Shown: one piece after another, positions 1 through 58,686 of the stretch | Layout of the letters: every line of letters begins with the position of its first letter | Position numbering within the stretch: position 1 is the first letter of the stretch | NCBI GenBank assembly: GCA_937891825.1 | Contig: CALAHN010000003.1 | Span: 1-58,686, forward strand | Direction of reading: 5' to 3' | Length of the DNA: 58,686 nt | Origin: an uncultured Alphaproteobacteria bacterium | GTDB lineage: Bacteria > Pseudomonadota > Alphaproteobacteria > Bin95 | Made by a program: the position numbers and the translations under genes | Notes under the pieces: model-generated | Database searches by the model: none | Told to the model about the DNA's origin: nothing | What the model saw: the letters and a program-made list of their open reading frames with translations, nothing else

Positions 1-1
1 C

Positions 2-670
2 CTCGCGACCATCGAGAAGCGCTCCGCCGAAGCGGTCGCGGCCGGCTACGGCTTCATCAAACTGCACGAGCGCACGCCGGAAGCCGTCGCCGCCTGCCGC
101 GCCGGCGGCGGGCCTGATGTGCAGATCATGGTCGATACGAATTGCCCCTGGTCGGTCGCGGACGCCATCGAGATCGGCGATGAAATGGCGGCCTATGGCG
201 TCTACTGGCTGGAGGAGCCGGTCTGGCCGCCGGAGAACTTTGAGGGCCTCGCCGAAGTCCGCGCGAACGGCCTCTGCGCCATCGCCGCCGGGGAGAACGC
301 CTCTACCGCCTGGGAATTCAAGCAGATGTTCGCAGCCGGCGCCGTCGACTGGGCGCAGCCAAGCGTTTCCAAGGTCGGCGGCATCACAGAGACACGGAAG
401 ATTTCCGTGCTGGCGGACGCGGCCAATGTCGGGATCGCCCTGCACTCGCCCTATTTCGGCCCCGGCTTTATCGCCAGCTTGCATCTGGTCGCGGCCCATG
501 TCGGCCGCAAGGGACCGGTCGAGCGGCTTTACGGAACCATGGAAGCCAGCTTGTACGGCGATTGGGTCAACCCTGGCCCCGACGGCTGCTATGCCCTGCC
601 AGGCGGCCCCGGCCTCGGCGTCGAACCGGACAAGGACGTGATGCGCGACTTCGTGAAGAAGGGCGTTTAG
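2..670 (+). CDS. Mandelate racemase/muconate lactonizing family dehydratase, 3' part
   Basis: This is the C-terminal part (222 residues) of an enolase-superfamily enzyme; the reading frame is already open at base 2, so the 5' end lies outside the window. The fragment starts in the TIM barrel with a K-L-H motif (residues 20-22 of the fragment) in the position of the catalytic Lys of the mandelate racemase subgroup. Three acidic Mg2+ ligands follow: the Asp of VDTN, the Glu of LEEP and the Glu of AGEN. A later His in ALHSPYFGP sits where the second catalytic base of the family lies. Such enzymes abstract the alpha proton of a carboxylate and usually dehydrate acid sugars, but the substrate cannot be deduced. 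It converges with the SDR gene on the other strand, 20 bp away. Confidence 0.88.
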   Translation, partial: LATIEKRSAEAVAAGYGFIKLHERTPEAVAACRAGGGPDVQIMVDTNCPWSVADAIEIGDEMAAYGVYWLEEPVWPPENFEGLAEVRANGLCAIAAGENASTAWEFKQMFAAGAVDWAQPSVSKVGGITETRKISVLADAANVGIALHSPYFGPGFIASLHLVAAHVGRKGPVERLYGTMEASLYGDWVNPGPDGCYALPGGPGLGVEPDKDVMRDFVKKGV

Positions 671-690
671 CAGAGGCGCCCTGCATCGCG

Positions 691-1437
691 CTAAAGCCCC
701 AGGCCGCCGTCGATATGCAGGGTCTGGCCGGTGACATAGCCAGCGTCGACCGAGAGGAAATAGGCTGCCGCGGCGGCGCAGTCCGTCGGGGTCGCAAGCC
801 GGCCGAAGGGGATGCGGGCCTGGATCGCACGCCAGCGGTCGGCCGTGAGCGCGGCATGGGCCCCGGGGTCTTTCTGGGTGTAGCCGGGCGCCACGACATT
901 GACCGTGACGCCGGCATCGCTGAGTTCCGCCGCGAGCGCCCGCGCCAGGGCCTCCAGCGCCGCTTTGGCCGCCGCCGAGGCCGCGAACACATCGCCGGCT
1001 GGCGGGAACCGGTGCGCCACGAACGAGCTGATCGCCACCACCCGGCCTTGGGGCGAGCGGCGGAGCGCCGGGCTGGCAGCCTTCGCCATCCGGAAGAAGC
1101 TGTCGGCGATGGCGGCGAAACTTTCCTGCACGCTCTGGTCGGGCAGGCTGGCGATTGGGCGCTTGTCGGCGAAGCCCGCATTGGCGACGAGCCAGTCGAG
1201 GCCGCCGAAGCGTTCGATGGCTGCAGCGGCCAGTTCGGCGCCCGCCGCGGGGTCCGCCAGATCGGCGAGCCGCGTCTCCACCTCCGCCCCGGCCGCCTTC
1301 GCCGCCGCCGCGACCGCGCCCAAGCCGTCGACGTTCTTGCGGGTATGCAGCAAGAGCCGCATGTTCGGGCCGGCGATCCGGGCGGCGATCGCGGCGCCGA
1401 TGCCGCTCGCAGCGCCCGTGATCAGCGCCGTCGTCAC
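691..1437 (-). CDS. SDR family oxidoreductase, atypical active site
   Basis: The 248-residue protein is a classical-length short-chain dehydrogenase. It has the nucleotide-binding TGAASGIG near the N-terminus, a NAG motif around residues 86-88, the catalytic-region serines in AISSF (136-140), and the C-terminal VTGQTLHIDGG typical of FabG-like enzymes. The usual YxxxK is not intact: Lys158 is preceded four residues earlier by Ser154 (S-A-A-A-K), so the catalytic Tyr seems to be missing. The substrate is unknown. It faces the dehydratase fragment tail to tail and lies 57 bp downstream of gpmA on the same strand. Confidence 0.85.
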   Translation of the reverse strand: MTTALITGAASGIGAAIAARIAGPNMRLLLHTRKNVDGLGAVAAAAKAAGAEVETRLADLADPAAGAELAAAAIERFGGLDWLVANAGFADKRPIASLPDQSVQESFAAIADSFFRMAKAASPALRRSPQGRVVAISSFVAHRFPPAGDVFAASAAAKAALEALARALAAELSDAGVTVNVVAPGYTQKDPGAHAALTADRWRAIQARIPFGRLATPTDCAAAAAYFLSVDAGYVTGQTLHIDGGLGL

Positions 1438-1494
1438 GGCGTGCGCTCAAGAACGGGCGGCGTCGTCTCGCCGCCTGTGCGTTGATTGCCTGTC

Positions 1495-2205
1495 TCAGCC
1501 ATGGGGCACGACCGGCTTCAGGTAGCGGGCCTCTCCGACCGGGCGCATATCGGGGCCTAGTTGATAGACCAGGGGATTGCCCGTCGGAATCTCGACCAGC
1601 GGGATCGCCTCGTCCGAAATTCCGTCCAGATGCTTCACGAGGCTGCGCAGGCTGTTGCCGTGGGCCGAAATCAGGACTCGCTGGCCGGCCTTGATTCTTG
1701 GGGCGATTTCCGCCTCCCAATAGGGCTGCACCCGGGCGATGGTGTCCTTCAGGCTTTCCGTGAACGGCACGATTTCCTTCGGCAGATTGCGGTAGCGCGG
1801 ATCGTTGATCGGATAGCGCTCATCCTCCGGCGTCAGGCTGGGCGGCGGGACATCGAAGCTGCGCCGCCAGATCATCACCTGTTCCAGGCCATGCTTCTCG
1901 GCGGTTTCCGCCTTGTTGAGGCCCTGGAGGCCGCCATAGCTGCGTTCGTTCAAGCGCCAGTCCTTGATGACCGGCAGCCAGCGCCGGTCCATTTCATCCA
2001 GCACAAGCCAGAGGGTGCGGATCGCGCGCGTCAGGACGGACGTGTAGCAGATGTCGAAATCGAACCCCTGCTCCTTCAACAGCCGCCCGCCGTCGCGGGC
2101 TTCTGCCTCGCCGGCCGGCGTCAGGTCGATGTCCTTCCAGCCGGTAAATCGGTTTTCAAGGTTCCACTGGCTCTGGCCGTGGCGGATCAAGACCAAGTTC
2201 GACAT
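1495..2205 (-). CDS. gpmA: 2,3-bisphosphoglycerate-dependent phosphoglycerate mutase
   Basis: This is a 236-residue cofactor-dependent phosphoglycerate mutase, which interconverts 3- and 2-phosphoglycerate in glycolysis. The phosphohistidine motif [10 protein letters not shown] is near the N-terminus, followed by [12 protein letters not shown], the signature [15 protein letters not shown], and the second catalytic His in [16 protein letters not shown]. These are hallmark dPGM segments, and the length matches bacterial GpmA. An in-frame start 39 nt upstream (2244) would add 13 residues of no family character, so the Met directly before SNLVLIRHG is preferred, although its Shine-Dalgarno sequence is weak. 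Confidence 0.93.
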
Positions 2206-2265
2206 GGGCGGTGAGGTGCTCCGTTCAAGGGAAGTTAGGATCATATCGAGGGCATGCGCCGGGCG

Positions 2266-2766
2266 CTATCGCCCAAGCAGCCAGGCGATCAGCACGGCCG
2301 ACGCGATCGCAAGCGGCAACACGAGCAGACCGCCGGAATACCGCCGGACGGCTAGGCTTTGCCCGACCAGCGGCAATTCCCAGATAAACAGCCGCTGCAG
2401 ATTGACGAGCGTCCAGGATGCATAGAGAGTCAGGATCGGCGCGAGGCCGGCGTCGGCTTGCAGCAGCGCGGCGCCAAGCGGCAGCACGACCATCGGCCCT
2501 GTCGGCAGGATCGCGCCCGCGGCGATCGCAATGGCATAGCCAAGCCAGCCGCCTTCCGCGCCGAACAGCTCCGCCACAATCTCCCGCGGCAGGAGTTCCG
2601 CCAGAAAGCCCGCGACGAATGCCGCCGGCAACACGATCGGCACGACGCGCACAGCCTGACTGAGCGAGATGCGCATCGCTTCCCGGAAGCTCTTGCCCGG
2701 AAGGGCTATGACGGCGCCGCCTGCGACCAGGACCAGGACGATGATGATGATCAAGGAAGCCGACAT
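2266..2766 (-). CDS. Small permease-like membrane protein (paralogue 2)
   Basis: The 166-residue protein is very hydrophobic with about five predicted membrane helices. Its core, GAILPTGPMVVLPLGAAL followed by a W...LQRLFIWELPLVG segment, matches the next protein upstream (GALLPGGPWVIMPL ... LNRLLVWEMPFLG), so the two are tandem paralogues. The fold resembles one half of COG0701/DUF318-type predicted permeases, but the Cys residues typical of the ArsP-like members are absent. The ATG at 2766 overlaps the upstream stop by 1 nt (TGATG); a GTG at 2769 is an alternative start. The two halves probably form a heterodimer. The transported substrate is unknown. Confidence 0.72.
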   Translation of the reverse strand: MSASLIIIIVLVLVAGGAVIALPGKSFREAMRISLSQAVRVVPIVLPAAFVAGFLAELLPREIVAELFGAEGGWLGYAIAIAAGAILPTGPMVVLPLGAALLQADAGLAPILTLYASWTLVNLQRLFIWELPLVGQSLAVRRYSGGLLVLPLAIASAVLIAWLLGR

Positions 2767-3308
2767 CACTCAGGCTCCTTGACGGTCGCGGCGAGCGGCA
2801 GCCAGCGCCTGACCGCCAAGCCGGCCAGCAGCGGCAACGGCACCGCCAGAAGCCAGCGGAGGCCGGCGGTCTCGAACCCGAGGAACGGCATTTCCCAGAC
2901 CAGGAGGCGGTTCAGGCCAAGCGACGACCAGGCCACGACAAATGCGACGCAAGCGCCGGCGTCCGCGCCCGATCGGGCGATCGCGAGGGTCAACGGCATG
3001 ATGACCCAAGGCCCGCCGGGCAGCAGCGCGCCCGCCCCTGCGGCGATCGCAAGGCCCTTGAAACCGGACCCGGCGCCCAGCGCGCGGGCGACGGCTTCGC
3101 GCGGCGCCAACACCGTCAGGAAACCGACGAGCAAAAGGCCCAGCAGGAAGCGCGGCGCCATGGTTTCCAGAATGCCGACATCGACCCAGAAGGCACGGTA
3201 AAACGCCGCCTCGCCCTTGTAGATGTAGCAGATCAGCCCAAGCGAGATCGCGATCGTCCAGACGAACAGCGTCGGCCCATGCCCGCCGAAGCGTTTCCTT
3301 TCAGCCAT
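2766..3308 (-). CDS. Small permease-like membrane protein (paralogue 1)
   Basis: This 180-residue polytopic membrane protein is the upstream partner of the preceding entry. An N-terminal helix (about residues 13-30) is followed by LAPREAVARALGAG, which parallels LLPREIVAELFGAE in the paralogue, and then the shared GALLPGGPWVIMPL and W..LGLNRLLVWEMPFLG segments. Conserved Pro-Gly-Pro and W-E-x-P residues inside helices suggest a shared transport or binding site. The coupled stop/start with the second gene argues for stoichiometric production of two half-permeases. The family assignment (COG0701-like) rests on pattern only; the function is unknown. Confidence 0.72.
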   Translation of the reverse strand: MAERKRFGGHGPTLFVWTIAISLGLICYIYKGEAAFYRAFWVDVGILETMAPRFLLGLLLVGFLTVLAPREAVARALGAGSGFKGLAIAAGAGALLPGGPWVIMPLTLAIARSGADAGACVAFVVAWSSLGLNRLLVWEMPFLGFETAGLRWLLAVPLPLLAGLAVRRWLPLAATVKEPE

Positions 3309-3328
3309 CGGGCGGCCCTATGGATGGC

Positions 3329-3346
3329 GGGCGCCAAGCGGCGCCC
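3329..3346. other. Perfect 7-bp stem-loop in the histidine kinase-permease intergenic region
   Basis: GGGCGCC and GGCGCCC form a perfect hairpin with the tetraloop AAGC. It lies between the stop of the histidine kinase gene (3454) and the start of the permease gene (3308), both on the minus strand. No U-run follows on either strand, so it is not a convincing intrinsic terminator. The rest of the 145-bp intergenic stretch shows nothing recognisable. Confidence 0.4.
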
Positions 3347-3453
3347 TTGAAGATGAAGCCGGGAACACGAGAAACCTCTAGCGACGAGTCGGGATCGCCA
3401 GACGATAGGAACATTCGCCATCGAGCGAAACAGTCCCGACTGCGGGACGAGGC

Positions 3454-4596
3454 TCAGGCGGCGGCGTTGTCGCGCGTGCTCCGTTTGGTGCGGGCGGCTG
3501 GCATCGTCACGCGAACGGTGGTGCCCTGGTTCAAGACGCTTTTGATCTCGAAGCTGCCGCCATGCAGATCGGTCAACTGCTTGCAGAGCGGCAGGCCGAG
3601 GCCTGTGCCCTGATAGGTGCGGTTGAGGGCGCTGTCGATCTGGATAAACGGCTCCACGACGCGCGCGATATCGTCGGGCGCGATGCCGATGCCTTCGTCG
3701 GTCACCTCGAACACCACGGAGCCGTCCTCGACGAAGGCGGCGACCGTGACCGACTTGCCGGGCGGCGTGAACTTCACCGCATTGGACAGGATGTTCATCA
3801 GGATCTGATTGACCTTGCGCTTGTCGGCCCTGAGACGCGGCAGATCGGGCTCTGGATCAGCCTTGATCTGGATGCCGTGCGCCGCTTCGATCTTGCGGAT
3901 GATGCGCGCGCAGTCGCCGATCATTTCGCCGGGATCGATCCAGTCTTCCCTGAGATCGACCATGCCGGACTCGACCTTCGCCAGATCCAGCAAGTCATTG
4001 ATCAGCGCCAGAAGATGCGCGCCGGAGGTATAGATGTCGGACGCATATTCCCGATATTCGACGGCGCCCAGCTTGCCGAGCGCCTCGGATCGAATGATTT
4101 CAGAGAATCCCAGGATCGCGTTCAAGGGCGTCCGAAGTTCGTGGCTCATCATCGCCAGGAATTCCGTCTTCGAGCGGTTCGCGGCCTCGGCTTCTTCCTT
4201 GGCCTTATGCACGGCGTCGGACGCCTTCGATAGCGACTTGGCTTCCGCCTCCAGCGTTTCGGCGCGCGTGCTCAGATCACGAATGCGCGCCGCGAAAGCC
4301 TTTGCCTGGATTTCCGCCGCCTCAAGCGCCGCTTCGCTGGCGGCGGCGCGTTTGCGCGTCGCTCGCAATTCGACCGTCGTCCGCGTCAACCGCCATGAGA
4401 GGCCGCCCGCCGCCACGGCCAGTACCAGCGCGAGCCCTACCCAGGGGGACAGCGCGATCCACGCAAACCCATCGCTTCCCGTCGGCGCCGCCCACGCAAA
4501 GGCCGGCGCCAAGCCGGCAAGGCCTGAAACCGCGGACACGGCGAATAGCCGATACGGGCGGGGGACGGAATTGAGCAAGGTCGCGGCGCCTTTCAT
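3454..4596 (-). CDS. Membrane sensor histidine kinase, orphan
   Basis: This is a 380-residue sensor kinase. Two hydrophobic segments (about 15-38 and 47-66) flank a very short periplasmic loop, followed by an Ala/Glu-rich coiled coil (about 75-140). The HisKA box SHELRTPLNAILGFSEI has the phosphoacceptor His152. The HATPase domain shows the N box NILSNAVKF (about 269-277), G1 DEGIGIAP (about 300-307) and G2 TGLGLPLCKQ (about 331-340). It therefore autophosphorylates on His and should pass the phosphate to a response regulator, but no receiver-domain gene lies beside it. The tiny external loop suggests membrane or cytoplasmic sensing. The start has no clear Shine-Dalgarno sequence. Confidence 0.88.
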   Translation of the reverse strand: MKGAATLLNSVPRPYRLFAVSAVSGLAGLAPAFAWAAPTGSDGFAWIALSPWVGLALVLAVAAGGLSWRLTRTTVELRATRKRAAASEAALEAAEIQAKAFAARIRDLSTRAETLEAEAKSLSKASDAVHKAKEEAEAANRSKTEFLAMMSHELRTPLNAILGFSEIIRSEALGKLGAVEYREYASDIYTSGAHLLALINDLLDLAKVESGMVDLREDWIDPGEMIGDCARIIRKIEAAHGIQIKADPEPDLPRLRADKRKVNQILMNILSNAVKFTPPGKSVTVAAFVEDGSVVFEVTDEGIGIAPDDIARVVEPFIQIDSALNRTYQGTGLGLPLCKQLTDLHGGSFEIKSVLNQGTTVRVTMPAARTKRSTRDNAAA

Positions 4597-4644
4597 ACAT
4601 GGCTTAAAGCCTCAGTATCTTAACAGACGCCTCTTTCGATGCCG

Positions 4645-6024
4645 TTAAGCCGCCGCGCCGACATCCCAGTAAAATCCCGCCATAATGCGAAGACCGGACC
4701 TCAGGATCGACCCTAGCGCATGTTCATCCGGCGCATGCTGGGAGCACCCGGCATAGGAATGCGGGACCCAGATTGTCGGCATACCGAGGATATCGGTGAA
4801 CACGTCGTTCGGGATCGAGCCGCCAAGGCTCGGCAGGATCGCGGGGGCCCTGCCGGTCGTCGCTGCGAATGATTTCACCGCGCGGCCGACCCAGGGATTG
4901 TCCAGCGACGTTCGGGTCGCCGCCATGGCGCCGCGGGTCGGCGCGACCTCGACCATGCCGAAGCCCTCGGCTTTCAGATGCTCGCGGATGATATCGAGAA
5001 AGCTCTCGTGATCGGAGCCGGCGACGAACCGGATCTGGCAGACCGCGCTTGCGGACGCCGGGATGGCGTTGACCGGCGCCTTAGGGTTGCCGGCCTCCAT
5101 CGCCAGAATCTCCAGCGTATTCCAGGCAAAGACGCGCTCGTTGGGGGTCAGCCCCGGCGCGCCCCAATCGCGCTCGATCTCCGGCGCATCCGGCCCGCCG
5201 TCGACCTCGAGGTCGGCCAGCGCCGCCCGGACCGCGTTCGAGATCGGCGGCGGCTTCAGGCCTTCGACCTGCAGGCGCCCGCGCCCGTCGATCAAGGTCG
5301 AGATCGCGTTGACCAACTGGATCGCGGGGTTCGAGATCAAGCCGCCCCAATTGCCGGAATGATGGGCGCCCTCGCGCGCATTGATCGTCAGCGAGAAGTT
5401 GGTGTTGCCCCGGCTGCCGAGAAAGATCGTCGGCCGGTCCGCTGAGACCCGCGGCCCGTCGGACGCGATCAGCACATCCGCCGTCAGCCGGTCCTTGTGC
5501 GCTTCCGCGAACGCCCGGAGGCCCTTCGAGCCCATCTCCTCGCCGGTTTCGACGAGGACGCGCAAATTGAAGCCAAGCGCGCCGCGCTCCGCCAGCACGG
5601 CCGCCAGCGCCGTGAAGTTGATCGTGTGCTGCCCCTTGTTGTCCGCCGTGCCGCGGCCATACCACCGGTCGCCCTCGACCGTGATCGTCCACGGCTTGAG
5701 GCCTTCGCGCCACGCCTCGTCCTGGCCGCGCACGGTGTCGCCGTGGCCATAGACCAGGACCGTCGGCAGCCCGTCGCCTTCATGACGCTCGCCGATCAGC
5801 AGCGGGCCGGCCGCTTCCGGGTTCGGCAGCACCTCCCAGGCGACGCCGAGGTCGGCCGCGAGGCTCGGGCCGATATCCTCCGTCAGATATCGCTCCAGGT
5901 CGGCCGCGCGCTCCGGCTCCTGGCTGGTGCTCGGGATTTCGACCCGGCGCTTCAGGAGGTCCAGGAAGGCCCCGGAATCGAACGCCTGTTCAACCCGTCC
6001 GATCGCGCCGGATCTACTTGTCAT
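4645..6024 (-). CDS. M20 family metallopeptidase (ArgE/DapE/CPG2-like)
   Basis: The 459-residue protein is an M20 zinc hydrolase. Metal-site motifs are visible: HGD in VYGHGDTV (His94, Asp96), the bridging Asp in GRGTADNKGQ (Asp128), the catalytic Glu pair in ETGEEMGSKG (about 162-163), and a late His-rich stretch around QHAPDEH. A dimerisation domain lies between them. The family hydrolyses N-acyl amino acids, dipeptides or carbamoyl compounds; the specificity cannot be read off. It is the last gene of a three-gene operon and overlaps the end of the upstream dehydrogenase gene by 11 nt, which suggests it acts on a related amide-type substrate. Confidence 0.88.
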   Translation of the reverse strand: MTSRSGAIGRVEQAFDSGAFLDLLKRRVEIPSTSQEPERAADLERYLTEDIGPSLAADLGVAWEVLPNPEAAGPLLIGERHEGDGLPTVLVYGHGDTVRGQDEAWREGLKPWTITVEGDRWYGRGTADNKGQHTINFTALAAVLAERGALGFNLRVLVETGEEMGSKGLRAFAEAHKDRLTADVLIASDGPRVSADRPTIFLGSRGNTNFSLTINAREGAHHSGNWGGLISNPAIQLVNAISTLIDGRGRLQVEGLKPPPISNAVRAALADLEVDGGPDAPEIERDWGAPGLTPNERVFAWNTLEILAMEAGNPKAPVNAIPASASAVCQIRFVAGSDHESFLDIIREHLKAEGFGMVEVAPTRGAMAATRTSLDNPWVGRAVKSFAATTGRAPAILPSLGGSIPNDVFTDILGMPTIWVPHSYAGCSQHAPDEHALGSILRSGLRIMAGFYWDVGAAA

Positions 6025-6898
6025 GCTTGCGAGCCTCCGGTTCGACGATATCCAAAATCTTGCGCGTCATCGCCTTGACCTGCCGGCGCCGCTCCGCGAC
6101 ATCCCGGCCGGTCCAATCGTAGAAGCCCTTGCCGACGTCGGCTCCGGTCTCGCCCTTGCCGGGCTTGGCCTGGACGAATGGCGCCGGCTCCCGGGTCAGA
6201 TGCAGGTTGGGGATGATCTCAGCCTGGGATTTGGCGTGCACGACCAGCCCGCCCAGGTCCTTGACCTCGATCAGTCCGCCGGCGCACATGCGCGGCCCGA
6301 ACGCCAAGCGGGCGAACTTGTCGACATCCTCCACCGAGCAATAGCCCTTCTCGATCATCCAGTAGGCCTCATGCAGCATGGCGTGCTGCAGGCGATTAAA
6401 GAGCGCGCCGATGATCGGGCGGTTGAGCAGCACGACTTCCTTGTCCGTCCGCTTCAGCGCCGCGATGACCCTGTCCCTGGTTTCGTCGGAAGTTTCGGGA
6501 ATGCGGATAGCTTCGACGCAGGCGAACGCTTCAGCCGGCTGCAGGTAATGCACGCCGATGAATTTCTGCTTATGGGCCAGAGGCGCCGCCAGTTCTTCCA
6601 GGTCCAGGCCGGAGGTGTTCGAGGTAATGATCGTCTTCCCGCCCCACTTTGCCTCCATGGCCTTGAAGAGCGCGTGCTTCGGCGGGAATTCTTCCGGGAA
6701 ATTCTCGGATACATAATCCGGCGCTTCGTCCGGCAGGTCAGCGACAGCCTTGAGGCCCTTCGGCGCGCCCGCCAACGCCTTCGCCGGGTCGCGCGTCAGG
6801 ACCGTGACGTCGAAGCCCCCATCGAGAAACGATAGCGCGACGCCCTTGCCCATGACGCCGTAGCCGGCGATCAGGACGGACTGGATTGGTGTGCTCAT
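6014..6898 (-). CDS. 3-hydroxyacyl-CoA dehydrogenase-like NAD(P)-binding enzyme
   Basis: The 294-residue protein has an N-terminal Rossmann motif (GYGVMGKGVALSF), the TSNTSGLDLEEL and GVHYLQPAEAF segments characteristic of hydroxyacyl-CoA dehydrogenases (the His and Pro of the H-x-x-x-P element are kept), and a helical C-terminal domain with LLNRPIIGALFNRLQHAMLHEA. The length matches single-domain HADH proteins acting on 3-hydroxy acids. Upstream in-frame codons give only low-complexity sequence, so the ATG at 6898, which overlaps the M81 stop (ATGA), is chosen. It probably oxidises a 3-hydroxy acid or CoA ester; the substrate is unknown. Confidence 0.85.
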   Translation of the reverse strand: MSTPIQSVLIAGYGVMGKGVALSFLDGGFDVTVLTRDPAKALAGAPKGLKAVADLPDEAPDYVSENFPEEFPPKHALFKAMEAKWGGKTIITSNTSGLDLEELAAPLAHKQKFIGVHYLQPAEAFACVEAIRIPETSDETRDRVIAALKRTDKEVVLLNRPIIGALFNRLQHAMLHEAYWMIEKGYCSVEDVDKFARLAFGPRMCAGGLIEVKDLGGLVVHAKSQAEIIPNLHLTREPAPFVQAKPGKGETGADVGKGFYDWTGRDVAERRRQVKAMTRKILDIVEPEARKHDK

Positions 6899-8403
6899 GC
6901 CTGTTCCCTCATTGCAGCGCCGGCCGGCGATAGCCTGACGCCCGCGCGAATTCTTTTGAACGCCAACGCCGCCGGGTCGGCGGCCATCGCGCCCGGCGCC
7001 GCGACATCGATGATCGTTTCGGCGATCGGCTGAAAATGCCCCCGGAAGTGCGCGGAACTCTTCAGGGCGAGAAATCGCATGGCGGCAGGCTCGATGCCAA
7101 GATGCCGGAAGCATTCCTGATCGGCCGCCTGCACCCTCTTGCCGACGACGACGATATCGACGCCGCCGAGACGGAGCCTGGCCGTCGGCGCGAGATCGAG
7201 CCGCGCCCCTTTATAGAGCGGCCCCGACCCGGTCATCCGGCCGTCCGCCGTTGCGATCACCTTGAACTCCCCGGGCAAGGGCTTGTCGCCCGGAACCCCG
7301 TGCTTGCCGCCGAGCGCCACCGAGATCAGCGCGCCCTCGCCGGCCTTGGCCGCGATCATCGCCACATGGGGATCGAAGATCAGGCCCGCCGCCGCGCCGG
7401 TCAGGCCAGCGTCGAGCATGGCGCGCAACAGTCCCATCGTGTCGCCCGTGCCGCCAGCGCCGGGATTGTCCTGAATGTCCGCCAGCACCACCGGCCGAAG
7501 GGCGCCTTCCGCCGCCTTGATCGCAATGGCGACGGCCGCCGCCGGGTCCAGCACGGCGCCGCCCCAATCGCGCTCGTGCGCCTCCACCAGATCGGCGACC
7601 TGATCGACGGCCGCCCGGACAGCGGCCGCGTCGGAGCCGTAGCCATAAACGCTCGGTCCGCAATCGGGGATGTCGGCCGCCGGAAAGCCGCCGGCGAAGG
7701 TCAGCAGCACGCCGGTTTCCGCCTCGATCCTTGCGACCGCGGCGACGACCTCCGCGGCAGGCTCGCGCATGGTGCACCCCGCGAACAGCGGGATCAGGAA
7801 CGGCGTCTGCCGGAACGCGGCGGCGGGCCGCGGGGCGCCCGACGCCAGATGCCCATCAAGCCAATCCGCCATGCGGGCGCCGGTCGCCGCCATGTCGGCA
7901 TGGGGATATGTGCGATAGCCTGTTATGGCGGTAGCCATCTCCAGCGCCTCAACCGACATGTTGGCGTGATAATCCAGCGTGACGACGATCGGCAGGCGCG
8001 GCCCAAGCTTCTGCCGGAGCCGCATCAGCAATTCGCCTTCGCCGTCGTCCAGATGCTCGGCGACCATGGCGCCATGCAGCGCCAGATAGAGCGCGTCGAC
8101 CGGACCCAGGGCCGCCAGTTCCTCGAACAGCATCTGGACGATGGCTTCATAGGCCGCCTCCGTCACTTGCGCCGAAGGATTGGCCGAAGCGAACAGCAAC
8201 GGCGCAATCGCATGCCCCCGGGCTGCCGCCCGCTCGACAAAGCCGGCAAGCGCCAGATTGTAGCCCTTGACCGCCGGCAGCACATCGGCGCCCCGCGTCA
8301 GGACAGGCCAGCTATAACCGGTTTCAAAATCCGTCAGCGTCGCCTTGTGGGGCGCGAAGGTATTGGTTTCGTGGCGAAAGCTGGCGACTGCAATGCGCGC
8401 CAT
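6895..8403 (-). CDS. M81 family metallopeptidase (MlrC-like)
   Basis: The 502-residue protein begins MARIAVASFRHETNTFAP, the N-terminal signature of the MlrC/M81 family, with His11 as a probable zinc ligand. Further family segments are ALHGAMVAEHLDDGEGELL, LDYHANMS and TGYRTYPHADMAATG, and the C-terminal domain has VLADIQDNPGAGGTGDTMGLLRAML. MlrC was described for the last step of microcystin-peptide breakdown, but homologues are widespread in organisms that never meet microcystin and their natural substrates are mostly unknown. It is the first gene of the operon that continues with the dehydrogenase and the M20 peptidase, and it is divergent from the CaiB gene. Confidence 0.9.
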   Translation of the reverse strand: MARIAVASFRHETNTFAPHKATLTDFETGYSWPVLTRGADVLPAVKGYNLALAGFVERAAARGHAIAPLLFASANPSAQVTEAAYEAIVQMLFEELAALGPVDALYLALHGAMVAEHLDDGEGELLMRLRQKLGPRLPIVVTLDYHANMSVEALEMATAITGYRTYPHADMAATGARMADWLDGHLASGAPRPAAAFRQTPFLIPLFAGCTMREPAAEVVAAVARIEAETGVLLTFAGGFPAADIPDCGPSVYGYGSDAAAVRAAVDQVADLVEAHERDWGGAVLDPAAAVAIAIKAAEGALRPVVLADIQDNPGAGGTGDTMGLLRAMLDAGLTGAAAGLIFDPHVAMIAAKAGEGALISVALGGKHGVPGDKPLPGEFKVIATADGRMTGSGPLYKGARLDLAPTARLRLGGVDIVVVGKRVQAADQECFRHLGIEPAAMRFLALKSSAHFRGHFQPIAETIIDVAAPGAMAADPAALAFKRIRAGVRLSPAGAAMREQA

Positions 8404-8518
8404 CAACGATCCTCCAGGTGCGGAACAGCCAGTCGGCCGGTTGAGCATAGCCGCCGTTCCCATGGGCGCAATGCAAAGCCTATAGTTCCAGCGATCTGCC
8501 GCAGAGGAGTCGCCCGCG

Positions 8519-9730
8519 ATGGACTATCAGCCCGATGCCGCCTGCCCCCTCGATGGGGTGCGCGTCCTCGATTTGTCGCGGCTGGTCGCCGGCAATATGT
8601 CGACCCATGTCCTCGCCGATCACGGCGCGGACGTCATCAAGGTCGAGCCGCCGGGCAAGGGCGACCCGCTGCGCGACTGGGGCGCCGACGGCATCAGCGT
8701 GCAGTGGAAGATCTACGCCCGGAACAAGCGCAGCATCGTCATGAACCTTCGCGATCCGCGCGGCACGGCCCTGCTGCTGGACTTGGTCGAAACGGCTGAC
8801 GTGTTCGTTGAGAATTTCCGCACCGGCGGCCTGGAGAAGATGGGCCTCGCGCCCGAAATCCTGTGGGCCCGCAACCCGAAGCTGGTCATCCTGCGGGTCA
8901 CCGGGTTCGGGCAGACCGGCGCCTATGCCGCCAAGCCGGGCTTCGGCACGCTGATCGAGGGCATGAGCGGCTTCGCCATGAAAACCGGCTTCCCCGACCG
9001 GCCGCCGACCCTGCCCAATATGGCGCTCGCCGACATGGTGGCGGGCCTATACGGCGCGTTCGCGGTCATGACGGCGCTTCGGGAAGTGGAGACGAAGGGC
9101 GGCAAGGGCCAGATCATCGATCTCGCGCTGCTGGAGCCGTTGATCTCGATCCTGGGCGGCGATGCTGCGATCCATCACGTGACCGGCAAGGCCCCCATGC
9201 GCACCGGCAACCGGTCCCTGACCGCCAGCCCGCGCAACACCTACCAGACCAAGGACGGCAGTTGGCTCGCGATCTCGGGCTCCATGCAGGCCATGGCGAT
9301 GCGCCTTTTTCGCGCCATCGGCCGCGCCGATATGTGCGACGACCCGCGCTATGCGACCAACGCCGCCCGCATCGCCCGCGCCGATGAAGTGGACGCCATC
9401 GTGCAGGACTGGGTCGGCCAGCGGACGCTGCAGGAGAACCTGGATTTCTTCGAGGCGACCGAAGTCACCGCCGGGCCGGTCTATGACGCGGGCCAACTCC
9501 GCCAGGACCCCCATGTCCTCAGCCGCGAAGTGCTGGTCGAAATGCCGGAGCCTGAAGCCCCCGGCGGCGTCCTCCCGATGCACAACATCATCCCCCGGCT
9601 CTCGGAGACGCCCGGCGCAATCCGCCGCGCCGCGCCGTCGCTTGGCCAGGACACAAACGAAATTCTGGAAGCGCTTGGCCTTCAGGCGGATGCGATCGCG
9701 GCCTTGCGCGACGCCGGCGTCGTCGCCTGA
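8519..9730 (+). CDS. CaiB/BaiF family CoA-transferase (class III)
   Basis: The 403-residue protein has the complete class III CoA-transferase layout: CPLDGVRVLDLSRLVAGNM at the start, VIKVEPPGKGDPLRDWG, KRSIVMNLRDPRG, and the catalytic Asp172 in MALADMVAGLYGAFA. The family moves CoA between carboxylic acids through an aspartyl-CoA thioester. The Shine-Dalgarno AGAGGAG lies 9 nt upstream of the ATG. It heads a plus-strand operon with an isopropylmalate-type dehydrogenase and a GST, and is divergent from the M81 operon; both may serve one catabolic route. The acyl substrate is unknown. Confidence 0.92.
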   Translation: MDYQPDAACPLDGVRVLDLSRLVAGNMSTHVLADHGADVIKVEPPGKGDPLRDWGADGISVQWKIYARNKRSIVMNLRDPRGTALLLDLVETADVFVENFRTGGLEKMGLAPEILWARNPKLVILRVTGFGQTGAYAAKPGFGTLIEGMSGFAMKTGFPDRPPTLPNMALADMVAGLYGAFAVMTALREVETKGGKGQIIDLALLEPLISILGGDAAIHHVTGKAPMRTGNRSLTASPRNTYQTKDGSWLAISGSMQAMAMRLFRAIGRADMCDDPRYATNAARIARADEVDAIVQDWVGQRTLQENLDFFEATEVTAGPVYDAGQLRQDPHVLSREVLVEMPEPEAPGGVLPMHNIIPRLSETPGAIRRAAPSLGQDTNEILEALGLQADAIAALRDAGVVA

Positions 9731-9768
9731 CCGATCGATATCCAACAATGCGCCAGGAGGGTCCGGCT

Positions 9769-10881
9769 ATGGTTGCAAAGAACGCGAATTTCACGATCGC
9801 AGTCTACCCCGGCGACGGCATCGGCATCGAGATCATGGCCGAAACCCGGCGGGTGCTGGCGGCGGCGCAAGCTGCTGTCGGCGGCTTCGCCCTGGAGCTC
9901 ACGCCATATGCCTGCGGCGCGGGATACTACCAGGAGAGCGGCGAAGAAATTTCCGACGCGAGCTTCGAAGCCGGCCGCAATGCCGATGCAATTCTCCTCG
10001 GCGCCATCGGCCTCCCGAGCGTGCGCAAGCCCGACGGCACCGAGATTTCGCCGCATTTGCGGATGCGCCAGGAATTCGGCCTCTACGCCGGCGTGCGGCC
10101 GGTCAAGCTTTACCCGAACGTCAAGACGCCGCTCGCCGACGCCCGCGCCCGGAACATCGATCTGATCATCCTGCGTGAATCGACCGAGGGCCTGTTCGCC
10201 TCGGTCGGCAAGGGCGAGGTCATCGACGACCGGGAAGCCCGCGAAACCCTGGTGATCACGCGGAGCGTCACCGAACGCCTGACCGATCAGGCGATCGGCC
10301 TGGCGCGCGGCCGGAAGGCGGCCGGCAACGGCAAGGGCCTCGTCACCTGCGTCGACAAGGCGAACGTGTTCGCAGCCTATGCCTTCTTCCGAAAAGTCTT
10401 TAACGAGCGGATGGACAAGGCGTCCGACCTGGCGCGCGCCCACGCCTATGTCGATGCGGCGGCGCTTGACCTGGTGCGCAAGCCCTGGGAGTTCGATGTG
10501 ATGGTGATGGAGAACATGTTCGGCGACATCCTCTCGGATCTCGCGGCCGGACTTGTCGGCGGCATGGGCATGGCGCCATGCGCCGAAATCGGCGATGAGC
10601 ACGGCCTGTTCCAACCGGCCCACGGCACCGCCCCCGACATCGCCGGCATGGGCATCGCCAATCCAAGCGCGATGATCGTTTCGGCGGCGATGATGCTGAA
10701 CTGGCTCGCCGAAAAGCACGATGCGCCGGCGCTGGCGGACGCAGGACGCGGCATCGAGCGCGCCCTTGAGATCGGCTTCGCCAATGGCTCCGTCCGGCCT
10801 TATGACCTCGGCGGCGACACCGGAACGGCGGCCATCGCCGACGCTGTGATGGCGGCCCTGCCGGAAGCGCTCGGCGCATGA
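9769..10881 (+). CDS. Isocitrate/isopropylmalate dehydrogenase family protein
   Basis: This is a 370-residue beta-decarboxylating dehydrogenase. It contains [11 protein letters not shown] at the N-terminus, GAIGLPSVR, the Arg-rich [30 protein letters not shown], the catalytic Lys in TCVDKANVF, the metal ligands in [16 protein letters not shown], and the NAD-binding [12 protein letters not shown] with ANPSA. The family oxidatively decarboxylates 2-hydroxy acids such as isopropylmalate, tartrate or homoisocitrate; without leuCD nearby a catabolic role is more likely than leucine synthesis. The strong Shine-Dalgarno AGGAGG (9755-9760), 8 nt from the ATG at 9769, selects this start over an in-frame ATG at 9748. 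Confidence 0.88.
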
Positions 10882-11516
10882 GCGGCACAACGAACCCATC
10901 ACGCTATGTCCTGCATAATCGGCGCGGCAGCGGCGGCCTCGTCGTCGAGATCGCGCTGACGCTTGCGGACGCGCCCTTCGACCTGGTCGAATATGACACC
11001 AAGCCCGGCTCGCCGATGCCAGCCAGTTTCCGGGCCGTCAATCCCTGGGGCCAGATGCCGACGCTGATCCTGCCGGACGGGTCGATGATGACCGAATCCG
11101 CCGCTATTCTGATCCATCTCGCCGCGAAATTCCCCGAAAAGCGGCTTGGCCCCTCGCCTGGCACGGCTGCCCATGCGGCGTTCCTGCGCTGGCTGGTCTT
11201 CGCGAACGTCAATCTCTACGAGGCCGTGCTCAGACGGGTCTATCCGGGCCGCTACACGACCGACCCCGCCGCCGAGCCCGCGACCCAGGCCGCCGCCATC
11301 CAGCGGATGGGCGAGGCGCTGGCCCTGGTCGAGCGCGCCCTTGTCCCCGGCCCGTTCCTGCTGGGCGCCGACATGTCGCTCGCCGACATCTATGTCGCCA
11401 TGCTGTCGAAGTGGTTTCGCGGTTCTATCGACGCCCCAAGGCTCGCCGCGCTCCGCGCGCTGGTCGAGGCGCACCCGACTGTCGGCCCGGTCTGGCGTCG
11501 GCACTTCCCGGCGTAG
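10878..11516 (+). CDS. Glutathione S-transferase family protein
   Basis: The 212-residue protein has the thioredoxin-like N-terminal GST domain (NPWGQMPTLILPDG with the cis-Pro, then MTESAAILIHLA for the gamma-glutamyl contact) and an all-helical C-terminal domain with GPFLLGADMSLADIYVAML, the family N-capping motif. The ATG overlaps the stop of the upstream dehydrogenase (ATGA), so translation is probably coupled. It may conjugate or isomerise an intermediate of the CaiB/dehydrogenase pathway, but the substrate cannot be told. Confidence 0.88.
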   Translation: MSGTTNPSRYVLHNRRGSGGLVVEIALTLADAPFDLVEYDTKPGSPMPASFRAVNPWGQMPTLILPDGSMMTESAAILIHLAAKFPEKRLGPSPGTAAHAAFLRWLVFANVNLYEAVLRRVYPGRYTTDPAAEPATQAAAIQRMGEALALVERALVPGPFLLGADMSLADIYVAMLSKWFRGSIDAPRLAALRALVEAHPTVGPVWRRHFPA

Positions 11517-11543
11517 ATCGACCCCGGCAATCGCCGAGCTGCC

Positions 11544-12587
11544 TTAAGCGACCGCGATCCCGCCGCGGAGCGCGCCGGCTTCGACATTGCGCCACAGCAC
11601 CGCCTGATCGGCCGGCAACGCCCTGCTATTCGGCATCGAGAGCCAGAGCCGGTGGAGCAAGCGCGATTCGCCCTTGGCCGCATCGTCCACGAAGGCCGTG
11701 CGGGCATGATAGGTGATGTGGCTGTTGATCAGTTGAATGTCGCCCGGCGCCAGCATCATCCGGAACGCCAGTTCGTCGGCGACGGCCGCCAGCATGTCGA
11801 GCGCTTCCCATTGGGCGTCGGACATGCGCGGCGTTTCCGGCCGCAATTGGGCCGCTTCCACATATGTCCGCGAATAGTGGCTGGTCAGCTTGCCGTCGCG
11901 AATGCCGAATACCGGCAACGGGTAGATTTCATCGCCGCCGCCAGCTTCCTCCCCAAGCCGCGAGCGATAGATCGGCTGCAGCAGCAGTTCCAGAAGATCG
12001 GGCCGGCGCTGCAGAATGGCGTTGTAGACGGCGGCGGTGCTCGCGACACGGCTTTCGCCGCCGGACGCGGACCGGCGCGCCATCAGCAAGCCGACGACAT
12101 CGGTCCGGTCGGTGTGGTAGCGCAATTGGCCATTGCTGTAGGTCCTGGCCTTGGATGACAGAAAGACCTCGCCCTTGGCGTCGGCCATCTTTTCATGGCG
12201 CGCGCCAAGGTCGCCGGGCTCGGCCTGAATGTCGCGCATCATCTGCCCGGTATTGTCCTGGGCGACCGGGCGGCCGATCCAGTGGCCCATGCCCATCCAG
12301 ATCAGGCGGATATCATCCTGCGGCCGGTCGACCGGCAGGCCGCTGAGCAGCATCATGCCGCGGCCGGTCTCCAGTTGATCGGCGACGCCCTGGAGACGTC
12401 GCGCCATGGCGTCCAGCGGGAAGGTTTCGCGCGTCACGGTCAGCCAATCGGCGCCGGCGCGTTCAGCGTGACGCCGCGCGGCGTCCAGTTCGCGGATATC
12501 GGCCGCCGTCAGCCGGTAGGTCCAACTCCGGTCGGCTGCGAGATCGGCGCCGGTCCAGACCGACGGTCCTTCAAACGGTTTTGACAT
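11544..12587 (-). CDS. TauD/TfdA family Fe(II)/2-oxoglutarate dioxygenase
   Basis: The 347-residue protein has the facial-triad residues His158 and Asp160 (HTD in LRYHTDRTDV) and a distal His, most likely His294 in NSHITYHARTAF, with Arg313 (LLHRLWLS) placed to bind 2-oxoglutarate. The start at 12587 is supported by GGAGGG about 7 nt upstream; an in-frame extension to 12665 would run into the divergent promoter region. It is divergent from phnCDE and the PhnZ-like gene. In known oxidative phosphonate routes (PhnY/PhnZ, TmpA/TmpB) a 2-oxoglutarate oxygenase hydroxylates the phosphonate before an HD oxygenase cleaves C-P, so this may be the hydroxylase of this locus; that is inference from position. 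The gamma-butyrobetaine hydroxylase-type N-terminal zinc domain is absent. Confidence 0.87.
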   Translation of the reverse strand: MSKPFEGPSVWTGADLAADRSWTYRLTAADIRELDAARRHAERAGADWLTVTRETFPLDAMARRLQGVADQLETGRGMMLLSGLPVDRPQDDIRLIWMGMGHWIGRPVAQDNTGQMMRDIQAEPGDLGARHEKMADAKGEVFLSSKARTYSNGQLRYHTDRTDVVGLLMARRSASGGESRVASTAAVYNAILQRRPDLLELLLQPIYRSRLGEEAGGGDEIYPLPVFGIRDGKLTSHYSRTYVEAAQLRPETPRMSDAQWEALDMLAAVADELAFRMMLAPGDIQLINSHITYHARTAFVDDAAKGESRLLHRLWLSMPNSRALPADQAVLWRNVEAGALRGGIAVA

Positions 12588-12610
12588 CGTTGCATCCCTC
12601 CAGGCGGTCC

Positions 12611-12653
12611 ACAGGGGCGACATCCTAGCGTCATTTATCCGAAACGCCCCTGT
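12611..12653. promoter_or_regulatory. 9-bp inverted repeat in the divergent tauD-like/phnC promoter region
   Basis: ACAGGGGCG (12611-12619) and CGCCCCTGT (12645-12653) are perfect inverted copies separated by 25 nt, in the 109-bp region between two divergent genes. The spacing would suit a dimeric regulator or a pair of half-sites controlling both directions. A Pho box was looked for and no convincing direct heptamer repeat was seen. The site could also simply form a hairpin in the leader. Confidence 0.4.
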
Positions 12654-12696
12654 CACATTCAGCATCTACTCCTCCCCTGAACAAGGAGCGAGCGGC

Positions 12697-13575
12697 ATGA
12701 CCACTGTAATCGAGATCAGCGATCTGTCGAAATCCTTTCGGCGCGGCACGCCCGTTCTGAAAGGCATCAACCTGACAGTCGAGGCCGGCGAACTGGTCGC
12801 GCTGATCGGGGCTTCGGGCTCCGGCAAATCGACATTGATCCGCCTGATCGCGGGTTTCGAGCGCCTTGACGCGAGCGGCGGCAAGATCCGCCTGCTGGGC
12901 GAGGCGGTGCAGCAGAACGGCAAACGCCTGAAAGCGCAGCGCCGGCTCCGGCGGGAGGTCGGGGTCGTCTTTCAGCAATTCAATCTGGTCGGCCGCCTGA
13001 CGCTGCTGAAGAACGTCCTGGCCGGCAGGCTTGGCCGGGCTTCCGGCTGGCGCGGCACGTTCGGATTGTTCAACGAGGCCGACAAGATCAAGGCGCTGAC
13101 CAGCCTGGAGCGGGTCGGCATGGTCGATTTCGCCCGTCGGCGCGCCTCCCAGCTCTCCGGCGGGCAGCAGCAGCGCGGCGCCATCGCCCGCGCGCTCGCC
13201 CAGGAAGCCCGGGTCATCCTGGCGGATGAGCCGATCGCATCCCTCGATCCGGCCTCCGCCGAGCGCGTCATGGAAATCCTCGCGGATATCAATGCGAAGG
13301 ACGGCGCGACGATCATCATTTCGCTGCATCAGATCGACCATGCCTTCAAGCATTGCCGCCGGATCGTCGCGCTGAAGGATGGCGAAATCGTCTTCGACGG
13401 CCCGACAAGCCAGATCCGGCCGAAAGATCTTACCGCGCTTTACGGCATCGACTTGAGCGAGCCCGAAAGCGACGAACCGAAGTCCGACCGCCCCGATCCG
13501 GGTCGGCAAAAGGGCGCGAAGGCGGGGGTCCGCGCCGTTCAGAACCAAGATGAACGCTTTCCCGCCGTCGTCTGA
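12697..13575 (+). CDS. phnC: Phosphonate ABC transporter ATP-binding protein PhnC
   Basis: The 292-residue ATPase carries Walker A GASGSGKST (about residues 42-50), Q-loop FQQFNLVGRLT, signature LSGGQQQRGAIARAL, Walker B VILADEPIASLDP and the H-loop ISLHQIDHA. The sequence VGRLTLLKNVLAGRLGR is typical of PhnC rather than other importers. The last 40 or so residues are a charged tail that looks dispensable. It energises uptake with PhnD and PhnE, which follow in order. A Shine-Dalgarno (AAGGAG) precedes the ATG. Confidence 0.93.
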   Translation: MTTVIEISDLSKSFRRGTPVLKGINLTVEAGELVALIGASGSGKSTLIRLIAGFERLDASGGKIRLLGEAVQQNGKRLKAQRRLRREVGVVFQQFNLVGRLTLLKNVLAGRLGRASGWRGTFGLFNEADKIKALTSLERVGMVDFARRRASQLSGGQQQRGAIARALAQEARVILADEPIASLDPASAERVMEILADINAKDGATIIISLHQIDHAFKHCRRIVALKDGEIVFDGPTSQIRPKDLTALYGIDLSEPESDEPKSDRPDPGRQKGAKAGVRAVQNQDERFPAVV

Positions 13576-13599
13576 ACCACCAAAACCTGGAGTATTCCT

Positions 13600-14592
13600 A
13601 TGTTGAAACACCTCGTAACGGCGGTCGCCATCCTGGCGGCCGGCACGACCGCGGCGAAGGCCGAAATGCCGGAACAGCTTAACTTCGGCATCATCTCGAC
13701 CGAGTCCGCATCCGTCCTCGAAGCATCCTTCCAGCCGTTTCTGGATGACCTGTCGAAATCGCTCGGCGTGGCCGTGAAGCCGTTCTTCGCGTCCGACTAT
13801 GCCGGCGTCATCGAAGGCATGCGCTTCAAGAAAGTGGACATTGCCTGGTTCGGCAACAAATCCGCGATCCAGGCGGTCGACCGGGCCGGCGGCGAAGTGT
13901 TCGCCCAGACGATCAAGGACGATGGCACCAAGGGCTATCACTCGCTGCTCATCACACAAGTCGGCAGCGGCATCAATTCGCTCGCCGACGTGCTGAAGTG
14001 CGACAAGACCAAAACTTTCGGCAACGGCGACCCGAACTCCACCTCCGGCTTTGCGATCCCTGGATATTACGTCTGGGCCGTGAATAACATGACGCCGGAA
14101 AACTGCTTCAAGCGCGTCACCTCCTCGAACCATGAAGGCAACGCCCTCGCGGTCGCCAACGGCAAGGTCGATATCGCGACGAACAACACCGAATCGCTTT
14201 ATGCGCGCCTCGCCAAGAATCAACCGGAATCCGCCGCGAAAATCAAAGAGATCTGGCGCTCCCCGCTGATCCCGTCGGACCCGATTGTCTGGCGCGCCGA
14301 CCTCTCGGCCGACGCCAAGGCGAAGATCTACTACTTCTTCATGCAGTACGGCCGCTTCGGCGACATCGAGAAGGTCAAGCGCGAACGCGCGGTTCTGGCC
14401 AAGCTCTCGGACGGCTGGGGTCCCTTCCTTGCTTCCTCCAACGCCCAGTTGCTCGACGTCCGTCAGATCGAGGCCTTCAAGGCCAAGCTGAAGGCTGAGC
14501 AGGCCAATGACGCTGCAGGCGTCAAGGCTGCGAACGACGAACTCGCGCGCCTCGCCGAAATGGCGGCCGTGGTCGGTCAAGCCGGTTACTAA
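13600..14592 (+). CDS. phnD: Phosphonate ABC transporter substrate-binding protein PhnD
   Basis: The 330-residue periplasmic protein has a signal peptide with cleavage likely after AAKA (about residue 22) and the PhnD fold: NFGIISTESASVLEASFQPFLDDLSK written in pieces along the N-lobe, and the phosphonate-binding loop PNSTSGF with its Ser-Thr-Ser. The segments SNHEGNALAV and NGKVDIATNNTESL are also conserved in PhnD proteins. It captures phosphonates for the PhnCE permease. The end is rich in Lys/Ala helices. It lies 24 nt after phnC. Confidence 0.92.
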   Translation: MLKHLVTAVAILAAGTTAAKAEMPEQLNFGIISTESASVLEASFQPFLDDLSKSLGVAVKPFFASDYAGVIEGMRFKKVDIAWFGNKSAIQAVDRAGGEVFAQTIKDDGTKGYHSLLITQVGSGINSLADVLKCDKTKTFGNGDPNSTSGFAIPGYYVWAVNNMTPENCFKRVTSSNHEGNALAVANGKVDIATNNTESLYARLAKNQPESAAKIKEIWRSPLIPSDPIVWRADLSADAKAKIYYFFMQYGRFGDIEKVKRERAVLAKLSDGWGPFLASSNAQLLDVRQIEAFKAKLKAEQANDAAGVKAANDELARLAEMAAVVGQAGY

Positions 14593-14613
14593 GCTGGGTA
14601 GTCTATAGCGCAA

Positions 14614-14650
14614 CCGCCGCCGGGACGACAGGCAGTCGACCCGGCGGCGG
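14614..14650 (+). other. Intercistronic stem-loop between phnD and phnE
   Basis: CCGCCGCCGGG (14614-14624) and CCCGGCGGCGG (14640-14650) form a perfect 11-bp stem with a 15-nt loop, 21 nt after the phnD stop. There is no U-run, so it is not a standard terminator. Stem-loops after binding-protein genes often protect the upstream mRNA and raise binding-protein levels relative to the permease; that role is inferred here. Confidence 0.6.
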
Positions 14651-14679
14651 TATTCGTTCAAGGAAGGCGAACGTCAAAC

Positions 14680-15495
14680 ATGTCTATCGCATCGCTAGAA
14701 TTATCGCCCGCCGTTCAAGAACAACTCCGGCCACGCTGGACGACGTTCGCCGTCACCATGGGCGTCGGCCTGGCCATCGCGGCCTGCCTCGCGGTCGCCT
14801 ACGAGCCAGCGGAAGTCTTCAACTGGACGCTGCTCTTCACGGACGCCGCGAACATGGCGACCTTCGCTGGCGATTTCGCAAATCCCGACTTCACCGACTG
14901 GCGCATTTTCGCCGACAAGATCATGGAGACGATCTTCATCGCGCTTTGGGGCACGGCGCTTTCGATCCTGTTCGGCGCGCCGATCGCATTGCTCTGTTCG
15001 ACCAACATCGCGCCCTGGTGGGTCGTCCAGCCGATGCGGCGGATGATGGACGCAGCCCGCGCGATCAATGAAATCGTTTTCGCCATCCTGTTCGTCGCGG
15101 CCGTCGGACTTGGGCCGTTCGCCGGCGTCATGGCGATCTTCATCCACAATCTCGGCATCATCTCGAAGCTGTTTTCCGAAGCGGTCGAGGCGATCGACCC
15201 CCGCCCTGTCGAAGGCATCCGGGCGACCGGCGCCTCCCGCGTTCAGGAAATCGTCTACGGCGTCATTCCCCAGGTCATGCCGCTCTGGTCCAGCCTTATG
15301 CTTTATCGCTTCGAGACCAACGTCCGCAGCGCCACGGTGCTGGGCATCGTCGGCGCCGGCGGCATCGGCTTCACGTTCTACGAAAGCTTCCGGTCCTTCC
15401 AGTACGACCGGGCGTCCGCCATCATCATCCTCATCGTTCTGGCGGTCATGATTATAGACATCTGTTCCGCGCGCTTGCGGAAGTTCCTCGTGTAA
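14680..15495 (+). CDS. phnE: Phosphonate ABC transporter permease PhnE
   Basis: The 271-residue inner-membrane permease has an N-terminal helix (about 24-42), a periplasmic stretch, and a core membrane domain with the ATPase-coupling EAA-type loop (EAVEAIDPRPVEGIRATGAS, about residues 168-187) followed by YGVIPQVMP. The segments AARAINEIVFAILFV and ATVLGIVGAGGIGF are characteristic of PhnE. One permease gene only is present, so the transporter probably has a PhnE homodimer. Confidence 0.92.
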   Translation: MSIASLELSPAVQEQLRPRWTTFAVTMGVGLAIAACLAVAYEPAEVFNWTLLFTDAANMATFAGDFANPDFTDWRIFADKIMETIFIALWGTALSILFGAPIALLCSTNIAPWWVVQPMRRMMDAARAINEIVFAILFVAAVGLGPFAGVMAIFIHNLGIISKLFSEAVEAIDPRPVEGIRATGASRVQEIVYGVIPQVMPLWSSLMLYRFETNVRSATVLGIVGAGGIGFTFYESFRSFQYDRASAIIILIVLAVMIIDICSARLRKFLV

Positions 15496-15525
15496 TCAAA
15501 CACAGGGCAGGAAGAGGGCACGGCC

Positions 15526-16077
15526 ATGCAATTGATGTCTGTCAGCAACGCCTTTCACATTCTGGCGACGCGCGGCGACGGCGCCTACGGGCTGGCCGGG
15601 GTCACGCAACTGGAGCATGCGCTGCAATCGGCGGCCCTGGCCGACGCCCGGAAGCTTGGCCCGGCGTTCACGATCGCGGCGCTGTTCCACGACGTCGGCC
15701 ACCTTCTGACAGAAGATGACGTGGCGCTCGCGGAAGCAGGCATCGACGATCGCCATGAGGCTGCGGGCGCGGCGATGCTGGCGTCCCTGTTCGGGCCGGA
15801 GGTCGTAGAGCCGATCCGCCTGCATGTGCCGGCCAAGCGCTGGCTCTGTTCGGTCGAGCCGGATTACTTCGACCTGCTGGCGCCGGATTCAGTGCGGAGC
15901 CTGAGGCTGCAAGGCGGCGCCATGACGCTCGCCGAAGCGGCCGATTTCGCCAAGCAGCCCTACGCCATGGCCGCCGCCGACCTCAGGCGCGTCGATGACG
16001 AAGCGAAAATGCCCGGTCTCGCCGTGCCGCCGCTTGAAGCCTATCGCGCGCTGGCGGACGAACTCGCCCGGCGCTAG
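15526..16077 (+). CDS. PhnZ-like HD-domain diiron oxygenase (phosphonate degradation)
   Basis: The 183-residue protein belongs to the phosphonate-associated HD family. In PhnZ a mixed-valent diiron site, with ligands equivalent here to His31, His55, Asp56, His77, His100 and Asp157, oxidatively cleaves the C-P bond of a 1-hydroxyphosphonate. The second-shell or substrate residues also match: Tyr21, His59, Lys104, Arg154. The Glu that contacts the substrate ammonium in PhnZ, three residues after the Tyr, is Ala24 here (Y-G-L-A), suggesting a substrate without a primary amine. The correspondence comes from motif spacing and remembered PhnZ numbering, not an alignment run. It lies 30 nt after phnE. 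Confidence 0.85.
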   Translation: MQLMSVSNAFHILATRGDGAYGLAGVTQLEHALQSAALADARKLGPAFTIAALFHDVGHLLTEDDVALAEAGIDDRHEAAGAAMLASLFGPEVVEPIRLHVPAKRWLCSVEPDYFDLLAPDSVRSLRLQGGAMTLAEAADFAKQPYAMAAADLRRVDDEAKMPGLAVPPLEAYRALADELARR

Positions 16078-16138
16078 CGCCGTAACCGGCATTTCGCGCT
16101 AAGCTTCGCTCCGGACCGACGAAGACGGAGACGAGCGC

Positions 16139-17380
16139 GTGCATCTGAACGACGAGGAGCGGGCCATGCTCGCCGGCGCCATGGGGCCGGCGCGGCAGTG
16201 GGCGATGGATCATCAAATGCAGGTCGGGCGCATGTTCGACGCGGCGGACATGGTTCCCGTCAGTCAGGCGCATATGATGGCCGACCCCGAAAGCCTGGGC
16301 GACGCTGGCGTCAGTTTCGTCGAAGCTTTCGCCGGATTGCCGGAGCCGGAGCGGCGCGTCCGCGTGCCGATGATCACCGATCCGCGCGGCGTCGATCTCT
16401 CCTGCTACGATCCCCTTGGCCAGACCGAGGCGATGGCCGACCTCGAGCGCCGCTTCATCGCCGCCTGTCAGGCCCTCGGCATCATGATGACCGACACCTG
16501 CATCAATTATCAGACGATCATGCCGCCGGTGTTCGGCGACCATGTCGCCTATGGCGACACCGGCGTCGTGATCTATTCGAACAGCGTTTGCGGCGCCCGA
16601 TCCAACTTCGAGGGCGGGCCGTCGGCCCTTGCGGCCGGCCTGACCGGGCGCACCCCGCGCTATGGCCTGCATCTGGACCGGCATCGCCGCGCGACCCGCC
16701 GCTTCCTCGTCGAGACGCCTCCGGTCGAGTTGACCGATTGGGGCGTGCTCGGCGCCGTCATCGGCCGGAAGGCGGGCTCCTATTGGGCCGTGCCGGTCAT
16801 CGAAGGCATCGACACGGCGCCGACATCCGACCAGATCAAGCATTTCGGCGCGGCCATGGCGAGTTATGGCTCGACGCCGCTGTTTCACATCGTCGGCGTG
16901 ACGCCGGAAGCGCCCGACCTCAAGGCTGTCGGCGGCGACGGCCTGGCGGCGGAGCGGATCGGCGCTGACGATCTTGCCGCCCTCCGCGCCGATTTCGGCG
17001 GCGAGGGCGACAAGGTCGATGTCGTGGTGTTCGCCGCCCCGCAATTGTCGCTGGTCGAAATGCGGCAGCTCGCCGCGATCTGCGCCGGCCGCCGCCGCCA
17101 TGCCGATACCGACGTCATCGTCTGCACCGCGCCCAGCGTCTATGCCGACGCCGAGCGCATGGGCTTCAACGCGACCTTGCAGGCGTTCGGCGCGACCGTG
17201 CTGCAAGGCACCTGCTTCTACCAGCAATATGCCCGCGAGATCGGCGAGGCGAACGGCTGGACGCGGCTGCTCTCGAACTCGGCCAAGATCGTGAACATTC
17301 TGGGCGGCTACGGCTACAAGCCAGCGCTGGCCTCGATGGCGGCTTGCGTCGCCTCGGCCGAGAAAGGGGAGATCGTCTGA
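16139..17380 (+). CDS. Aconitase X large (catalytic) subunit, AcnX type II
   Basis: The 413-residue protein is a DUF521/AcnX large subunit: MHLNDEERAMLAG at the N-terminus, HMMADPESLGDAGVSFVE, DTCINYQ (Cys121), SNSVCGARSNFEGGPSAL (Cys151) and QGTCFYQQ (Cys359), which supply probable iron-sulfur ligands. Biochemically known bacterial AcnX enzymes dehydrate cis-3-hydroxy-L-proline; an archaeal relative dehydrates mevalonate 5-phosphate. Start is GTG with GGAG upstream. The gene follows the PhnZ-like gene by 61 nt on the same strand, so it could be co-transcribed with the phosphonate genes. No proline racemase or dehydrogenase that would complete hydroxyproline catabolism is visible. Confidence 0.87.
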   Translation: MHLNDEERAMLAGAMGPARQWAMDHQMQVGRMFDAADMVPVSQAHMMADPESLGDAGVSFVEAFAGLPEPERRVRVPMITDPRGVDLSCYDPLGQTEAMADLERRFIAACQALGIMMTDTCINYQTIMPPVFGDHVAYGDTGVVIYSNSVCGARSNFEGGPSALAAGLTGRTPRYGLHLDRHRRATRRFLVETPPVELTDWGVLGAVIGRKAGSYWAVPVIEGIDTAPTSDQIKHFGAAMASYGSTPLFHIVGVTPEAPDLKAVGGDGLAAERIGADDLAALRADFGGEGDKVDVVVFAAPQLSLVEMRQLAAICAGRRRHADTDVIVCTAPSVYADAERMGFNATLQAFGATVLQGTCFYQQYAREIGEANGWTRLLSNSAKIVNILGGYGYKPALASMAACVASAEKGEIV

Positions 17381-17790
17381 TGCCGCGCGAACTGAAATGC
17401 CATCCCGGCATCGGCCCGACGGTCGCCGGCGAAGCTCTGACCGCGGCGGATAATTTTTCAGCGCGCTATGATCTTGACCGCATCAAGGGCATTTTCTCCA
17501 GGCCCCAGCATGCGCTGGCCGGTCAGTCCTACAAGGACAAGATCCTGGTGCTGAACACGGCCAAGGGCGGCGTCGCGTCCGCCTGGATGCTGCACGAGAT
17601 GAAAGCGCGCGGCATTGCGCCGAAAGCCATCCTGTTCAACGCCGCCAACACCATCCTCGCCCAGGGCGCGGCCCTGGCCGACATGGCCATGTGCGACCGC
17701 TTCGAGGACGGCGATGTGACGACGCTGATCCCCACAGGCGCCCGCGTGACCGTCTATCCGGCGGAAGGCCGGGTCGTCATCGAAGACTGA
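17380..17790 (+). CDS. Aconitase X small (swivelling) subunit, DUF126
   Basis: The 136-residue protein is the separate small subunit of AcnX type II. It shows ISF-type features HPGIGPTVAGEALTA, FSRPQHALAGQSYKDKILVL with Ser50 as the candidate catalytic base, NTAKGGVASAWML, and the C-terminal DGDVTTLIPTGARVTV. The ATG shares one base with the stop of the large subunit (TGATG), giving translational coupling. It converges with the ThDP enzyme gene, 2 nt away. Confidence 0.88.
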   Translation: MPRELKCHPGIGPTVAGEALTAADNFSARYDLDRIKGIFSRPQHALAGQSYKDKILVLNTAKGGVASAWMLHEMKARGIAPKAILFNAANTILAQGAALADMAMCDRFEDGDVTTLIPTGARVTVYPAEGRVVIED

Positions 17791-17792
17791 GA

Positions 17793-19388
17793 TCAGTGCC
17801 CGGCGCCGCTCGGCGCGGCGAGGCCGTCGATCTCGACGTTGACGCAAGCCGGCTTGCCGGATGCGCTGGCGCGCGCCAGCGCCGCGTCCAGGTCGGCCGG
17901 ATCCGTTACATACTCGCCGTGACAGCCAAGCCCGGCCGCCGCCAAATCGTATCGGGCGCCGCTCAATTCGCAGCCCATCGTGCGCTGGGCGCCGTAGTCC
18001 CGGACCTGGATCTGGTATTCGGCATTCCAGCGCCGGTCATTGCCGATGACCGCGACGAAAGCGGCGCCGGATCGTGCGGCCGTTTCAAACTCGGCCAGAT
18101 GAAAGCCGACCGTGCCGTCGCCCATCACGGCGATCACCTGGGCGTGCGGCCGGGCCAACGCGGCGGCGACCGCGTAGCAGAGACCGCCGCCGATGGCGCC
18201 GCCGGGCCCGTTGATCAGGCGCGCGTCGCCCTTGAGGCCGGCTTGCGCCCATTGGCCGATCTCGCCGCCATCCAGGACCAGCACGGTTTCGCCTGCCCGG
18301 TCGATCTGCCGCTGGATCGCGGTCGTCAGATCGAGCGGCGAGATGCCCTTGGTCCTGGGGCAAGGCGCGCGCTTGGCAGTCAGCGCCGCCACTTCGTCCC
18401 GCCAAGCTTGCGCGCTGGGCGTGGGGGCGGGGGCGCCGGCGATCAGCGCTTCGGCCGTCGGTCGCGGATCGGCGACGACCGCCAGCGCCAGGCGGTCGCC
18501 GAGATTGCGCGCGGCTTGCGCCTGGGCTGCGGTGTCGCCGTCGACGACGATCCAGGGACAGCCAGGCGCAAACGCCTCCGCCGCGCCGAAGCCAAGCGTG
18601 AAGTCAATCGATTTGCCGAGCGCCAGCGCCAGATCCGCCTGCTTGAAGACGCCCGCCAGATCGCCGAGCGAAGGGTCTTTCAGGCCGCGCGGGCTTTCGA
18701 GGCAGAGAACCGCCGCGCCAGTGTGGGCTTCAAGCGCCGCCAGGAGCGCGCCAGCCCGGGTCCAGTTCAGCGCTGGCCCCGTCACGATCAACGGCCGTTC
18801 AGCGGCAGCAAGCCTCGCCAGCGCCGCCGCCACATCGTCCGCGCCCGGCGCCTTTGGCTCAACGGCGCGGAACGGCGCCGGCGCTGCCGGGCATTCCGCC
18901 TGCAACACATCGAAGGCGAGCGCGATATGGCAGGGTCCGGGACGGCCGGACGCCGCGCATTCGAGGGCCGCCGCGACATCTTCCGCCAGTGCGGCGGCGG
19001 TCGTCGGCCGGAAGCCGGCCTTCACCAGCGGCCGCGTGATCGCCAGTTGATCGAGTTCCTGAAACGCGCCCCGACCGTCCTGACTGACCGGGGAATCCCC
19101 CGTCAGCAACAGCAGCGGCGTTTCCGATTTCGTCGCGGAATAGAGCGGCCCCAGGGAATTCCCGAAGCCCGGCGCGGCCGTCGTCAGGGCGACGCCGACC
19201 TGTCCCGTCAATTGCGCCCAGGCCTCCGCCATGAACACCGCCGCCGCCTCGTGGCGCACATGCACGATCTCGACGCCAAGATCGATGCACGCGTCATAGA
19301 CCGGCATGATCTGGTTGCCGGAAAGACTGAAAATCCGCTCGACGCCGACCGCCGCCAGCGTCTGAACCAAGCTATCCGCGCCCCTCAT
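17793..19388 (-). CDS. Thiamine diphosphate-dependent enzyme (acetolactate synthase-like)
   Basis: The 531-residue protein has the three-domain layout of ThDP decarboxylases/synthases: a PYR domain with the catalytic Glu47 in VRHEAAAVFMAEAWA, a central domain (about 180-330), and a PP domain with the Mg/ThDP motif MGDGTVGFHLAEFETA ... GNDRRWN. The exact reaction is not evident; relatives include acetolactate synthase, benzoylformate decarboxylase and oxalyl-CoA decarboxylase. Its ATG overlaps the tctA stop (ATGA), making it the final gene of the TTT block and implying that it handles a 2-oxo acid derived from the imported carboxylate. Confidence 0.87.
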   Translation of the reverse strand: MRGADSLVQTLAAVGVERIFSLSGNQIMPVYDACIDLGVEIVHVRHEAAAVFMAEAWAQLTGQVGVALTTAAPGFGNSLGPLYSATKSETPLLLLTGDSPVSQDGRGAFQELDQLAITRPLVKAGFRPTTAAALAEDVAAALECAASGRPGPCHIALAFDVLQAECPAAPAPFRAVEPKAPGADDVAAALARLAAAERPLIVTGPALNWTRAGALLAALEAHTGAAVLCLESPRGLKDPSLGDLAGVFKQADLALALGKSIDFTLGFGAAEAFAPGCPWIVVDGDTAAQAQAARNLGDRLALAVVADPRPTAEALIAGAPAPTPSAQAWRDEVAALTAKRAPCPRTKGISPLDLTTAIQRQIDRAGETVLVLDGGEIGQWAQAGLKGDARLINGPGGAIGGGLCYAVAAALARPHAQVIAVMGDGTVGFHLAEFETAARSGAAFVAVIGNDRRWNAEYQIQVRDYGAQRTMGCELSGARYDLAAAGLGCHGEYVTDPADLDAALARASASGKPACVNVEIDGLAAPSGAGH

Positions 19389-20890
19389 GTGCGTTTTTCC
19401 TCAAGCAGCTTGCTGCGCACGCGCAGGCCCGCCCGCGCGATTGCGACGACGGTGAGCACGGTCAGGCCCCAGAAGAACCAGGTGATCGGGCCGCGAAACA
19501 GGATTTCCGGCGACCCGCCGGACATCAGCATCGACTGGCGAAAATTGTCCTCCAAGAGCGGGCCGAGGATGAATGCGATCAGGAACGGGGCCGCCGGGAC
19601 GCCGAAGCGCAACATCATGAAGCCGACCCAGCCCATGGCGAACATCACGCCGATATCGAAGATGTTGTTGTTGACCGCGAAGACGCCATAGACGCACAGC
19701 ACCAGCACGACCGGGAACAGCAGCGCCTTCGGAATGTCGGCGACGAAGCGGAACCCCCGGATCGCCACGGTGCCGATGAAGAACAAGGCGATCGAACTGA
19801 TGATCAGGCCGAGGAACAGCCCGTAGATGATGTCGGCATTGGCGACGAACATCATCGGGCCGGGCTGCAGGCCATGCACCATGAAGGCGCCGATGATGAT
19901 GGCCGTGATCACGTCCCCCGGCACCCCCAGCGCCAGCAGCGGGATCAAGGTGGCGCCGGCGACGCCGTTGTTGCCCGATTCGGAGGCCGCCACGCCTTCG
20001 ATCTCGCCCTTGCCGAAATTGTCGCGGTTCTTGGATTTTCGCCGAGCTTCGCTGTAGGAGAGGAACGCCGCAGGCGCCGCGCCGATGCCGGGGATGCTGC
20101 CCAGCACCACGCCAATCAAGCTGCCGCGCACGATGGTCTTGAAGCAGCGCCGGTAGTCGAGCCAGGTGACCCAGCCGCCGCCGAGGCCCCGCGCCTGCCC
20201 TTCCTGGCCCTTCGGGTTCCAGACCATGGTCAGGATTTCCGGGATGGCGAACAGGCCGATCAGAACCGCGATGAAGTTCAAACCGCCCATCAGGTTCGGA
20301 TCGTTGAAGTTGAAGCGGTTGGTGCCGTAAACGAGGTCCAGGCCCACGGTCGCGAGCAGCAGGCCCATGATCGCCGAGATCAGGCCCTTCAGCAGGCTGT
20401 CGCCGGAAACGCCGGCAATAATGGTCAGCGAGAACAGGATCAGCGTGAAGAATTCCGGCGGCCCGAAACTCAACGCGAACGAGGCGAGCCAGCCGGCGAA
20501 CAGGATCAGCGCCAGATTCGAGATCAGGTCGGCTGTGCAGGAGGCCCAGAGCGCCATACCAAGCGCGCGGCCGGCCTGGCCTTTTTCCGCCATCGGATAG
20601 CCGTCGAGCACGGTCGCGCTGGACGCCGGCGTCCCCGGCGTCTTGATTAGGATGGCGGGAATGCTGCCGCCGAAAATCCCGCCCTTGTAGACGCCGACCA
20701 GCAGCAGAATGCCGGTGATGGGCGTCATCGCGAAGGTGAACGGCAAGGTCAAGGCGACGGCCATGGTCGCGGACATGCCGGGAATAGCCCCGGCGATCAC
20801 GCCGACGAGCACGCCGCCGACCAGGGCCAGCAAGCTTTCGAGGCTCCAGACCAGCGCCAGACCGGCGGCGAAGCTATCCATCAAGCTCAT
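19385..20890 (-). CDS. tctA: Tripartite tricarboxylate transporter large permease TctA
   Basis: The 501-residue membrane protein has about 11-12 helices and the TctA hallmark GAIPGMSATMAVALTLPFTF, GGSIPAILIKTPGTPASSATVLDGYPMA, LGSIPGIGAAPAAFLSYSEARR and ALGVPGDVITAIIIGAF. It forms the translocation pathway for carboxylates delivered by TctC, driven by an ion gradient. The frame stays open upstream through tctB, but the start MSLMDSF at 20890, overlapping the tctB stop by 4 nt, fits the family; a second Met three codons later is possible. Confidence 0.93.
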   Translation of the reverse strand: MSLMDSFAAGLALVWSLESLLALVGGVLVGVIAGAIPGMSATMAVALTLPFTFAMTPITGILLLVGVYKGGIFGGSIPAILIKTPGTPASSATVLDGYPMAEKGQAGRALGMALWASCTADLISNLALILFAGWLASFALSFGPPEFFTLILFSLTIIAGVSGDSLLKGLISAIMGLLLATVGLDLVYGTNRFNFNDPNLMGGLNFIAVLIGLFAIPEILTMVWNPKGQEGQARGLGGGWVTWLDYRRCFKTIVRGSLIGVVLGSIPGIGAAPAAFLSYSEARRKSKNRDNFGKGEIEGVAASESGNNGVAGATLIPLLALGVPGDVITAIIIGAFMVHGLQPGPMMFVANADIIYGLFLGLIISSIALFFIGTVAIRGFRFVADIPKALLFPVVLVLCVYGVFAVNNNIFDIGVMFAMGWVGFMMLRFGVPAAPFLIAFILGPLLEDNFRQSMLMSGGSPEILFRGPITWFFWGLTVLTVVAIARAGLRVRSKLLEEKRT

Positions 20891-21369
20891 GGCAGGCGCA
20901 CCAGTTCGCCCTGCGGCACGCCGACGCCCGCCACATGGGCGAAGAACGCATAGAGCAACAAGGGCGCCGCGACCGCCACGACCGCCGTCAGCAGTGGCCG
21001 CTTCGCCTGCATCAGGAAGGCGACGGCGACGATCGCGACGATCGAGGTCCAGACCATGCCCAGGGTCGAGATCGTCATCACATAAGCCAGCATGATGACC
21101 GCGATCGCGCCGAGCCGCGCCCAGCCGCCGGGCACATCCGACAGGCGTTCGTCGCGCGCGCCCGGCGGCAGCCGGAACGCGGTCAGAACCAGACCGGCCC
21201 CGCCGAAGGCCAGAATGCCCGCCAGCACGTACGGCCAGAACAGGGGCGACAGCACGATATTGCGGACATTGCTCGGGCTGCTGACGCCATACGGAATGCC
21301 GGCCAGCATCAGGAACGCGGCGCCGGCAAGCGCCGCGCCGCCGACGCACAGGAATGATTGCTTGGACAT
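20887..21369 (-). CDS. tctB: Tripartite tricarboxylate transporter small membrane subunit TctB
   Basis: This 160-residue protein has four predicted helices and the usual TctB pattern: an N-terminal helix, the external YGVSSPSNVRNIVLSPLFWPY, a second helix, and two C-terminal helices. TctB proteins are poorly conserved, so the assignment depends mainly on topology and position between tctC and tctA. Translation is coupled to tctA by an ATGA overlap. Confidence 0.85.
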   Translation of the reverse strand: MSKQSFLCVGGAALAGAAFLMLAGIPYGVSSPSNVRNIVLSPLFWPYVLAGILAFGGAGLVLTAFRLPPGARDERLSDVPGGWARLGAIAVIMLAYVMTISTLGMVWTSIVAIVAVAFLMQAKRPLLTAVVAVAAPLLLYAFFAHVAGVGVPQGELVRLP

Positions 21370-21474
21370 GGACGCTCTACATCCGGGCCAGGAAATATCG
21401 AAGAGGCAAGCGCCCGCCGGCGCCGCCGCTCACGGTCCTGATGGAGCGCGAAACGGCGGCGCCGGGCATCGTCT

Positions 21475-22452
21475 CTAGTTCTCGATCCGCATGCCGAGGT
21501 CATCCACAAGCTTGCGGAAGACCGCGTACTGACCTTCGATGAAAGCTTGGGATTCCGCCGGCTGCATCAATCTGATGACTGACCCGCGCGATTCCATCTT
21601 CTGGCGGAAATCGGCGTCATCGGTCGCTGTCTTCATCCAGGCGCCCCATTTGGCCGCGATGTCGTCCGGCAGATCGTCCGGGCCGGCGATGCCGGTCCAG
21701 CCCACCAGTTGCGTCAGCGCCGGCTTGCCGAGATCGGCGGAGGTCGGCGCGTCGAAGCCGACGATCGGCTCCGCGGTCGTCACCAGCAGCGGCTTCAATT
21801 GCTTGTTCGCAACGAAGCTGGCGAGCGCGGAGGAATTCGTGCAGATGAAGGTCGCCGTGTCGTTCAACACGGCCGTCGCCGCCGCGCCGCCGCCTTTCAG
21901 CGGGATATGGATCGCATCCTTGACCGGATCGGCGATGCCGAATTCCTTCAGGACATAAGCCGCCGCGATATGCAGCAAGGAGCCGACGCCGGAGGAACTA
22001 TAGCTGACGCCGCCTGCTTTCACCTTGGCGATGAGATCGTCGATCGTCTTGATATCGCTATCGGCCTTGACGGCGCAGGCGACCGGATTGATCTCATAGA
22101 CGCCGACGAAGCGGAAATCCGCGAGGGTGTAGGGCAGCGTCGCTTTCATCGCCGGGTTGACGGTGTGCGAGCCGACGCGGGCGAACAGCATGGTGTAGCC
22201 GTCGGGCTTCGCGTTCTGGACGGCGACCGAACCGGTCGCGCCGCCCGCGCCAGCGCGATTGACCATGATGACCGGCGAGCCGACCGCCTCGCCCAGCGCC
22301 TCGGCGATGGTCCGCGCCGAGATATCGGTCGCGCCGCCCGGGCCATAGGGGATAATCATGGTGATTGGGCGTTCTGGATAATCCGCCATGGCGGCGGTCG
22401 CGGAGGCCGAGATGGCCAGCGCGGCAAGCGCAGCCTTCAATCCAAATTTCAT
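21475..22452 (-). CDS. tctC: Tripartite tricarboxylate transporter substrate-binding protein TctC (Bug family)
   Basis: The 325-residue periplasmic protein has a signal peptide (MKFGLKAALAALAISASATA, cleavage near AMA-DYPE), followed by the Bug-family YPERPITMIIPYGPGGATDISART and VNRAGAGGATGSVAV, which coordinate carboxylate through backbone contacts. The family binds mono-, di- and tricarboxylates and amides; the ligand cannot be inferred. GGGAGAG provides a strong ribosome binding site. It starts 59 nt after the fumarase beta gene, and tctB follows after 105 nt. Confidence 0.92.
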   Translation of the reverse strand: MKFGLKAALAALAISASATAAMADYPERPITMIIPYGPGGATDISARTIAEALGEAVGSPVIMVNRAGAGGATGSVAVQNAKPDGYTMLFARVGSHTVNPAMKATLPYTLADFRFVGVYEINPVACAVKADSDIKTIDDLIAKVKAGGVSYSSSGVGSLLHIAAAYVLKEFGIADPVKDAIHIPLKGGGAAATAVLNDTATFICTNSSALASFVANKQLKPLLVTTAEPIVGFDAPTSADLGKPALTQLVGWTGIAGPDDLPDDIAAKWGAWMKTATDDADFRQKMESRGSVIRLMQPAESQAFIEGQYAVFRKLVDDLGMRIEN

Positions 22453-22511
22453 CGCTCTCTCCCGTTTCTTCTATGTCTACTGCTGTAAGCCTAGACCATA
22501 TTGCGCGCCTG

Positions 22512-23189
22512 CTAAATCATTTCATCGCTGCGGTCGTCAGTTTCGCCGAAGCGTTTCAGCACGGCCGGGCGCGTGCCTTCGTAGACTTTCGCCAGACCGG
22601 CGGCGATTTTCTTGTTCTCGCGCTCGAACAAGCTGTCGCCGTTCATATCGCTCTCGACGATGAACGGCCCGAAATTCGACACCTCAAGCACCCACATCGC
22701 CTGGGCCAGGCCAAGTTCCTTGCGCCAATGCACATCCTTGACCCGCGTGATGCCGCGCCCGAGCAGGGCGCCCGTGCCGTAGCCGACCGTCGTCAGGTAG
22801 ATCGCGCCATGGGGCACGAAGTGGCGCTTGTAGTCGGCGGACGTCATGCCGCCCTTGCCCAGGATCAACTTCGCCCCGGAAAGCGCAAGCCACTCGCCGA
22901 TCCATTTCGAGAACCGGAAAGAGGCCGTCGCCGTCACCGCGCCGATGGCGATCGTCCCATCCTCCGCGATCGAGGCGGCTGGCGAGCAGTGGAAGTTGGC
23001 GCCGCTCTCCAGCGGCAGGGTCATCGGCAAGGGCGCGCCATCCTGCAATGCGCGCATGTAGGCGCCTTCGCGGGCCGTGTAGACCGTGCCGTCCAGATAG
23101 ACGACGTCGCCAAGCTTGAGGTCGGCCAGCGCTTCCGGCGTCGGCTCCGTGCTCAGGCGGACTTTTTTGAATTTTCCGGCATCTGCCAT
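22512..23189 (-). CDS. Class I fumarase/L(+)-tartrate dehydratase-type beta subunit
   Basis: The 225-residue protein matches the C-terminal/beta domain of iron-sulfur hydro-lyases: LKLGDVVYLDGTVYTARE, PAASIAEDGTIAIGAVTATASFRFSKW, LILGKGGMTSADYKRHFVPHGAIYLTTVGYGTGALL. It provides catalytic residues for hydration of an unsaturated dicarboxylate, together with the alpha subunit. The chosen ATG at 23189 lies 37 nt inside the upstream alpha gene; longer frames continue into unrelated reading of that gene. Class I enzymes are known that prefer fumarate, L-tartrate or mesaconate. Confidence 0.88.
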   Translation of the reverse strand: MADAGKFKKVRLSTEPTPEALADLKLGDVVYLDGTVYTAREGAYMRALQDGAPLPMTLPLESGANFHCSPAASIAEDGTIAIGAVTATASFRFSKWIGEWLALSGAKLILGKGGMTSADYKRHFVPHGAIYLTTVGYGTGALLGRGITRVKDVHWRKELGLAQAMWVLEVSNFGPFIVESDMNGDSLFERENKKIAAGLAKVYEGTRPAVLKRFGETDDRSDEMI

Positions 23190-24115
23190 CCGACCGTCTC
23201 CCGGCGTTGAAAGGGGGTGAACCATTCGGGGTCGGTCCGATGTTCGACGCGGCCGTCGCCATGCACCCGGGCGACCGCGCGCCGGGAGGACAGGCAGAAG
23301 GCGTGGACGCTCATCTGCATGCCGCCCGTGTGGCAATAACCAACCTCGATATGGCAGTCGATCACCATGGAATTGCCGACAAAGCCCATGGCGCCCATCC
23401 CGATGGAATTGCCGAGCTCCTTGAACTCTTCCTCGAGCGCCGCGATCTTCGGGTCCGGGTTGCGGTCGCCGACCGTGCGGAGGCAGGCGGCGCGCTTGCC
23501 GAGCACCATGCAGGTATCCTTGGAGCCGCCAAGCCCGATCCCGATGATCGCGGGCTGGCAGGCAAGGCCCCGCTTGCCGAACGCCACGAGGCTATCGAGA
23601 TAGAACCGCTTGATGCCCTCGATCCCGTCCGACGGGAACAGCATCCGGTAGTCGGTGCCGAACAGGCCGCCCTTATGGACGGTCGTCAGGTCGATCCAGT
23701 CGCCGCCCGGCTCAAAGCCGTACTCGATTTCAGGCGCCCCGATGCCGACATTGTTGTCATGGTCCGTGCGCCAGAGCGGATGCACCCGGTTTGGGCGCAG
23801 CGGCACGTTCTGCGTGGCGTTGGCGGTCGCCCGGCGGAGCGCTTCCTCCAGCGCCACCGGCCCGCCCTCGATCCGGGCGTCGTTGCCGAGCTTGACGTAC
23901 CAGCGCGGGCAGCCGGTGTCGCCGCACATGGCGCGGCGGTCTTCCTTGGCGGCCTCGTAATTCTCAAGCATCGCCTGGAGCACGAAAGAGGAGAGATCGC
24001 CGTCCTCCGCGTCCGCCGCCTGTTTCAGGCCGGTCAAATAGTCGTCCGGAATCTCGATGGCGGCTTGCGCCATCAGCTTCTCGGCCGTCTCCTGGATCAC
24101 GTCGATCGAAATCAT
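23153..24115 (-). CDS. Class I fumarase/L(+)-tartrate dehydratase-type alpha subunit
   Basis: The 320-residue protein carries the iron-sulfur domain: AMCGDTGCPRWYVKLG (Cys64 as a probable cluster ligand), NVPLRPNRVHPLWRTDHDNN, IGIGLGGSKDTCMVLGKRA, and IEVGYCHTGGMQMSVHAFC. With the beta subunit it should add water reversibly to fumarate or a substituted fumarate in the cytoplasm. It overlaps the flavoprotein gene by 4 nt upstream and the beta gene by 37 nt downstream. Linkage to a succinate dehydrogenase-like complex makes sequential oxidation and hydration of a dicarboxylate the likely role. Confidence 0.88.
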   Translation of the reverse strand: MISIDVIQETAEKLMAQAAIEIPDDYLTGLKQAADAEDGDLSSFVLQAMLENYEAAKEDRRAMCGDTGCPRWYVKLGNDARIEGGPVALEEALRRATANATQNVPLRPNRVHPLWRTDHDNNVGIGAPEIEYGFEPGGDWIDLTTVHKGGLFGTDYRMLFPSDGIEGIKRFYLDSLVAFGKRGLACQPAIIGIGLGGSKDTCMVLGKRAACLRTVGDRNPDPKIAALEEEFKELGNSIGMGAMGFVGNSMVIDCHIEVGYCHTGGMQMSVHAFCLSSRRAVARVHGDGRVEHRTDPEWFTPFQRRETVGWQMPENSKKSA

Positions 24116-25842
24116 TGGGCGGCCTCCTGGGGCTCTTTCAGCAAGGTTTCGCCGGGACGGACGATGGTAAACTCGACGGGCGCCCGCTCGACGCGCAATT
24201 CGCCGCCGGTCTGCCGCGCCACAGTGAAATATGAGGCGTCGAGATCGCCGGCGTCGGTGAAGTCTTCCCGGTAGTGCGCGCCCCTGGAATTCTCGCGGCT
24301 GAGCGCGGCGCGCGTGATGACCTCCGAGGTTTCGACGAGGCTCTGCATGTTCAGCCAGTCATGCCAGGTCAGGTTGAACGCGCGACTGCCGCCCGCGATG
24401 CCGGTCTCGGCAAGCTCCGCCCGGATGTCCGCCAGTTTCTCCAGGCCCCGGCGAAGGCCCGGGCCGTTCCTGAGCACGCCGACATCGTCCCACATCGCAT
24501 CCATCAACTTCAGGCGAAGCGCATGAACGTCGCCTGTCGCCTTGCCGATCGGCTTCAGCGCGCGGGCGACTTCGGCGTCGAGCACGGCCTCGTCGATATC
24601 CTTCAGCGCGCCGGCCGCTTCCCTGGCCATGACATCGCCCGCGATGCCGCCATAAACGGTGGAGTTCGCGACGCCATTGCCGCCCAGGCGGTTGGAGCCG
24701 TGGGCGCCGCCCGCGTCCTCGCCCGCCACATAGAGGCCCGGCATCTCGGTCCGCGTATCCACGTCGACGACGATGCCGCCCATCAGGTAATGCGCCGTCG
24801 GCACGACCTCGACCAGGCCGCCAGCCAGATCGAAGCCGCAATCGGCGCAACGCTTGACCATGCCCTTGAACTTTTCCGCGACCAACTCCGGCCCAAGATG
24901 CGCCATCGAGATGTAGACGCCGCCGTTGGGCGACGTGTTGGACTTGCGCATTTCGTCATAGATCGCCCGGCTGACGATATCGCGCGTCGCCCGCTCGCCG
25001 CCTTCGGCATAGTCGAACATGAAGCGGCGTTCCTGGCCGTTCAGCAGATAGCCGCCGGCGCCCCGCAGGCCTTCTTCCAGCACAGTGCCCGTCATCCGCG
25101 TGCCCTCGCCCGCCAGCAGGCCGGTCGGGTGAAACTGCACCATCTCCATATCCCGAAGCGGCAGGCCCGCCCGCAGCGCCATGGCGAGGCCGTCCATGGT
25201 CTTGTCGCCCGAGGGCGTGTGGTAGCGGTACATGGTCGGCCCGCCGCCGGTCGCCATCAGCACGGTCTGGGCGCGGACCAGCCGGAAGCCGCCGGTGCGC
25301 ATATCGATGAACAGCACGCCCGCCAGCCCCTCGCCGCCCCTGGCCGGGATCAGGGCGATGGCGCGGTGCTCCTCCAGCCGGTCGATCGGGCGCTTCAGCA
25401 CCTGTTCCATCAGTCGGGAGATGATTTCGATGCCGGTCAGATCGCCTTTGTGGACCGTGCGGTCGAAGGTCTGGCCGGCGAAGGCTTTCTGGTGGACGGT
25501 GCCGTCGGGATTGCGGTCGAAGAAGCAGCCGATCTCATTCTCAAGCTCGCGGATGCGGGTGACGGCGGTTTCGACGAGCCGCCAGGCCATGTCTTGGTTC
25601 GGCAGCCACTTCCCGCCCTCGATCGTGTCCATGAAATGCCGCTCGATGCTGTCGCCGGGCGCCAGCGCCACATTGTAGCCGCCTTGCACCATGCGGGTGC
25701 AGCCGCACTTACCGACCAGACCCTTGACCGCGATGGCGACGCGCTTCTCCGGCGCCGCCTTCTGGGCATGGAGCGCGGCGAACAGGCCCGCGCCGCCAGT
25801 GCCGATGATCAGGATGTCCGTATCGAAGCGATCTATCTGCAT
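24112..25842 (-). CDS. Succinate dehydrogenase/fumarate reductase-like flavoprotein subunit
   Basis: The 576-residue protein has the FAD dinucleotide motif DILIIGTGGAGLFAALHAQ and SdhA/FrdA/aspartate oxidase segments: VLEEGLRGAGGYLLN with the active-site Arg, HYLMGGIVVDVDT, and YVAGEDAGGAHGSNRLGGN. At the usual flavinylation site (H-T-x-x-x-Q-G-G in SdhA) this protein reads Cys48-T-R-M-V-Q-G-G, so the flavin-linking His is replaced by Cys. It is coupled to the class I fumarase genes and preceded by two membrane subunits. It may oxidise succinate or a substituted succinate; the main TCA-cycle enzyme is probably encoded elsewhere. Confidence 0.88.
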   Translation of the reverse strand: MQIDRFDTDILIIGTGGAGLFAALHAQKAAPEKRVAIAVKGLVGKCGCTRMVQGGYNVALAPGDSIERHFMDTIEGGKWLPNQDMAWRLVETAVTRIRELENEIGCFFDRNPDGTVHQKAFAGQTFDRTVHKGDLTGIEIISRLMEQVLKRPIDRLEEHRAIALIPARGGEGLAGVLFIDMRTGGFRLVRAQTVLMATGGGPTMYRYHTPSGDKTMDGLAMALRAGLPLRDMEMVQFHPTGLLAGEGTRMTGTVLEEGLRGAGGYLLNGQERRFMFDYAEGGERATRDIVSRAIYDEMRKSNTSPNGGVYISMAHLGPELVAEKFKGMVKRCADCGFDLAGGLVEVVPTAHYLMGGIVVDVDTRTEMPGLYVAGEDAGGAHGSNRLGGNGVANSTVYGGIAGDVMAREAAGALKDIDEAVLDAEVARALKPIGKATGDVHALRLKLMDAMWDDVGVLRNGPGLRRGLEKLADIRAELAETGIAGGSRAFNLTWHDWLNMQSLVETSEVITRAALSRENSRGAHYREDFTDAGDLDASYFTVARQTGGELRVERAPVEFTIVRPGETLLKEPQEAAQ

Positions 25843-25843
25843 G

Positions 25844-26188
25844 TCATGCGGCGCTCAGGAAAAAGGTTGTGGAGACGAGGAAGGCCAGCGCCGTCGCCGC
25901 CGCGATGAAGGTCTTCTGACGGGACGACCACGGCAGGAACTCCAGCGCCAAGAGACGCAACCCTCCGAAGAAATGCACGGCCAACAGGAAGACCAGGCCC
26001 CATTCCGCCAGCTTGACCGGCGTCGAGGCCGTGAGCGCGAGAAACCCGTCAAGCGCATCCGGCCCCGTCAGCGCCATCGCCAGCACATAGAAATGCACTG
26101 GCAGGAACAGGGCCAGCAACAAGCCGGATGTGCGGTGGAGCATGAAGGCATACCAGAGCGGATGCCCGCGATGCGGCCGCACCTTCAT
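25844..26188 (-). CDS. Succinate dehydrogenase cytochrome b-type membrane subunit
   Basis: The 114-residue protein has three predicted helices. FMLHRTSGLLLALFLPVHFY resembles the H-R-x-S-G quinone-site signature of SdhC, and FLLAVHFFGGLRLLALEF carries a His in the position of the heme b ligand (H-x-x-x-G-x-R). It would anchor the flavoprotein and iron-sulfur subunits and pass electrons to quinone. The ATG at 26188 overlaps the stop of the neighbouring membrane subunit (ATGA), which favours it over an ATG at 26203. One nt separates it from the flavoprotein gene. Confidence 0.82.
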   Translation of the reverse strand: MKVRPHRGHPLWYAFMLHRTSGLLLALFLPVHFYVLAMALTGPDALDGFLALTASTPVKLAEWGLVFLLAVHFFGGLRLLALEFLPWSSRQKTFIAAATALAFLVSTTFFLSAA

Positions 26189-26514
26189 GCCGTCACCGCC
26201 CACACGGCGCGAAGGCCGAGCGCCAGCAGCAGCAACCCAGCCCCCCAGGCGAAAACATTCAACCCGGCGCCGCGCAGGCCAAGCGTTTCCGCCACGATCA
26301 CGCGAAGCCCGATGGCTGCGTGGATGGCGACCGCAACGACGAACACGCCATAAAACAGCATCCAGCCAAGGCTGCCTTGAGTCCGTCCGAGGATCTCAGC
26401 GGCCGTCAGCCCGTCCTGAACCGCATAGATCATGACCGCGATATGACCGAGCACGAGCGGCGCCATCAGGATGGCCGTGACCCGTTGCAGCAGATAAAGG
26501 CGAAGCGTCAGCAT
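26185..26514 (-). CDS. Succinate dehydrogenase second membrane anchor subunit
   Basis: The 109-residue protein has three predicted helices. LYLLQRVTAILMAPLVLGHIAVM begins like an SdhC/D helix I with the Q-R element, and VAIHAAIGLRVIVAE offers a His-x-x-x-Gly heme-ligand pattern. With the previous subunit it would form a two-protein, possibly diheme, membrane anchor. The Met at 26514 is 4 nt downstream of the iron-sulfur gene stop; an upstream Met at 26538 lies inside that gene. Order B-anchor-anchor-A is unusual compared with sdhCDAB. Confidence 0.8.
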   Translation of the reverse strand: MLTLRLYLLQRVTAILMAPLVLGHIAVMIYAVQDGLTAAEILGRTQGSLGWMLFYGVFVVAVAIHAAIGLRVIVAETLGLRGAGLNVFAWGAGLLLLALGLRAVWAVTA

Positions 26515-26518
26515 CGGC

Positions 26519-27247
26519 CTATCCCTTGCCCCAGCCAAGCGCCGCTTTGACGGTCGCCCGCTTCAAGCCGGCGATGGAAGCGGTCGGATTAAGCTCGTTC
26601 GGGCAGAAGGTCATGCAATTCCCCATGGAATGGCAGTTATGGCAGCCGCCCGCCTTCGAAATCGCGTCGAGCCGGGCTTTCTGGCCGCCATCCCGCGCAT
26701 CGTTCGCCAGGGTCCAGGCGCGGTTGAGCGCGGCGGGGCCGAGATATTCGGGATTGCTCGCGACAACATCGCAAGCCGCGTAGCAGACGGCGCAGTTGAT
26801 GCATTCGATGGCGGCGTCGGCGGCGACGCGGCGCGGATCGTCGGGCTTGATCGGCGCCATCGGCGCCTCCCGGCTTTCCGACGGCGCGAACACTGCCTCC
26901 GCCGCGACCCATTTCTCGAAGAATGGCGTCATGTCGGTCGCGAGGTCGCGGATGACCGGCAGGTTGCGCAAGGGCGCGATTTCCAGGCGGCCATCCTTCA
27001 GGACGCGGCTGACATGAGTGCGGCAGGTCCAGCGCGGCTGGCCGTTGACCATCATGGCGCAGGAGCCGCACATGCCGACCCGGCAGGCGAAGCGATAGGC
27101 CAGCGACGGATCGGCATGCTGCTGGATCCAGGTCACCACATCCAGCACGGTCTGATGCTCCCGGCGCGGGGCGTCAAAGGTCTGGAACCCTTCCTTGCCA
27201 TCGCCGGACCGCCAGACCGAAACCTGCATCGTCGCGTCGCCGCTCAT
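26519..27247 (-). CDS. Succinate dehydrogenase/fumarate reductase-like iron-sulfur subunit
   Basis: The 242-residue protein holds all three cluster-binding motifs of SdhB/FrdB: a plant-type 2Fe-2S site with Cys55, Cys60, Cys63 and Cys75 (ACRVGMCGSCAMMVNGQPRW), then CINCAVCYAAC (Cys149, 152, 155, 159) and CHNCHSMGNCMTFCP (Cys202, 205, 211, 215). An extra Cys202 precedes the usual C-H-x-x-x-N-C pattern. It transfers electrons from the flavoprotein to the membrane quinone site. It is the first gene of the minus-strand dicarboxylate cluster. Confidence 0.9.
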   Translation of the reverse strand: MSGDATMQVSVWRSGDGKEGFQTFDAPRREHQTVLDVVTWIQQHADPSLAYRFACRVGMCGSCAMMVNGQPRWTCRTHVSRVLKDGRLEIAPLRNLPVIRDLATDMTPFFEKWVAAEAVFAPSESREAPMAPIKPDDPRRVAADAAIECINCAVCYAACDVVASNPEYLGPAALNRAWTLANDARDGGQKARLDAISKAGGCHNCHSMGNCMTFCPNELNPTASIAGLKRATVKAALGWGKG

Positions 27248-27334
27248 CGCCCTGTTCTCTCTCCCGCCAACCGGTCTGGCCGCAAAGCTATGCGGAAACG
27301 GCAGGTTTCGGAAGGGGCGGCCCGGCCCCTCGAT

Positions 27335-28537
27335 CTAGTCAAGCTGCAACAGCATGCTCGACAGATAGGCGCTTTCCGGCAGAAACGGATGCACGGGATG
27401 ATCGGCGGCGGCGCCGGCGGCGCGGAGGATGCGGCCGTTCCGACCGGCGTCCGTCAGGCCATGGCGCACCTGTTCGGCGAACGCGGCATCGTCGACATTA
27501 TGGGAGCATGAGGCCACGAAGAAGAAACCGTCATGGGCGACCAGCCGCGACGCCAGCCGGATCAGCTTGCGGTAGCCCCGAAGTCCGGCCCCCAGATCCT
27601 TGCGCGACTTCACGAACGCCGGCGGGTCCACGATCACCACATCCCAGCGCGCGCCCGCCTGGACCGAGCGGTCGAGGAAATCGAACGCTTCCGCGCGCTC
27701 GAACGTCGTCCGGTCGGCGAGGCCATTGGCCGCCGCCGCCGCTTCCGCCAGTTCCAATGCCGGCGCCGAGCGGTCGACGAACGTGACGCTCGTAGCGCCG
27801 GCTGCGGCCGCGTTCATGCCGAAGCCGCCGAGATAGCAATAGACGTCGAGCACCCGGCCGCCCTTCGCGACCGCCGCAACCGCCGCACGGTTGTCCCGCT
27901 GGTCGTAGAACCAGCCGGTTTTCTGGCCGCCCGCGATGTCGGAGAGAAACGTCAGCCCGTTCTCGCGCACGACGATCGGCGCGTCGCCGATGTCGCCGAC
28001 GATCTCATCCTCGGCGTCCGCCAGGCCCTCGACGATGCGGGCCGGGGTGTCGCGGCGGAGCAGAATGCCTTTCGGCTGCAGGGCCGCCTGCAAGGCCGCG
28101 ACGATCGCGTCGGAGCGCGCGTCGACGGCGGCGGCGTTCAACTGCACGACCAGGATATCGTCGAACCGGTCAACGATCAGGCCGGGCAGGCCGTCAGCCT
28201 CGGCATGGATCAACCGGTAATAGGGCTCGGCATAGAGGCGGCTCCGGAGCGCCAGCGCCTTGACGATGCGGCCCCGGAAGAATTCGGCGTCGATGGCGTC
28301 ATCCGGCCCCTGGCTCAACATGCGGCCGACGACCAGCGGCTTCGGGTTGAAGGCGGCCGTGCCCATAAGCTCGCCCGCGGCATTTTCCACCGTTACGAGC
28401 GCGCCGGCCGCCATGGCCTTCAGCGCCGGCGTCATCACGACTTCATTGGAATAGAGCCAGGGATGGCCGGCCTTGATGCGACGGTGGCGTTTCGGGAGAA
28501 GGCGGACGCGGGGGCGGTCTGTGGATGATGTGTTCAT
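27335..28537 (-). CDS. Class I SAM-dependent rRNA methyltransferase (RlmI-like)
   Basis: The 400-residue protein has an N-terminal PUA-like domain (RVRLLPKRHRRIKAGHPWLYSNEV split over the first 35 residues), a linker with KTGWFYDQRDNRAAV, the SAM-binding VLDVYCYLGGFGMNAAAAGA, the motif VDPPAF and the catalytic Cys in SCSHNV. These define the m5C23S RlmI/YccW family. The Met at 28537 is chosen from its distance to the PUA domain; two upstream Mets (28543, 28615) have no better ribosome binding site. It lies 87 bp upstream of the dicarboxylate cluster in the same direction. Confidence 0.85.
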   Translation of the reverse strand: MNTSSTDRPRVRLLPKRHRRIKAGHPWLYSNEVVMTPALKAMAAGALVTVENAAGELMGTAAFNPKPLVVGRMLSQGPDDAIDAEFFRGRIVKALALRSRLYAEPYYRLIHAEADGLPGLIVDRFDDILVVQLNAAAVDARSDAIVAALQAALQPKGILLRRDTPARIVEGLADAEDEIVGDIGDAPIVVRENGLTFLSDIAGGQKTGWFYDQRDNRAAVAAVAKGGRVLDVYCYLGGFGMNAAAAGATSVTFVDRSAPALELAEAAAAANGLADRTTFERAEAFDFLDRSVQAGARWDVVIVDPPAFVKSRKDLGAGLRGYRKLIRLASRLVAHDGFFFVASCSHNVDDAAFAEQVRHGLTDAGRNGRILRAAGAAADHPVHPFLPESAYLSSMLLQLD

Positions 28538-28655
28538 GCGCATCGGATAGAAGCATCCGCAGCGCTCGGCAAGGGCGGTTCCAGTGCAAGACGACCCGAT
28601 ATATAAGGAAGGCCGCATGAAGCGCCGCCCATGGGCGCGGTTTACGGAGGAAGCG

Positions 28656-29606
28656 ATGCAAGGTCGACGCGTCACGGTATTTGGCGGAACGGGGTTTGTC
28701 GGACGCTACATCGTCAAGCGCCTGGCGGCGGAGGGCGCGCGCGTCCGGGTCGCGGCGCGCACGATCGAGAGCGCAAAGTTCCTGAAGCCGGCCGGCGCTG
28801 TCGGGCAGATTGCGCCGGTGCGCGTCAGCTTGAGCCATCCGGAGACCATCGCCGCCGCCGTCGATGGCGCGGACGCCGTGATCAATGCGATCGGCATCCT
28901 GACGGAAAGCAGCCGGAACAGCTTCCGGCGCGCCCATGTCGACGGTCCGGGCGCGATTGCGGCCGCGGCGGCCGAACATGGGGCGGCGGCCTTCGTCCAT
29001 ATTTCCGCGATCGGCGCCGACGCCGCGAGCGAGAGCGCCTATGCCCGAAGCAAGGCCATGGGCGAGGCTGCGGTCGCGGAGGCCTTTCCCGCCGCGACGA
29101 TCCTGCGCCCAAGCGTCATCTTCGGGCCGGAGGACGACTTCTTCAATCGCTTTGCGGCCATGGCCCGGATCGCGCCGGCCCTGCCGCTGATCGACGGCGG
29201 CGCGACGAAGTTTCAGCCGGTCTATGTGGGTGATGTCGCCGCCGCGGCGCTCGCCGCCCTCGACCAGGCGACGGCGGCGGGCAAGACCTTCGAGCTCGGC
29301 GGACCGGACGTCATGTCCTTCCGGGACGTGCTGGAATATGTGATGGCGGAAACCGGCCGCAAGCGCCCGCTCCTTCCGGCGCCGTCCTGCGCGCTCCGGC
29401 CGCTCGCCGCGCTGATTGAGCTCCTGCCCGCGCCGATGCTGACACGCGATCAACTGCTCCTGCTAAAGCAGGATAATATTGTCGCTGAAGGCGCTGATTC
29501 ACTTGCCGATTTAGGCGTTCGCGCGACGGCGATCGACGCCATTGCGCCGACCTACCTGCAACGCTACCGTGACGGCGGCCAGTTCGCCCGGCAATCGGCC
29601 AATTAA
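28656..29606 (+). CDS. NDUFA9-like NAD(P)-binding protein (complex I-associated SDR)
   Basis: The 316-residue atypical extended SDR has the N-terminal GGTGFVGRYIVKRLA, ADAVINAIGIL, HISAIGADAASESAYARSKA with the Y-x-x-x-K pair, and ILRPSVIFGPEDDFFNRFA, the typical pattern of alphaproteobacterial NDUFA9 homologues found near or associated with complex I. Function in bacteria is probably in quinone or complex I assembly; no nuo genes are in the window. GGAGG 5 nt upstream fixes the start at 28656 rather than the Mets at 28584 or 28617. Confidence 0.87.
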   Translation: MQGRRVTVFGGTGFVGRYIVKRLAAEGARVRVAARTIESAKFLKPAGAVGQIAPVRVSLSHPETIAAAVDGADAVINAIGILTESSRNSFRRAHVDGPGAIAAAAAEHGAAAFVHISAIGADAASESAYARSKAMGEAAVAEAFPAATILRPSVIFGPEDDFFNRFAAMARIAPALPLIDGGATKFQPVYVGDVAAAALAALDQATAAGKTFELGGPDVMSFRDVLEYVMAETGRKRPLLPAPSCALRPLAALIELLPAPMLTRDQLLLLKQDNIVAEGADSLADLGVRATAIDAIAPTYLQRYRDGGQFARQSAN

Positions 29607-29616
29607 GGACATCGCC

Positions 29617-30228
29617 ATGGGAATGACCATTGGAGCCGTGCTGTTTCCAGGCTTTGAACTGCTGGACCTCTTCGGCCCGCTCGAGATGTTCGGGATGCTG
29701 GAAGATGCGCCGGACATCAAGATGATCGCCGCATCTTCGGCGCCGGTCGCCAGCCGTCAGGGCCCCAGAAGCGTGATCGACAAGACCTTCGACGAGGCGC
29801 CGGCGTTCGACCTGCTAATCGTTCCAGGCGGGCCCGGCACGCGCGCCGAGGTCGATAATCCCCGCCTGATCGACTGGCTGGCGAAGGCGTCGGATGCGAC
29901 CGAGCTTGTTACGACCGTCTGCACCGGGAGCGCCCTGCTGGCCAGGACCGGCCGGCTCGACGGCGTCGCCGCGACCAGCAACAAGGCGGCCTTCGCCTGG
30001 GTGAAGGAGCAGGGTCCGAAGGTCGATTGGCGGCCGGAGGCGCGCTGGGTCGAGGACGGCAAATACATGACCTCGTCCGGCGTATCGGCGGGCATGGACA
30101 TGGCGCTCGCGGCGATCGAACGGCTTTACGGCGCCGCCAAGGCCGAACGCATCGCGACCCGGACGGAATATGACTGGAAGCGCGATGCCGCCTGGGACCC
30201 GTTCGCCCGCATCTACGGGCTGGTCTGA
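29617..30228 (+). CDS. DJ-1/PfpI family protein
   Basis: The 203-residue protein has IGAVLFPGFELLDLFGPLEMF at the start with the Glu that activates the nucleophile, LLIVPGGPGTR, and the nucleophile-elbow Cys102 in TTVCTGSALLA, followed by SGVSAGMDMALAAIERLYG. This resembles isonitrile hydratase-type and other DJ-1 proteins. The AAGGA ribosome binding site overlaps the stop codon of the preceding gene, so the two are likely co-translated. The substrate is unknown; general stress or carbonyl detoxification is possible. Confidence 0.88.
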   Translation: MGMTIGAVLFPGFELLDLFGPLEMFGMLEDAPDIKMIAASSAPVASRQGPRSVIDKTFDEAPAFDLLIVPGGPGTRAEVDNPRLIDWLAKASDATELVTTVCTGSALLARTGRLDGVAATSNKAAFAWVKEQGPKVDWRPEARWVEDGKYMTSSGVSAGMDMALAAIERLYGAAKAERIATRTEYDWKRDAAWDPFARIYGLV

Positions 30229-30331
30229 CCGGTAAGGCCCGGTCGCTTGGGCGGGTTCGCTATGAGCATGGGCGATCTGCCGATCAGCGCTGCAACAGGG
30301 CTTAAAACTTCGCCTGCTTGTGCGCGGAAAT

Positions 30332-30408
30332 TGGTCGGAGCGGCAGGATTTGAACCTACGGCCCCCACACCCCCAGTGTGGTGCGCTACCAGACTGCGCT
30401 ACGCTCCG
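30332..30408 (-). tRNA. tRNA-Pro(GGG)
   Basis: On the minus strand the sequence folds as a complete cloverleaf: acceptor CGGAGCG pairs with CGCTCCG, D arm GCGC..GCGC, anticodon stem CCACA/TGTGG with loop CTGGGGG giving anticodon GGG, and T arm with loop TTCAAAT. The discriminator is A and the 3' CCA is encoded (30332-30334). Total length is 77 nt with CCA. Confidence 0.96.
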
Positions 30409-30413
30409 ACCGC

Positions 30414-30433
30414 GAACGGCGTCGCCGCCGTTC
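30414..30433 (-). other. 8-bp hairpin upstream of tRNA-Pro
   Basis: GAACGGCG and CGCCGTTC form a perfect 8-bp stem with a 4-nt loop, 5 nt before the tRNA 5' end on the minus strand and about 100 nt after merR. It may help define the tRNA leader for processing or end the merR transcript; no U-run is present. Confidence 0.45.
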
Positions 30434-30532
30434 GAGCGGCCTCACTATCCCGTAAGCGGCCGACTGCGTCAATCGATTCGATGGAGATTGCGGCAAGCTG
30501 ACCCGTCCAAGATGCAACGCCTGGCGAACCGC

Positions 30533-31009
30533 TTATGCCGCGGCTTTCGACAAAGCGTCACGCATCGCCTGCAAATCCTTCAGCACCTTGCGCAATCGCG
30601 CCGCCTGATTGGCTGAGAGGCCGAATTCGAGCATGCCCTGGCCTGGGTCGGTCTTCGGCTTCGGGGCAGGCTCGGATTGCTGCGTCGTCACCATTTCGCC
30701 GCCGACCTCGGCCGCCGTCGCGACCGCCGCCGGGGGCTTGCCGCCATTCGACTTCAGCAGTTTCTGGACGCCCCGGATGGTGAAGCCGTCCTCGTACAGC
30801 AATTTGCGGATGCGGCGCAGGCCTTCGATATCTTCCGGCCGGTAATAGCGGCGGCCGCCGCCGCGCTTCAGCGGATTGACTGACGGGAACTTACCTTCCC
30901 AAAACCGGAGAACATGCGCGGGAACGTCAATCTCTTCCGCGACTTCGCTGATCGTCCGGTAGGCCGAAGCGCTTTTCTCGCCTCTGCGTCCGTTCGGTTC
31001 TTTGGCCAT
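30533..31009 (-). CDS. MerR family transcriptional regulator
   Basis: The 158-residue protein has a winged HTH from about residue 17: [23 protein letters not shown], then [38 protein letters not shown], typical of MerR proteins. The C-terminal half lacks Cys ligands and is Ala/Lys-rich. This gene follows ihfA in many Alphaproteobacteria and is usually annotated only as MerR family; its target is unknown. Confidence 0.9.
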
Positions 31010-31137
31010 TGCTGCTTATCCTCAGCCGTGCAGTCCCAATTTGCCGCCCGGTCGGGCAATTTGAGCGATTCTCTGTGCAAGGGCAATGTGGATAGCTTGA
31101 GTTTTTTCCGAAGCAATGTCGGCGAAGCAGCGAATCT

Positions 31138-31437
31138 CTATGAATTTTCGCCGTTTATATGCGCCTTCAGGATGTGCGACGCCCGGAAGCTCAGCACGCG
31201 CCGCGGCAGAATCGGCACCTCTTCCCCGGTTTTCGGATTTCGCCCACGGCGCAAGCCCTTCTGGCGCACGATGAAGGTTCCGAATGATGCAATTTTGACG
31301 GAGTCGCCAGCCGCCAGGGCGTCAGCGATTTCTTCAAGGACCATCTCGACAAGATCGGCGGATTCATTCCGAGAGAGACCTACCTCCTGGTAGACCGCTT
31401 CGGTAAGATCGGCGCGCGTGATCGTTCTACGAGACAT
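31138..31437 (-). CDS. ihfA: Integration host factor subunit alpha
   Basis: The 99-residue protein begins [23 protein letters not shown] and contains the DNA-binding arm [25 protein letters not shown] with the intercalating Pro, followed by the C-terminal [13 protein letters not shown]. Length and sequence match IhfA. It bends DNA as a heterodimer with IhfB in recombination and transcription. The start at 31437 is preferred over one 45 nt upstream, which adds residues foreign to the family. It is normally preceded by plsX-fabH; here a cytochrome gene occupies that position. Confidence 0.95.
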
Positions 31438-31545
31438 ATCGCCCCCCGCGATGGACTTAAAGGGTATCCCGCGATAACTCAATCCGTCAACGCATTATCT
31501 TCAATATCCTTCTTCGTCCATTGCAAAATGCAAACAGGCGAACCA

Positions 31546-31577
31546 GACGGCGCGAAATCGAATGATTCCGCGCCGTC
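31546..31577 (-). terminator. Candidate terminator of the cytochrome c' gene
   Basis: GACGGCGCG (31546-31554) and CGCGCCGTC (31569-31577) form a perfect 9-bp stem 30 nt after the cytochrome gene stop on the minus strand. On that strand it is followed by a T-rich but interrupted stretch (TGGTTCGCCTGTTTGCATTTTGC region), so termination would be moderate. Confidence 0.5.
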
Positions 31578-31607
31578 TCGCAGGCCCTCAAGCACGCGTC
31601 ATGGGGC

Positions 31608-32075
31608 TTATTTCTTGACGCGGAACGGCGTGTGGCAGGCGCCGCAGGTCTTCGTCATCGCGCCGAACGCCGCGCCGATCGCGGCCATATCGCCGCCGGC
31701 CGCCGTCGTTTCAAGCGCCTTCGCGGCAGTCTCCAGGTCCGTGCCCGCCTTCACGAACTCGTCCCATTTCATCCAGATCGCCGGGCTCGCCGTGGTCTTG
31801 ACGTCGCCGGCGTTCTCGACGTGCACCTGATCGCCGAACTTGCCGCCGATCATCGCCGCGCTCGCCGCGATCGCCGCCGCGCGGGTCGCGACTTCCGATG
31901 CTTCGCCGGGGCCGCCCTTGACGATGCCGCCGATCGCCTTGGTGTTGCCCCCGATCGACTTCATCAGCTCCTGCCGAGCTTCAACGCCCGGATTGGCCAT
32001 TGCAGCGCCCGCGAAGAGCGCAGCCGCAGCAGCCGCGACAACAAACATACCTTTACGCATTGATTTAACTCCCAT
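31608..32075 (-). CDS. Cytochrome c' (class II c-type cytochrome)
   Basis: The 155-residue precursor has a signal peptide (about MRKGMFVVAAAAAALFAGAAMA) and a four-helix-type mature part with the heme-binding C-G-A-C-H at the C-terminus (Cys144, Cys147, His148). That C-terminal placement and the length of about 128 mature residues are typical of cytochrome c'. The family binds NO and CO in the periplasm and is linked to nitrosative stress defence. It follows the anti-sigma gene by 58 nt. The Met at 32075 is chosen for its GGAGGG upstream; the Met at 32060 would start the signal peptide directly. Confidence 0.85.
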   Translation of the reverse strand: MGVKSMRKGMFVVAAAAAALFAGAAMANPGVEARQELMKSIGGNTKAIGGIVKGGPGEASEVATRAAAIAASAAMIGGKFGDQVHVENAGDVKTTASPAIWMKWDEFVKAGTDLETAAKALETTAAGGDMAAIGAAFGAMTKTCGACHTPFRVKK

Positions 32076-32133
32076 GTGTTGCTTCCCTCCAGTTCCCGGC
32101 GCCACGTCCTGCCGCCGGCTTTCGCTTCCAACG

Positions 32134-32946
32134 CTATGCGCCGTCCCAGCCTTTCAGGACGGCATCCGCCAGCATCAGCAGCATCTTCCGGTCGAAAGGC
32201 CCGGTCAGCGCATAGCGCGCCCGGGCCTCGACCCAATATAGTGTTTCCGGTCCATCGTCCCGCAGTTTGAAATAACGGAACGCTTGGGCAGCGTCGCCGG
32301 CATTCGCCGCCGCGTAGATTGTCAGCCGCTTCCCCTCCGGATCCTCGTACATCAATTGCGCGGCCGGCGCGCCTTCGCGGGTCGGCAGGAGCCGCCCGCC
32401 CATCAGCGTGAAGCCGACGCCCGTCAGATTCGGCGCATGAAACGATGTGTTCAGCCGTTTCGAGAGCCAATTCCCCAAATGTTGCTTTTCTATGGCGGCG
32501 ACCTCGACGGGATGCCGCAGCTCCGCCGAGTAGACGATGTGCGCGGCCGCCGCCGACTCCACGAATGTGCGGGTCGCGAAGGCCTGGCGATGGAACAGGC
32601 CGTGGCCGACCCACCCAGCCGTCACGCCGATCAGGACAGCGAACAGCGCGGCCGCCGCCAGCCCGAGCCGCCGCGCCTTTCGGCCCCGTCGTTCGGCGGC
32701 CATCCGGCGAATGCAAATCTTCGATGGCAGCGCCGATGCCGCCAGCGCGTCCGCATAGCGCTTCACGGCGCGGTCGACGGCGCTGAAGGCGCCAGCCCGG
32801 CGGCGCAGCGTCTGGGATTGCTCCAGGGCTGCTGCGACGGCGGCGCGGGCGTCGGCGTCGAGTTCGCCGTCGATATACGCCGCCAGGTCACGGTCATCGA
32901 CGATGCCTTCGGGATCGGTCATGGGACGATCTGCGTCTTCGGTCAT
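32134..32946 (-). CDS. Membrane anti-sigma factor
   Basis: The 270-residue protein has an N-terminal cytoplasmic anti-sigma domain with DDRDLAAYIDGELDADARAAV, a basic stretch, one membrane helix (about 93-115), and a periplasmic domain of some 150 residues. The zinc-binding H-x-x-x-C-x-x-C of ZAS anti-sigma factors is absent. Its ATG overlaps the sigma factor stop by 4 nt, the normal arrangement for an ECF pair. It should hold the sigma factor at the membrane until a periplasmic signal arrives. Confidence 0.87.
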   Translation of the reverse strand: MTEDADRPMTDPEGIVDDRDLAAYIDGELDADARAAVAAALEQSQTLRRRAGAFSAVDRAVKRYADALAASALPSKICIRRMAAERRGRKARRLGLAAAALFAVLIGVTAGWVGHGLFHRQAFATRTFVESAAAAHIVYSAELRHPVEVAAIEKQHLGNWLSKRLNTSFHAPNLTGVGFTLMGGRLLPTREGAPAAQLMYEDPEGKRLTIYAAANAGDAAQAFRYFKLRDDGPETLYWVEARARYALTGPFDRKMLLMLADAVLKGWDGA

Positions 32947-33443
32947 TTGACGCGCGCCAATGGCACATCGCCGGCAAGCTGCTGCTGCAGGCCCCGCCGC
33001 GCCCGCGCGACCCGGGACATGACCGTGCCCGCGGGCACGCCAAGGACACTGGCGGCCTCGCCATAGGTCAGCCCTTCGACCGCGACAAGCAACAGCGCCG
33101 TCCGTTGCTCGACCGAGAGCGCCTCCAGCGCCGCCCCGACTTCCCGGAGCGCCACCGTCGCGACCGGGTTGTCGACAGCTTCCGGCTCAAGCGCGCCGTC
33201 GATTTCGGCCATGACGCCCCGACGCTCATCCCGCCGCCGGTCGCTGACGAAGCGATTGTGCAGAATGGCGAACAACCATGTGCGCACGGCGCCCGTCGGC
33301 CGCCAGAGGCTGCGCTTGTCGAGCGCCCGCTCGAGGCAATCCTGCACCAGATCGTCAGCAGCGTCCGGATTCCGCGTCAAAGCCAGCGCATACCGGCGCA
33401 GGCTGGGAATCGCGGCTTCGACGTCGGCTAAAAAATCGGTCAT
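32943..33443 (-). CDS. ECF RNA polymerase sigma factor
   Basis: The 166-residue protein has region 2 (LRRYALALTRNPDAADDLVQDCLERAL, then GAVRTWLFAILHNRFVSDRRR) and region 4 (ALEALSVEQRTALLLVAVEGLTYGEAASVLGVPAGTVMSRVARAR, taken in order). No region 3 is present, as expected for ECF factors. The reading frame remains open far upstream through the DMT gene, but the ATG at 33443 begins the sigma domain. The preceding DMT gene ends only 26 nt away, so some co-transcription is possible. It is paired with the anti-sigma gene downstream. Confidence 0.92.
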   Translation of the reverse strand: MTDFLADVEAAIPSLRRYALALTRNPDAADDLVQDCLERALDKRSLWRPTGAVRTWLFAILHNRFVSDRRRDERRGVMAEIDGALEPEAVDNPVATVALREVGAALEALSVEQRTALLLVAVEGLTYGEAASVLGVPAGTVMSRVARARRGLQQQLAGDVPLARVK

Positions 33444-33469
33444 TGCCAAACGTATACGCCTGAGGCCGC

Positions 33470-34384
33470 CTATGTCTTCCCATGGCGCGCCAATTGCGCT
33501 TCGCGGAAGGCGATATAGGTCGCGCTGCTGAAGATCACGCCGCCGCCGATCCAGGCCCAGAGGTCGGGCACTTCGGAGAACAGCAGATAACCGACGGCGC
33601 TTGCCCAGAACAGGCGCAGGAAATCGAGCGGCAGCAGCGCGCTCGAATCCGCCCGCCGGAACGCCGAGGCGAAGCACAGATGGCCGACCGTGCCGAAGAT
33701 GCCGACGAGGACCAGCCAGGCCAACTGCTCGAGGGTCGGGGTCTGCCAGACATAGAGCGCCGGCAGGAAGGTGATCGGCGTCATGATCAGGCCCATGTAG
33801 GCCGTTTGCGTCATCGCCGATTCCGACGTCGAAAGCTTCTTGATGACGATGATCGCGGCGCCCCAGACCAGGGACGATCCAAGCAGCAGGCCCTGGCCCA
33901 GGCCAACCTCGGCGAAACCCGGCCGAAGCACGATCAAGACCCCGAGAAAGCCCGCCGCGAGCGCCAGCACGCGCCGCAAGCGGACCCGCTCCCGGAGGAC
34001 GATGACCGCGAGCACGGTCGCGAACAACGGCCCCGAGAAACTGATCGACGTCGCTTCCGCGAACGGCGCCATGGTGATGCCCGTGAAGAAGGCCATCATT
34101 GACAGGCCCTGCAGGGTCCCCCGGCACATATGCAGCGGCAGGCGCTTGGTCTTGAGGGGCTGCAAGCCATGGCGCAGGAAGATCGGCGCGATCGCCATGA
34201 AGCCGAAAAGATTGCGGAAAAACGCGACCTCGACCGGCGGCAATTCCCCGCCGAGCCGCCGGATCAGGCTTTGCATCGCCACAAAGCACAAGGTAGCAGC
34301 GACCATCAGGATCGCGCCGAGCGCGGCGTCGCCCTGCAGCCCCGGTCGTCGCATCCCCCAGCCGCCAGGGGCGAGAAAGGCCAT
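33470..34384 (-). CDS. DMT family transporter (EamA domains)
   Basis: The 304-residue membrane protein has ten predicted helices in two EamA repeats: FRNLFGFMAIAPIF and RGTLQGLSMMAFFTGITMAPFAEATSISFSGPLF (in parts) in the first, and GTVGHLCFASAFRRADSSALLPLDFLRLFWASAVGYLLFSEVPDLW (in parts) in the second. This resembles S-adenosylmethionine/riboflavin/amino acid exporters of the RhaT/EamA group. The ATG at 34384 has AAGGTG upstream; a Met at 34354 is an alternative. In-frame sequence further upstream is part of a repeat element and is not coding. Confidence 0.87.
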   Translation of the reverse strand: MAFLAPGGWGMRRPGLQGDAALGAILMVAATLCFVAMQSLIRRLGGELPPVEVAFFRNLFGFMAIAPIFLRHGLQPLKTKRLPLHMCRGTLQGLSMMAFFTGITMAPFAEATSISFSGPLFATVLAVIVLRERVRLRRVLALAAGFLGVLIVLRPGFAEVGLGQGLLLGSSLVWGAAIIVIKKLSTSESAMTQTAYMGLIMTPITFLPALYVWQTPTLEQLAWLVLVGIFGTVGHLCFASAFRRADSSALLPLDFLRLFWASAVGYLLFSEVPDLWAWIGGGVIFSSATYIAFREAQLARHGKT

Positions 34385-34471
34385 GGTCCAACACCTTTCG
34401 CTCACCAAAGCCGACGGATCGAGATCGCGACCGGGTTTCCGGAGATCCCGCCAAAAGGCCAACTGGTATAT

Positions 34472-34574
34472 AGCATGGCGCGTCCAGGTGGACGCGCGGT
34501 CCATGCTTTAACTTATTGATAGCGATCAAATTATCCAACCTTAGGCGCTTCCGCCTAAGGTTGGTTTGATCTAG
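34472..34574 (+). repeat. Double-hairpin intergenic repeat, copy A
   Basis: This 103-nt element lies between the divergent DMT and amidotransferase genes. Its first part is an imperfect palindrome starting AGCATGGCGCGTCCA and ending GGTCCATGCT. The second is a perfect 13-bp hairpin (34535-34547 with 34552-34564, CCAACCTTAGGCG / CGCCTAAGGTTGG, loop CTTC), framed by GATCAAA and TTTGATC. Copies B and C are described below. Confidence 0.88.
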
Positions 34575-34660
34575 TGCCACAATCGGCGCCCCGGCACAAA
34601 CATTTGTGTCGCACTGGCAGTAATTGAATTCGTAACCCCTGGTCGGCATAATCCAAGCCC

Positions 34661-35389
34661 ATGCATCGTGGGTCCGTCCTCTGTATCGTCCACCAACGCG
34701 GCTCCTATCCGGGCCGGCTTGGCCGTCTCTTCATGGAGCGGGGTTTCTTCCTGGACGTGCGCTGCCCCGGCATCGGCCATGCGCTCCCGGAAACGCCCGA
34801 AGGCTACGTCGCGACCCTGGTGTTCGGCGGTCCCATGGGCGCCAATGACGATCATCTGCCGGCGATCTGCCAGGAATTGCGCTGGATCGAACGGGCGGTC
34901 GCGACCCCGGTCCCTTTCGTCGGCGTCTGCCTCGGCGCGCAGCTCCTGGCCCGGTCGCTTGGCGCAGCGGTTTGGCGCCACCCCCAGGAGCGCGTCGAGA
35001 TCGGCTATTACGACATCCAGCCGACATCGGCCGGTGCCGACTACTTCCCCGGGCGCATGCGCGTCTTCCAGTGGCACAAGGATGGCTTCGACCTGCCAGC
35101 GGACGCCGTGTTGCTCGCCAGCGGCGGCAGCGACTTCCCGAACCAGTGTTTTCGTTACAAGGACCATTGTTACGCGATCCAGTTCCACCCGGAAGTCACC
35201 TACGAGATGATGTGCCGGTGGACCAGGCACGCGGCCCACATGCTGGCCCTGCCCGGCGCCATGGCGCGCGACGAGCAATTGCGCCTGCACGCAATCTGCG
35301 ATCCGCCCTTCGATGCCTGGGCCAACCGCCTGGTCGATCGCGTCATCAGCCTCGCGGAGCGCGTCGGCGCCTGCAAGGCCGCGGCTTAG
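34661..35389 (+). CDS. Class I glutamine amidotransferase-like protein
   Basis: The 242-residue protein has the GATase triad: Cys90 in FVGVCLGAQLLA, His176 and Glu178 in QFHPEVT, and an oxyanion strand VFGGPMGAND. It resembles the GMP synthase-type amidotransferase domain standing alone, as in YfeJ-like proteins or gamma-glutamyl hydrolases of the PuuD type. The substrate is unknown. It is flanked by repeat copy A upstream. No strong ribosome binding site precedes the ATG. Confidence 0.85.
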   Translation: MHRGSVLCIVHQRGSYPGRLGRLFMERGFFLDVRCPGIGHALPETPEGYVATLVFGGPMGANDDHLPAICQELRWIERAVATPVPFVGVCLGAQLLARSLGAAVWRHPQERVEIGYYDIQPTSAGADYFPGRMRVFQWHKDGFDLPADAVLLASGGSDFPNQCFRYKDHCYAIQFHPEVTYEMMCRWTRHAAHMLALPGAMARDEQLRLHAICDPPFDAWANRLVDRVISLAERVGACKAAA

Positions 35390-35466
35390 CTCGCGTTATA
35401 TATTGGCCGCATAAAGTCATCTGAAGACTTAAATAACCAATATTATCCATATGTTTTCTATGAATA

Positions 35467-36444
35467 TTATCGGTGCGTATATCCAGCTTTCTCCAAGACA
35501 GTCTCTGCGCCCGCGCTGTCCAGCAACACCGCCGACGGCTGGCCGCCGGCGCAGCTACTGACGGCGCCGATCCGGGTGACGCGGACGCCATGCAGCGCGC
35601 CGAGTTCCGCCAGGGCCTCGGCATGGCCGGGATGCGCCGTGAAGACGATTTCGTAATCGTCGCCGCTCGTCAGCAGCACGGCCCGGTCGACGCCTGAGGC
35701 GAGCGCCGCCGGGGAGCATGGCGCCGCCGCGCTCTCGATCTCGATCCGGACGCCCGATGCGACGGCGATATGCCCGGCGTCGGCGACGAGACCGTCGGAG
35801 ACGTCGGCGGCGGCGGTCGCGAGGCCAGCCGCGCCAAGCGCTGCGCCGAAGCCGACGGGCGGCTCCGGCAGCTTGAAGCGCGTCTCGAGGAACTGCCGCT
35901 CCGCTGGCGTCAGGCCCGCAGCCGCCCGCCCTTCAGCGACGGCGAGGCCAAGCCCGGCGTCGCCGATCGTGCCGGTCACGAAGACCGCATCGCCCGGCGC
36001 GGCGCCAGCCCGTCGAATCATGCGGCCAGACGCGACGGCGCCAAGCGCCGTGATCGACGCGACGACCGGCCCGGCGGTCGAGACCGTATCGCCGCCGAAC
36101 AGCCGAACGCCGTAGCGCGCCTGATCGGCGGCCAATCCGGCCGCGAACCGGTCGAGCCATGCAACGTCAATCGAGGGCGGCAGCGCCAGCGTCAGCAGAT
36201 ACCCAAGCGGCCGCGCCCCCTTGGCCGCAATGTCGGACAGATTGGTCCGAAGCAACCGGCGCGCGATGACATCCGCCTGCTCGCCTTCAAGGAAATGTAC
36301 GCCCGCCACATTGGCGTCGGCCGTGATGACGATGTCCTCGCCCTCAGGCGGGCGGAACAGTGCCGCGTCATCTTTCAGGTCAAGGCCTTCCGGGCCGGCG
36401 AGCGGGGCGAAGCAGCGGGCGATCAGGTCGAATTCGCCGGACAT
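35467..36444 (-). CDS. thiL: Thiamine-monophosphate kinase
   Basis: The 325-residue protein phosphorylates thiamine monophosphate to the diphosphate cofactor. It begins EFDLIARCFAPLAG and has the ATP/Mg sites LKDDAALF, ITADANVAGVHFL, NLSDIAAKGARPLGYLLTLALP, FGGDTVSTAGPVVASITALG, and VSDGLVADAGHIA. The usual order of ThiL motifs is intact. It is the last gene of the rib-nusB cluster, 20 nt after nusB. Confidence 0.93.
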   Translation of the reverse strand: MSGEFDLIARCFAPLAGPEGLDLKDDAALFRPPEGEDIVITADANVAGVHFLEGEQADVIARRLLRTNLSDIAAKGARPLGYLLTLALPPSIDVAWLDRFAAGLAADQARYGVRLFGGDTVSTAGPVVASITALGAVASGRMIRRAGAAPGDAVFVTGTIGDAGLGLAVAEGRAAAGLTPAERQFLETRFKLPEPPVGFGAALGAAGLATAAADVSDGLVADAGHIAVASGVRIEIESAAAPCSPAALASGVDRAVLLTSGDDYEIVFTAHPGHAEALAELGALHGVRVTRIGAVSSCAGGQPSAVLLDSAGAETVLEKAGYTHR

Positions 36445-36464
36445 GGACGCGCTCCGCTGGCGGG

Positions 36465-36938
36465 TCAGAACTCGTCTGGCCGCACCAGATGGCCGATCCG
36501 GTCGAGCGCGGCGTTGACGAGCGACGCTTCCTTCGGGCCGAAGAAATCGTCCGCGATATCGACATATTCGCTGATCGCGACCTTGGGCGGCGTACCGGGC
36601 ATGGCGAGCAGCTCGGCGGCGCCAGCGACAAGGATCGCCTGCAGCACCAGTTCCATCCGCTCAAGCTTGCGGTTGTCGAGCGCGCCCTGCAGCAAGGCGA
36701 TGACCCGCTCGCCGTTCTCGTCGACCGCCGTCACCAGGAGGTCGAAGAATCGCCGATCGGCGACGAGCGACATGCCGTCGACCGCCTGCCCCAGATAATG
36801 CCGCCGCATCTCCTCGGCGGCGCCCTTCAGGGGCTGGTGGACGACTTCGGCCTGATACAGCGTCTGGACCGCGGCGACGCGGGCAGTCCGCCGGCGCGTC
36901 GCCGCCTTGGGCGGGGCGTCGGGGTCAATGGCGGCCAT
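36465..36938 (-). CDS. nusB: Transcription antitermination factor NusB
   Basis: The 157-residue all-helical protein has the N-terminal Arg-rich RRRTARVAAVQTLYQAEVV that binds boxA RNA, and the C-terminal PKVAISEYVDIADDFFGPKEASLVNAALDRIG typical of NusB. It takes part in rRNA antitermination with NusE. The ATG shares a single base with the ribH stop. Confidence 0.93.
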   Translation of the reverse strand: MAAIDPDAPPKAATRRRTARVAAVQTLYQAEVVHQPLKGAAEEMRRHYLGQAVDGMSLVADRRFFDLLVTAVDENGERVIALLQGALDNRKLERMELVLQAILVAGAAELLAMPGTPPKVAISEYVDIADDFFGPKEASLVNAALDRIGHLVRPDEF

Positions 36939-37423
36939 CAGAGGCCGCCACGGAAGCGGCGTTTCATGGCGATCATACCGAGGCAGGCAAGCGCGGCTTC
37001 GCGGCCCTTGTTCTTCTGATCGACACGGGCGCGGGCAAGCGCCTGGGCCTCGTTCTCACAGGTCAGCAAGCCAAATCCAACGGCGAGGCCGCGGTTCACG
37101 GTCAGGTCCATCAGCCCACGGGCGGTTTCCTGACAGATCAGGTCGTAATGGCTTGTCTCGCCCCGCAGCACGCAGCCAAGGGTGATGAAGCCGTCGAACA
37201 GGCGGCCGCCGTCCCGGCGCGATGCGGCGAGCAGCACTGCCGCGGGCATTTCGAACGCGCCGCCGACCAGGACTTTCTCGAAGGTAGCGCCAAACTCCGC
37301 GATGGTGGCGGCCGCGCCTTTTTCCAGTTCGCTGACGATATGCCGGTAATAGGGCGCCGCGATCACCAACAAGTGCGCGCCTTCAGCCGGCTCAAGGTCC
37401 AGATAGTCCGAAGCATCAGCCAT
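36938..37423 (-). CDS. ribH: 6,7-dimethyl-8-ribityllumazine synthase
   Basis: The 161-residue protein condenses the pyrimidine and 3,4-dihydroxybutanone phosphate in riboflavin synthesis. Characteristic parts are ISELEKGA-like helix (VSELEKGAAATIAEFG), VGGAFEMPAAVLLAA, GFITLGCVLRGETSHYDLICQETARGLMDL with the catalytic His, and VGFGLLTCENEAQALAR. The length fits the icosahedral or pentameric family. It lies 41 nt after ribBA. Confidence 0.95.
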   Translation of the reverse strand: MADASDYLDLEPAEGAHLLVIAAPYYRHIVSELEKGAAATIAEFGATFEKVLVGGAFEMPAAVLLAASRRDGGRLFDGFITLGCVLRGETSHYDLICQETARGLMDLTVNRGLAVGFGLLTCENEAQALARARVDQKNKGREAALACLGMIAMKRRFRGGL

Positions 37424-37464
37424 CGGATCGGTTCTCCAAAAAAATCGTGTCGCCAGAGGGCGCG

Positions 37465-38670
37465 TCAGCCGCCGGCGCTGGTGGTATCGCGCGCGACCGG
37501 GCGTGTTTCAAGAATGTTCAAGCCATAGCCTTCGATGCCGATGACCCGCTTCGGCGCGTTCGAGAGCAGGATCAGGTTCTTGACCCCCAGATCGAGCAGG
37601 ATCTGGGCGCCGACGCCATAATCGCGAAGCTGCTGCGACCGGCTGCGGCCGGACTTGATCCCGAGTTCGGCGGAGATGCGCTCCGACATCGTGGTCGCCC
37701 GCGTCTCCCGGATCAGCACGACGACGCCGCGTTCGGCCTTGCCGATCATCTCCATCGCCTGCTGCAAGCCGCCGCCCCGACGACGATGGTGATCGCCCAG
37801 AAGGTCTTCCAGGATATTGACCGCATGCATCCGCACCATCACCGGCGCGTCGCCCGCGACATCGCCCTTGATCAAGGCGATATGCTCCGTGCCTTCCAGG
37901 GTCGACGCGAAGATCGCCATGCGAAAATCACCGCCGAACCGGCTATGCAATTCGGTTTCGACGACACGCTCGATGGTCCGATCGAAGCGACGACGATGGG
38001 CGATCAGATCCGCGATCGCGCCGATCTTCATGCCATGATACTGGGCGAACTGGATCAACTGCGGCAGCCGCGCCATGGTGCCGTCCTGGTCCATGATCTC
38101 GCAGATCACGCCGGACGGGTTCAGGCCAGCCAGCCGCGCGATATCGACCGCCGCTTCCGTATGGCCCGCACGCACCAGCACGCCGCCATCCCGGGCGCGC
38201 AGGGGAAAGACGTGGCCCGGCGTCACGATATCGTCCTTGCCCTTGGCCGGATCGATCGCGACGGCAATCGTCCGCGCCCGGTCCGGCGCGGAAATGCCGG
38301 TCGTGACGCCCTCGCGCGCTTCGATGGAGACGGTGAAGGCCGTCGATTGCCGCTGGCGGTTGTCCTGGGGCATTAGCGGCAAGCCGATTTCATCGACGCG
38401 CTTCGAGGTCAGCGTCAGGCAGATCAAGCCGCGGCCATGGGTCGCCATGAAATTAATGACGGCCGGCGTCGCCATCTGCGCCGGGATGACCAGATCGCCT
38501 TCGTTCTCCCGGTCCTCGTCATCGACCAGGATGAACATCCGGCCATTGCGGGCTTCTTCGATGATCTCATCGATCGGCGACAGGAATGCCAGGTCCCCGT
38601 CCGTCCGCTTCAGCTCCTCAGCGAGCGCCTGCGGGCTGAGCCGAGCCATATCGTTCTGTTCCGTGGTCAC
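37465..38670 (-). CDS. ribB: 3,4-dihydroxy-2-butanone-4-phosphate synthase with degenerate GTP cyclohydrolase II domain (RibBA-type)
   Basis: The 401-residue protein has an intact DHBP synthase domain (about 30-225): [28 protein letters not shown], and [26 protein letters not shown]. The C-terminal domain keeps the length of RibA but the zinc and catalytic motif, normally H-S-E-C-L-T-G-D followed by R-C-D-C-G, reads [13 protein letters not shown] and has none of the three Cys ligands. It probably lacks GTP cyclohydrolase II activity, as described for several alphaproteobacterial RibBA proteins, so a separate ribA is expected elsewhere. Confidence 0.92.
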
Positions 38671-39266
38671 GCCAAGTCCTCCGTTTCGAGCAAGCGTTTA
38701 ACGTACCGCGCCAGCATGTCGATTTCCAGATTGACCGGATCGCCGACCTGCAGGCCAGCGAACGTGGTCATCGCCATAGTATGCGGGATGATCGCCACAT
38801 GAAATCCTTCGTCGTCTGCGCCGTTCACCGTCAGCGACACGCCGTTGACGGTGATCGAGCCTTTTTCCGCGATGAAGCGGAGCAGCGGCTTCGGCGCTGA
38901 GAACTGAAAGCGCCAGGCGTCGCCATCGCGGCTGCGGCCGACGACCGTCCCGACGCCATCGACATGGCCGGAGACGATATGGCCGCCAAGCTCCTGCCCG
39001 AGGGTCAGCGACCGTTCGAGATTGACCCGCGCGCCGACCGTCCACGCGCCGATGATCGTGCGCGCCAGGGTCTCGTTCGAGCTGTCGAAGCTGACCCGCC
39101 TCGGCGCCTTGGCGACCACCGTGTGGCAGGCGCCGGCGAGCGCGATCGAGGCGCCCATCTCGATCGTGTCGACGTCATAGGCGGTTTCGATGACGAGGCG
39201 CGCGCCATTCGCATCGCGCTCAAACGCCGCGACGCGGCCGACATCGCTGATCAATCCGGTAAACAT
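38667..39266 (-). CDS. ribE: Riboflavin synthase alpha subunit
   Basis: The 199-residue protein has two lumazine-binding repeats: [12 protein letters not shown] with [11 protein letters not shown] and [22 protein letters not shown] in the first, [15 protein letters not shown] and [13 protein letters not shown] in the second. These are diagnostic of trimeric riboflavin synthase. The family usually shows GVCLTV in repeat one; here it is GACHTV. It overlaps ribBA by 4 nt. Confidence 0.93.
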
Positions 39267-39283
39267 ATGCAGTCCTCTATGCC

Positions 39284-40402
39284 TTATGAGCCGCCGTTGC
39301 GCACAAAGGTCGCGACGAGATCGTCGTCCGCGGCCTGTACGGTCTGGCGTATAAACCTAGGCGCATCGGCGACGCGCTCCAGTCCCAGCGGACCAATCGC
39401 CGCAATGCCGTCGCCGCCGAGCGCCATCGGCGCCTGAAAGCTGTAGATCCGGTCGGCCAGCCCCGCCCGGAGGAGCCCGGCTGCGACAGCGCCGCCGCCC
39501 TCCGCCAGAACCCGCGTCAGCCCCCGGCGGCCAAGCTCTGCCAGCGCCGCCTTCAGGTCAACGCGGCCATTGCTGCCGGTTGGCGTTGGGATGACCGTGA
39601 CGCCGGCCGCCTCCAATGCAGCTTGCCGGCCGGTATCCGCGCCTTCAACGCAAAGCGCCCATGTCGGCTGCGCATGGGCGCGCCGGACAAGATCGCTCGC
39701 GAGCGGCAGGCGAAGCTGGCTATCGAGCACGAGACGGACCGGCGACGCCGCCTCCAGCCCGGCGATCCGGCAGTCCAGGCGCGGATCGTCCGCCAGCGCC
39801 GTGCCGAAGCCGACCAGGATCGCGTCATGGCTGGCGCGCAAGAGATGGCCGATGCGGCGCGCCTCCGGACCGGTGATCCAGCGGCTATCGCCGTTCGCCG
39901 CCGCGATCCGTCCGTCGAGGCTCGCCGCCAGCTTGAGCGCCACGAGCGGCCGCCCGCGCTCGACCCGTGACAGGAAGCCCGCCTGATCGTAAGCCGCCTG
40001 CCGGGCCATAAGGCCGGTTTCAACTGCGATCCCTGCCGCCTGCAGCATCGCAAACCCGCGCCCGCCGACGCGGGGGTCCGGGTCCGATATCGCCGCGACG
40101 ACCCGGCTGACGCCCGCCGCGATCAAAGCTTCGGCGCATGGCGGCGTCTTGCCGTGATGGCTGCACGGCTCCAGCGTGACGAACGCGGCGCCGCCCCTGG
40201 CGCGCGCGCCGGCGCGGGCGAGCGCTTCGGTTTCGGCATGGGGACGGCCGCCGGGCTGCGTCCACCCGCGCCCGGCGACGCGGCCGGCCGCATCGAGGAT
40301 CACGCAGCCGACGGCCGGGTTCGGCCAGACCTTTCCCAGACCGCGCCGGCCCAGCGCCAGCGCGGCCGCCATCGCCGCGCTGGCGGCTGGGCTAATTGGC
40401 AT
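39284..40402 (-). CDS. ribD: Bifunctional riboflavin biosynthesis deaminase/reductase RibD
   Basis: The 372-residue protein joins a zinc deaminase domain (HAETEAL, then [16 protein letters not shown] with the zinc Cys residues) and a reductase domain (about 150-372; [53 protein letters not shown]). It performs the second and third steps of riboflavin synthesis. The start at 40402 overlaps the 3' end of nrdR by 11 nt. Confidence 0.92.
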
Positions 40403-40850
40403 CCTCGTCGAGGCCGCCGATGAAATCCTCGAAATCCTTGGCTTCCCGGAAGTTCCGATAGACCGACGCAAAGCGCACATAAGCCACGGAGTCGAGCGAC
40501 CGGAGCGCTTCCATGACGACTTCGCCGACCTGCGCCGCGGGCAATTCGGTCTCGCCCAGGGTTTCCAGGCGCCTGACCAGGGATGCGACGACCCTGGCGA
40601 TACGCTCTTCTTCGACGGGGCGCTTCCGGAGCGCGATGCGCATCGACCGTTCGATCTTGTCCCGGTCGAACGGCTCCCGACGCCCGTTGGCCTTGACGAC
40701 GGTCAGTTCACGCAGATGCACCCGCTCGAACGTCGTGAAGCGCGCGCCGCATTCCGGGCAGGCGCGGCGCCGGCGGATGGCGGTATTGTCCTCCGTCGGC
40801 CGCGAATCCTTCACCTGGGTGTCAGCGTGGCTGCAGAACGGACAACGCAT
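40392..40850 (-). CDS. nrdR: Transcriptional repressor NrdR
   Basis: The 152-residue protein has the zinc ribbon [18 protein letters not shown] ... [15 protein letters not shown] (Cys3, Cys6, Cys31, Cys34) and an ATP-cone domain ([27 protein letters not shown] in order). It represses ribonucleotide reductase genes in response to ATP/dATP. It sits between glyA and ribD, the common alphaproteobacterial order, 17 nt after glyA. Confidence 0.95.
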
Positions 40851-40867
40851 CGGCCGATATCCTCTTC

Positions 40868-42172
40868 TTACATCCCGCCGTAGATCGGATACAGCTTGCA
40901 GAGCTCCCGAACTTCGGACCGGGCGGCGGCTTCGGCCGCGCCGTTATTGTCGCGCGACTTGGCAAGCTCCGCCAGAACATCGCCGATGATTTCGCCAATC
41001 CGCTGGAATTCCGCGACGCCGAAGCCGCGGGTCGTGCCGGCGGGCGTGCCGAGCCTGAGGCCAGAGGTGATCGCCGGCTTTTCCGGGTCGAAGGGGATGG
41101 CGTTCTTGTTGCAGGTCAGTCCGGCGCGCTCCAGGCTCGCCTCGGCATCCTTGCCCGTCAGCCCAAGCGGGCGAAGATCGACCAACATCAGGTGCGTGTC
41201 CGTGCCGCCCGAAACGATGTCCAGGCCCTTGCCCTTCAGGGTTTCGGCCAGACGATGGGCGTTTGCGACAATGCGTTCGGCATAGTCGACAAATTCCGGG
41301 CGAAGCGCTTCCCCGAAGGCCACCGCTTTCGCCGCGATCACATGCATCAGCGGACCGCCCTGGAGGCCCGGGAACACGGCGGAATTGATCTTCTTGCCAA
41401 GGGCGATGTCGTTCGACAGCACCATGCCGCCGCGCGGGCCGCGCAGGGTCTTGTGCGTCGTCGTCGTCACCACATCGGCATAGGGCAGCGGGCTTGGATG
41501 CACGCCGGCCGCGACCAGGCCCGCGAAATGCGCCATGTCGACCATGAGTTTCGCATCGACGCTGTCGGCGATAGCGCGGAACCGCTCGAAGTCGATCTCG
41601 CGGGGATAGGCGGAACCGCCGGCGATGATCAGCTTCGGGCGGTTATCGCGGGCGAGCCGCTCCACCTCGTCAAAGTCGATCCGGCCGTCGCTTTCGCGCA
41701 CGCCATACTGCACGGCGTTGAACCACTTGCCGGACTGGTTCGGCGCGGCGCCGTGGGTCAGATGGCCGCCAGCCGCGAGCGACATGCCGAGGATCGTATC
41801 GCCCGGCTTGACCAGCGCCATGAAAGCCGCCTGATTGGCCTGAGCGCCGGAATGCGGCTGCACGTTCACGAATTCGCACCCGAACAGCCGCTTGGCCCGA
41901 TCGATCGCCAGAGTTTCCGCGACATCGACGAATTCGCAGCCGCCATAATAGCGCCGGCCCGGATAGCCTTCGGCATATTTGTTGGTCATCACGCTGCCCT
42001 GAGCTTCCAGAACGGCGCGGGAGACGATGTTCTCGCTGGCGATCAGTTCGATCTGATCCTGCTGGCGGCTGAGTTCGTGGCGGATCGAGGCATATAGCTC
42101 AGGATCGGCCTTCGCGAGACCGGACTCGAAGAAACCGTCCGGCGCGGACTGCTTGGCTGCGGCGACGCTCAT
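40868..42172 (-). CDS. glyA: Serine hydroxymethyltransferase
   Basis: The 434-residue PLP enzyme interconverts serine and glycine with tetrahydrofolate. It contains [52 protein letters not shown], and the PLP-lysine motif [16 protein letters not shown]. The start MSVAAAKQ at 42172 fits family length; in-frame sequence upstream (to 42244) is not conserved-looking. It heads the minus-strand cluster reaching thiL and is divergent from rmuC. Confidence 0.95.
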
Positions 42173-42356
42173 CGGCGCGCGACTCCTCAAACGTGACGAT
42201 AGGACCGTGGTCAAGCGTTTGTCACAGACGCACCGTGGAAGCAATGCGGCGCCCTGCCCTGCATCCCAGGGTTCGCTAGCGCCGCCCGGCTTTCCGCTGC
42301 GCCGCAGCTTCGTTTATGGTCGCCGCCCGACGCCTCGACAAGGGACCGATCCAGAC

Positions 42357-43391
42357 ATGGACGCCGCCGCCGCCCTGCGCGCCTTTCTGACCGCCCTGCC
42401 GGACATGGCGCTGCTGGCGGGCGCGGCGGGAGCCGTGATCTGTCTGGCGCTGGTTCTGGCCCTGGCGCTCCGGGGCGGCGGGCGTCGCCGGCTTGCGGCC
42501 CGGATCGAGCAGCTTGCTGGCGAGCGCCTGGACGCTGACGACCGCCTTGCCGACCGGATCGACGCAGCGCTCGACCGGCGCGGCCAGGCGACCGCCGCCA
42601 GCCTGGCGGGCCTGGCGGAGCGGATTGGCCGGATCGACGCCGCCCAGGCCAATCTCCGCCAGATCGCCGGTCAGATTACCGGCCTCGAGCGGTTGCTGAG
42701 CGACAAGCAGGCGCGCGGCGCATTCGGCGAAGCGCGCCTGTCGGACCTGCTGCGCGACGCCCTGCCGCCGGATGCCTACAAGGAGCAAGCGACCCTGCCG
42801 AACGGCCGCCGCGTCGATGCGCTGCTGCTGCTGCCCGCCCCGCCGGGCCCGATCGCGGTCGACAGCAAGTTTCCGCTTGAGCAATATCGGGCGCTGATCG
42901 CGGCCGCTGACGCCAATGCCGAACGGCTGGCCCAGCGCCAGTTCGCCCGGGATGTGGCCAAGCACATCGCCGATATCGCCGAGCGCTATATCGTCCCCGG
43001 CGCTACCGCCGACATGGCGCTGATGTTTGTCCCGAGCGAAGCTGTCTATGCCGAAATCCATGGGCGCGCCGGGGCCGTCGTCGAGGAAGGCTTCCGGCGG
43101 CGGGTCTATCTCGTGTCGCCGACGACGCTCTGGGCGACGCTCAACACGGCGCGGGCGATTTTGAAGGACGCGCGCTTGCATGCGGAATCCGCGCGCCTGC
43201 AGGAAGAAGCGCTTGGGCTCGTCGAGGATGTGCGGGCGCTCGCGGATAAAGCCGAGAGCGCCCAGCGCCGGCTGGTTCTGGCCGAAGCCGACCTCAGCAG
43301 CCTCGCCATCGCCGCCCGCAGCGCCGAGCGGCGCGGCCGCGGCATCGCCGCCCTGGACCTCGATCGACCGGATTCCGGGCTAATTCCTTAA
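42357..43391 (+). CDS. rmuC: DNA recombination protein RmuC
   Basis: The 344-residue protein has an N-terminal membrane helix (about residues 15-35), a coiled-coil stretch, and the RmuC nuclease-like core: ARGAFGEARLSDLLRDALP, VDALLLLPAPPGPIAVDSKFPLEQYRAL in parts, GATADMALMFVPSEAVYAEIH, VYLVSPTTLWATLNT. The family limits sequence inversions and has a PD-(D/E)XK-like fold. Start at 42357 follows from the membrane helix; the frame extends upstream without family character. The 184 bp between glyA and rmuC shows no other gene. Confidence 0.9.
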   Translation: MDAAAALRAFLTALPDMALLAGAAGAVICLALVLALALRGGGRRRLAARIEQLAGERLDADDRLADRIDAALDRRGQATAASLAGLAERIGRIDAAQANLRQIAGQITGLERLLSDKQARGAFGEARLSDLLRDALPPDAYKEQATLPNGRRVDALLLLPAPPGPIAVDSKFPLEQYRALIAAADANAERLAQRQFARDVAKHIADIAERYIVPGATADMALMFVPSEAVYAEIHGRAGAVVEEGFRRRVYLVSPTTLWATLNTARAILKDARLHAESARLQEEALGLVEDVRALADKAESAQRRLVLAEADLSSLAIAARSAERRGRGIAALDLDRPDSGLIP

Positions 43392-43472
43392 GGCGCCCGT
43401 AACGGTTCGTGCGTACTCTCTTAAGTCTTGGCTTAGGTCCAGGTAGGACCGTTCCAGCGGAGCAGGACGCAA

Positions 43473-43688
43473 GTGGGGATTCTCGGATCCATCCACCCGC
43501 AATTGTCAGGTTTGAGCCGTTCTGCCCCAAAAGCGGGGGAGATGGGCTTCAAATCCGGCAAAAGCGATGTGGGCAAAATAGCAGATCGAGCCGATCAGGC
43601 ATCAGCCGAGCGCAGCTTTCAGGCGCGGGTTAAGGCTATCCAGACCGGCGAGCAAACGACAGGCATTCTTCTAGACGTCAAAGCCTGA
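43473..43688 (+). CDS. Small hypothetical protein
   Basis: A 71-codon frame starts with GTG at 43473, with AGGA (43464-43467) 5 nt upstream as a reasonable ribosome binding site. The product is soluble, with a Lys/Asp/Ala-rich C-terminal half and no membrane segment or known motif. Downstream lies a good terminator-like hairpin, which supports a transcribed unit. An internal ATG at 43542 would give 48 residues. No function can be suggested. Confidence 0.4.
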   Translation: MGILGSIHPQLSGLSRSAPKAGEMGFKSGKSDVGKIADRADQASAERSFQARVKAIQTGEQTTGILLDVKA

Positions 43689-43728
43689 CATCGACCCGGG
43701 CGGGGCCGACTGACGCACGCAACTAGAC

Positions 43729-43767
43729 GGCGACGGACCCCAGTCCGCCGCCCGTTTGGCGTTTTTT
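43729..43767 (+). terminator. Intrinsic terminator-like hairpin
   Basis: GGCGACGGAC (43729-43738) pairs with GTCCGCCGCC (43743-43752), nine of ten bases matching around a CCCA loop. A run of six T residues follows at 43762-43767, after a 9-nt spacer. It would end transcription of the small hypothetical gene before the convergent molybdenum hydroxylase gene. Confidence 0.55.
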
Positions 43768-43797
43768 CCGGCGCGATCCGCGCCGCCTTTTGCGTCC

Positions 43798-46167
43798 CTA
43801 ACGCTTCTCCGCGCCCCGAATCGCGTCCCAGACCCGTTCCGGCGTCGCCGGCATATCGATGTGGTTGACGCCGTAGGGCCGCAGCGCATCGACCAGCGCA
43901 TTCATCACCGAGGGCATCGCGCCGGCGCATCCGGCCTCGCCGCAGCCCTTGACGCCAAGCGGATTGGTCTTCGCCGGGCTCGGCAGGTGGGAGATCGTCA
44001 TGTCCGGCATGATATCGGCGCGGGGCAGCGCGTAATCCATGAACGAGCCGGTCAGCGGCTGGCCCTGATCGTCATAGACCACGGCCTCCATCAAGGCCTG
44101 GCCGATGCCTTGCGCCACGCCGCCATGGGCCTGGCCCGCCACCAGCATCGGATTGATGACGACGCCGAAGTCGTTGACCATCGTATAGCGGACGACAGTC
44201 GTGACGCCGGTTTCGGGATCGACCTCGACTTCGGCGATATGGCAGCCGTTGGGGAACGAGAACGGCGGCCCATCGGCCACATGGGCGACGGAGAGATCGT
44301 TCGGGATATCCGCCGGAAGGTCGGTCGCGGCGCGGGCGCGGGCGGCCAGGTCCATCACGTCGATGCGCCGGTCGGTGCCGACAATCGCGAACTGGCCGCC
44401 GGTTTCGGCGATGCTGAATTCGACATCCGCCTCGGCCGCTTCCAGAAAGTGGGCCGCGAGCTTGATCCCCTTTTCCTTGACGAGCTCGGCAGCTTCATAG
44501 ATCGCCTTGCCGCTCGCCATCATCGACTTCGAGCCGCCGGTGCCGCCGCCTGCCAGAAGCTCGTCCGAATCGCCTTGCAGCAAGCGGATCGCCTCGAACG
44601 GCACGCCGAGCCGCGCCGTCAGCACCTGGGCGAAGGCGGTCGCGTGGCCCTGGCCGTAATCCAGCGTGCCGGTGATGATCGTGACCGTGCCGTCCGCCTC
44701 GAACCGGACGCCGCCCATTTCCTTCGAGGGCGGCCCCGTCACTTCGAGATACTGGCCGATCCCGATGCCGCGCAGCAGGCCGCGGGCTTCCGATGCAACC
44801 TTCCGTTCGGCGAATCCAGCCCAATCCGCTTCCGCCAGCGCTTTCTCCAGCACCGCCGGAAAGTCGCCGCTGTCATAGGTGACGCCGCCGGGCGTGGTGT
44901 GGGGCAGCATGTCGGGGGTGATGTGGTTGCGCCGCCGGATATCGACCCGGTCGATGCCCATCTCCCGGGCCGCTTCGTCCAGAATGCGCTCGATGTAGTA
45001 ATTGCTTTCCGGCCGCCCGGCGCCCCGATAGGGGCCGACCGGCGTCGTGTTCGTGAACGTGCACTGGGTCGCGACTTCCTGCAGCGGCGTCGCGTAGACG
45101 CCGATGGTGTTCTTCACGACATTGCCCGTCGGCTGCATCACCGTGCCGTTCGAGAGATAGGCCCCGGTGTTGCCATAGCCCGATATCCGGAGCGCGAGGA
45201 TGCGCCCGTCCTTATCGAAGGCCATTTCCTGGCGCATGTCATGGGCCCGGCCATGGCTGTCGCAGAGAAAGCTCTCGGAGCGCTTGTCGGTCCATTTGAC
45301 CGGCCGCCCCAGGAGCTTCGCGCCATGCAGCAGGCACAGATATTCCGGGTAGCAGGACGATTTCATGCCGAAGCTGCCGCCGACATTGCCGACCAGCACG
45401 CGAATCTTGTCAGGCGTCACGCCAAGCGGCTTCGAGAGGCTGTTCCGCATCGGAAACGCGCCCTGACAGCCGAGACGCAAGGTGAAGCGGCTGGATTCGG
45501 GATCGAAATCGCCGATCGCCGACCGGGGCTCCATCGGCGTCACGGCGATCCGGCTGTTCAGGATCTGCATGGAGACGACATGGGCGGCGCCCTCGAAAGC
45601 CGCCTTCACGCCCGCCGCGTCGCCATGGTGGAAATCCAGGATCACGTTGCCGGGCGTGCCCTCGTGCACCAGCGGCGCGCCCGGCGCGACCGCCTGGGCC
45701 GGCGTCGTGACCGCCGGCAAGGTCTCGATATCGACAAACACAGCTTCCGCCGCATCGTCCGCCTGGGCGCGGCTTTCCGCGATGACGCACGCGACGGGAT
45801 CGCCGACGAAGCGCACCTTGTCGATGGTGAGCGGCGGCTGGGCGGGCTTCGGCATGGCCGAGCCATCCCGGTTCTTGAAGTCGAGGCCGGAGGGCATCAG
45901 GCCAAGGCCGGCGTCGATCAGGTCCTGGCCCGTCAGCACGGCCAGAACGCCCGGCATGGCCAAAGCTTCGGCCGTATCGATGCCCAGGATCGCGCCATGG
46001 GCGACGGGGCTGCGCACCATCGTCGCGTAAACCTGGCCCGGCAGGGAGAGATTGTCGGAATAGCGGCCCTTGCCGGTGACCAGCGTCGGGTCTTCCTTAC
46101 GCGGGACCGGCTGGCCGATCGCGTATTTTTCTACAGGCATGGCGGCGGCGTCGAGCGGCGGCGTCAT
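43798..46167 (-). CDS. Xanthine dehydrogenase/CO dehydrogenase family molybdopterin-binding subunit
   Basis: The 789-residue protein is the large, molybdenum-cofactor subunit of a molybdenum hydroxylase: IGQPVPRKEDPTLVTGKGRYSDNL at the N-terminus, GSFGMKSSCYPEY, the GPYRGAGRPESNYYIE segment near the active site, the Q-x-x-x-G cofactor motifs, and the catalytic Glu744 in GVKGCGEAGCAG. GPYRGAGRPE replaces the AYXCSFR loop of true form I CO dehydrogenase, so CO oxidation is unlikely. The medium (FAD) and small (2Fe-2S) subunits are not adjacent. The start has GGAG 6 nt upstream; a Met at 46140 is an alternative. Confidence 0.9.
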   Translation of the reverse strand: MTPPLDAAAMPVEKYAIGQPVPRKEDPTLVTGKGRYSDNLSLPGQVYATMVRSPVAHGAILGIDTAEALAMPGVLAVLTGQDLIDAGLGLMPSGLDFKNRDGSAMPKPAQPPLTIDKVRFVGDPVACVIAESRAQADDAAEAVFVDIETLPAVTTPAQAVAPGAPLVHEGTPGNVILDFHHGDAAGVKAAFEGAAHVVSMQILNSRIAVTPMEPRSAIGDFDPESSRFTLRLGCQGAFPMRNSLSKPLGVTPDKIRVLVGNVGGSFGMKSSCYPEYLCLLHGAKLLGRPVKWTDKRSESFLCDSHGRAHDMRQEMAFDKDGRILALRISGYGNTGAYLSNGTVMQPTGNVVKNTIGVYATPLQEVATQCTFTNTTPVGPYRGAGRPESNYYIERILDEAAREMGIDRVDIRRRNHITPDMLPHTTPGGVTYDSGDFPAVLEKALAEADWAGFAERKVASEARGLLRGIGIGQYLEVTGPPSKEMGGVRFEADGTVTIITGTLDYGQGHATAFAQVLTARLGVPFEAIRLLQGDSDELLAGGGTGGSKSMMASGKAIYEAAELVKEKGIKLAAHFLEAAEADVEFSIAETGGQFAIVGTDRRIDVMDLAARARAATDLPADIPNDLSVAHVADGPPFSFPNGCHIAEVEVDPETGVTTVVRYTMVNDFGVVINPMLVAGQAHGGVAQGIGQALMEAVVYDDQGQPLTGSFMDYALPRADIMPDMTISHLPSPAKTNPLGVKGCGEAGCAGAMPSVMNALVDALRPYGVNHIDMPATPERVWDAIRGAEKR

Positions 46168-46236
46168 ATCGTGCTCCAGTCTGGCGGCCGCGCAACACGG
46201 CTTTGTTCCCAGAGTATAGGCGCTGTCCGCCCGGCG

Positions 46237-47961
46237 TCAGCCCCCGCGCAAGCTTTGGGTCGCGGCCGGATCGACGCTGCCCTCGGCATCGACGACGACG
46301 CCGTAGTCGGCGCGGGCTTGCTGCACGGAGACGAAGCCGTTGGCGACGTCGCGCGCGACACGGGCCGGATCGCGCCGTTTCGCATCCCCAAGGCCGCCGC
46401 CGCCGGGCATTTGCAGCAACAGCCGTTCGGTCGGCGGGATCGTCTGCCGGCCCTTGCCCTTGAAGGCGCGGCCGGACTTCAAGCCGATGGTCCCCGTCGC
46501 GCCGGGGCCGCCGCCATCGCGGCCGCGCGCCGGATGGTCGATCCGGTCGAACATGCTGGAGATCGCGAAAGGCGCGCCCTGGGCATGCTCGATCTCCATG
46601 ATCTGGCCGACGCCGCCGCGATGCTCGCCAGCGCCGCCGCTATCGGGCCGGTATTCCTTCCGCCAGAAGATCAGGGGCGCGATGGTCTCGTTGATCTCGA
46701 CCGGGGTATTGCGGACGCCGGAGGGAAACGCGGTGGCGTCCAGGCCGTCCTTGGACGGCCGGGCGCCGGCGCCGCCGGTGTGGAAGGTGTTCATCGCGAA
46801 GGGGCGCGCCTGGCCGTAATTCCCGTCGACCACCCCATGGCCGCCCAGCAGCACCGGGTTCCAGAGGCAGGACGTGCCTTCCGCCGGGCAGCGCTCGGGC
46901 GCGATCTGATGCAGGCAGCCAAGCACCACGTCAGGCAGCATCTGGCCGATGACATGGCGCGCCGTCACGGCGCAGGGATGCGGCGCGTTCAGGATCGACC
47001 CCGACGGCGCGGTGATCTTGACCGCGGCGAGCGAGCCCGCATTGTTCGGGATCGCCCCGCCGACTGCGCACCGCACGCCGAAGCTTGCGTAAGCATCGGT
47101 GTAGCTCATCGGGACATTGATGCCGTAGGCCGAAATCGGCGAGGTGCCGTCGAAACTGACGGCGATCGTGTCGTCGGTGATCGTCATCTCCGCGACCAGG
47201 TCCAGGGGCTTTTCGTAGCCGTCGATGCGCATGGCGTTCCGGTAGACGCCGTTCGGCAGCTTGGCGATTTCCTCCGCCATGCCCTTCCGGGAAGCTTCGA
47301 TGATGTGATCGGCAAGCGTTTCGATACTGTCCATGCCGAATTCGTCCATCATCGCGACGAGACGGCGGCAGCCGACATCGTTGCAGGCGACGAGCGAATA
47401 GAGATCGCCCTCGACTTCGACCGGGTTCCGGTTGTTCACGGCGATCAGGTCGAGCAGCAGGCGGTTCATCTCGCCTTTCATCGCGAGCGGCATGATCGGG
47501 ATATTCAGGCCTTCTTCGTAGACCTGGCGCCCGTCCGGCCCGAAGCCGCGCCCGCCGATATCGACCACATGGGTGGTGCAGGCGAAGAGCGCGACGATCT
47601 GGCCGCGCCGCCAGGTCGGCGTCACGACCGTGAAATCGTTGAGATGGCCGGTGCCGAGCCAGGGATCGTTGGTCACGAACACATCGCCTTCGTTCATCCG
47701 CTCGATCGGATACTTGGCGAGGAAGTGATTGACCGAAGCCGCCATGGCGTTGACGTGGCCGGGCGTGCCGGTCACGGCCTGGGCCAGCATGCGGCCGCCG
47801 ATGTCGTAGACGCCGGCCGAGATGTCGCCGGCCTCACGGGCGGAGGTCGAGAACGCGGTCCGGATCAGCGTCTGCGCCTGTTCCTCGACGACCGACAAAA
47901 GCCGGTTCCACTGGATTTGCATGCCGATCTTGTCGAGCGCGCCGATGTTGGATTTCGCCAT
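46237..47961 (-). CDS. Hydantoinase B/oxoprolinase family protein
   Basis: The 574-residue protein matches HyuB: VEEQAQTLIRTAFSTSAREAGDISAGVYD, FVTNDPWLGTGHLNDFTVVTP, FACTTHVVDIGGRGFGPDG, RRLVAMMDEFGMD and the Gly-rich end GGGGLGDAKRRDPARVARDV. With HyuA it uses ATP to open a cyclic amide such as a hydantoin or 5-oxoproline. Several Met codons cluster at the start (47970, 47967, 47961); 47961 is chosen for spacing from AGGGA. It precedes the molybdenum hydroxylase gene by 69 nt. Confidence 0.9.
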   Translation of the reverse strand: MAKSNIGALDKIGMQIQWNRLLSVVEEQAQTLIRTAFSTSAREAGDISAGVYDIGGRMLAQAVTGTPGHVNAMAASVNHFLAKYPIERMNEGDVFVTNDPWLGTGHLNDFTVVTPTWRRGQIVALFACTTHVVDIGGRGFGPDGRQVYEEGLNIPIMPLAMKGEMNRLLLDLIAVNNRNPVEVEGDLYSLVACNDVGCRRLVAMMDEFGMDSIETLADHIIEASRKGMAEEIAKLPNGVYRNAMRIDGYEKPLDLVAEMTITDDTIAVSFDGTSPISAYGINVPMSYTDAYASFGVRCAVGGAIPNNAGSLAAVKITAPSGSILNAPHPCAVTARHVIGQMLPDVVLGCLHQIAPERCPAEGTSCLWNPVLLGGHGVVDGNYGQARPFAMNTFHTGGAGARPSKDGLDATAFPSGVRNTPVEINETIAPLIFWRKEYRPDSGGAGEHRGGVGQIMEIEHAQGAPFAISSMFDRIDHPARGRDGGGPGATGTIGLKSGRAFKGKGRQTIPPTERLLLQMPGGGGLGDAKRRDPARVARDVANGFVSVQQARADYGVVVDAEGSVDPAATQSLRGG

Positions 47962-47966
47962 GGTCA

Positions 47967-50057
47967 TCATCCCTGCTTGCGGGTCATCACGATATAGCCG
48001 CGCCCATCGATCTGGGCGTCGAAGACGGATGTCACGAAGGTCGTCGTCTGCGCTTCGACGATCAACGCCGGACCGGCGACCCGGTCGCCAGCTTTCAGGG
48101 CGGCCCGCTCGAAGACGCCTGCATCGGCGAAATCCTGAACCGCGGGATCGAACACGGCGCGGGTCGCCGGCGCATCGACGAAACTGCCAGCGGCCTTGGG
48201 CGTCGCGACGGGCGCGGCCTTCGGCGCGACCGTTGAAACGGTCAGCGTCCAGCTCAGGATTTCCGGCTGCATGCCGGGAACGGTCTGGCCGTAAAGCGCG
48301 GCATAGGCCTCGTCGAAGGCTTTACGAAGGCTCGACCGATCTTCGGGCTGCAAGGCGCGATCCGGCAGCGGCACCGTGATCTCATGCCCCTGGCCGACAT
48401 AGCGCATGAACGCGAGCCGGATTTCCCGCACGGCGGCGCCCGGCGCGCCTGCGGCGACCACGGCGCGGGCTTCCTTGCTCATTGCGCTCAACAGGCTGTT
48501 GGCCCCGGCAGCGTCGAACCCGTCAAGCCGCATGTAGCGGCTTCGGACGACTTCATAGGAGATCGGCGCGCGCAGGAAGCCGACGGCGGAGCCGACGCCG
48601 GCGCCGCTCGGCACAATCACCTGATTGAGCCCCAGCTTTTCGGCAAGGCGCACGGCATGCAGCGGGGCCGCGCCGCCAAAAGCGATCATCGCGCGCTCGG
48701 CGATATCCTTGCCCCACTCGATGGCGTGGACCCGGGCGGCGTTCGCCATGTTCTCATCGACGATTTCCTGGATCGCGAAGGCCGCGATCGGCGTCGTCAT
48801 CTGGAGCGGCCCGCCGACGGCGGCCGCGACGGCGGCGGCCGCCTTTTCCGGCGCCAGCTTGACCGAGCCGCCGGCGAACCGGGACGGCTCGATCTTGCCG
48901 AGCGCCACATCGGCGTCGGTCACGGTCGGGCGCTCGCCGCCAAGATCGTAGCAGGCAGGGCCCGGAACGGACCCGGCGCTTTCCGGCCCGACCGCGAGCC
49001 GGCCCATGCCATCGACATGGGCGATGGAGCCGCCGCCGGCGCCGATCTCGACCATCTCGATCGCCGGGATGCGCACTGGCAGACCGCTGCCACGCAGGTT
49101 CCTGTAGGCGCGGGCGACTTCGAAGGTGCGGGTCGAGAGCGGCTGGCCATCGTCGATCAGGCAGATCTTGGCGGTCGTGCCGCCCATATCGAAGGACACC
49201 ACCCGATCCAGCCCCATTTCGCCGGCGATCTCCGCCGCCAGAATGGCCCCGCCGGCCGGGCCGGACTCGACCAGCCGGATCGGGAAGCGGATCGCGGTCT
49301 CAAGCGCGGTCAAGCCGCCGCCGGAGGTCATCAGCAGGAACGGGCAGGCAAAGCCCTGAGCGCGCAACTGGCCGTCAAGCTCCGTCAGATACCGGGCCAT
49401 GCGCGGCTGGACATAGGCGTTGGCGCAGGTCGTCGACTGGCGCTCATACTCCCGGATTTCCGGGCAGACCTCCGACGACAACGAAATCGGCAGGTCGGGA
49501 AATGCCGCCCGCACGATTTCTCGGACGCGCATCTCATGGGCCGGGTTCGCATAGGCATGCAGCAGCCCGACCGCCAGCGCCTCAACCTTATGGGCTTCGA
49601 TCAGGGGCAGCAGCGCTTCGACGGTCGTCTCATCGAGCGGCAACAAGGTATCGCCCGCGACGTTCAAGCGCTCGCGGACCGACCAGCGGCGCTGGCGGGG
49701 CGCGAGCGGCGCCGGGCGGTCGATGTTGATGTCATATTGCTCGAACCGGTTTTCCAGCGCCATTTCGACCGAATCGCGGTGGCCTTCCGTCGTGACCAGC
49801 GCGATCTTCGCGCCCTTGCGCTCGATGATGGCATTGGTCGCGAGCGTCGTCCCATGGATCAGCAGCGAGACATCGGCCGGCTGCAAGCCGGCGTCGGCCA
49901 GGGCGCGCGCGACGCCTGCCAGCACGCCGTCTTCCGGCGCTGCCGGCGTCGTCAGCACTTTGGCGGTCGTCTGCCGGCCGTCATGCTCCAGCACGACGTC
50001 GGTGAAGGTTCCGCCGATATCCACCGCCAACCTTACGCTTTTGCCCAGCGCCGCCAT
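47967..50057 (-). CDS. Hydantoinase A/oxoprolinase family protein
   Basis: The 696-residue protein is an HyuA-type ATP-grasp/actin-like subunit: VRLAVDIGGTFTDVVLEHDGR at the N-terminus, LIHGTTLATNAIIERKGAKIALVTTEGHRD, CPEIREYERQSTTCANAYVQP, SFDMGGTTAKICLIDDG, and GPACYDLGGERPTVTDADVALG. GGAG upstream supports the Met at 50057 over one at 50114. The first gene of the operon; it overlaps the first possible start codons of the hyuB-like gene. Confidence 0.91.
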   Translation of the reverse strand: MAALGKSVRLAVDIGGTFTDVVLEHDGRQTTAKVLTTPAAPEDGVLAGVARALADAGLQPADVSLLIHGTTLATNAIIERKGAKIALVTTEGHRDSVEMALENRFEQYDINIDRPAPLAPRQRRWSVRERLNVAGDTLLPLDETTVEALLPLIEAHKVEALAVGLLHAYANPAHEMRVREIVRAAFPDLPISLSSEVCPEIREYERQSTTCANAYVQPRMARYLTELDGQLRAQGFACPFLLMTSGGGLTALETAIRFPIRLVESGPAGGAILAAEIAGEMGLDRVVSFDMGGTTAKICLIDDGQPLSTRTFEVARAYRNLRGSGLPVRIPAIEMVEIGAGGGSIAHVDGMGRLAVGPESAGSVPGPACYDLGGERPTVTDADVALGKIEPSRFAGGSVKLAPEKAAAAVAAAVGGPLQMTTPIAAFAIQEIVDENMANAARVHAIEWGKDIAERAMIAFGGAAPLHAVRLAEKLGLNQVIVPSGAGVGSAVGFLRAPISYEVVRSRYMRLDGFDAAGANSLLSAMSKEARAVVAAGAPGAAVREIRLAFMRYVGQGHEITVPLPDRALQPEDRSSLRKAFDEAYAALYGQTVPGMQPEILSWTLTVSTVAPKAAPVATPKAAGSFVDAPATRAVFDPAVQDFADAGVFERAALKAGDRVAGPALIVEAQTTTFVTSVFDAQIDGRGYIVMTRKQG

Positions 50058-50251
50058 GCCATCTTTCTCCAATTTCGCCGTTCGTTTTGTCCCAGTTTCA
50101 GTATCCTGCCGCACCGCAGCAGAATTTGCACGCGCCGCAACAAGACCTGCGACGCTTTGTAAAGGGCGACCCGCATCCAGGGTCTAATCGCCGCCGGGAC
50201 CGGCTTCATGATAAGCATGGCGCTCCCGATCATCCGCCATGGACGCTGCTT

Positions 50252-50902
50252 ATGACGCTCTTTCTGAACCGTACTGTCAGCCTTTTGTACGACGACCGCC
50301 AGCGCGTGTTCGACCCCATCGCCCGCGCCTGGCGGCGCGTCCCGGAAGCGGCGCTCGGCGGCGAGGCGATCTCGGTTCAGGATGCGGCGCGCTGGCTCCA
50401 GAAGGATAGCGGCCGGCCGGCGCGCGCGCCCGTCGCGGTAATCGGCCCGCGAACCGCGACGCTGGCGCAACTCGGCGCGGCCGAAGCTCTGGGCGCCCAG
50501 CTCGCCGGCCTCGGAGTCGCTGTTCTATGCGGCGGCCTCGCGGGCGTCATGACGGCGGCGGCGAAGGGCGCGGCCGAAGCAGGCGGCGTCGCGATCGGCT
50601 TGTTGCCGGAGGCCGACTGGCGCGACGCGAACCCCTACGTCACCTATGCGCTCGCGAGCGGCGTCGGCCTCGCCCGGAATGCGATCATCGCCGAAGCCGG
50701 CCTCTGCATAATCGCCGTCGGCGGCGGGTTCGGCACGCTGTCGGAGATGGCCTACGGCCGACAATTCGACCGCCCGGTGTTCGCGCTCGAAAACGCGCCG
50801 GAAGTCGCAGGCGTCACGAAGCTGGATACCGTCGAAGCAGCCATCGAAGCGGTCGCCAGGGTAATCCTGAACCTGGACGGCACGGAAAAACCCTGGCGCT
50901 AG
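50252..50902 (+). CDS. LOG/TIGR00725-like Rossmann protein
   Basis: The 216-residue protein has a leader domain, then VAVIGPRTATLAQLGAAEALG, AVLCGGLAGVMTAAAKGAAEAGG and VGGGFGTLSEMAYG, the P/V-G-G-x-G-T-x-x-E element of the LOG/lysine decarboxylase-like fold. The family includes cytokinin-riboside phosphoribohydrolases and molybdenum-cofactor carrier-like proteins; this subgroup has no fixed function. The stop codon lies inside repeat copy B. Confidence 0.82.
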   Translation: MTLFLNRTVSLLYDDRQRVFDPIARAWRRVPEAALGGEAISVQDAARWLQKDSGRPARAPVAVIGPRTATLAQLGAAEALGAQLAGLGVAVLCGGLAGVMTAAAKGAAEAGGVAIGLLPEADWRDANPYVTYALASGVGLARNAIIAEAGLCIIAVGGGFGTLSEMAYGRQFDRPVFALENAPEVAGVTKLDTVEAAIEAVARVILNLDGTEKPWR

Positions 50903-50999
50903 ATCAAACCAGTCTTAGGCGGAAACGTCTGAGACTGGATAATTTGATCGATATCAATAAGGTAGAGCATGAGGCGCTCAATTTAGCTCCTCATGCTCT
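50899..50999 (-). repeat. Double-hairpin intergenic repeat, copy B
   Basis: The element lies in reverse orientation and is about 101 nt. On the minus strand it begins with AGAGCATGAGG ... CCTCATGCTCT, a hairpin whose sequence differs from copies A and C yet is still palindromic. The second hairpin, CCAGTCTCAGACG / CGCCTAAGACTGG, has two mismatches, framed by GATCAAA and TTTGATC. It includes the last codon bases of the LOG-like gene. Confidence 0.85.
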
Positions 51000-51012
51000 A
51001 GATAGAATCCTC

Positions 51013-52065
51013 TCAGACGATGGCGACGCCGTTGGCGGGGCTGCCGACGGCGCCCGGAAGGCGGATCGGCTGGCAGGTCGCGAAGAAGCGCGTCCGGCCG
51101 TTCGCCTTCAGCCAATGGGCAAGCTCGGTCAGATGCCACATCTCGCCGAGCGGCACGCCGAGCTTGAACAGGCAATGCTGATGCAGCGGGCTGTTGGCGT
51201 AGGACTTGCCGGGCGCCGGGCGGGCCGGCGCTTGCTCGACTGCGTAGTTGTCGGCGATCAATGCGGCGATGCCTGAATCGGTGATCCAGTCCAGCAGCTT
51301 GTCGTCCCGTCCGTCGAGGGCGGCGCAGGCATTGTGCATGGCTTCGCGGGTCGGGTTCTTGCCGCATTCCAGAATGACGTCGGCGAAGCCCGTATAGATG
51401 AACATCAGGTCGCCCTTCTCCGGTTCGACCTTCTGGGCCTCCATCGCCTTCATGAAGACGTCATAGCTGACGACCTTGCGCTCGCGCCCGCAGACGTCGA
51501 ACAGGTTCAGCAGGTTGCCGCGGCCGACGATCCCATGTTCGGCGAAAGTCTCGACGCCAAGCTTGCGCGCGCCCATCGGCTCGTCGCGGGGGATCTGCTT
51601 GCCGTCGTCGGCATAGTCGACCGGGCCGATCACATCCTTGCCGCCCTGAAAACCGTTGTAATACCGGATTTCCGGCACGCCATCCCCGTCCGCGTCGAAC
51701 ATCTGGCCCATGTGGGCGAAGGTGTCCCACTGGGAGGAATATTGCAGGGTCATCGTCACCCGGTCGTCGCAACCGACGTCGATATGGGCCGGGTTATCCA
51801 TTTTCAGCGGATAGTTATAGCGCGGCGTGCCGGTCGCCGCGTCCATCGTCGGCTCCAGCTTCGGCGGAAACCGGCGCGGATTCAGGACATTGCCGCCGGG
51901 ATAGTCGAGCGGCAGGGACAGACAGAAGCGCTCTCCGGTCTGGATTTCCTTTGTGGCGCGCAGGACCGTCTCGGCGGTCAGCAGGTTCAGGCGGCCCAAC
52001 TGGTCATCGTCGCCCCAGTCGCCCCAGGTCGATCCTTCGGGGCGGCGCGTCCAACGTGCGTTCAT
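51013..52065 (-). CDS. Cyclase family protein (kynurenine formamidase-like)
   Basis: The 350-residue protein is a long member of the PF04199 cyclase family. QWDTFAHMGQMF takes the place of the H-x-G-T-H-x-D metal motif, and HIDVGCDD and HQHCLFKLGVPLGEMWHLTELAHWL are further typical parts. Related enzymes hydrolyse N-formylkynurenine, isatin or other cyclic amides. The start MNARWTRRPEG is at 52065. It is divergent from the nitronate monooxygenase gene. Confidence 0.87.
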   Translation of the reverse strand: MNARWTRRPEGSTWGDWGDDDQLGRLNLLTAETVLRATKEIQTGERFCLSLPLDYPGGNVLNPRRFPPKLEPTMDAATGTPRYNYPLKMDNPAHIDVGCDDRVTMTLQYSSQWDTFAHMGQMFDADGDGVPEIRYYNGFQGGKDVIGPVDYADDGKQIPRDEPMGARKLGVETFAEHGIVGRGNLLNLFDVCGRERKVVSYDVFMKAMEAQKVEPEKGDLMFIYTGFADVILECGKNPTREAMHNACAALDGRDDKLLDWITDSGIAALIADNYAVEQAPARPAPGKSYANSPLHQHCLFKLGVPLGEMWHLTELAHWLKANGRTRFFATCQPIRLPGAVGSPANGVAIV

Positions 52066-52143
52066 GGCGGTTTCCGCATTATTGTGGTGAACTTGCAAGC
52101 ATCAGTTTGAACCACCCCAACCATCCCTGAAAGAGGCGCCGCC

Positions 52144-53106
52144 ATGGCCTTCGATACCCCGTTGACCCGCATGTTCGAGATCGACCTGCCGATCGTCTCG
52201 GCCCCGATGGCGTTCGTCGCGGGCGGACGGCTCGCGGCCGCCGTGACGGAAGCTGGCGGGCTTGGCCTGATCGGCGGCGGCTATGGCGACCCGGACTGGC
52301 TCGAGGCCGAGCAGCGGGCGGCGGGCAACACGCCGGTCGGCATCGGCTTCATCGCCTGGCGCCTGAAAGACCGGCCCGAACTCCTGACCCAGGCGCTCGC
52401 CCTCAAGCCGCGGGCGGCGCTCTTGTCGTTTGCGGATATCGCGCCCTATGCCCATGCGGTGAAATCCTCTGGCGCCCGCCTGATCGCCCAGGTGCAGACC
52501 GTCGCCCAGGCGCGCCGGGCGGCGGCGGCCGGGGCCGACCTGATCGTCGCGCAAGGCACGGAGGCCGGCGGCCACAACGGCCTGCGCGCGACCTTGCCCC
52601 TGGTGCCGGCGGTCGTCGATGCGGTGGGGCCGCTGCCCGTCCTGGCGGCAGGCGGCATCGCCGACGGACGCGGGCTGGCGGCCGCCCTGACGCTCGGAGC
52701 GGCAGGCGTTCTGGTAGGCTCCGCCCTGGTCGCGGCGACCGAAGCGCTTGTGGCGCCGGCCGCCCAGGCGCGCCTCACGGCGGCATCGGGCGACGAGACG
52801 GCGCGGGGATCGGAGGTCGATCTGCTACGGGGCTACGATTGGCCGGACGGCTACAAGATCCGGACCCTCGATACGCCCTTTCTGGCGGCGATGCGCGCCG
52901 CGCCGCCGAAAGACCAGGCGGCGGTCGAAGCCTTGCGCCAGGCCTATGAGGCGGCGCGCGCCGACGGCGATCTCACGGTGACGCCGGTGATCGCGGGCGA
53001 GGCGGCTGACCTGATCCGGCAGACTGCGCCGGCCGCCGACATCCTGCAGGCCATGGCGATTCAAGCGGAGCAGATCCTGCGCGCCAGGCCCGGCCTGAAA
53101 GCCTAA
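52144..53106 (+). CDS. Nitronate monooxygenase/NPD family flavin oxidoreductase
   Basis: The 320-residue FMN-binding TIM-barrel protein contains MFEIDLPIVSAPMAFVAGGRLAAAVTEAGGLGLIGGG, DLIVAQGTEAGGHNG with the conserved His, and VLAAGGIADGRGLAAALTLGAAGVLVGSALVA, each broken at loops. It resembles 2-nitropropane dioxygenases. It oxidises nitronates or serves as an NAD(P)H:quinone reductase; which applies is not evident. Repeat copy C begins directly after its stop codon. Confidence 0.9.
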   Translation: MAFDTPLTRMFEIDLPIVSAPMAFVAGGRLAAAVTEAGGLGLIGGGYGDPDWLEAEQRAAGNTPVGIGFIAWRLKDRPELLTQALALKPRAALLSFADIAPYAHAVKSSGARLIAQVQTVAQARRAAAAGADLIVAQGTEAGGHNGLRATLPLVPAVVDAVGPLPVLAAGGIADGRGLAAALTLGAAGVLVGSALVAATEALVAPAAQARLTAASGDETARGSEVDLLRGYDWPDGYKIRTLDTPFLAAMRAAPPKDQAAVEALRQAYEAARADGDLTVTPVIAGEAADLIRQTAPAADILQAMAIQAEQILRARPGLKA

Positions 53107-53209
53107 AGCATGGCGCGTCCAAGTGGACGCGCGGTCCATGCTCTATCTTATTGATAGCGATCAAATTATCCAGTCTTAGGCGTTTCCGCCTAAGACTGGT
53201 TTGATCTAG
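53107..53209 (+). repeat. Double-hairpin intergenic repeat, copy C
   Basis: The 103-nt element starts one base after the nitronate monooxygenase stop. The first palindrome is AGCATGGCGCGTCCA ... GGTCCATGCT. The second is a perfect 13-bp stem CCAGTCTTAGGCG (53170-53182) / CGCCTAAGACTGG (53187-53199), loop TTTC. Relative to copy A two base pairs are changed on both arms, keeping the stem perfect. Confidence 0.88.
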
Positions 53210-53242
53210 GGAAAAAGGCGCGTCCGCCAGAAGGCGGCGCGA

Positions 53243-53686
53243 TCAGGGCAGCAGACCGGCGCGGGCGCGGCTGCGGAGGTTGGAGGCGATATGGCCCCGG
53301 CCCCGCGACAGCCGGTTGGCGACGCCGCCGACGTCGATCGGCCGGTCGAAATCCTGCAAGCGGTTGAAGCGCAAACGGTCGGTCGGCGTGCCGAACGTCA
53401 ACTGGATCGCCGTATCGACGCCGACGCCGTTCCGGACCAATCCGCCGACGAAAAACTCCGCGCCAAGCACCACTTCTTCCCGAAGCCCGCCGCTGCTGGC
53501 CCGATCGACCACGACGCCGTCGCGCAGGACCAGGCTATCGCTGCTGGAGCCCGCCCCGACGATCGCGCCAAGCGCCGCGCCGGTGAAGACCGAGCCGAGG
53601 AAATCGGCGCTGGCGTCCGCCCGCGCCTGGGCGCCGAGCGCCAATGCCGCGCCCACGATCACGGTCATAACAATGCGTTGCGACAT
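53243..53686 (-). CDS. Secreted hypothetical protein
   Basis: The 147-residue protein has a signal peptide (MSQRIVMTVIVGAALALGAQ with cleavage near ARA-DASAD), a small Gly-rich hydrophobic stretch FLGSVFTGAALGAIVGAG, and a segment with FFVGGLVRNGVGVDTAIQLTFG that could be beta strands. The C-terminal end is Arg-rich. No known domain is recognised. In-frame codons upstream (to 53764) are not secretory and are not used. The 328 bp between this gene and the next one on the same strand (53687-54014) contains no convincing gene, only a short palindrome CGACCGGTCG. Confidence 0.55.
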   Translation of the reverse strand: MSQRIVMTVIVGAALALGAQARADASADFLGSVFTGAALGAIVGAGSSSDSLVLRDGVVVDRASSGGLREEVVLGAEFFVGGLVRNGVGVDTAIQLTFGTPTDRLRFNRLQDFDRPIDVGGVANRLSRGRGHIASNLRSRARAGLLP

Positions 53687-54014
53687 CCGGCCTCTCCCGC
53701 GTCTACCAATCGGCCCGGCGGCGCAGTCCCGGTCGAAGGAACTCCTGCCATGGGCCTGGACCATGCCGCGCTCAGGCGAGCGCGCGGTCCCGTCTCTCGC
53801 ACTTCAAGATCGATCGACCGGTCGACGCCGTGGCGTAGCCGCAAATGCGTCGGTCGATCCAGCGCCTTCGTCTCGGCGCCGTTAACCCGAAAGTGCCAGA
53901 GCGGCGGGCATCCGCCAACGGCTTAATGCCAAAGCGCGGTCCGGACGCATCGATCAACCGGGACGGCGGCAGGCCGGCCGCCCCGGTCAGCGCCTCGCTA
54001 TTAGGCGGAACGTA

Positions 54015-54476
54015 CTAATCGCGCCGGCCGCGCCGGTCGGGCTCGATGATCACGACCCGGCCGCCGCCGCGCGTATCGGCATGGTCATACTGGCCGCGGG
54101 TCTTGCCGCCGCGGTAGTAACGGGGATCGCCGCCGTCGCCGCGCGGCTGAACGTAGTAGGTATTTCGCTGGACATAGCCATGGCTGTAGCCATGACCGTA
54201 GCGGCGGCCATAGTTCGGGCGATGACCATAGCCATGGCCGTAGCCATGCTTGTAGCCGCGCCCGCGTCGATAGCCGTGCCGATGATCGTGGCCGACGACG
54301 ACATGACCGCCGTGACGGCCATGATCACCGTCGCTCAAGATGATGACGCCGACGGCCGCACCGATGGCCGCGCCGACGATGACCGGCCCGAGATATCCGC
54401 CATCCGCCTTGGCGGAAACGCCGCCGAACGCAACCGCCAGCGCAGCCAGCGGCGCAATTGCCCAAGTCGCTCGCAT
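54015..54476 (-). CDS. Secreted His/Gly/Tyr-rich glycine-zipper protein
   Basis: The 153-residue protein has a signal peptide (MRATWAIAPLAALAVAFGGV, cleavage near AKA), a glycine zipper VIVGAAIGAAVGVII, and then a low-complexity region rich in His, Gly, Tyr and Arg, with YGHGYGH-like repeats (about residues 55-115). The C-terminus has the RGGGRVVIIEPDRRGRRD end. Such proteins are found in the envelope and could bind metals through their His residues. That use is inferred. The Met at 54476 fits the signal peptide. Confidence 0.6.
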   Translation of the reverse strand: MRATWAIAPLAALAVAFGGVSAKADGGYLGPVIVGAAIGAAVGVIILSDGDHGRHGGHVVVGHDHRHGYRRGRGYKHGYGHGYGHRPNYGRRYGHGYSHGYVQRNTYYVQPRGDGGDPRYYRGGKTRGQYDHADTRGGGRVVIIEPDRRGRRD

Positions 54477-54565
54477 GGGACCACTCCCTTGTTCGAAAGG
54501 TCCCCCCCTTAAGGAGCCTAACGCAGAGCGCCGTCTTTTCCAGCGAAATAAAATCTGGAAATCGT

Positions 54566-55834
54566 TCAAGGCGCCGTCGCCAGGGCCTTGGCGAAGAAAT
54601 CCGGCGCCCCGAAATTGCCCGACTTGAGCGCAAGCGCGATGGGCGCGCGCCCGACGGCGACGCACCATGGCACGCCCGGATCGATTTCCTTGCCGATCCG
54701 AAGCGCCTCCAGCCCAAGGGCCTGCACGATCGCGCCCGAGGTTTCGCCACCGGCGACGACGAGGCGGCGCACGCCTGCCGCCGCCAGGCCCAAAGCGATG
54801 CTGGCCAATGCCGCTTCGACCATAGCCCCCGCCGCTTCCCGCCCGATGGCGGCCTGCGCGGCGCGCACGGCTTCCGGCGCCGCCGTCGCATAGATCAGCA
54901 CCGGCCTATCCGCGAGCTTCGGCTCTGCCCAGGCCAGGGCTTCCGCCGCCAGGTCCCGGCCTTCGGCGAGCGCCATGGGATCGATCTGGAAACTCGGATG
55001 ATCCTTCTGGAAGATCGCAACCTGTTCGTTCGTCGCCCGGGAGCAACTCCCGGAAATCACCGCGCTCAACCCGCCGACCGCCGGCAGGTCCGCCGCCGCG
55101 GCCTGCGGCGTGAACAAGCCCGCCGCCGCGAACGCCGCCGGCATGCCGACCGCAAGGCCGGACCCGCCGGTCGTCAAAACCTGCCCGACAGCGGCGGCGG
55201 CGAGCGTCCGGAGATCGTCGGCGTCGGTCGCATCGGCCACGACGAGGCCCTTCCCCTCCGCCTTCAGCGCATCCAATCGGCTGCGCGCGGCGTCCGCGCC
55301 GCCGCGAATCGCGCGATAATCCAGCAATCCGACGCCGCGCTTCGACTGCCGCTGCAACACCCGCACAAGGTTGGGGTCCGTCATCGGCGTCAGCGGATGG
55401 TCCTGCATGCCGCTTTCGTTCAGCAGGACGTCGCCCGCGAAGAGGTAGCCCTTGAACACGGTGCGGCCGTTCTCGGGAAAGGCCGGGCAGGCGATCGCCT
55501 GATCGGCGCCGAGCGCATCCATCAAGGCTTCCGCGACCGGCCCGATATTGCCGGCGTCGGTCGAATCGAAGGTCGAGCAATATTTGAAATAGAAGCGCGT
55601 GGCGCCGCCGGCCTGCAGCCAAGCCAAAGCCGCCAGGGATTGCTCGACGGCGGCCTCGGGCGCGATCGTGCGCGACTTGAGGGCGACGACGATGGCGTCC
55701 GCATCGATCGCGCTCGCCGGTTGCTCCGGCACGCCGATGGTCTGGACCGCGCGCATGCCATGGCGGACGAGCATGCCCGCAAGGTCGGACGCGCCGGTGA
55801 AGTCGTCGGCGATGCAGCCCAGGACGACGCTCAT
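54566..55834 (-). CDS. otnK: Four-carbon acid sugar kinase family protein (OtnK/DUF1537)
   Basis: The 422-residue protein belongs to the DUF1537 kinases: GCIADDFTGASDLAGMLVRHGMRAVQ at the start, KSRTIAPEAAVEQSL, YFKYCSTFDSTDAGNIGPVAEAL, and the C-terminal VVAGGETSGAIVQALGL with the nucleotide-binding Gly residues. Members phosphorylate 3-oxo-tetronates made from threonate or erythronate. It overlaps the dehydrogenase gene by 4 nt. The aldolase that normally follows, OtnC, is absent. Confidence 0.9.
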   Translation of the reverse strand: MSVVLGCIADDFTGASDLAGMLVRHGMRAVQTIGVPEQPASAIDADAIVVALKSRTIAPEAAVEQSLAALAWLQAGGATRFYFKYCSTFDSTDAGNIGPVAEALMDALGADQAIACPAFPENGRTVFKGYLFAGDVLLNESGMQDHPLTPMTDPNLVRVLQRQSKRGVGLLDYRAIRGGADAARSRLDALKAEGKGLVVADATDADDLRTLAAAAVGQVLTTGGSGLAVGMPAAFAAAGLFTPQAAAADLPAVGGLSAVISGSCSRATNEQVAIFQKDHPSFQIDPMALAEGRDLAAEALAWAEPKLADRPVLIYATAAPEAVRAAQAAIGREAAGAMVEAALASIALGLAAAGVRRLVVAGGETSGAIVQALGLEALRIGKEIDPGVPWCVAVGRAPIALALKSGNFGAPDFFAKALATAP

Positions 55835-56733
55835 GCCTTGTCTCCTGCTTGCTCCGGCAATGCGATGCCTGTCAGCTTCTGGAAAACCTTGATGACGGCG
55901 GAATCGTTTTCGCGGCCATGACCGCCGGCGCTCGCCGCCAGGAACTGCTGATGCGCCGCCGCTGCGAGCGGCAGCGGGAACGTGAAGGTCCGCCCCGCAT
56001 CCAGGACGATGCCCAGGTCCTTCACGAAGATATCGACCGCGCTTTTCGGCGCATAGTCGCCGCTGACGATGCTCGGGCCGCGGTTCTGGAACATCCAGGA
56101 GCCGCCGGCGGCGTTGGAGATCACCTCATAGACCGTGTTGAGGTCGGCGCCGGCGCGGGCGGCGAGCGCGAACGCCTCGGCCATGGCCGCGATATGCACG
56201 CCGGCCAGCAATTGGTTGATCATCTTGATCGCGGCCGCCTGGCCCGGCGCATCGCCGATCCGGTAGACTTTCTCGGAGATCGCGTCGAGCAAGGGCGCCG
56301 CTTTGTCGAAGGCCGCCGCCGGACCCGACGCCATGATCGTCAATTCGCCCAGGGCCGATTTGGCGGCGCCGCCGGATACCGGCGCGTCCAGGAACAGAAG
56401 GCCCAGCGCCGCCAGCCGCTCGGCAAGCTTCGGCGGATAATCGGGCGGCGTCGTCGCGCTGGCGAGAACGACCGCGCCTTTCGGCAAGGCGGCGGCCAGC
56501 CCGCCCTCGCCGAACAGGGCCGCGTCGGTTTGCGCGGCGTTCACGACCAGGACCAGGACCGCATCCAGCGCGCCCATGGCGTCGGGCGCCCCGACGGCCT
56601 CCCCGCCGGCCGCCTGGAACGCCGCCCTGGCCGCGGGGTTGATGTCGCACCCAACCGTCTCCAGCCCCGCCGCCAGGCAGGAGCGCGCCGCCCCCAAGCC
56701 CATTGCGCCCAAACCGATCACGCCAACCCGCAT
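55831..56733 (-). CDS. NAD(P)-dependent 3-hydroxyacid dehydrogenase (LtnD/tartronate semialdehyde reductase-like)
   Basis: The 300-residue beta-hydroxyacid dehydrogenase has MRVGVIGLGAMGLGAARSC, the substrate-binding DAPVSGGAAKSALGELTIMASG and the catalytic Lys in AIKMINQLLAGVHIAAMAEA. Together with OtnK it fits the oxidation of a tetronate at C2 or C3 before phosphorylation, as in L-threonate (LtnD) pathways. The Met at 56733 is right after the DUF1028 stop (1 nt gap); the longer frame to 57003 overlaps that gene. Confidence 0.88.
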   Translation of the reverse strand: MRVGVIGLGAMGLGAARSCLAAGLETVGCDINPAARAAFQAAGGEAVGAPDAMGALDAVLVLVVNAAQTDAALFGEGGLAAALPKGAVVLASATTPPDYPPKLAERLAALGLLFLDAPVSGGAAKSALGELTIMASGPAAAFDKAAPLLDAISEKVYRIGDAPGQAAAIKMINQLLAGVHIAAMAEAFALAARAGADLNTVYEVISNAAGGSWMFQNRGPSIVSGDYAPKSAVDIFVKDLGIVLDAGRTFTFPLPLAAAAHQQFLAASAGGHGRENDSAVIKVFQKLTGIALPEQAGDKA

Positions 56734-56734
56734 G

Positions 56735-57457
56735 TCATTCACCCCCCAAGCCGCGCGCCTTGAAATAGGCGCGCGCGATCCGCGCCCGATCGTCCGGCAA
56801 GTAATATCCGGCGGGCGCCTGCCGGGTCGGCGCGCTCGCGTAGTAGGGCGCCCGCTCGTTATCGAAGAGATCCAGAAGGCCCGCAAGCTCGCGAACCGGC
56901 TCCGCCGCGTTGTCGATCCTGAGGTCGAGCCAGGGATAAGGCTGATCGACGACGACGCGGAGCGCGGCCGACTGCTTGCCGCGCTTGTCGCCGCCGGCGG
57001 CATCGCCCGCGATCAGCGCGTTCAGCAAGCGCCGCGCGAAAGGCTGCGCCCAGCCGCCTTGCCAGGCCGCCAGCGTCGCCGGAACCACATCCGGCCCCGC
57101 CAGCATGTTCCCGGCGACCGAAGCCCCATCGCCGGTCGCGTGGCCCGCCAGCTCGACGCAGGATGCGCCGGTATAGGCGAAAGACCGGCCCGCCCGGTCG
57201 ACGCCGTGCGCCTGCCGCCAGTCCCGGCCTTCGTCGGCCGCTATCCCGGCGAGGATCGCGGCTTCGATCCCGGCGCCGGCTTCGAGCGCGGCCAGGATGT
57301 CGGCGCCGTAGAGCGGGTTGGTGTAGGACTGCGTCGACAGCGCGCCGACGCCCGCCCGCGCCCACGGGCAGAGGGCGCCGACAGCCAGCACTTTCGATGC
57401 GACCGCGACGCCGAATGCGCCGGTCGCGGCGTCACGGGCGACGATGGACCAAGTCAT
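56735..57457 (-). CDS. DUF1028 family protein (Ntn-hydrolase-like)
   Basis: The 240-residue protein begins MTWSIVARDAATGAFGVAVASKVLAVGALCPWARAGVGALSTQSYTNPLYG (in parts), the DUF1028 N-terminus, and has GASCVELAGHATGDGASVAGNMLAG. DUF1028 proteins look like Ntn hydrolases and may bind peptidoglycan or cyclic amides, but no activity is settled. It is the first gene of the acid sugar operon and is divergent from the SDR gene. Confidence 0.88.
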   Translation of the reverse strand: MTWSIVARDAATGAFGVAVASKVLAVGALCPWARAGVGALSTQSYTNPLYGADILAALEAGAGIEAAILAGIAADEGRDWRQAHGVDRAGRSFAYTGASCVELAGHATGDGASVAGNMLAGPDVVPATLAAWQGGWAQPFARRLLNALIAGDAAGGDKRGKQSAALRVVVDQPYPWLDLRIDNAAEPVRELAGLLDLFDNERAPYYASAPTRQAPAGYYLPDDRARIARAYFKARGLGGE

Positions 57458-57507
57458 GGCGCTTCGCTTACGCTCAAGCCCAGCCACCCGCAAGCCAAGA
57501 GGCAGAC

Positions 57508-58383
57508 ATGACGGAAACTTTCGGCGCAAGCGACGCCGCCCTGTTCGCGCGCGACACGGTCTACCGGCCCAAACTCTACAAGGGGCAGGTCGTCGTCGTC
57601 AGCGGCGGCGGCAGCGGCCTCGGCCGGGCCATGGCGATCCTGTTCGCGCGGCTGGGGGCGAAGATCGTGATCTGCGGCCGCGACCGGGCGAAGCTCGACG
57701 ACGCGACCGCCGCCTTCGCCCGCCATGGCCATACGATCGACGCCCACAGCCTGTCGATCCGCGACATGCCCGCGGTCGAAAGCTTCATGGACGGCGTCTT
57801 CCGGGATCACGGCCGGCTTGACGTCCTGATCAACAATGCCGGCGGCCAGTTTCCGATGGCGGGATTGAAGATTTCGCCGAACGGGTGGCGCGCGGTCGTC
57901 GACACCAATCTGAATGGCACCTGGAACATGATGCAGGCGGCCGCCCAGCGCTGGACCGCCCGGGGCGAGGGCGGAAATGTCGTCAACATCGTCGCGGACA
58001 TCTGGCGCGGCATGCCGCAGATGGCCCATACCGCCGCCGCCCGCGCCGGCGTGATCTACGCCACGAAATCGGTCGCGGTCGAGTGGGCGCCCCTGAATAT
58101 CCGGGTCAACTGCCTGGCCCCCGGCTGTTGCGAAAGCTCCGCCTTCGGGCGCTATCCGCCGGAAGGCGCCGAAAGCTTCAAGCAATCCAACCCGATGCTG
58201 CGCGCCGGCGAGGAATGGGACGTGGCGGAAGGCGCCGTCTACCTCGCCTCCCCGGCCGGCAAGTTCATCACCGGCGAAACGCTGACCATCGACGGCGGCC
58301 AGCAGATGTGGGGCGACCCCTGGCCCGGCGGGCGGCCCGCATGGTTCGAACTGGACTATGCAACGTCGCGGATCGATGAGTAA
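57508..58383 (+). CDS. SDR family oxidoreductase (PECR/DECR-like)
   Basis: The 291-residue protein has VVSGGGSGLGRAMAILFARLG, VLINNAGGQFPMAGLKIS, and AHTAAARAGVIYATKSVAVEW followed by LAPGCCESS. As in peroxisomal 2-enoyl-CoA and 2,4-dienoyl-CoA reductases, the YxxxK pattern is not standard: the region has Y three, not four, residues before the Lys. It may therefore reduce an enoyl-CoA. The start has AGAGG just upstream. The AT-rich tail of the window begins right after this gene. Confidence 0.87.
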   Translation: MTETFGASDAALFARDTVYRPKLYKGQVVVVSGGGSGLGRAMAILFARLGAKIVICGRDRAKLDDATAAFARHGHTIDAHSLSIRDMPAVESFMDGVFRDHGRLDVLINNAGGQFPMAGLKISPNGWRAVVDTNLNGTWNMMQAAAQRWTARGEGGNVVNIVADIWRGMPQMAHTAAARAGVIYATKSVAVEWAPLNIRVNCLAPGCCESSAFGRYPPEGAESFKQSNPMLRAGEEWDVAEGAVYLASPAGKFITGETLTIDGGQQMWGDPWPGGRPAWFELDYATSRIDE

Positions 58384-58511
58384 AACAGTTTGGAGAAAAG
58401 TATGCTAAAAATCTAACGCAGAGATTATTTATTTTATTAATTATCATAGAATATGCATATCTTTCATTTCTCTAGTGGCTTTATTCAGCCTTATCTATTA
58501 AAATATCATTT
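58384..58511. other. AT-rich intergenic segment
   Basis: GC content falls sharply right after the SDR stop; positions 58441-58500 hold 17 G/C of 60. This contrasts with the GC-rich rest of the window. No gene, hairpin or repeat is recognised in this segment itself. Confidence 0.6.
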
Positions 58512-58685
58512 TTACTGAAATTGACCTTTATCTTTATTGTATATATTGTTTGATAATTTTTCCAGGATATCCGCCGTCAAAACTCGACTGCATTTTTGAT
58601 ACGACCCGCCGTAAGGATAATAATCCGTCTTAATAATACCAGCCTGCGGTGAGGCAGACTCATTTTCGGGATTCCCAAAGCGTTC
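58512..58685 (-). CDS. Possible C-terminal end of an unknown protein, truncated by the window edge
   Basis: On the minus strand a frame is open from the window edge to a TAA at 58512-58514, giving 57 residues. It contains GIIKTDYYPYGGSYQKCSRV and ends with an Asn/Lys-rich tail (LSNNIYNKDKGQFQ). AT-rich codons and Asn/Lys/Tyr use differ from all other genes here, hinting at horizontal origin. No family is recognised. It may also be chance, since only 57 codons are seen. Confidence 0.35.
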   Translation of the reverse strand, partial: ERFGNPENESASPQAGIIKTDYYPYGGSYQKCSRVLTADILEKLSNNIYNKDKGQFQ

Positions 58686-58686
58686 G

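Follow-up and report, generated by a model that had tools for sequence, protein, structure and literature searches.

The best described relatives of the oxygenase considered here are PhnZ of HF130_AEPn_1 (4mlm, 4mln, 4n71) and TmpB of Leisingera caerulea (6npa), both of which carry a lid loop with a YxxE motif (for the motif and residue roles, see PMC8177086). Upon substrate binding, the Glu of this motif swings inward and touches the amino group of the substrate, and the Tyr leaves iron 2 (reviewed in PMC8177086; for the Glu contact, see also PMC7916636). A third enzyme, GmPhnZ1 of Gimesia maris, acts on hydroxymethylphosphonate, a substrate with no amine; its substrate-binding residues are reported to match those of PhnZ and TmpB (PMC11203657). 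A further type, PhnHD of Achromobacter (PMC11203657), is represented by the profile TIGR03276 ‘Phn-HD’.

The window analyzed here, a stretch of 58,686 nucleotides from an uncultured alphaproteobacterium, encodes at positions 15526–16077 (plus strand) an HD-domain diiron oxygenase of 183 amino acids, which sequence and fold place in the PhnZ/TmpB superfamily and, within it, in a Glu-less clade that we term YGLx. The ORF is a genuine gene whose product has the PhnZ/TmpB fold. A pseudogene reading was dropped, as the ORF is intact. A ribosome-binding-site-like ggaagagg (15510–15517, plus strand, read directly from the DNA) ends 8 bases 5’ of the ATG. In phmmer searches against PDB sequences, the protein retrieved TmpB (6npa, 3.3e-27) and PhnZ (4mlm, 3.8e-15), with alignments that are collinear from the Tyr through the last Asp. 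The AlphaFold2 model (mean pLDDT 89.8) gave TmpB and PhnZ as the only best Foldseek and VIA matches (Z ~25–27, 1.8–2.6 Å), followed in rank by MIOX (Z 11–12). The gene is the final one of a co-directional phnC-phnD-phnE-HD cassette and begins 30 bases past the phnE stop codon; phnC (phosphonate ABC transporter ATPase, 12697–13575), phnD (phosphonate-binding protein, 13600–14592), and phnE (phosphonate permease, 14680–15495), all on the plus strand, score above the cut-offs of TIGR02315, TIGR03431, and TIGR01097, respectively. Because the HD gene ends this cassette, its substrate or a precursor thereof is most likely imported by PhnCDE. Sequence, fold, metal ligands, and the phnCDE operon thus bear out the original prediction of a PhnZ-like diiron oxygenase.

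The diiron ligand set H...HD...H...H...D is complete in the alignment, with H31, H55, D56, H77, H100, and D157 corresponding to PhnZ H34, H58, D59, H80, H104, and D161. The second-shell residues Y21, H59, K104, and R154 correspond to PhnZ Y24, H62, K108, and R158, so that all ten residues picked out from the sequence beforehand align with their PhnZ counterparts; Ser122 is the equivalent of PhnZ Ser126. What is missing is the amine-contacting Glu of the YxxE lid loop, which reads YGLA instead (Tyr21-Gly22-Leu23-Ala24; codons at 15586–15597, plus strand), with A24 in the position of PhnZ E27 and TmpB E33. An alignment artefact was considered and dropped, since A24 is placed without gaps by both phmmer and MAFFT, and relatives with a shorter loop (YGE-) still put their Glu in the same column. 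The predicted replacement of Glu by Ala24 was hence confirmed by alignment with PhnZ and TmpB, and the PhnZ numbering given there proved correct. A second substitution concerns the residue preceding the Ser126 equivalent, where Asp121 takes the position of PhnZ Ala125 (Asp121-Ser122 codons at 15886–15891, plus strand). PhnZ Glu27 mutants were not found in our literature search, which did not extend to the primary PhnZ/TmpB papers.

TmpB is the closest solved relative in sequence and in fold (Z 26.6, 34% identity) and shares all diiron ligands and the lid Tyr, but it has YxxE (Y30/E33) in place of YGLA, an Ala in place of Asp121, and a TmpA partner; with the TmpB model NF049941, the HD oxygenase reaches 131 bits, below the cut-off of 300. 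PhnZ is similar in fold (Z 24.7–26.6), in the ligands, and in the equivalents of Lys108, Ser126, and Arg158, yet differs in that its Glu27, Gly26, and Ala125 are replaced by Ala24, Leu23, and Asp121 and that a gene for a PhyH-type PhnY* is absent from the window’s contig. The better of the two substrate-defined NCBIfam models is that of GmPhnZ1 (hydroxymethylphosphonate dioxygenase, NF052439), with 155 bits, although this is well under the cut-off of 300; judged by this profile rather than by the GmPhnZ1 sequence itself, Glu is rated over Ala in the lid loop (+2 to +7 bits). TIGR03276 is the best profile match (184.7 bits) and shares the phosphonate operon context, but here, too, the score stays below the curated cut-off (214.6), and at position 24 the model gives Glu an advantage of 4 bits.

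We gathered relatives at 23 named loci and in whole genomes drawn from the family, the class, the phylum, and a selection of orders. They split into two types, YxxE and YGLx (Tyr-Gly-Leu-Ala/Ser/Thr), the latter present in many Alphaproteobacteria. A private mutation was dropped as an explanation, the Glu-less state being common to many genomes. In a set made non-redundant at 80% identity, Glu occupies the PhnZ-27 position in all 77 Glu-type relatives, and Ser, Ala, Thr, or Tyr occupies it in the 15 YGLx sequences, the HD oxygenase included. At the PhnZ-125 position, Asp is found in 47/47 distinct YGLx sequences, among them the HD oxygenase with Asp121, a count in which membership of the Glu-less group was assigned on positions 27 and 125 jointly, with no YGLx sequence excluded for a missing Asp; of the Glu-bearing sequences, 6/104 have Asp here versus 98/104 with Ala, Gly, Thr, Val, or Gln. 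When every column of the 80%-identity set was scanned, the largest group differences fell on PhnZ positions 27, 26, and 125 (divergences 1.00, 0.94, and 0.80; next 0.64). The Ser126 equivalent is invariant in both groups, and the diiron ligands, the lid Tyr, and the active-site Lys, Ser, and Arg (K104, S122, R154) are invariant across the YGLx clade. We define this clade by the Y-G-L-[AST] loop together with the Asp before the Ser126 equivalent, both of which the HD oxygenase possesses (Y21 G22 L23 A24, D121 S122). The Glu-less state is thus real and appears to define a clade, and a substrate switch is a plausible interpretation. The branch is apparently undescribed so far. We found no biochemistry on any Glu-less member.

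In a tree calculated without the trait columns, holding the Glu-less sequences together gave the higher likelihood (AU p 0.785), with many weak branches; as far as these sequences go, they are compatible with a single clade. Because they fit one clade, positions 27 and 125 possibly changed only once, and their co-occurrence does not prove compensation, since it perhaps reflects one event and independent pairs are too few. In our reading, the paired changes amount to a joint remodeling of the substrate site that possibly includes a relocated carboxylate and may go back to one historical event. Six sequences from other classes (L120, L121, L126, L128, L129, and L130) combine Glu27 with Asp125 and form one well supported clade, possibly representing an intermediate state.

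As the lid Glu is gone and a nearby Ala has become Asp, the substrate cannot simply be transferred from the studied relatives, and the specificity of the HD oxygenase has likely changed. One possibility, which we put forward tentatively, is that the substrate is still an aminophosphonate, for example (R)-1-hydroxy-2-aminoethylphosphonate or its N-methyl form, and that Asp121 replaces Glu27 at the ammonium. The retention of Asp121 beside the invariant Ser122 in every Glu-less sequence would be in line with such a relocation of the carboxylate, as would the six sequences combining Glu and Asp. Further in its favor, every sequence with a wholly read loop has an acidic loop residue, the Asp, or both; only L133, whose loop is unreadable, departs from this. 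The same reading draws support from one Glu-less relative (L071, YGLT), whose operon also encodes PhnX, a 2-aminoethylphosphonate-binding protein (phnS2), and a TIGR03364 flavin oxidoreductase, each scoring over its cut-off. This is an aminophosphonate setting: flavin oxidoreductases in such clusters oxidize N-methyl-aminoethylphosphonate (PMC10590968), and PhnZ homologues within phnWX/phnWAY clusters have been tied to (R)-1-hydroxy-2-aminoethylphosphonate (PMC8154272). The relocation is weakened, however, by the Glu27/Asp125 pair possibly being a single phylogenetic event and by the position of Asp121 at the start of a helix (120–128 in the model), which it may merely cap; moreover, another loop position is still acidic in 34/47 clade members, although the HD oxygenase is not among these.

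The original prediction took the loss of the Glu to make a non-amine or substituted 1-hydroxyphosphonate likely, such that removal of the side chain would just free room for a bulky substrate or drop a charge. This would accord with the disappearance of precisely the residue that contacts the amino group (PMC7916636, PMC8177086) and with the Gly26-to-Leu change, which renders the lid more hydrophobic throughout the clade. Yet the published and profile evidence (PMC11203657; NF052439) suggests that GmPhnZ1 keeps the lid Glu, and because an enzyme with a non-amine substrate appears to do so, the Glu is no marker of amine substrates. Given, in addition, that a Glu-less gene sits in the aminoethylphosphonate operon of L071 and that the clade as a whole has gained an acid beside Ser126, which may offer a carboxylate from a different side, the step from Glu loss to a non-amine substrate finds no support, and we regard a non-amine or bulky substrate as rather doubtful.

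Phosphonate genes occur within 8 kb at similar rates in the two types, namely in 6/16 Glu-less and 18/45 Glu-bearing loci. In one Glu-less locus (L070), the order phnD-phnE-HD recurs, adjoining C-P lyase genes, and in three others (L060–L062), the HD gene lies between C-P lyase genes and phnCDE. Ten of the 16 Glu-less loci have no phosphonate genes within 8 kb, and in one order (that of G368; L154–L183), the clade profile finds a strong match in 70/76 genomes, for which reason part of the YGLx clade looks like a core gene. The distinct copies fetched from this order among the best 30 are all YGLS with Asp, and no phosphonate genes were seen near the oxygenase in the loci read (L069, L081). The role of part of the clade may thus be wider or different, and in the extreme, part or all of it could be HD oxygenases that cleave another C-X bond, with the phn context being incidental. 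MIOX, which has the same fold, cleaves a C-C bond (PMC8177086), and two Glu-less oxygenases have neighbors of other kinds: at L063:5799-10763, a YGLA oxygenase gene lies directly 3’ of a DddP-like lyase gene and near DMSP-demethylase-like and TRAP transporter genes, and at L088:1848-8548, a DddP-like relative and a sulfoacetaldehyde acetyltransferase are encoded close by. Nonetheless, we consider this quite improbable in view of the invariance in the clade of K104, S122, and R154, which are common to PhnZ and TmpB, and of the location of the gene within phosphonate operons in the window, L060–L062, L070, and L071. Other neighbors recur as well. A PHP/CehA-type metallohydrolase gene adjoins the YGLx oxygenase gene on the opposite strand in two genomes (L066:7542-8456, L068:9242-10162), and in most Acidimicrobiaceae loci (L013–L029), an ABC ATPase gene lies after the oxygenase gene and converges with it.

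On balance, the HD oxygenase is probably a C-P-cleaving enzyme for an imported 1-hydroxyphosphonate, by analogy with PhnZ and TmpB. Equipped with a mixed-valent Fe2/Fe3 diiron cofactor, it would bind the 1-hydroxy group and the phosphonate of a small organophosphonate, an iron-superoxo species would take the C1 hydrogen, and the C-P bond would be broken to yield phosphate and a carboxylic acid, as in the two studied enzymes. The substrate end of the pocket would have been rebuilt in the clade, by exchange of the lid Glu for Ala/Ser/Thr, of the preceding Gly for Leu, and of the Ala before the invariant Ser for Asp, and because of this rebuilding, the HD oxygenase probably has a specificity of its own. 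Either Asp121 would take over the grip on the amine from Glu27, or no amine would be present in the substrate. Carrying speculation further, YGLx might constitute an undescribed functional class in which the substrate-gripping acid has shifted off the mobile lid (Glu27) and onto the wall next to Ser126 (PhnZ 125), with a new substrate and an altered substrate-sensing switch at the lid Tyr; although we deem this somewhat unlikely, it would imply that some phnZ counts assigned to 2-aminoethylphosphonate in surveys are something else. Such counts serve to infer the oceanic use of 2-aminoethylphosphonate. One ocean survey names phnZ the dominant strategy (PMC9381506), and another, in which tmpB-like and G. 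maris-like types were split off, arrived at far lower phnZ numbers (reviewed in PMC10574752); a Glu-less clade that is common and has another substrate would matter for these figures. The clade also makes a mechanistic question testable, namely whether the release of the lid Tyr that the substrate triggers depends on the lid Glu or whether an acid elsewhere in the pocket is enough.

A related issue is the origin of the 1-hydroxy group. Divergent from phnC, with starts about 110 bases apart, lies a gene for a TauD-family Fe/2-oxoglutarate oxygenase (11544–12587, minus strand), a candidate α-hydroxylase partner whose closest PDB sequences are 7n7v and FrbJ (5eqn). FrbJ belongs to a phosphonate antibiotic pathway. 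Since its closest solved relatives include FrbJ, the TauD protein has the look of an α-hydroxylase, and a two-enzyme pathway akin to PhnY*/PhnZ and TmpA/TmpB can be envisaged, in which TauD would act first, hydroxylating C1 of the imported phosphonate, and the product would be cleaved by the HD enzyme. At two other Glu-less loci (L063, L088), TauD-family genes lie within ~6 kb of the HD gene, which would fit this scheme, yet the proteins encoded there are about as distant from the window’s TauD as FrbJ is. TauD orthologues (45–76% identity) are scattered in the class and share no common partner, with phnDE or an HD gene nearby in 0/20 loci. A genome of the same genus (G013) encodes an orthologue with 76% identity yet contains nothing that matches the HD protein, and the tauD-phnC intergenic stretch lacks a PhoB/Pho-box-like site, matches across the window being at chance level. 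As a fixed partner, TauD is thereby weakened, and we judge the two-enzyme pathway unlikely. Considering the 20 TauD loci without phnDE or HD and the HD-free genome, phnCDE-HD rather looks like a self-contained cassette beside TauD; the imported compound would then already be a 1-hydroxyphosphonate, or else TauD was recruited locally. Among the PDB matches of the TauD protein, no chain was named TmpA, whose presence in the library is uncertain; we found no paper on 7n7v (‘predicted hydroxylase’), and a single-sequence structure model of TauD was unusable (mean pLDDT 32). A PhyH-type PhnY* partner does not adjoin the HD gene in any of the 16 genomes searched, and none of the PhyH matches of the window’s genome lies on the window’s contig.

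Elsewhere in this genome, contig C40 carries C-P lyase genes (phnGHIJ plus two for ATPases), and neither phnD nor phnE turned up beside them in the 14 kb read; a phosphonatase PhnX gave no match above cut-off. Downstream of the HD gene, the window continues with an organic-acid catabolic island (16139–17790 and 17793–26203) that encodes the large and swivel subunits of aconitase-X and also a TPP enzyme, a Tct-type three-gene transporter, and fumarase- and flavoprotein-like proteins. An ORF at 6895–8463, assigned to the same island, putatively resembles microcystinase C/M81-type proteins by eye. In G013, the TauD orthologue, AcnX, and Tct genes lie on one contig in a cluster like that of the window, without phnCDE-HD.
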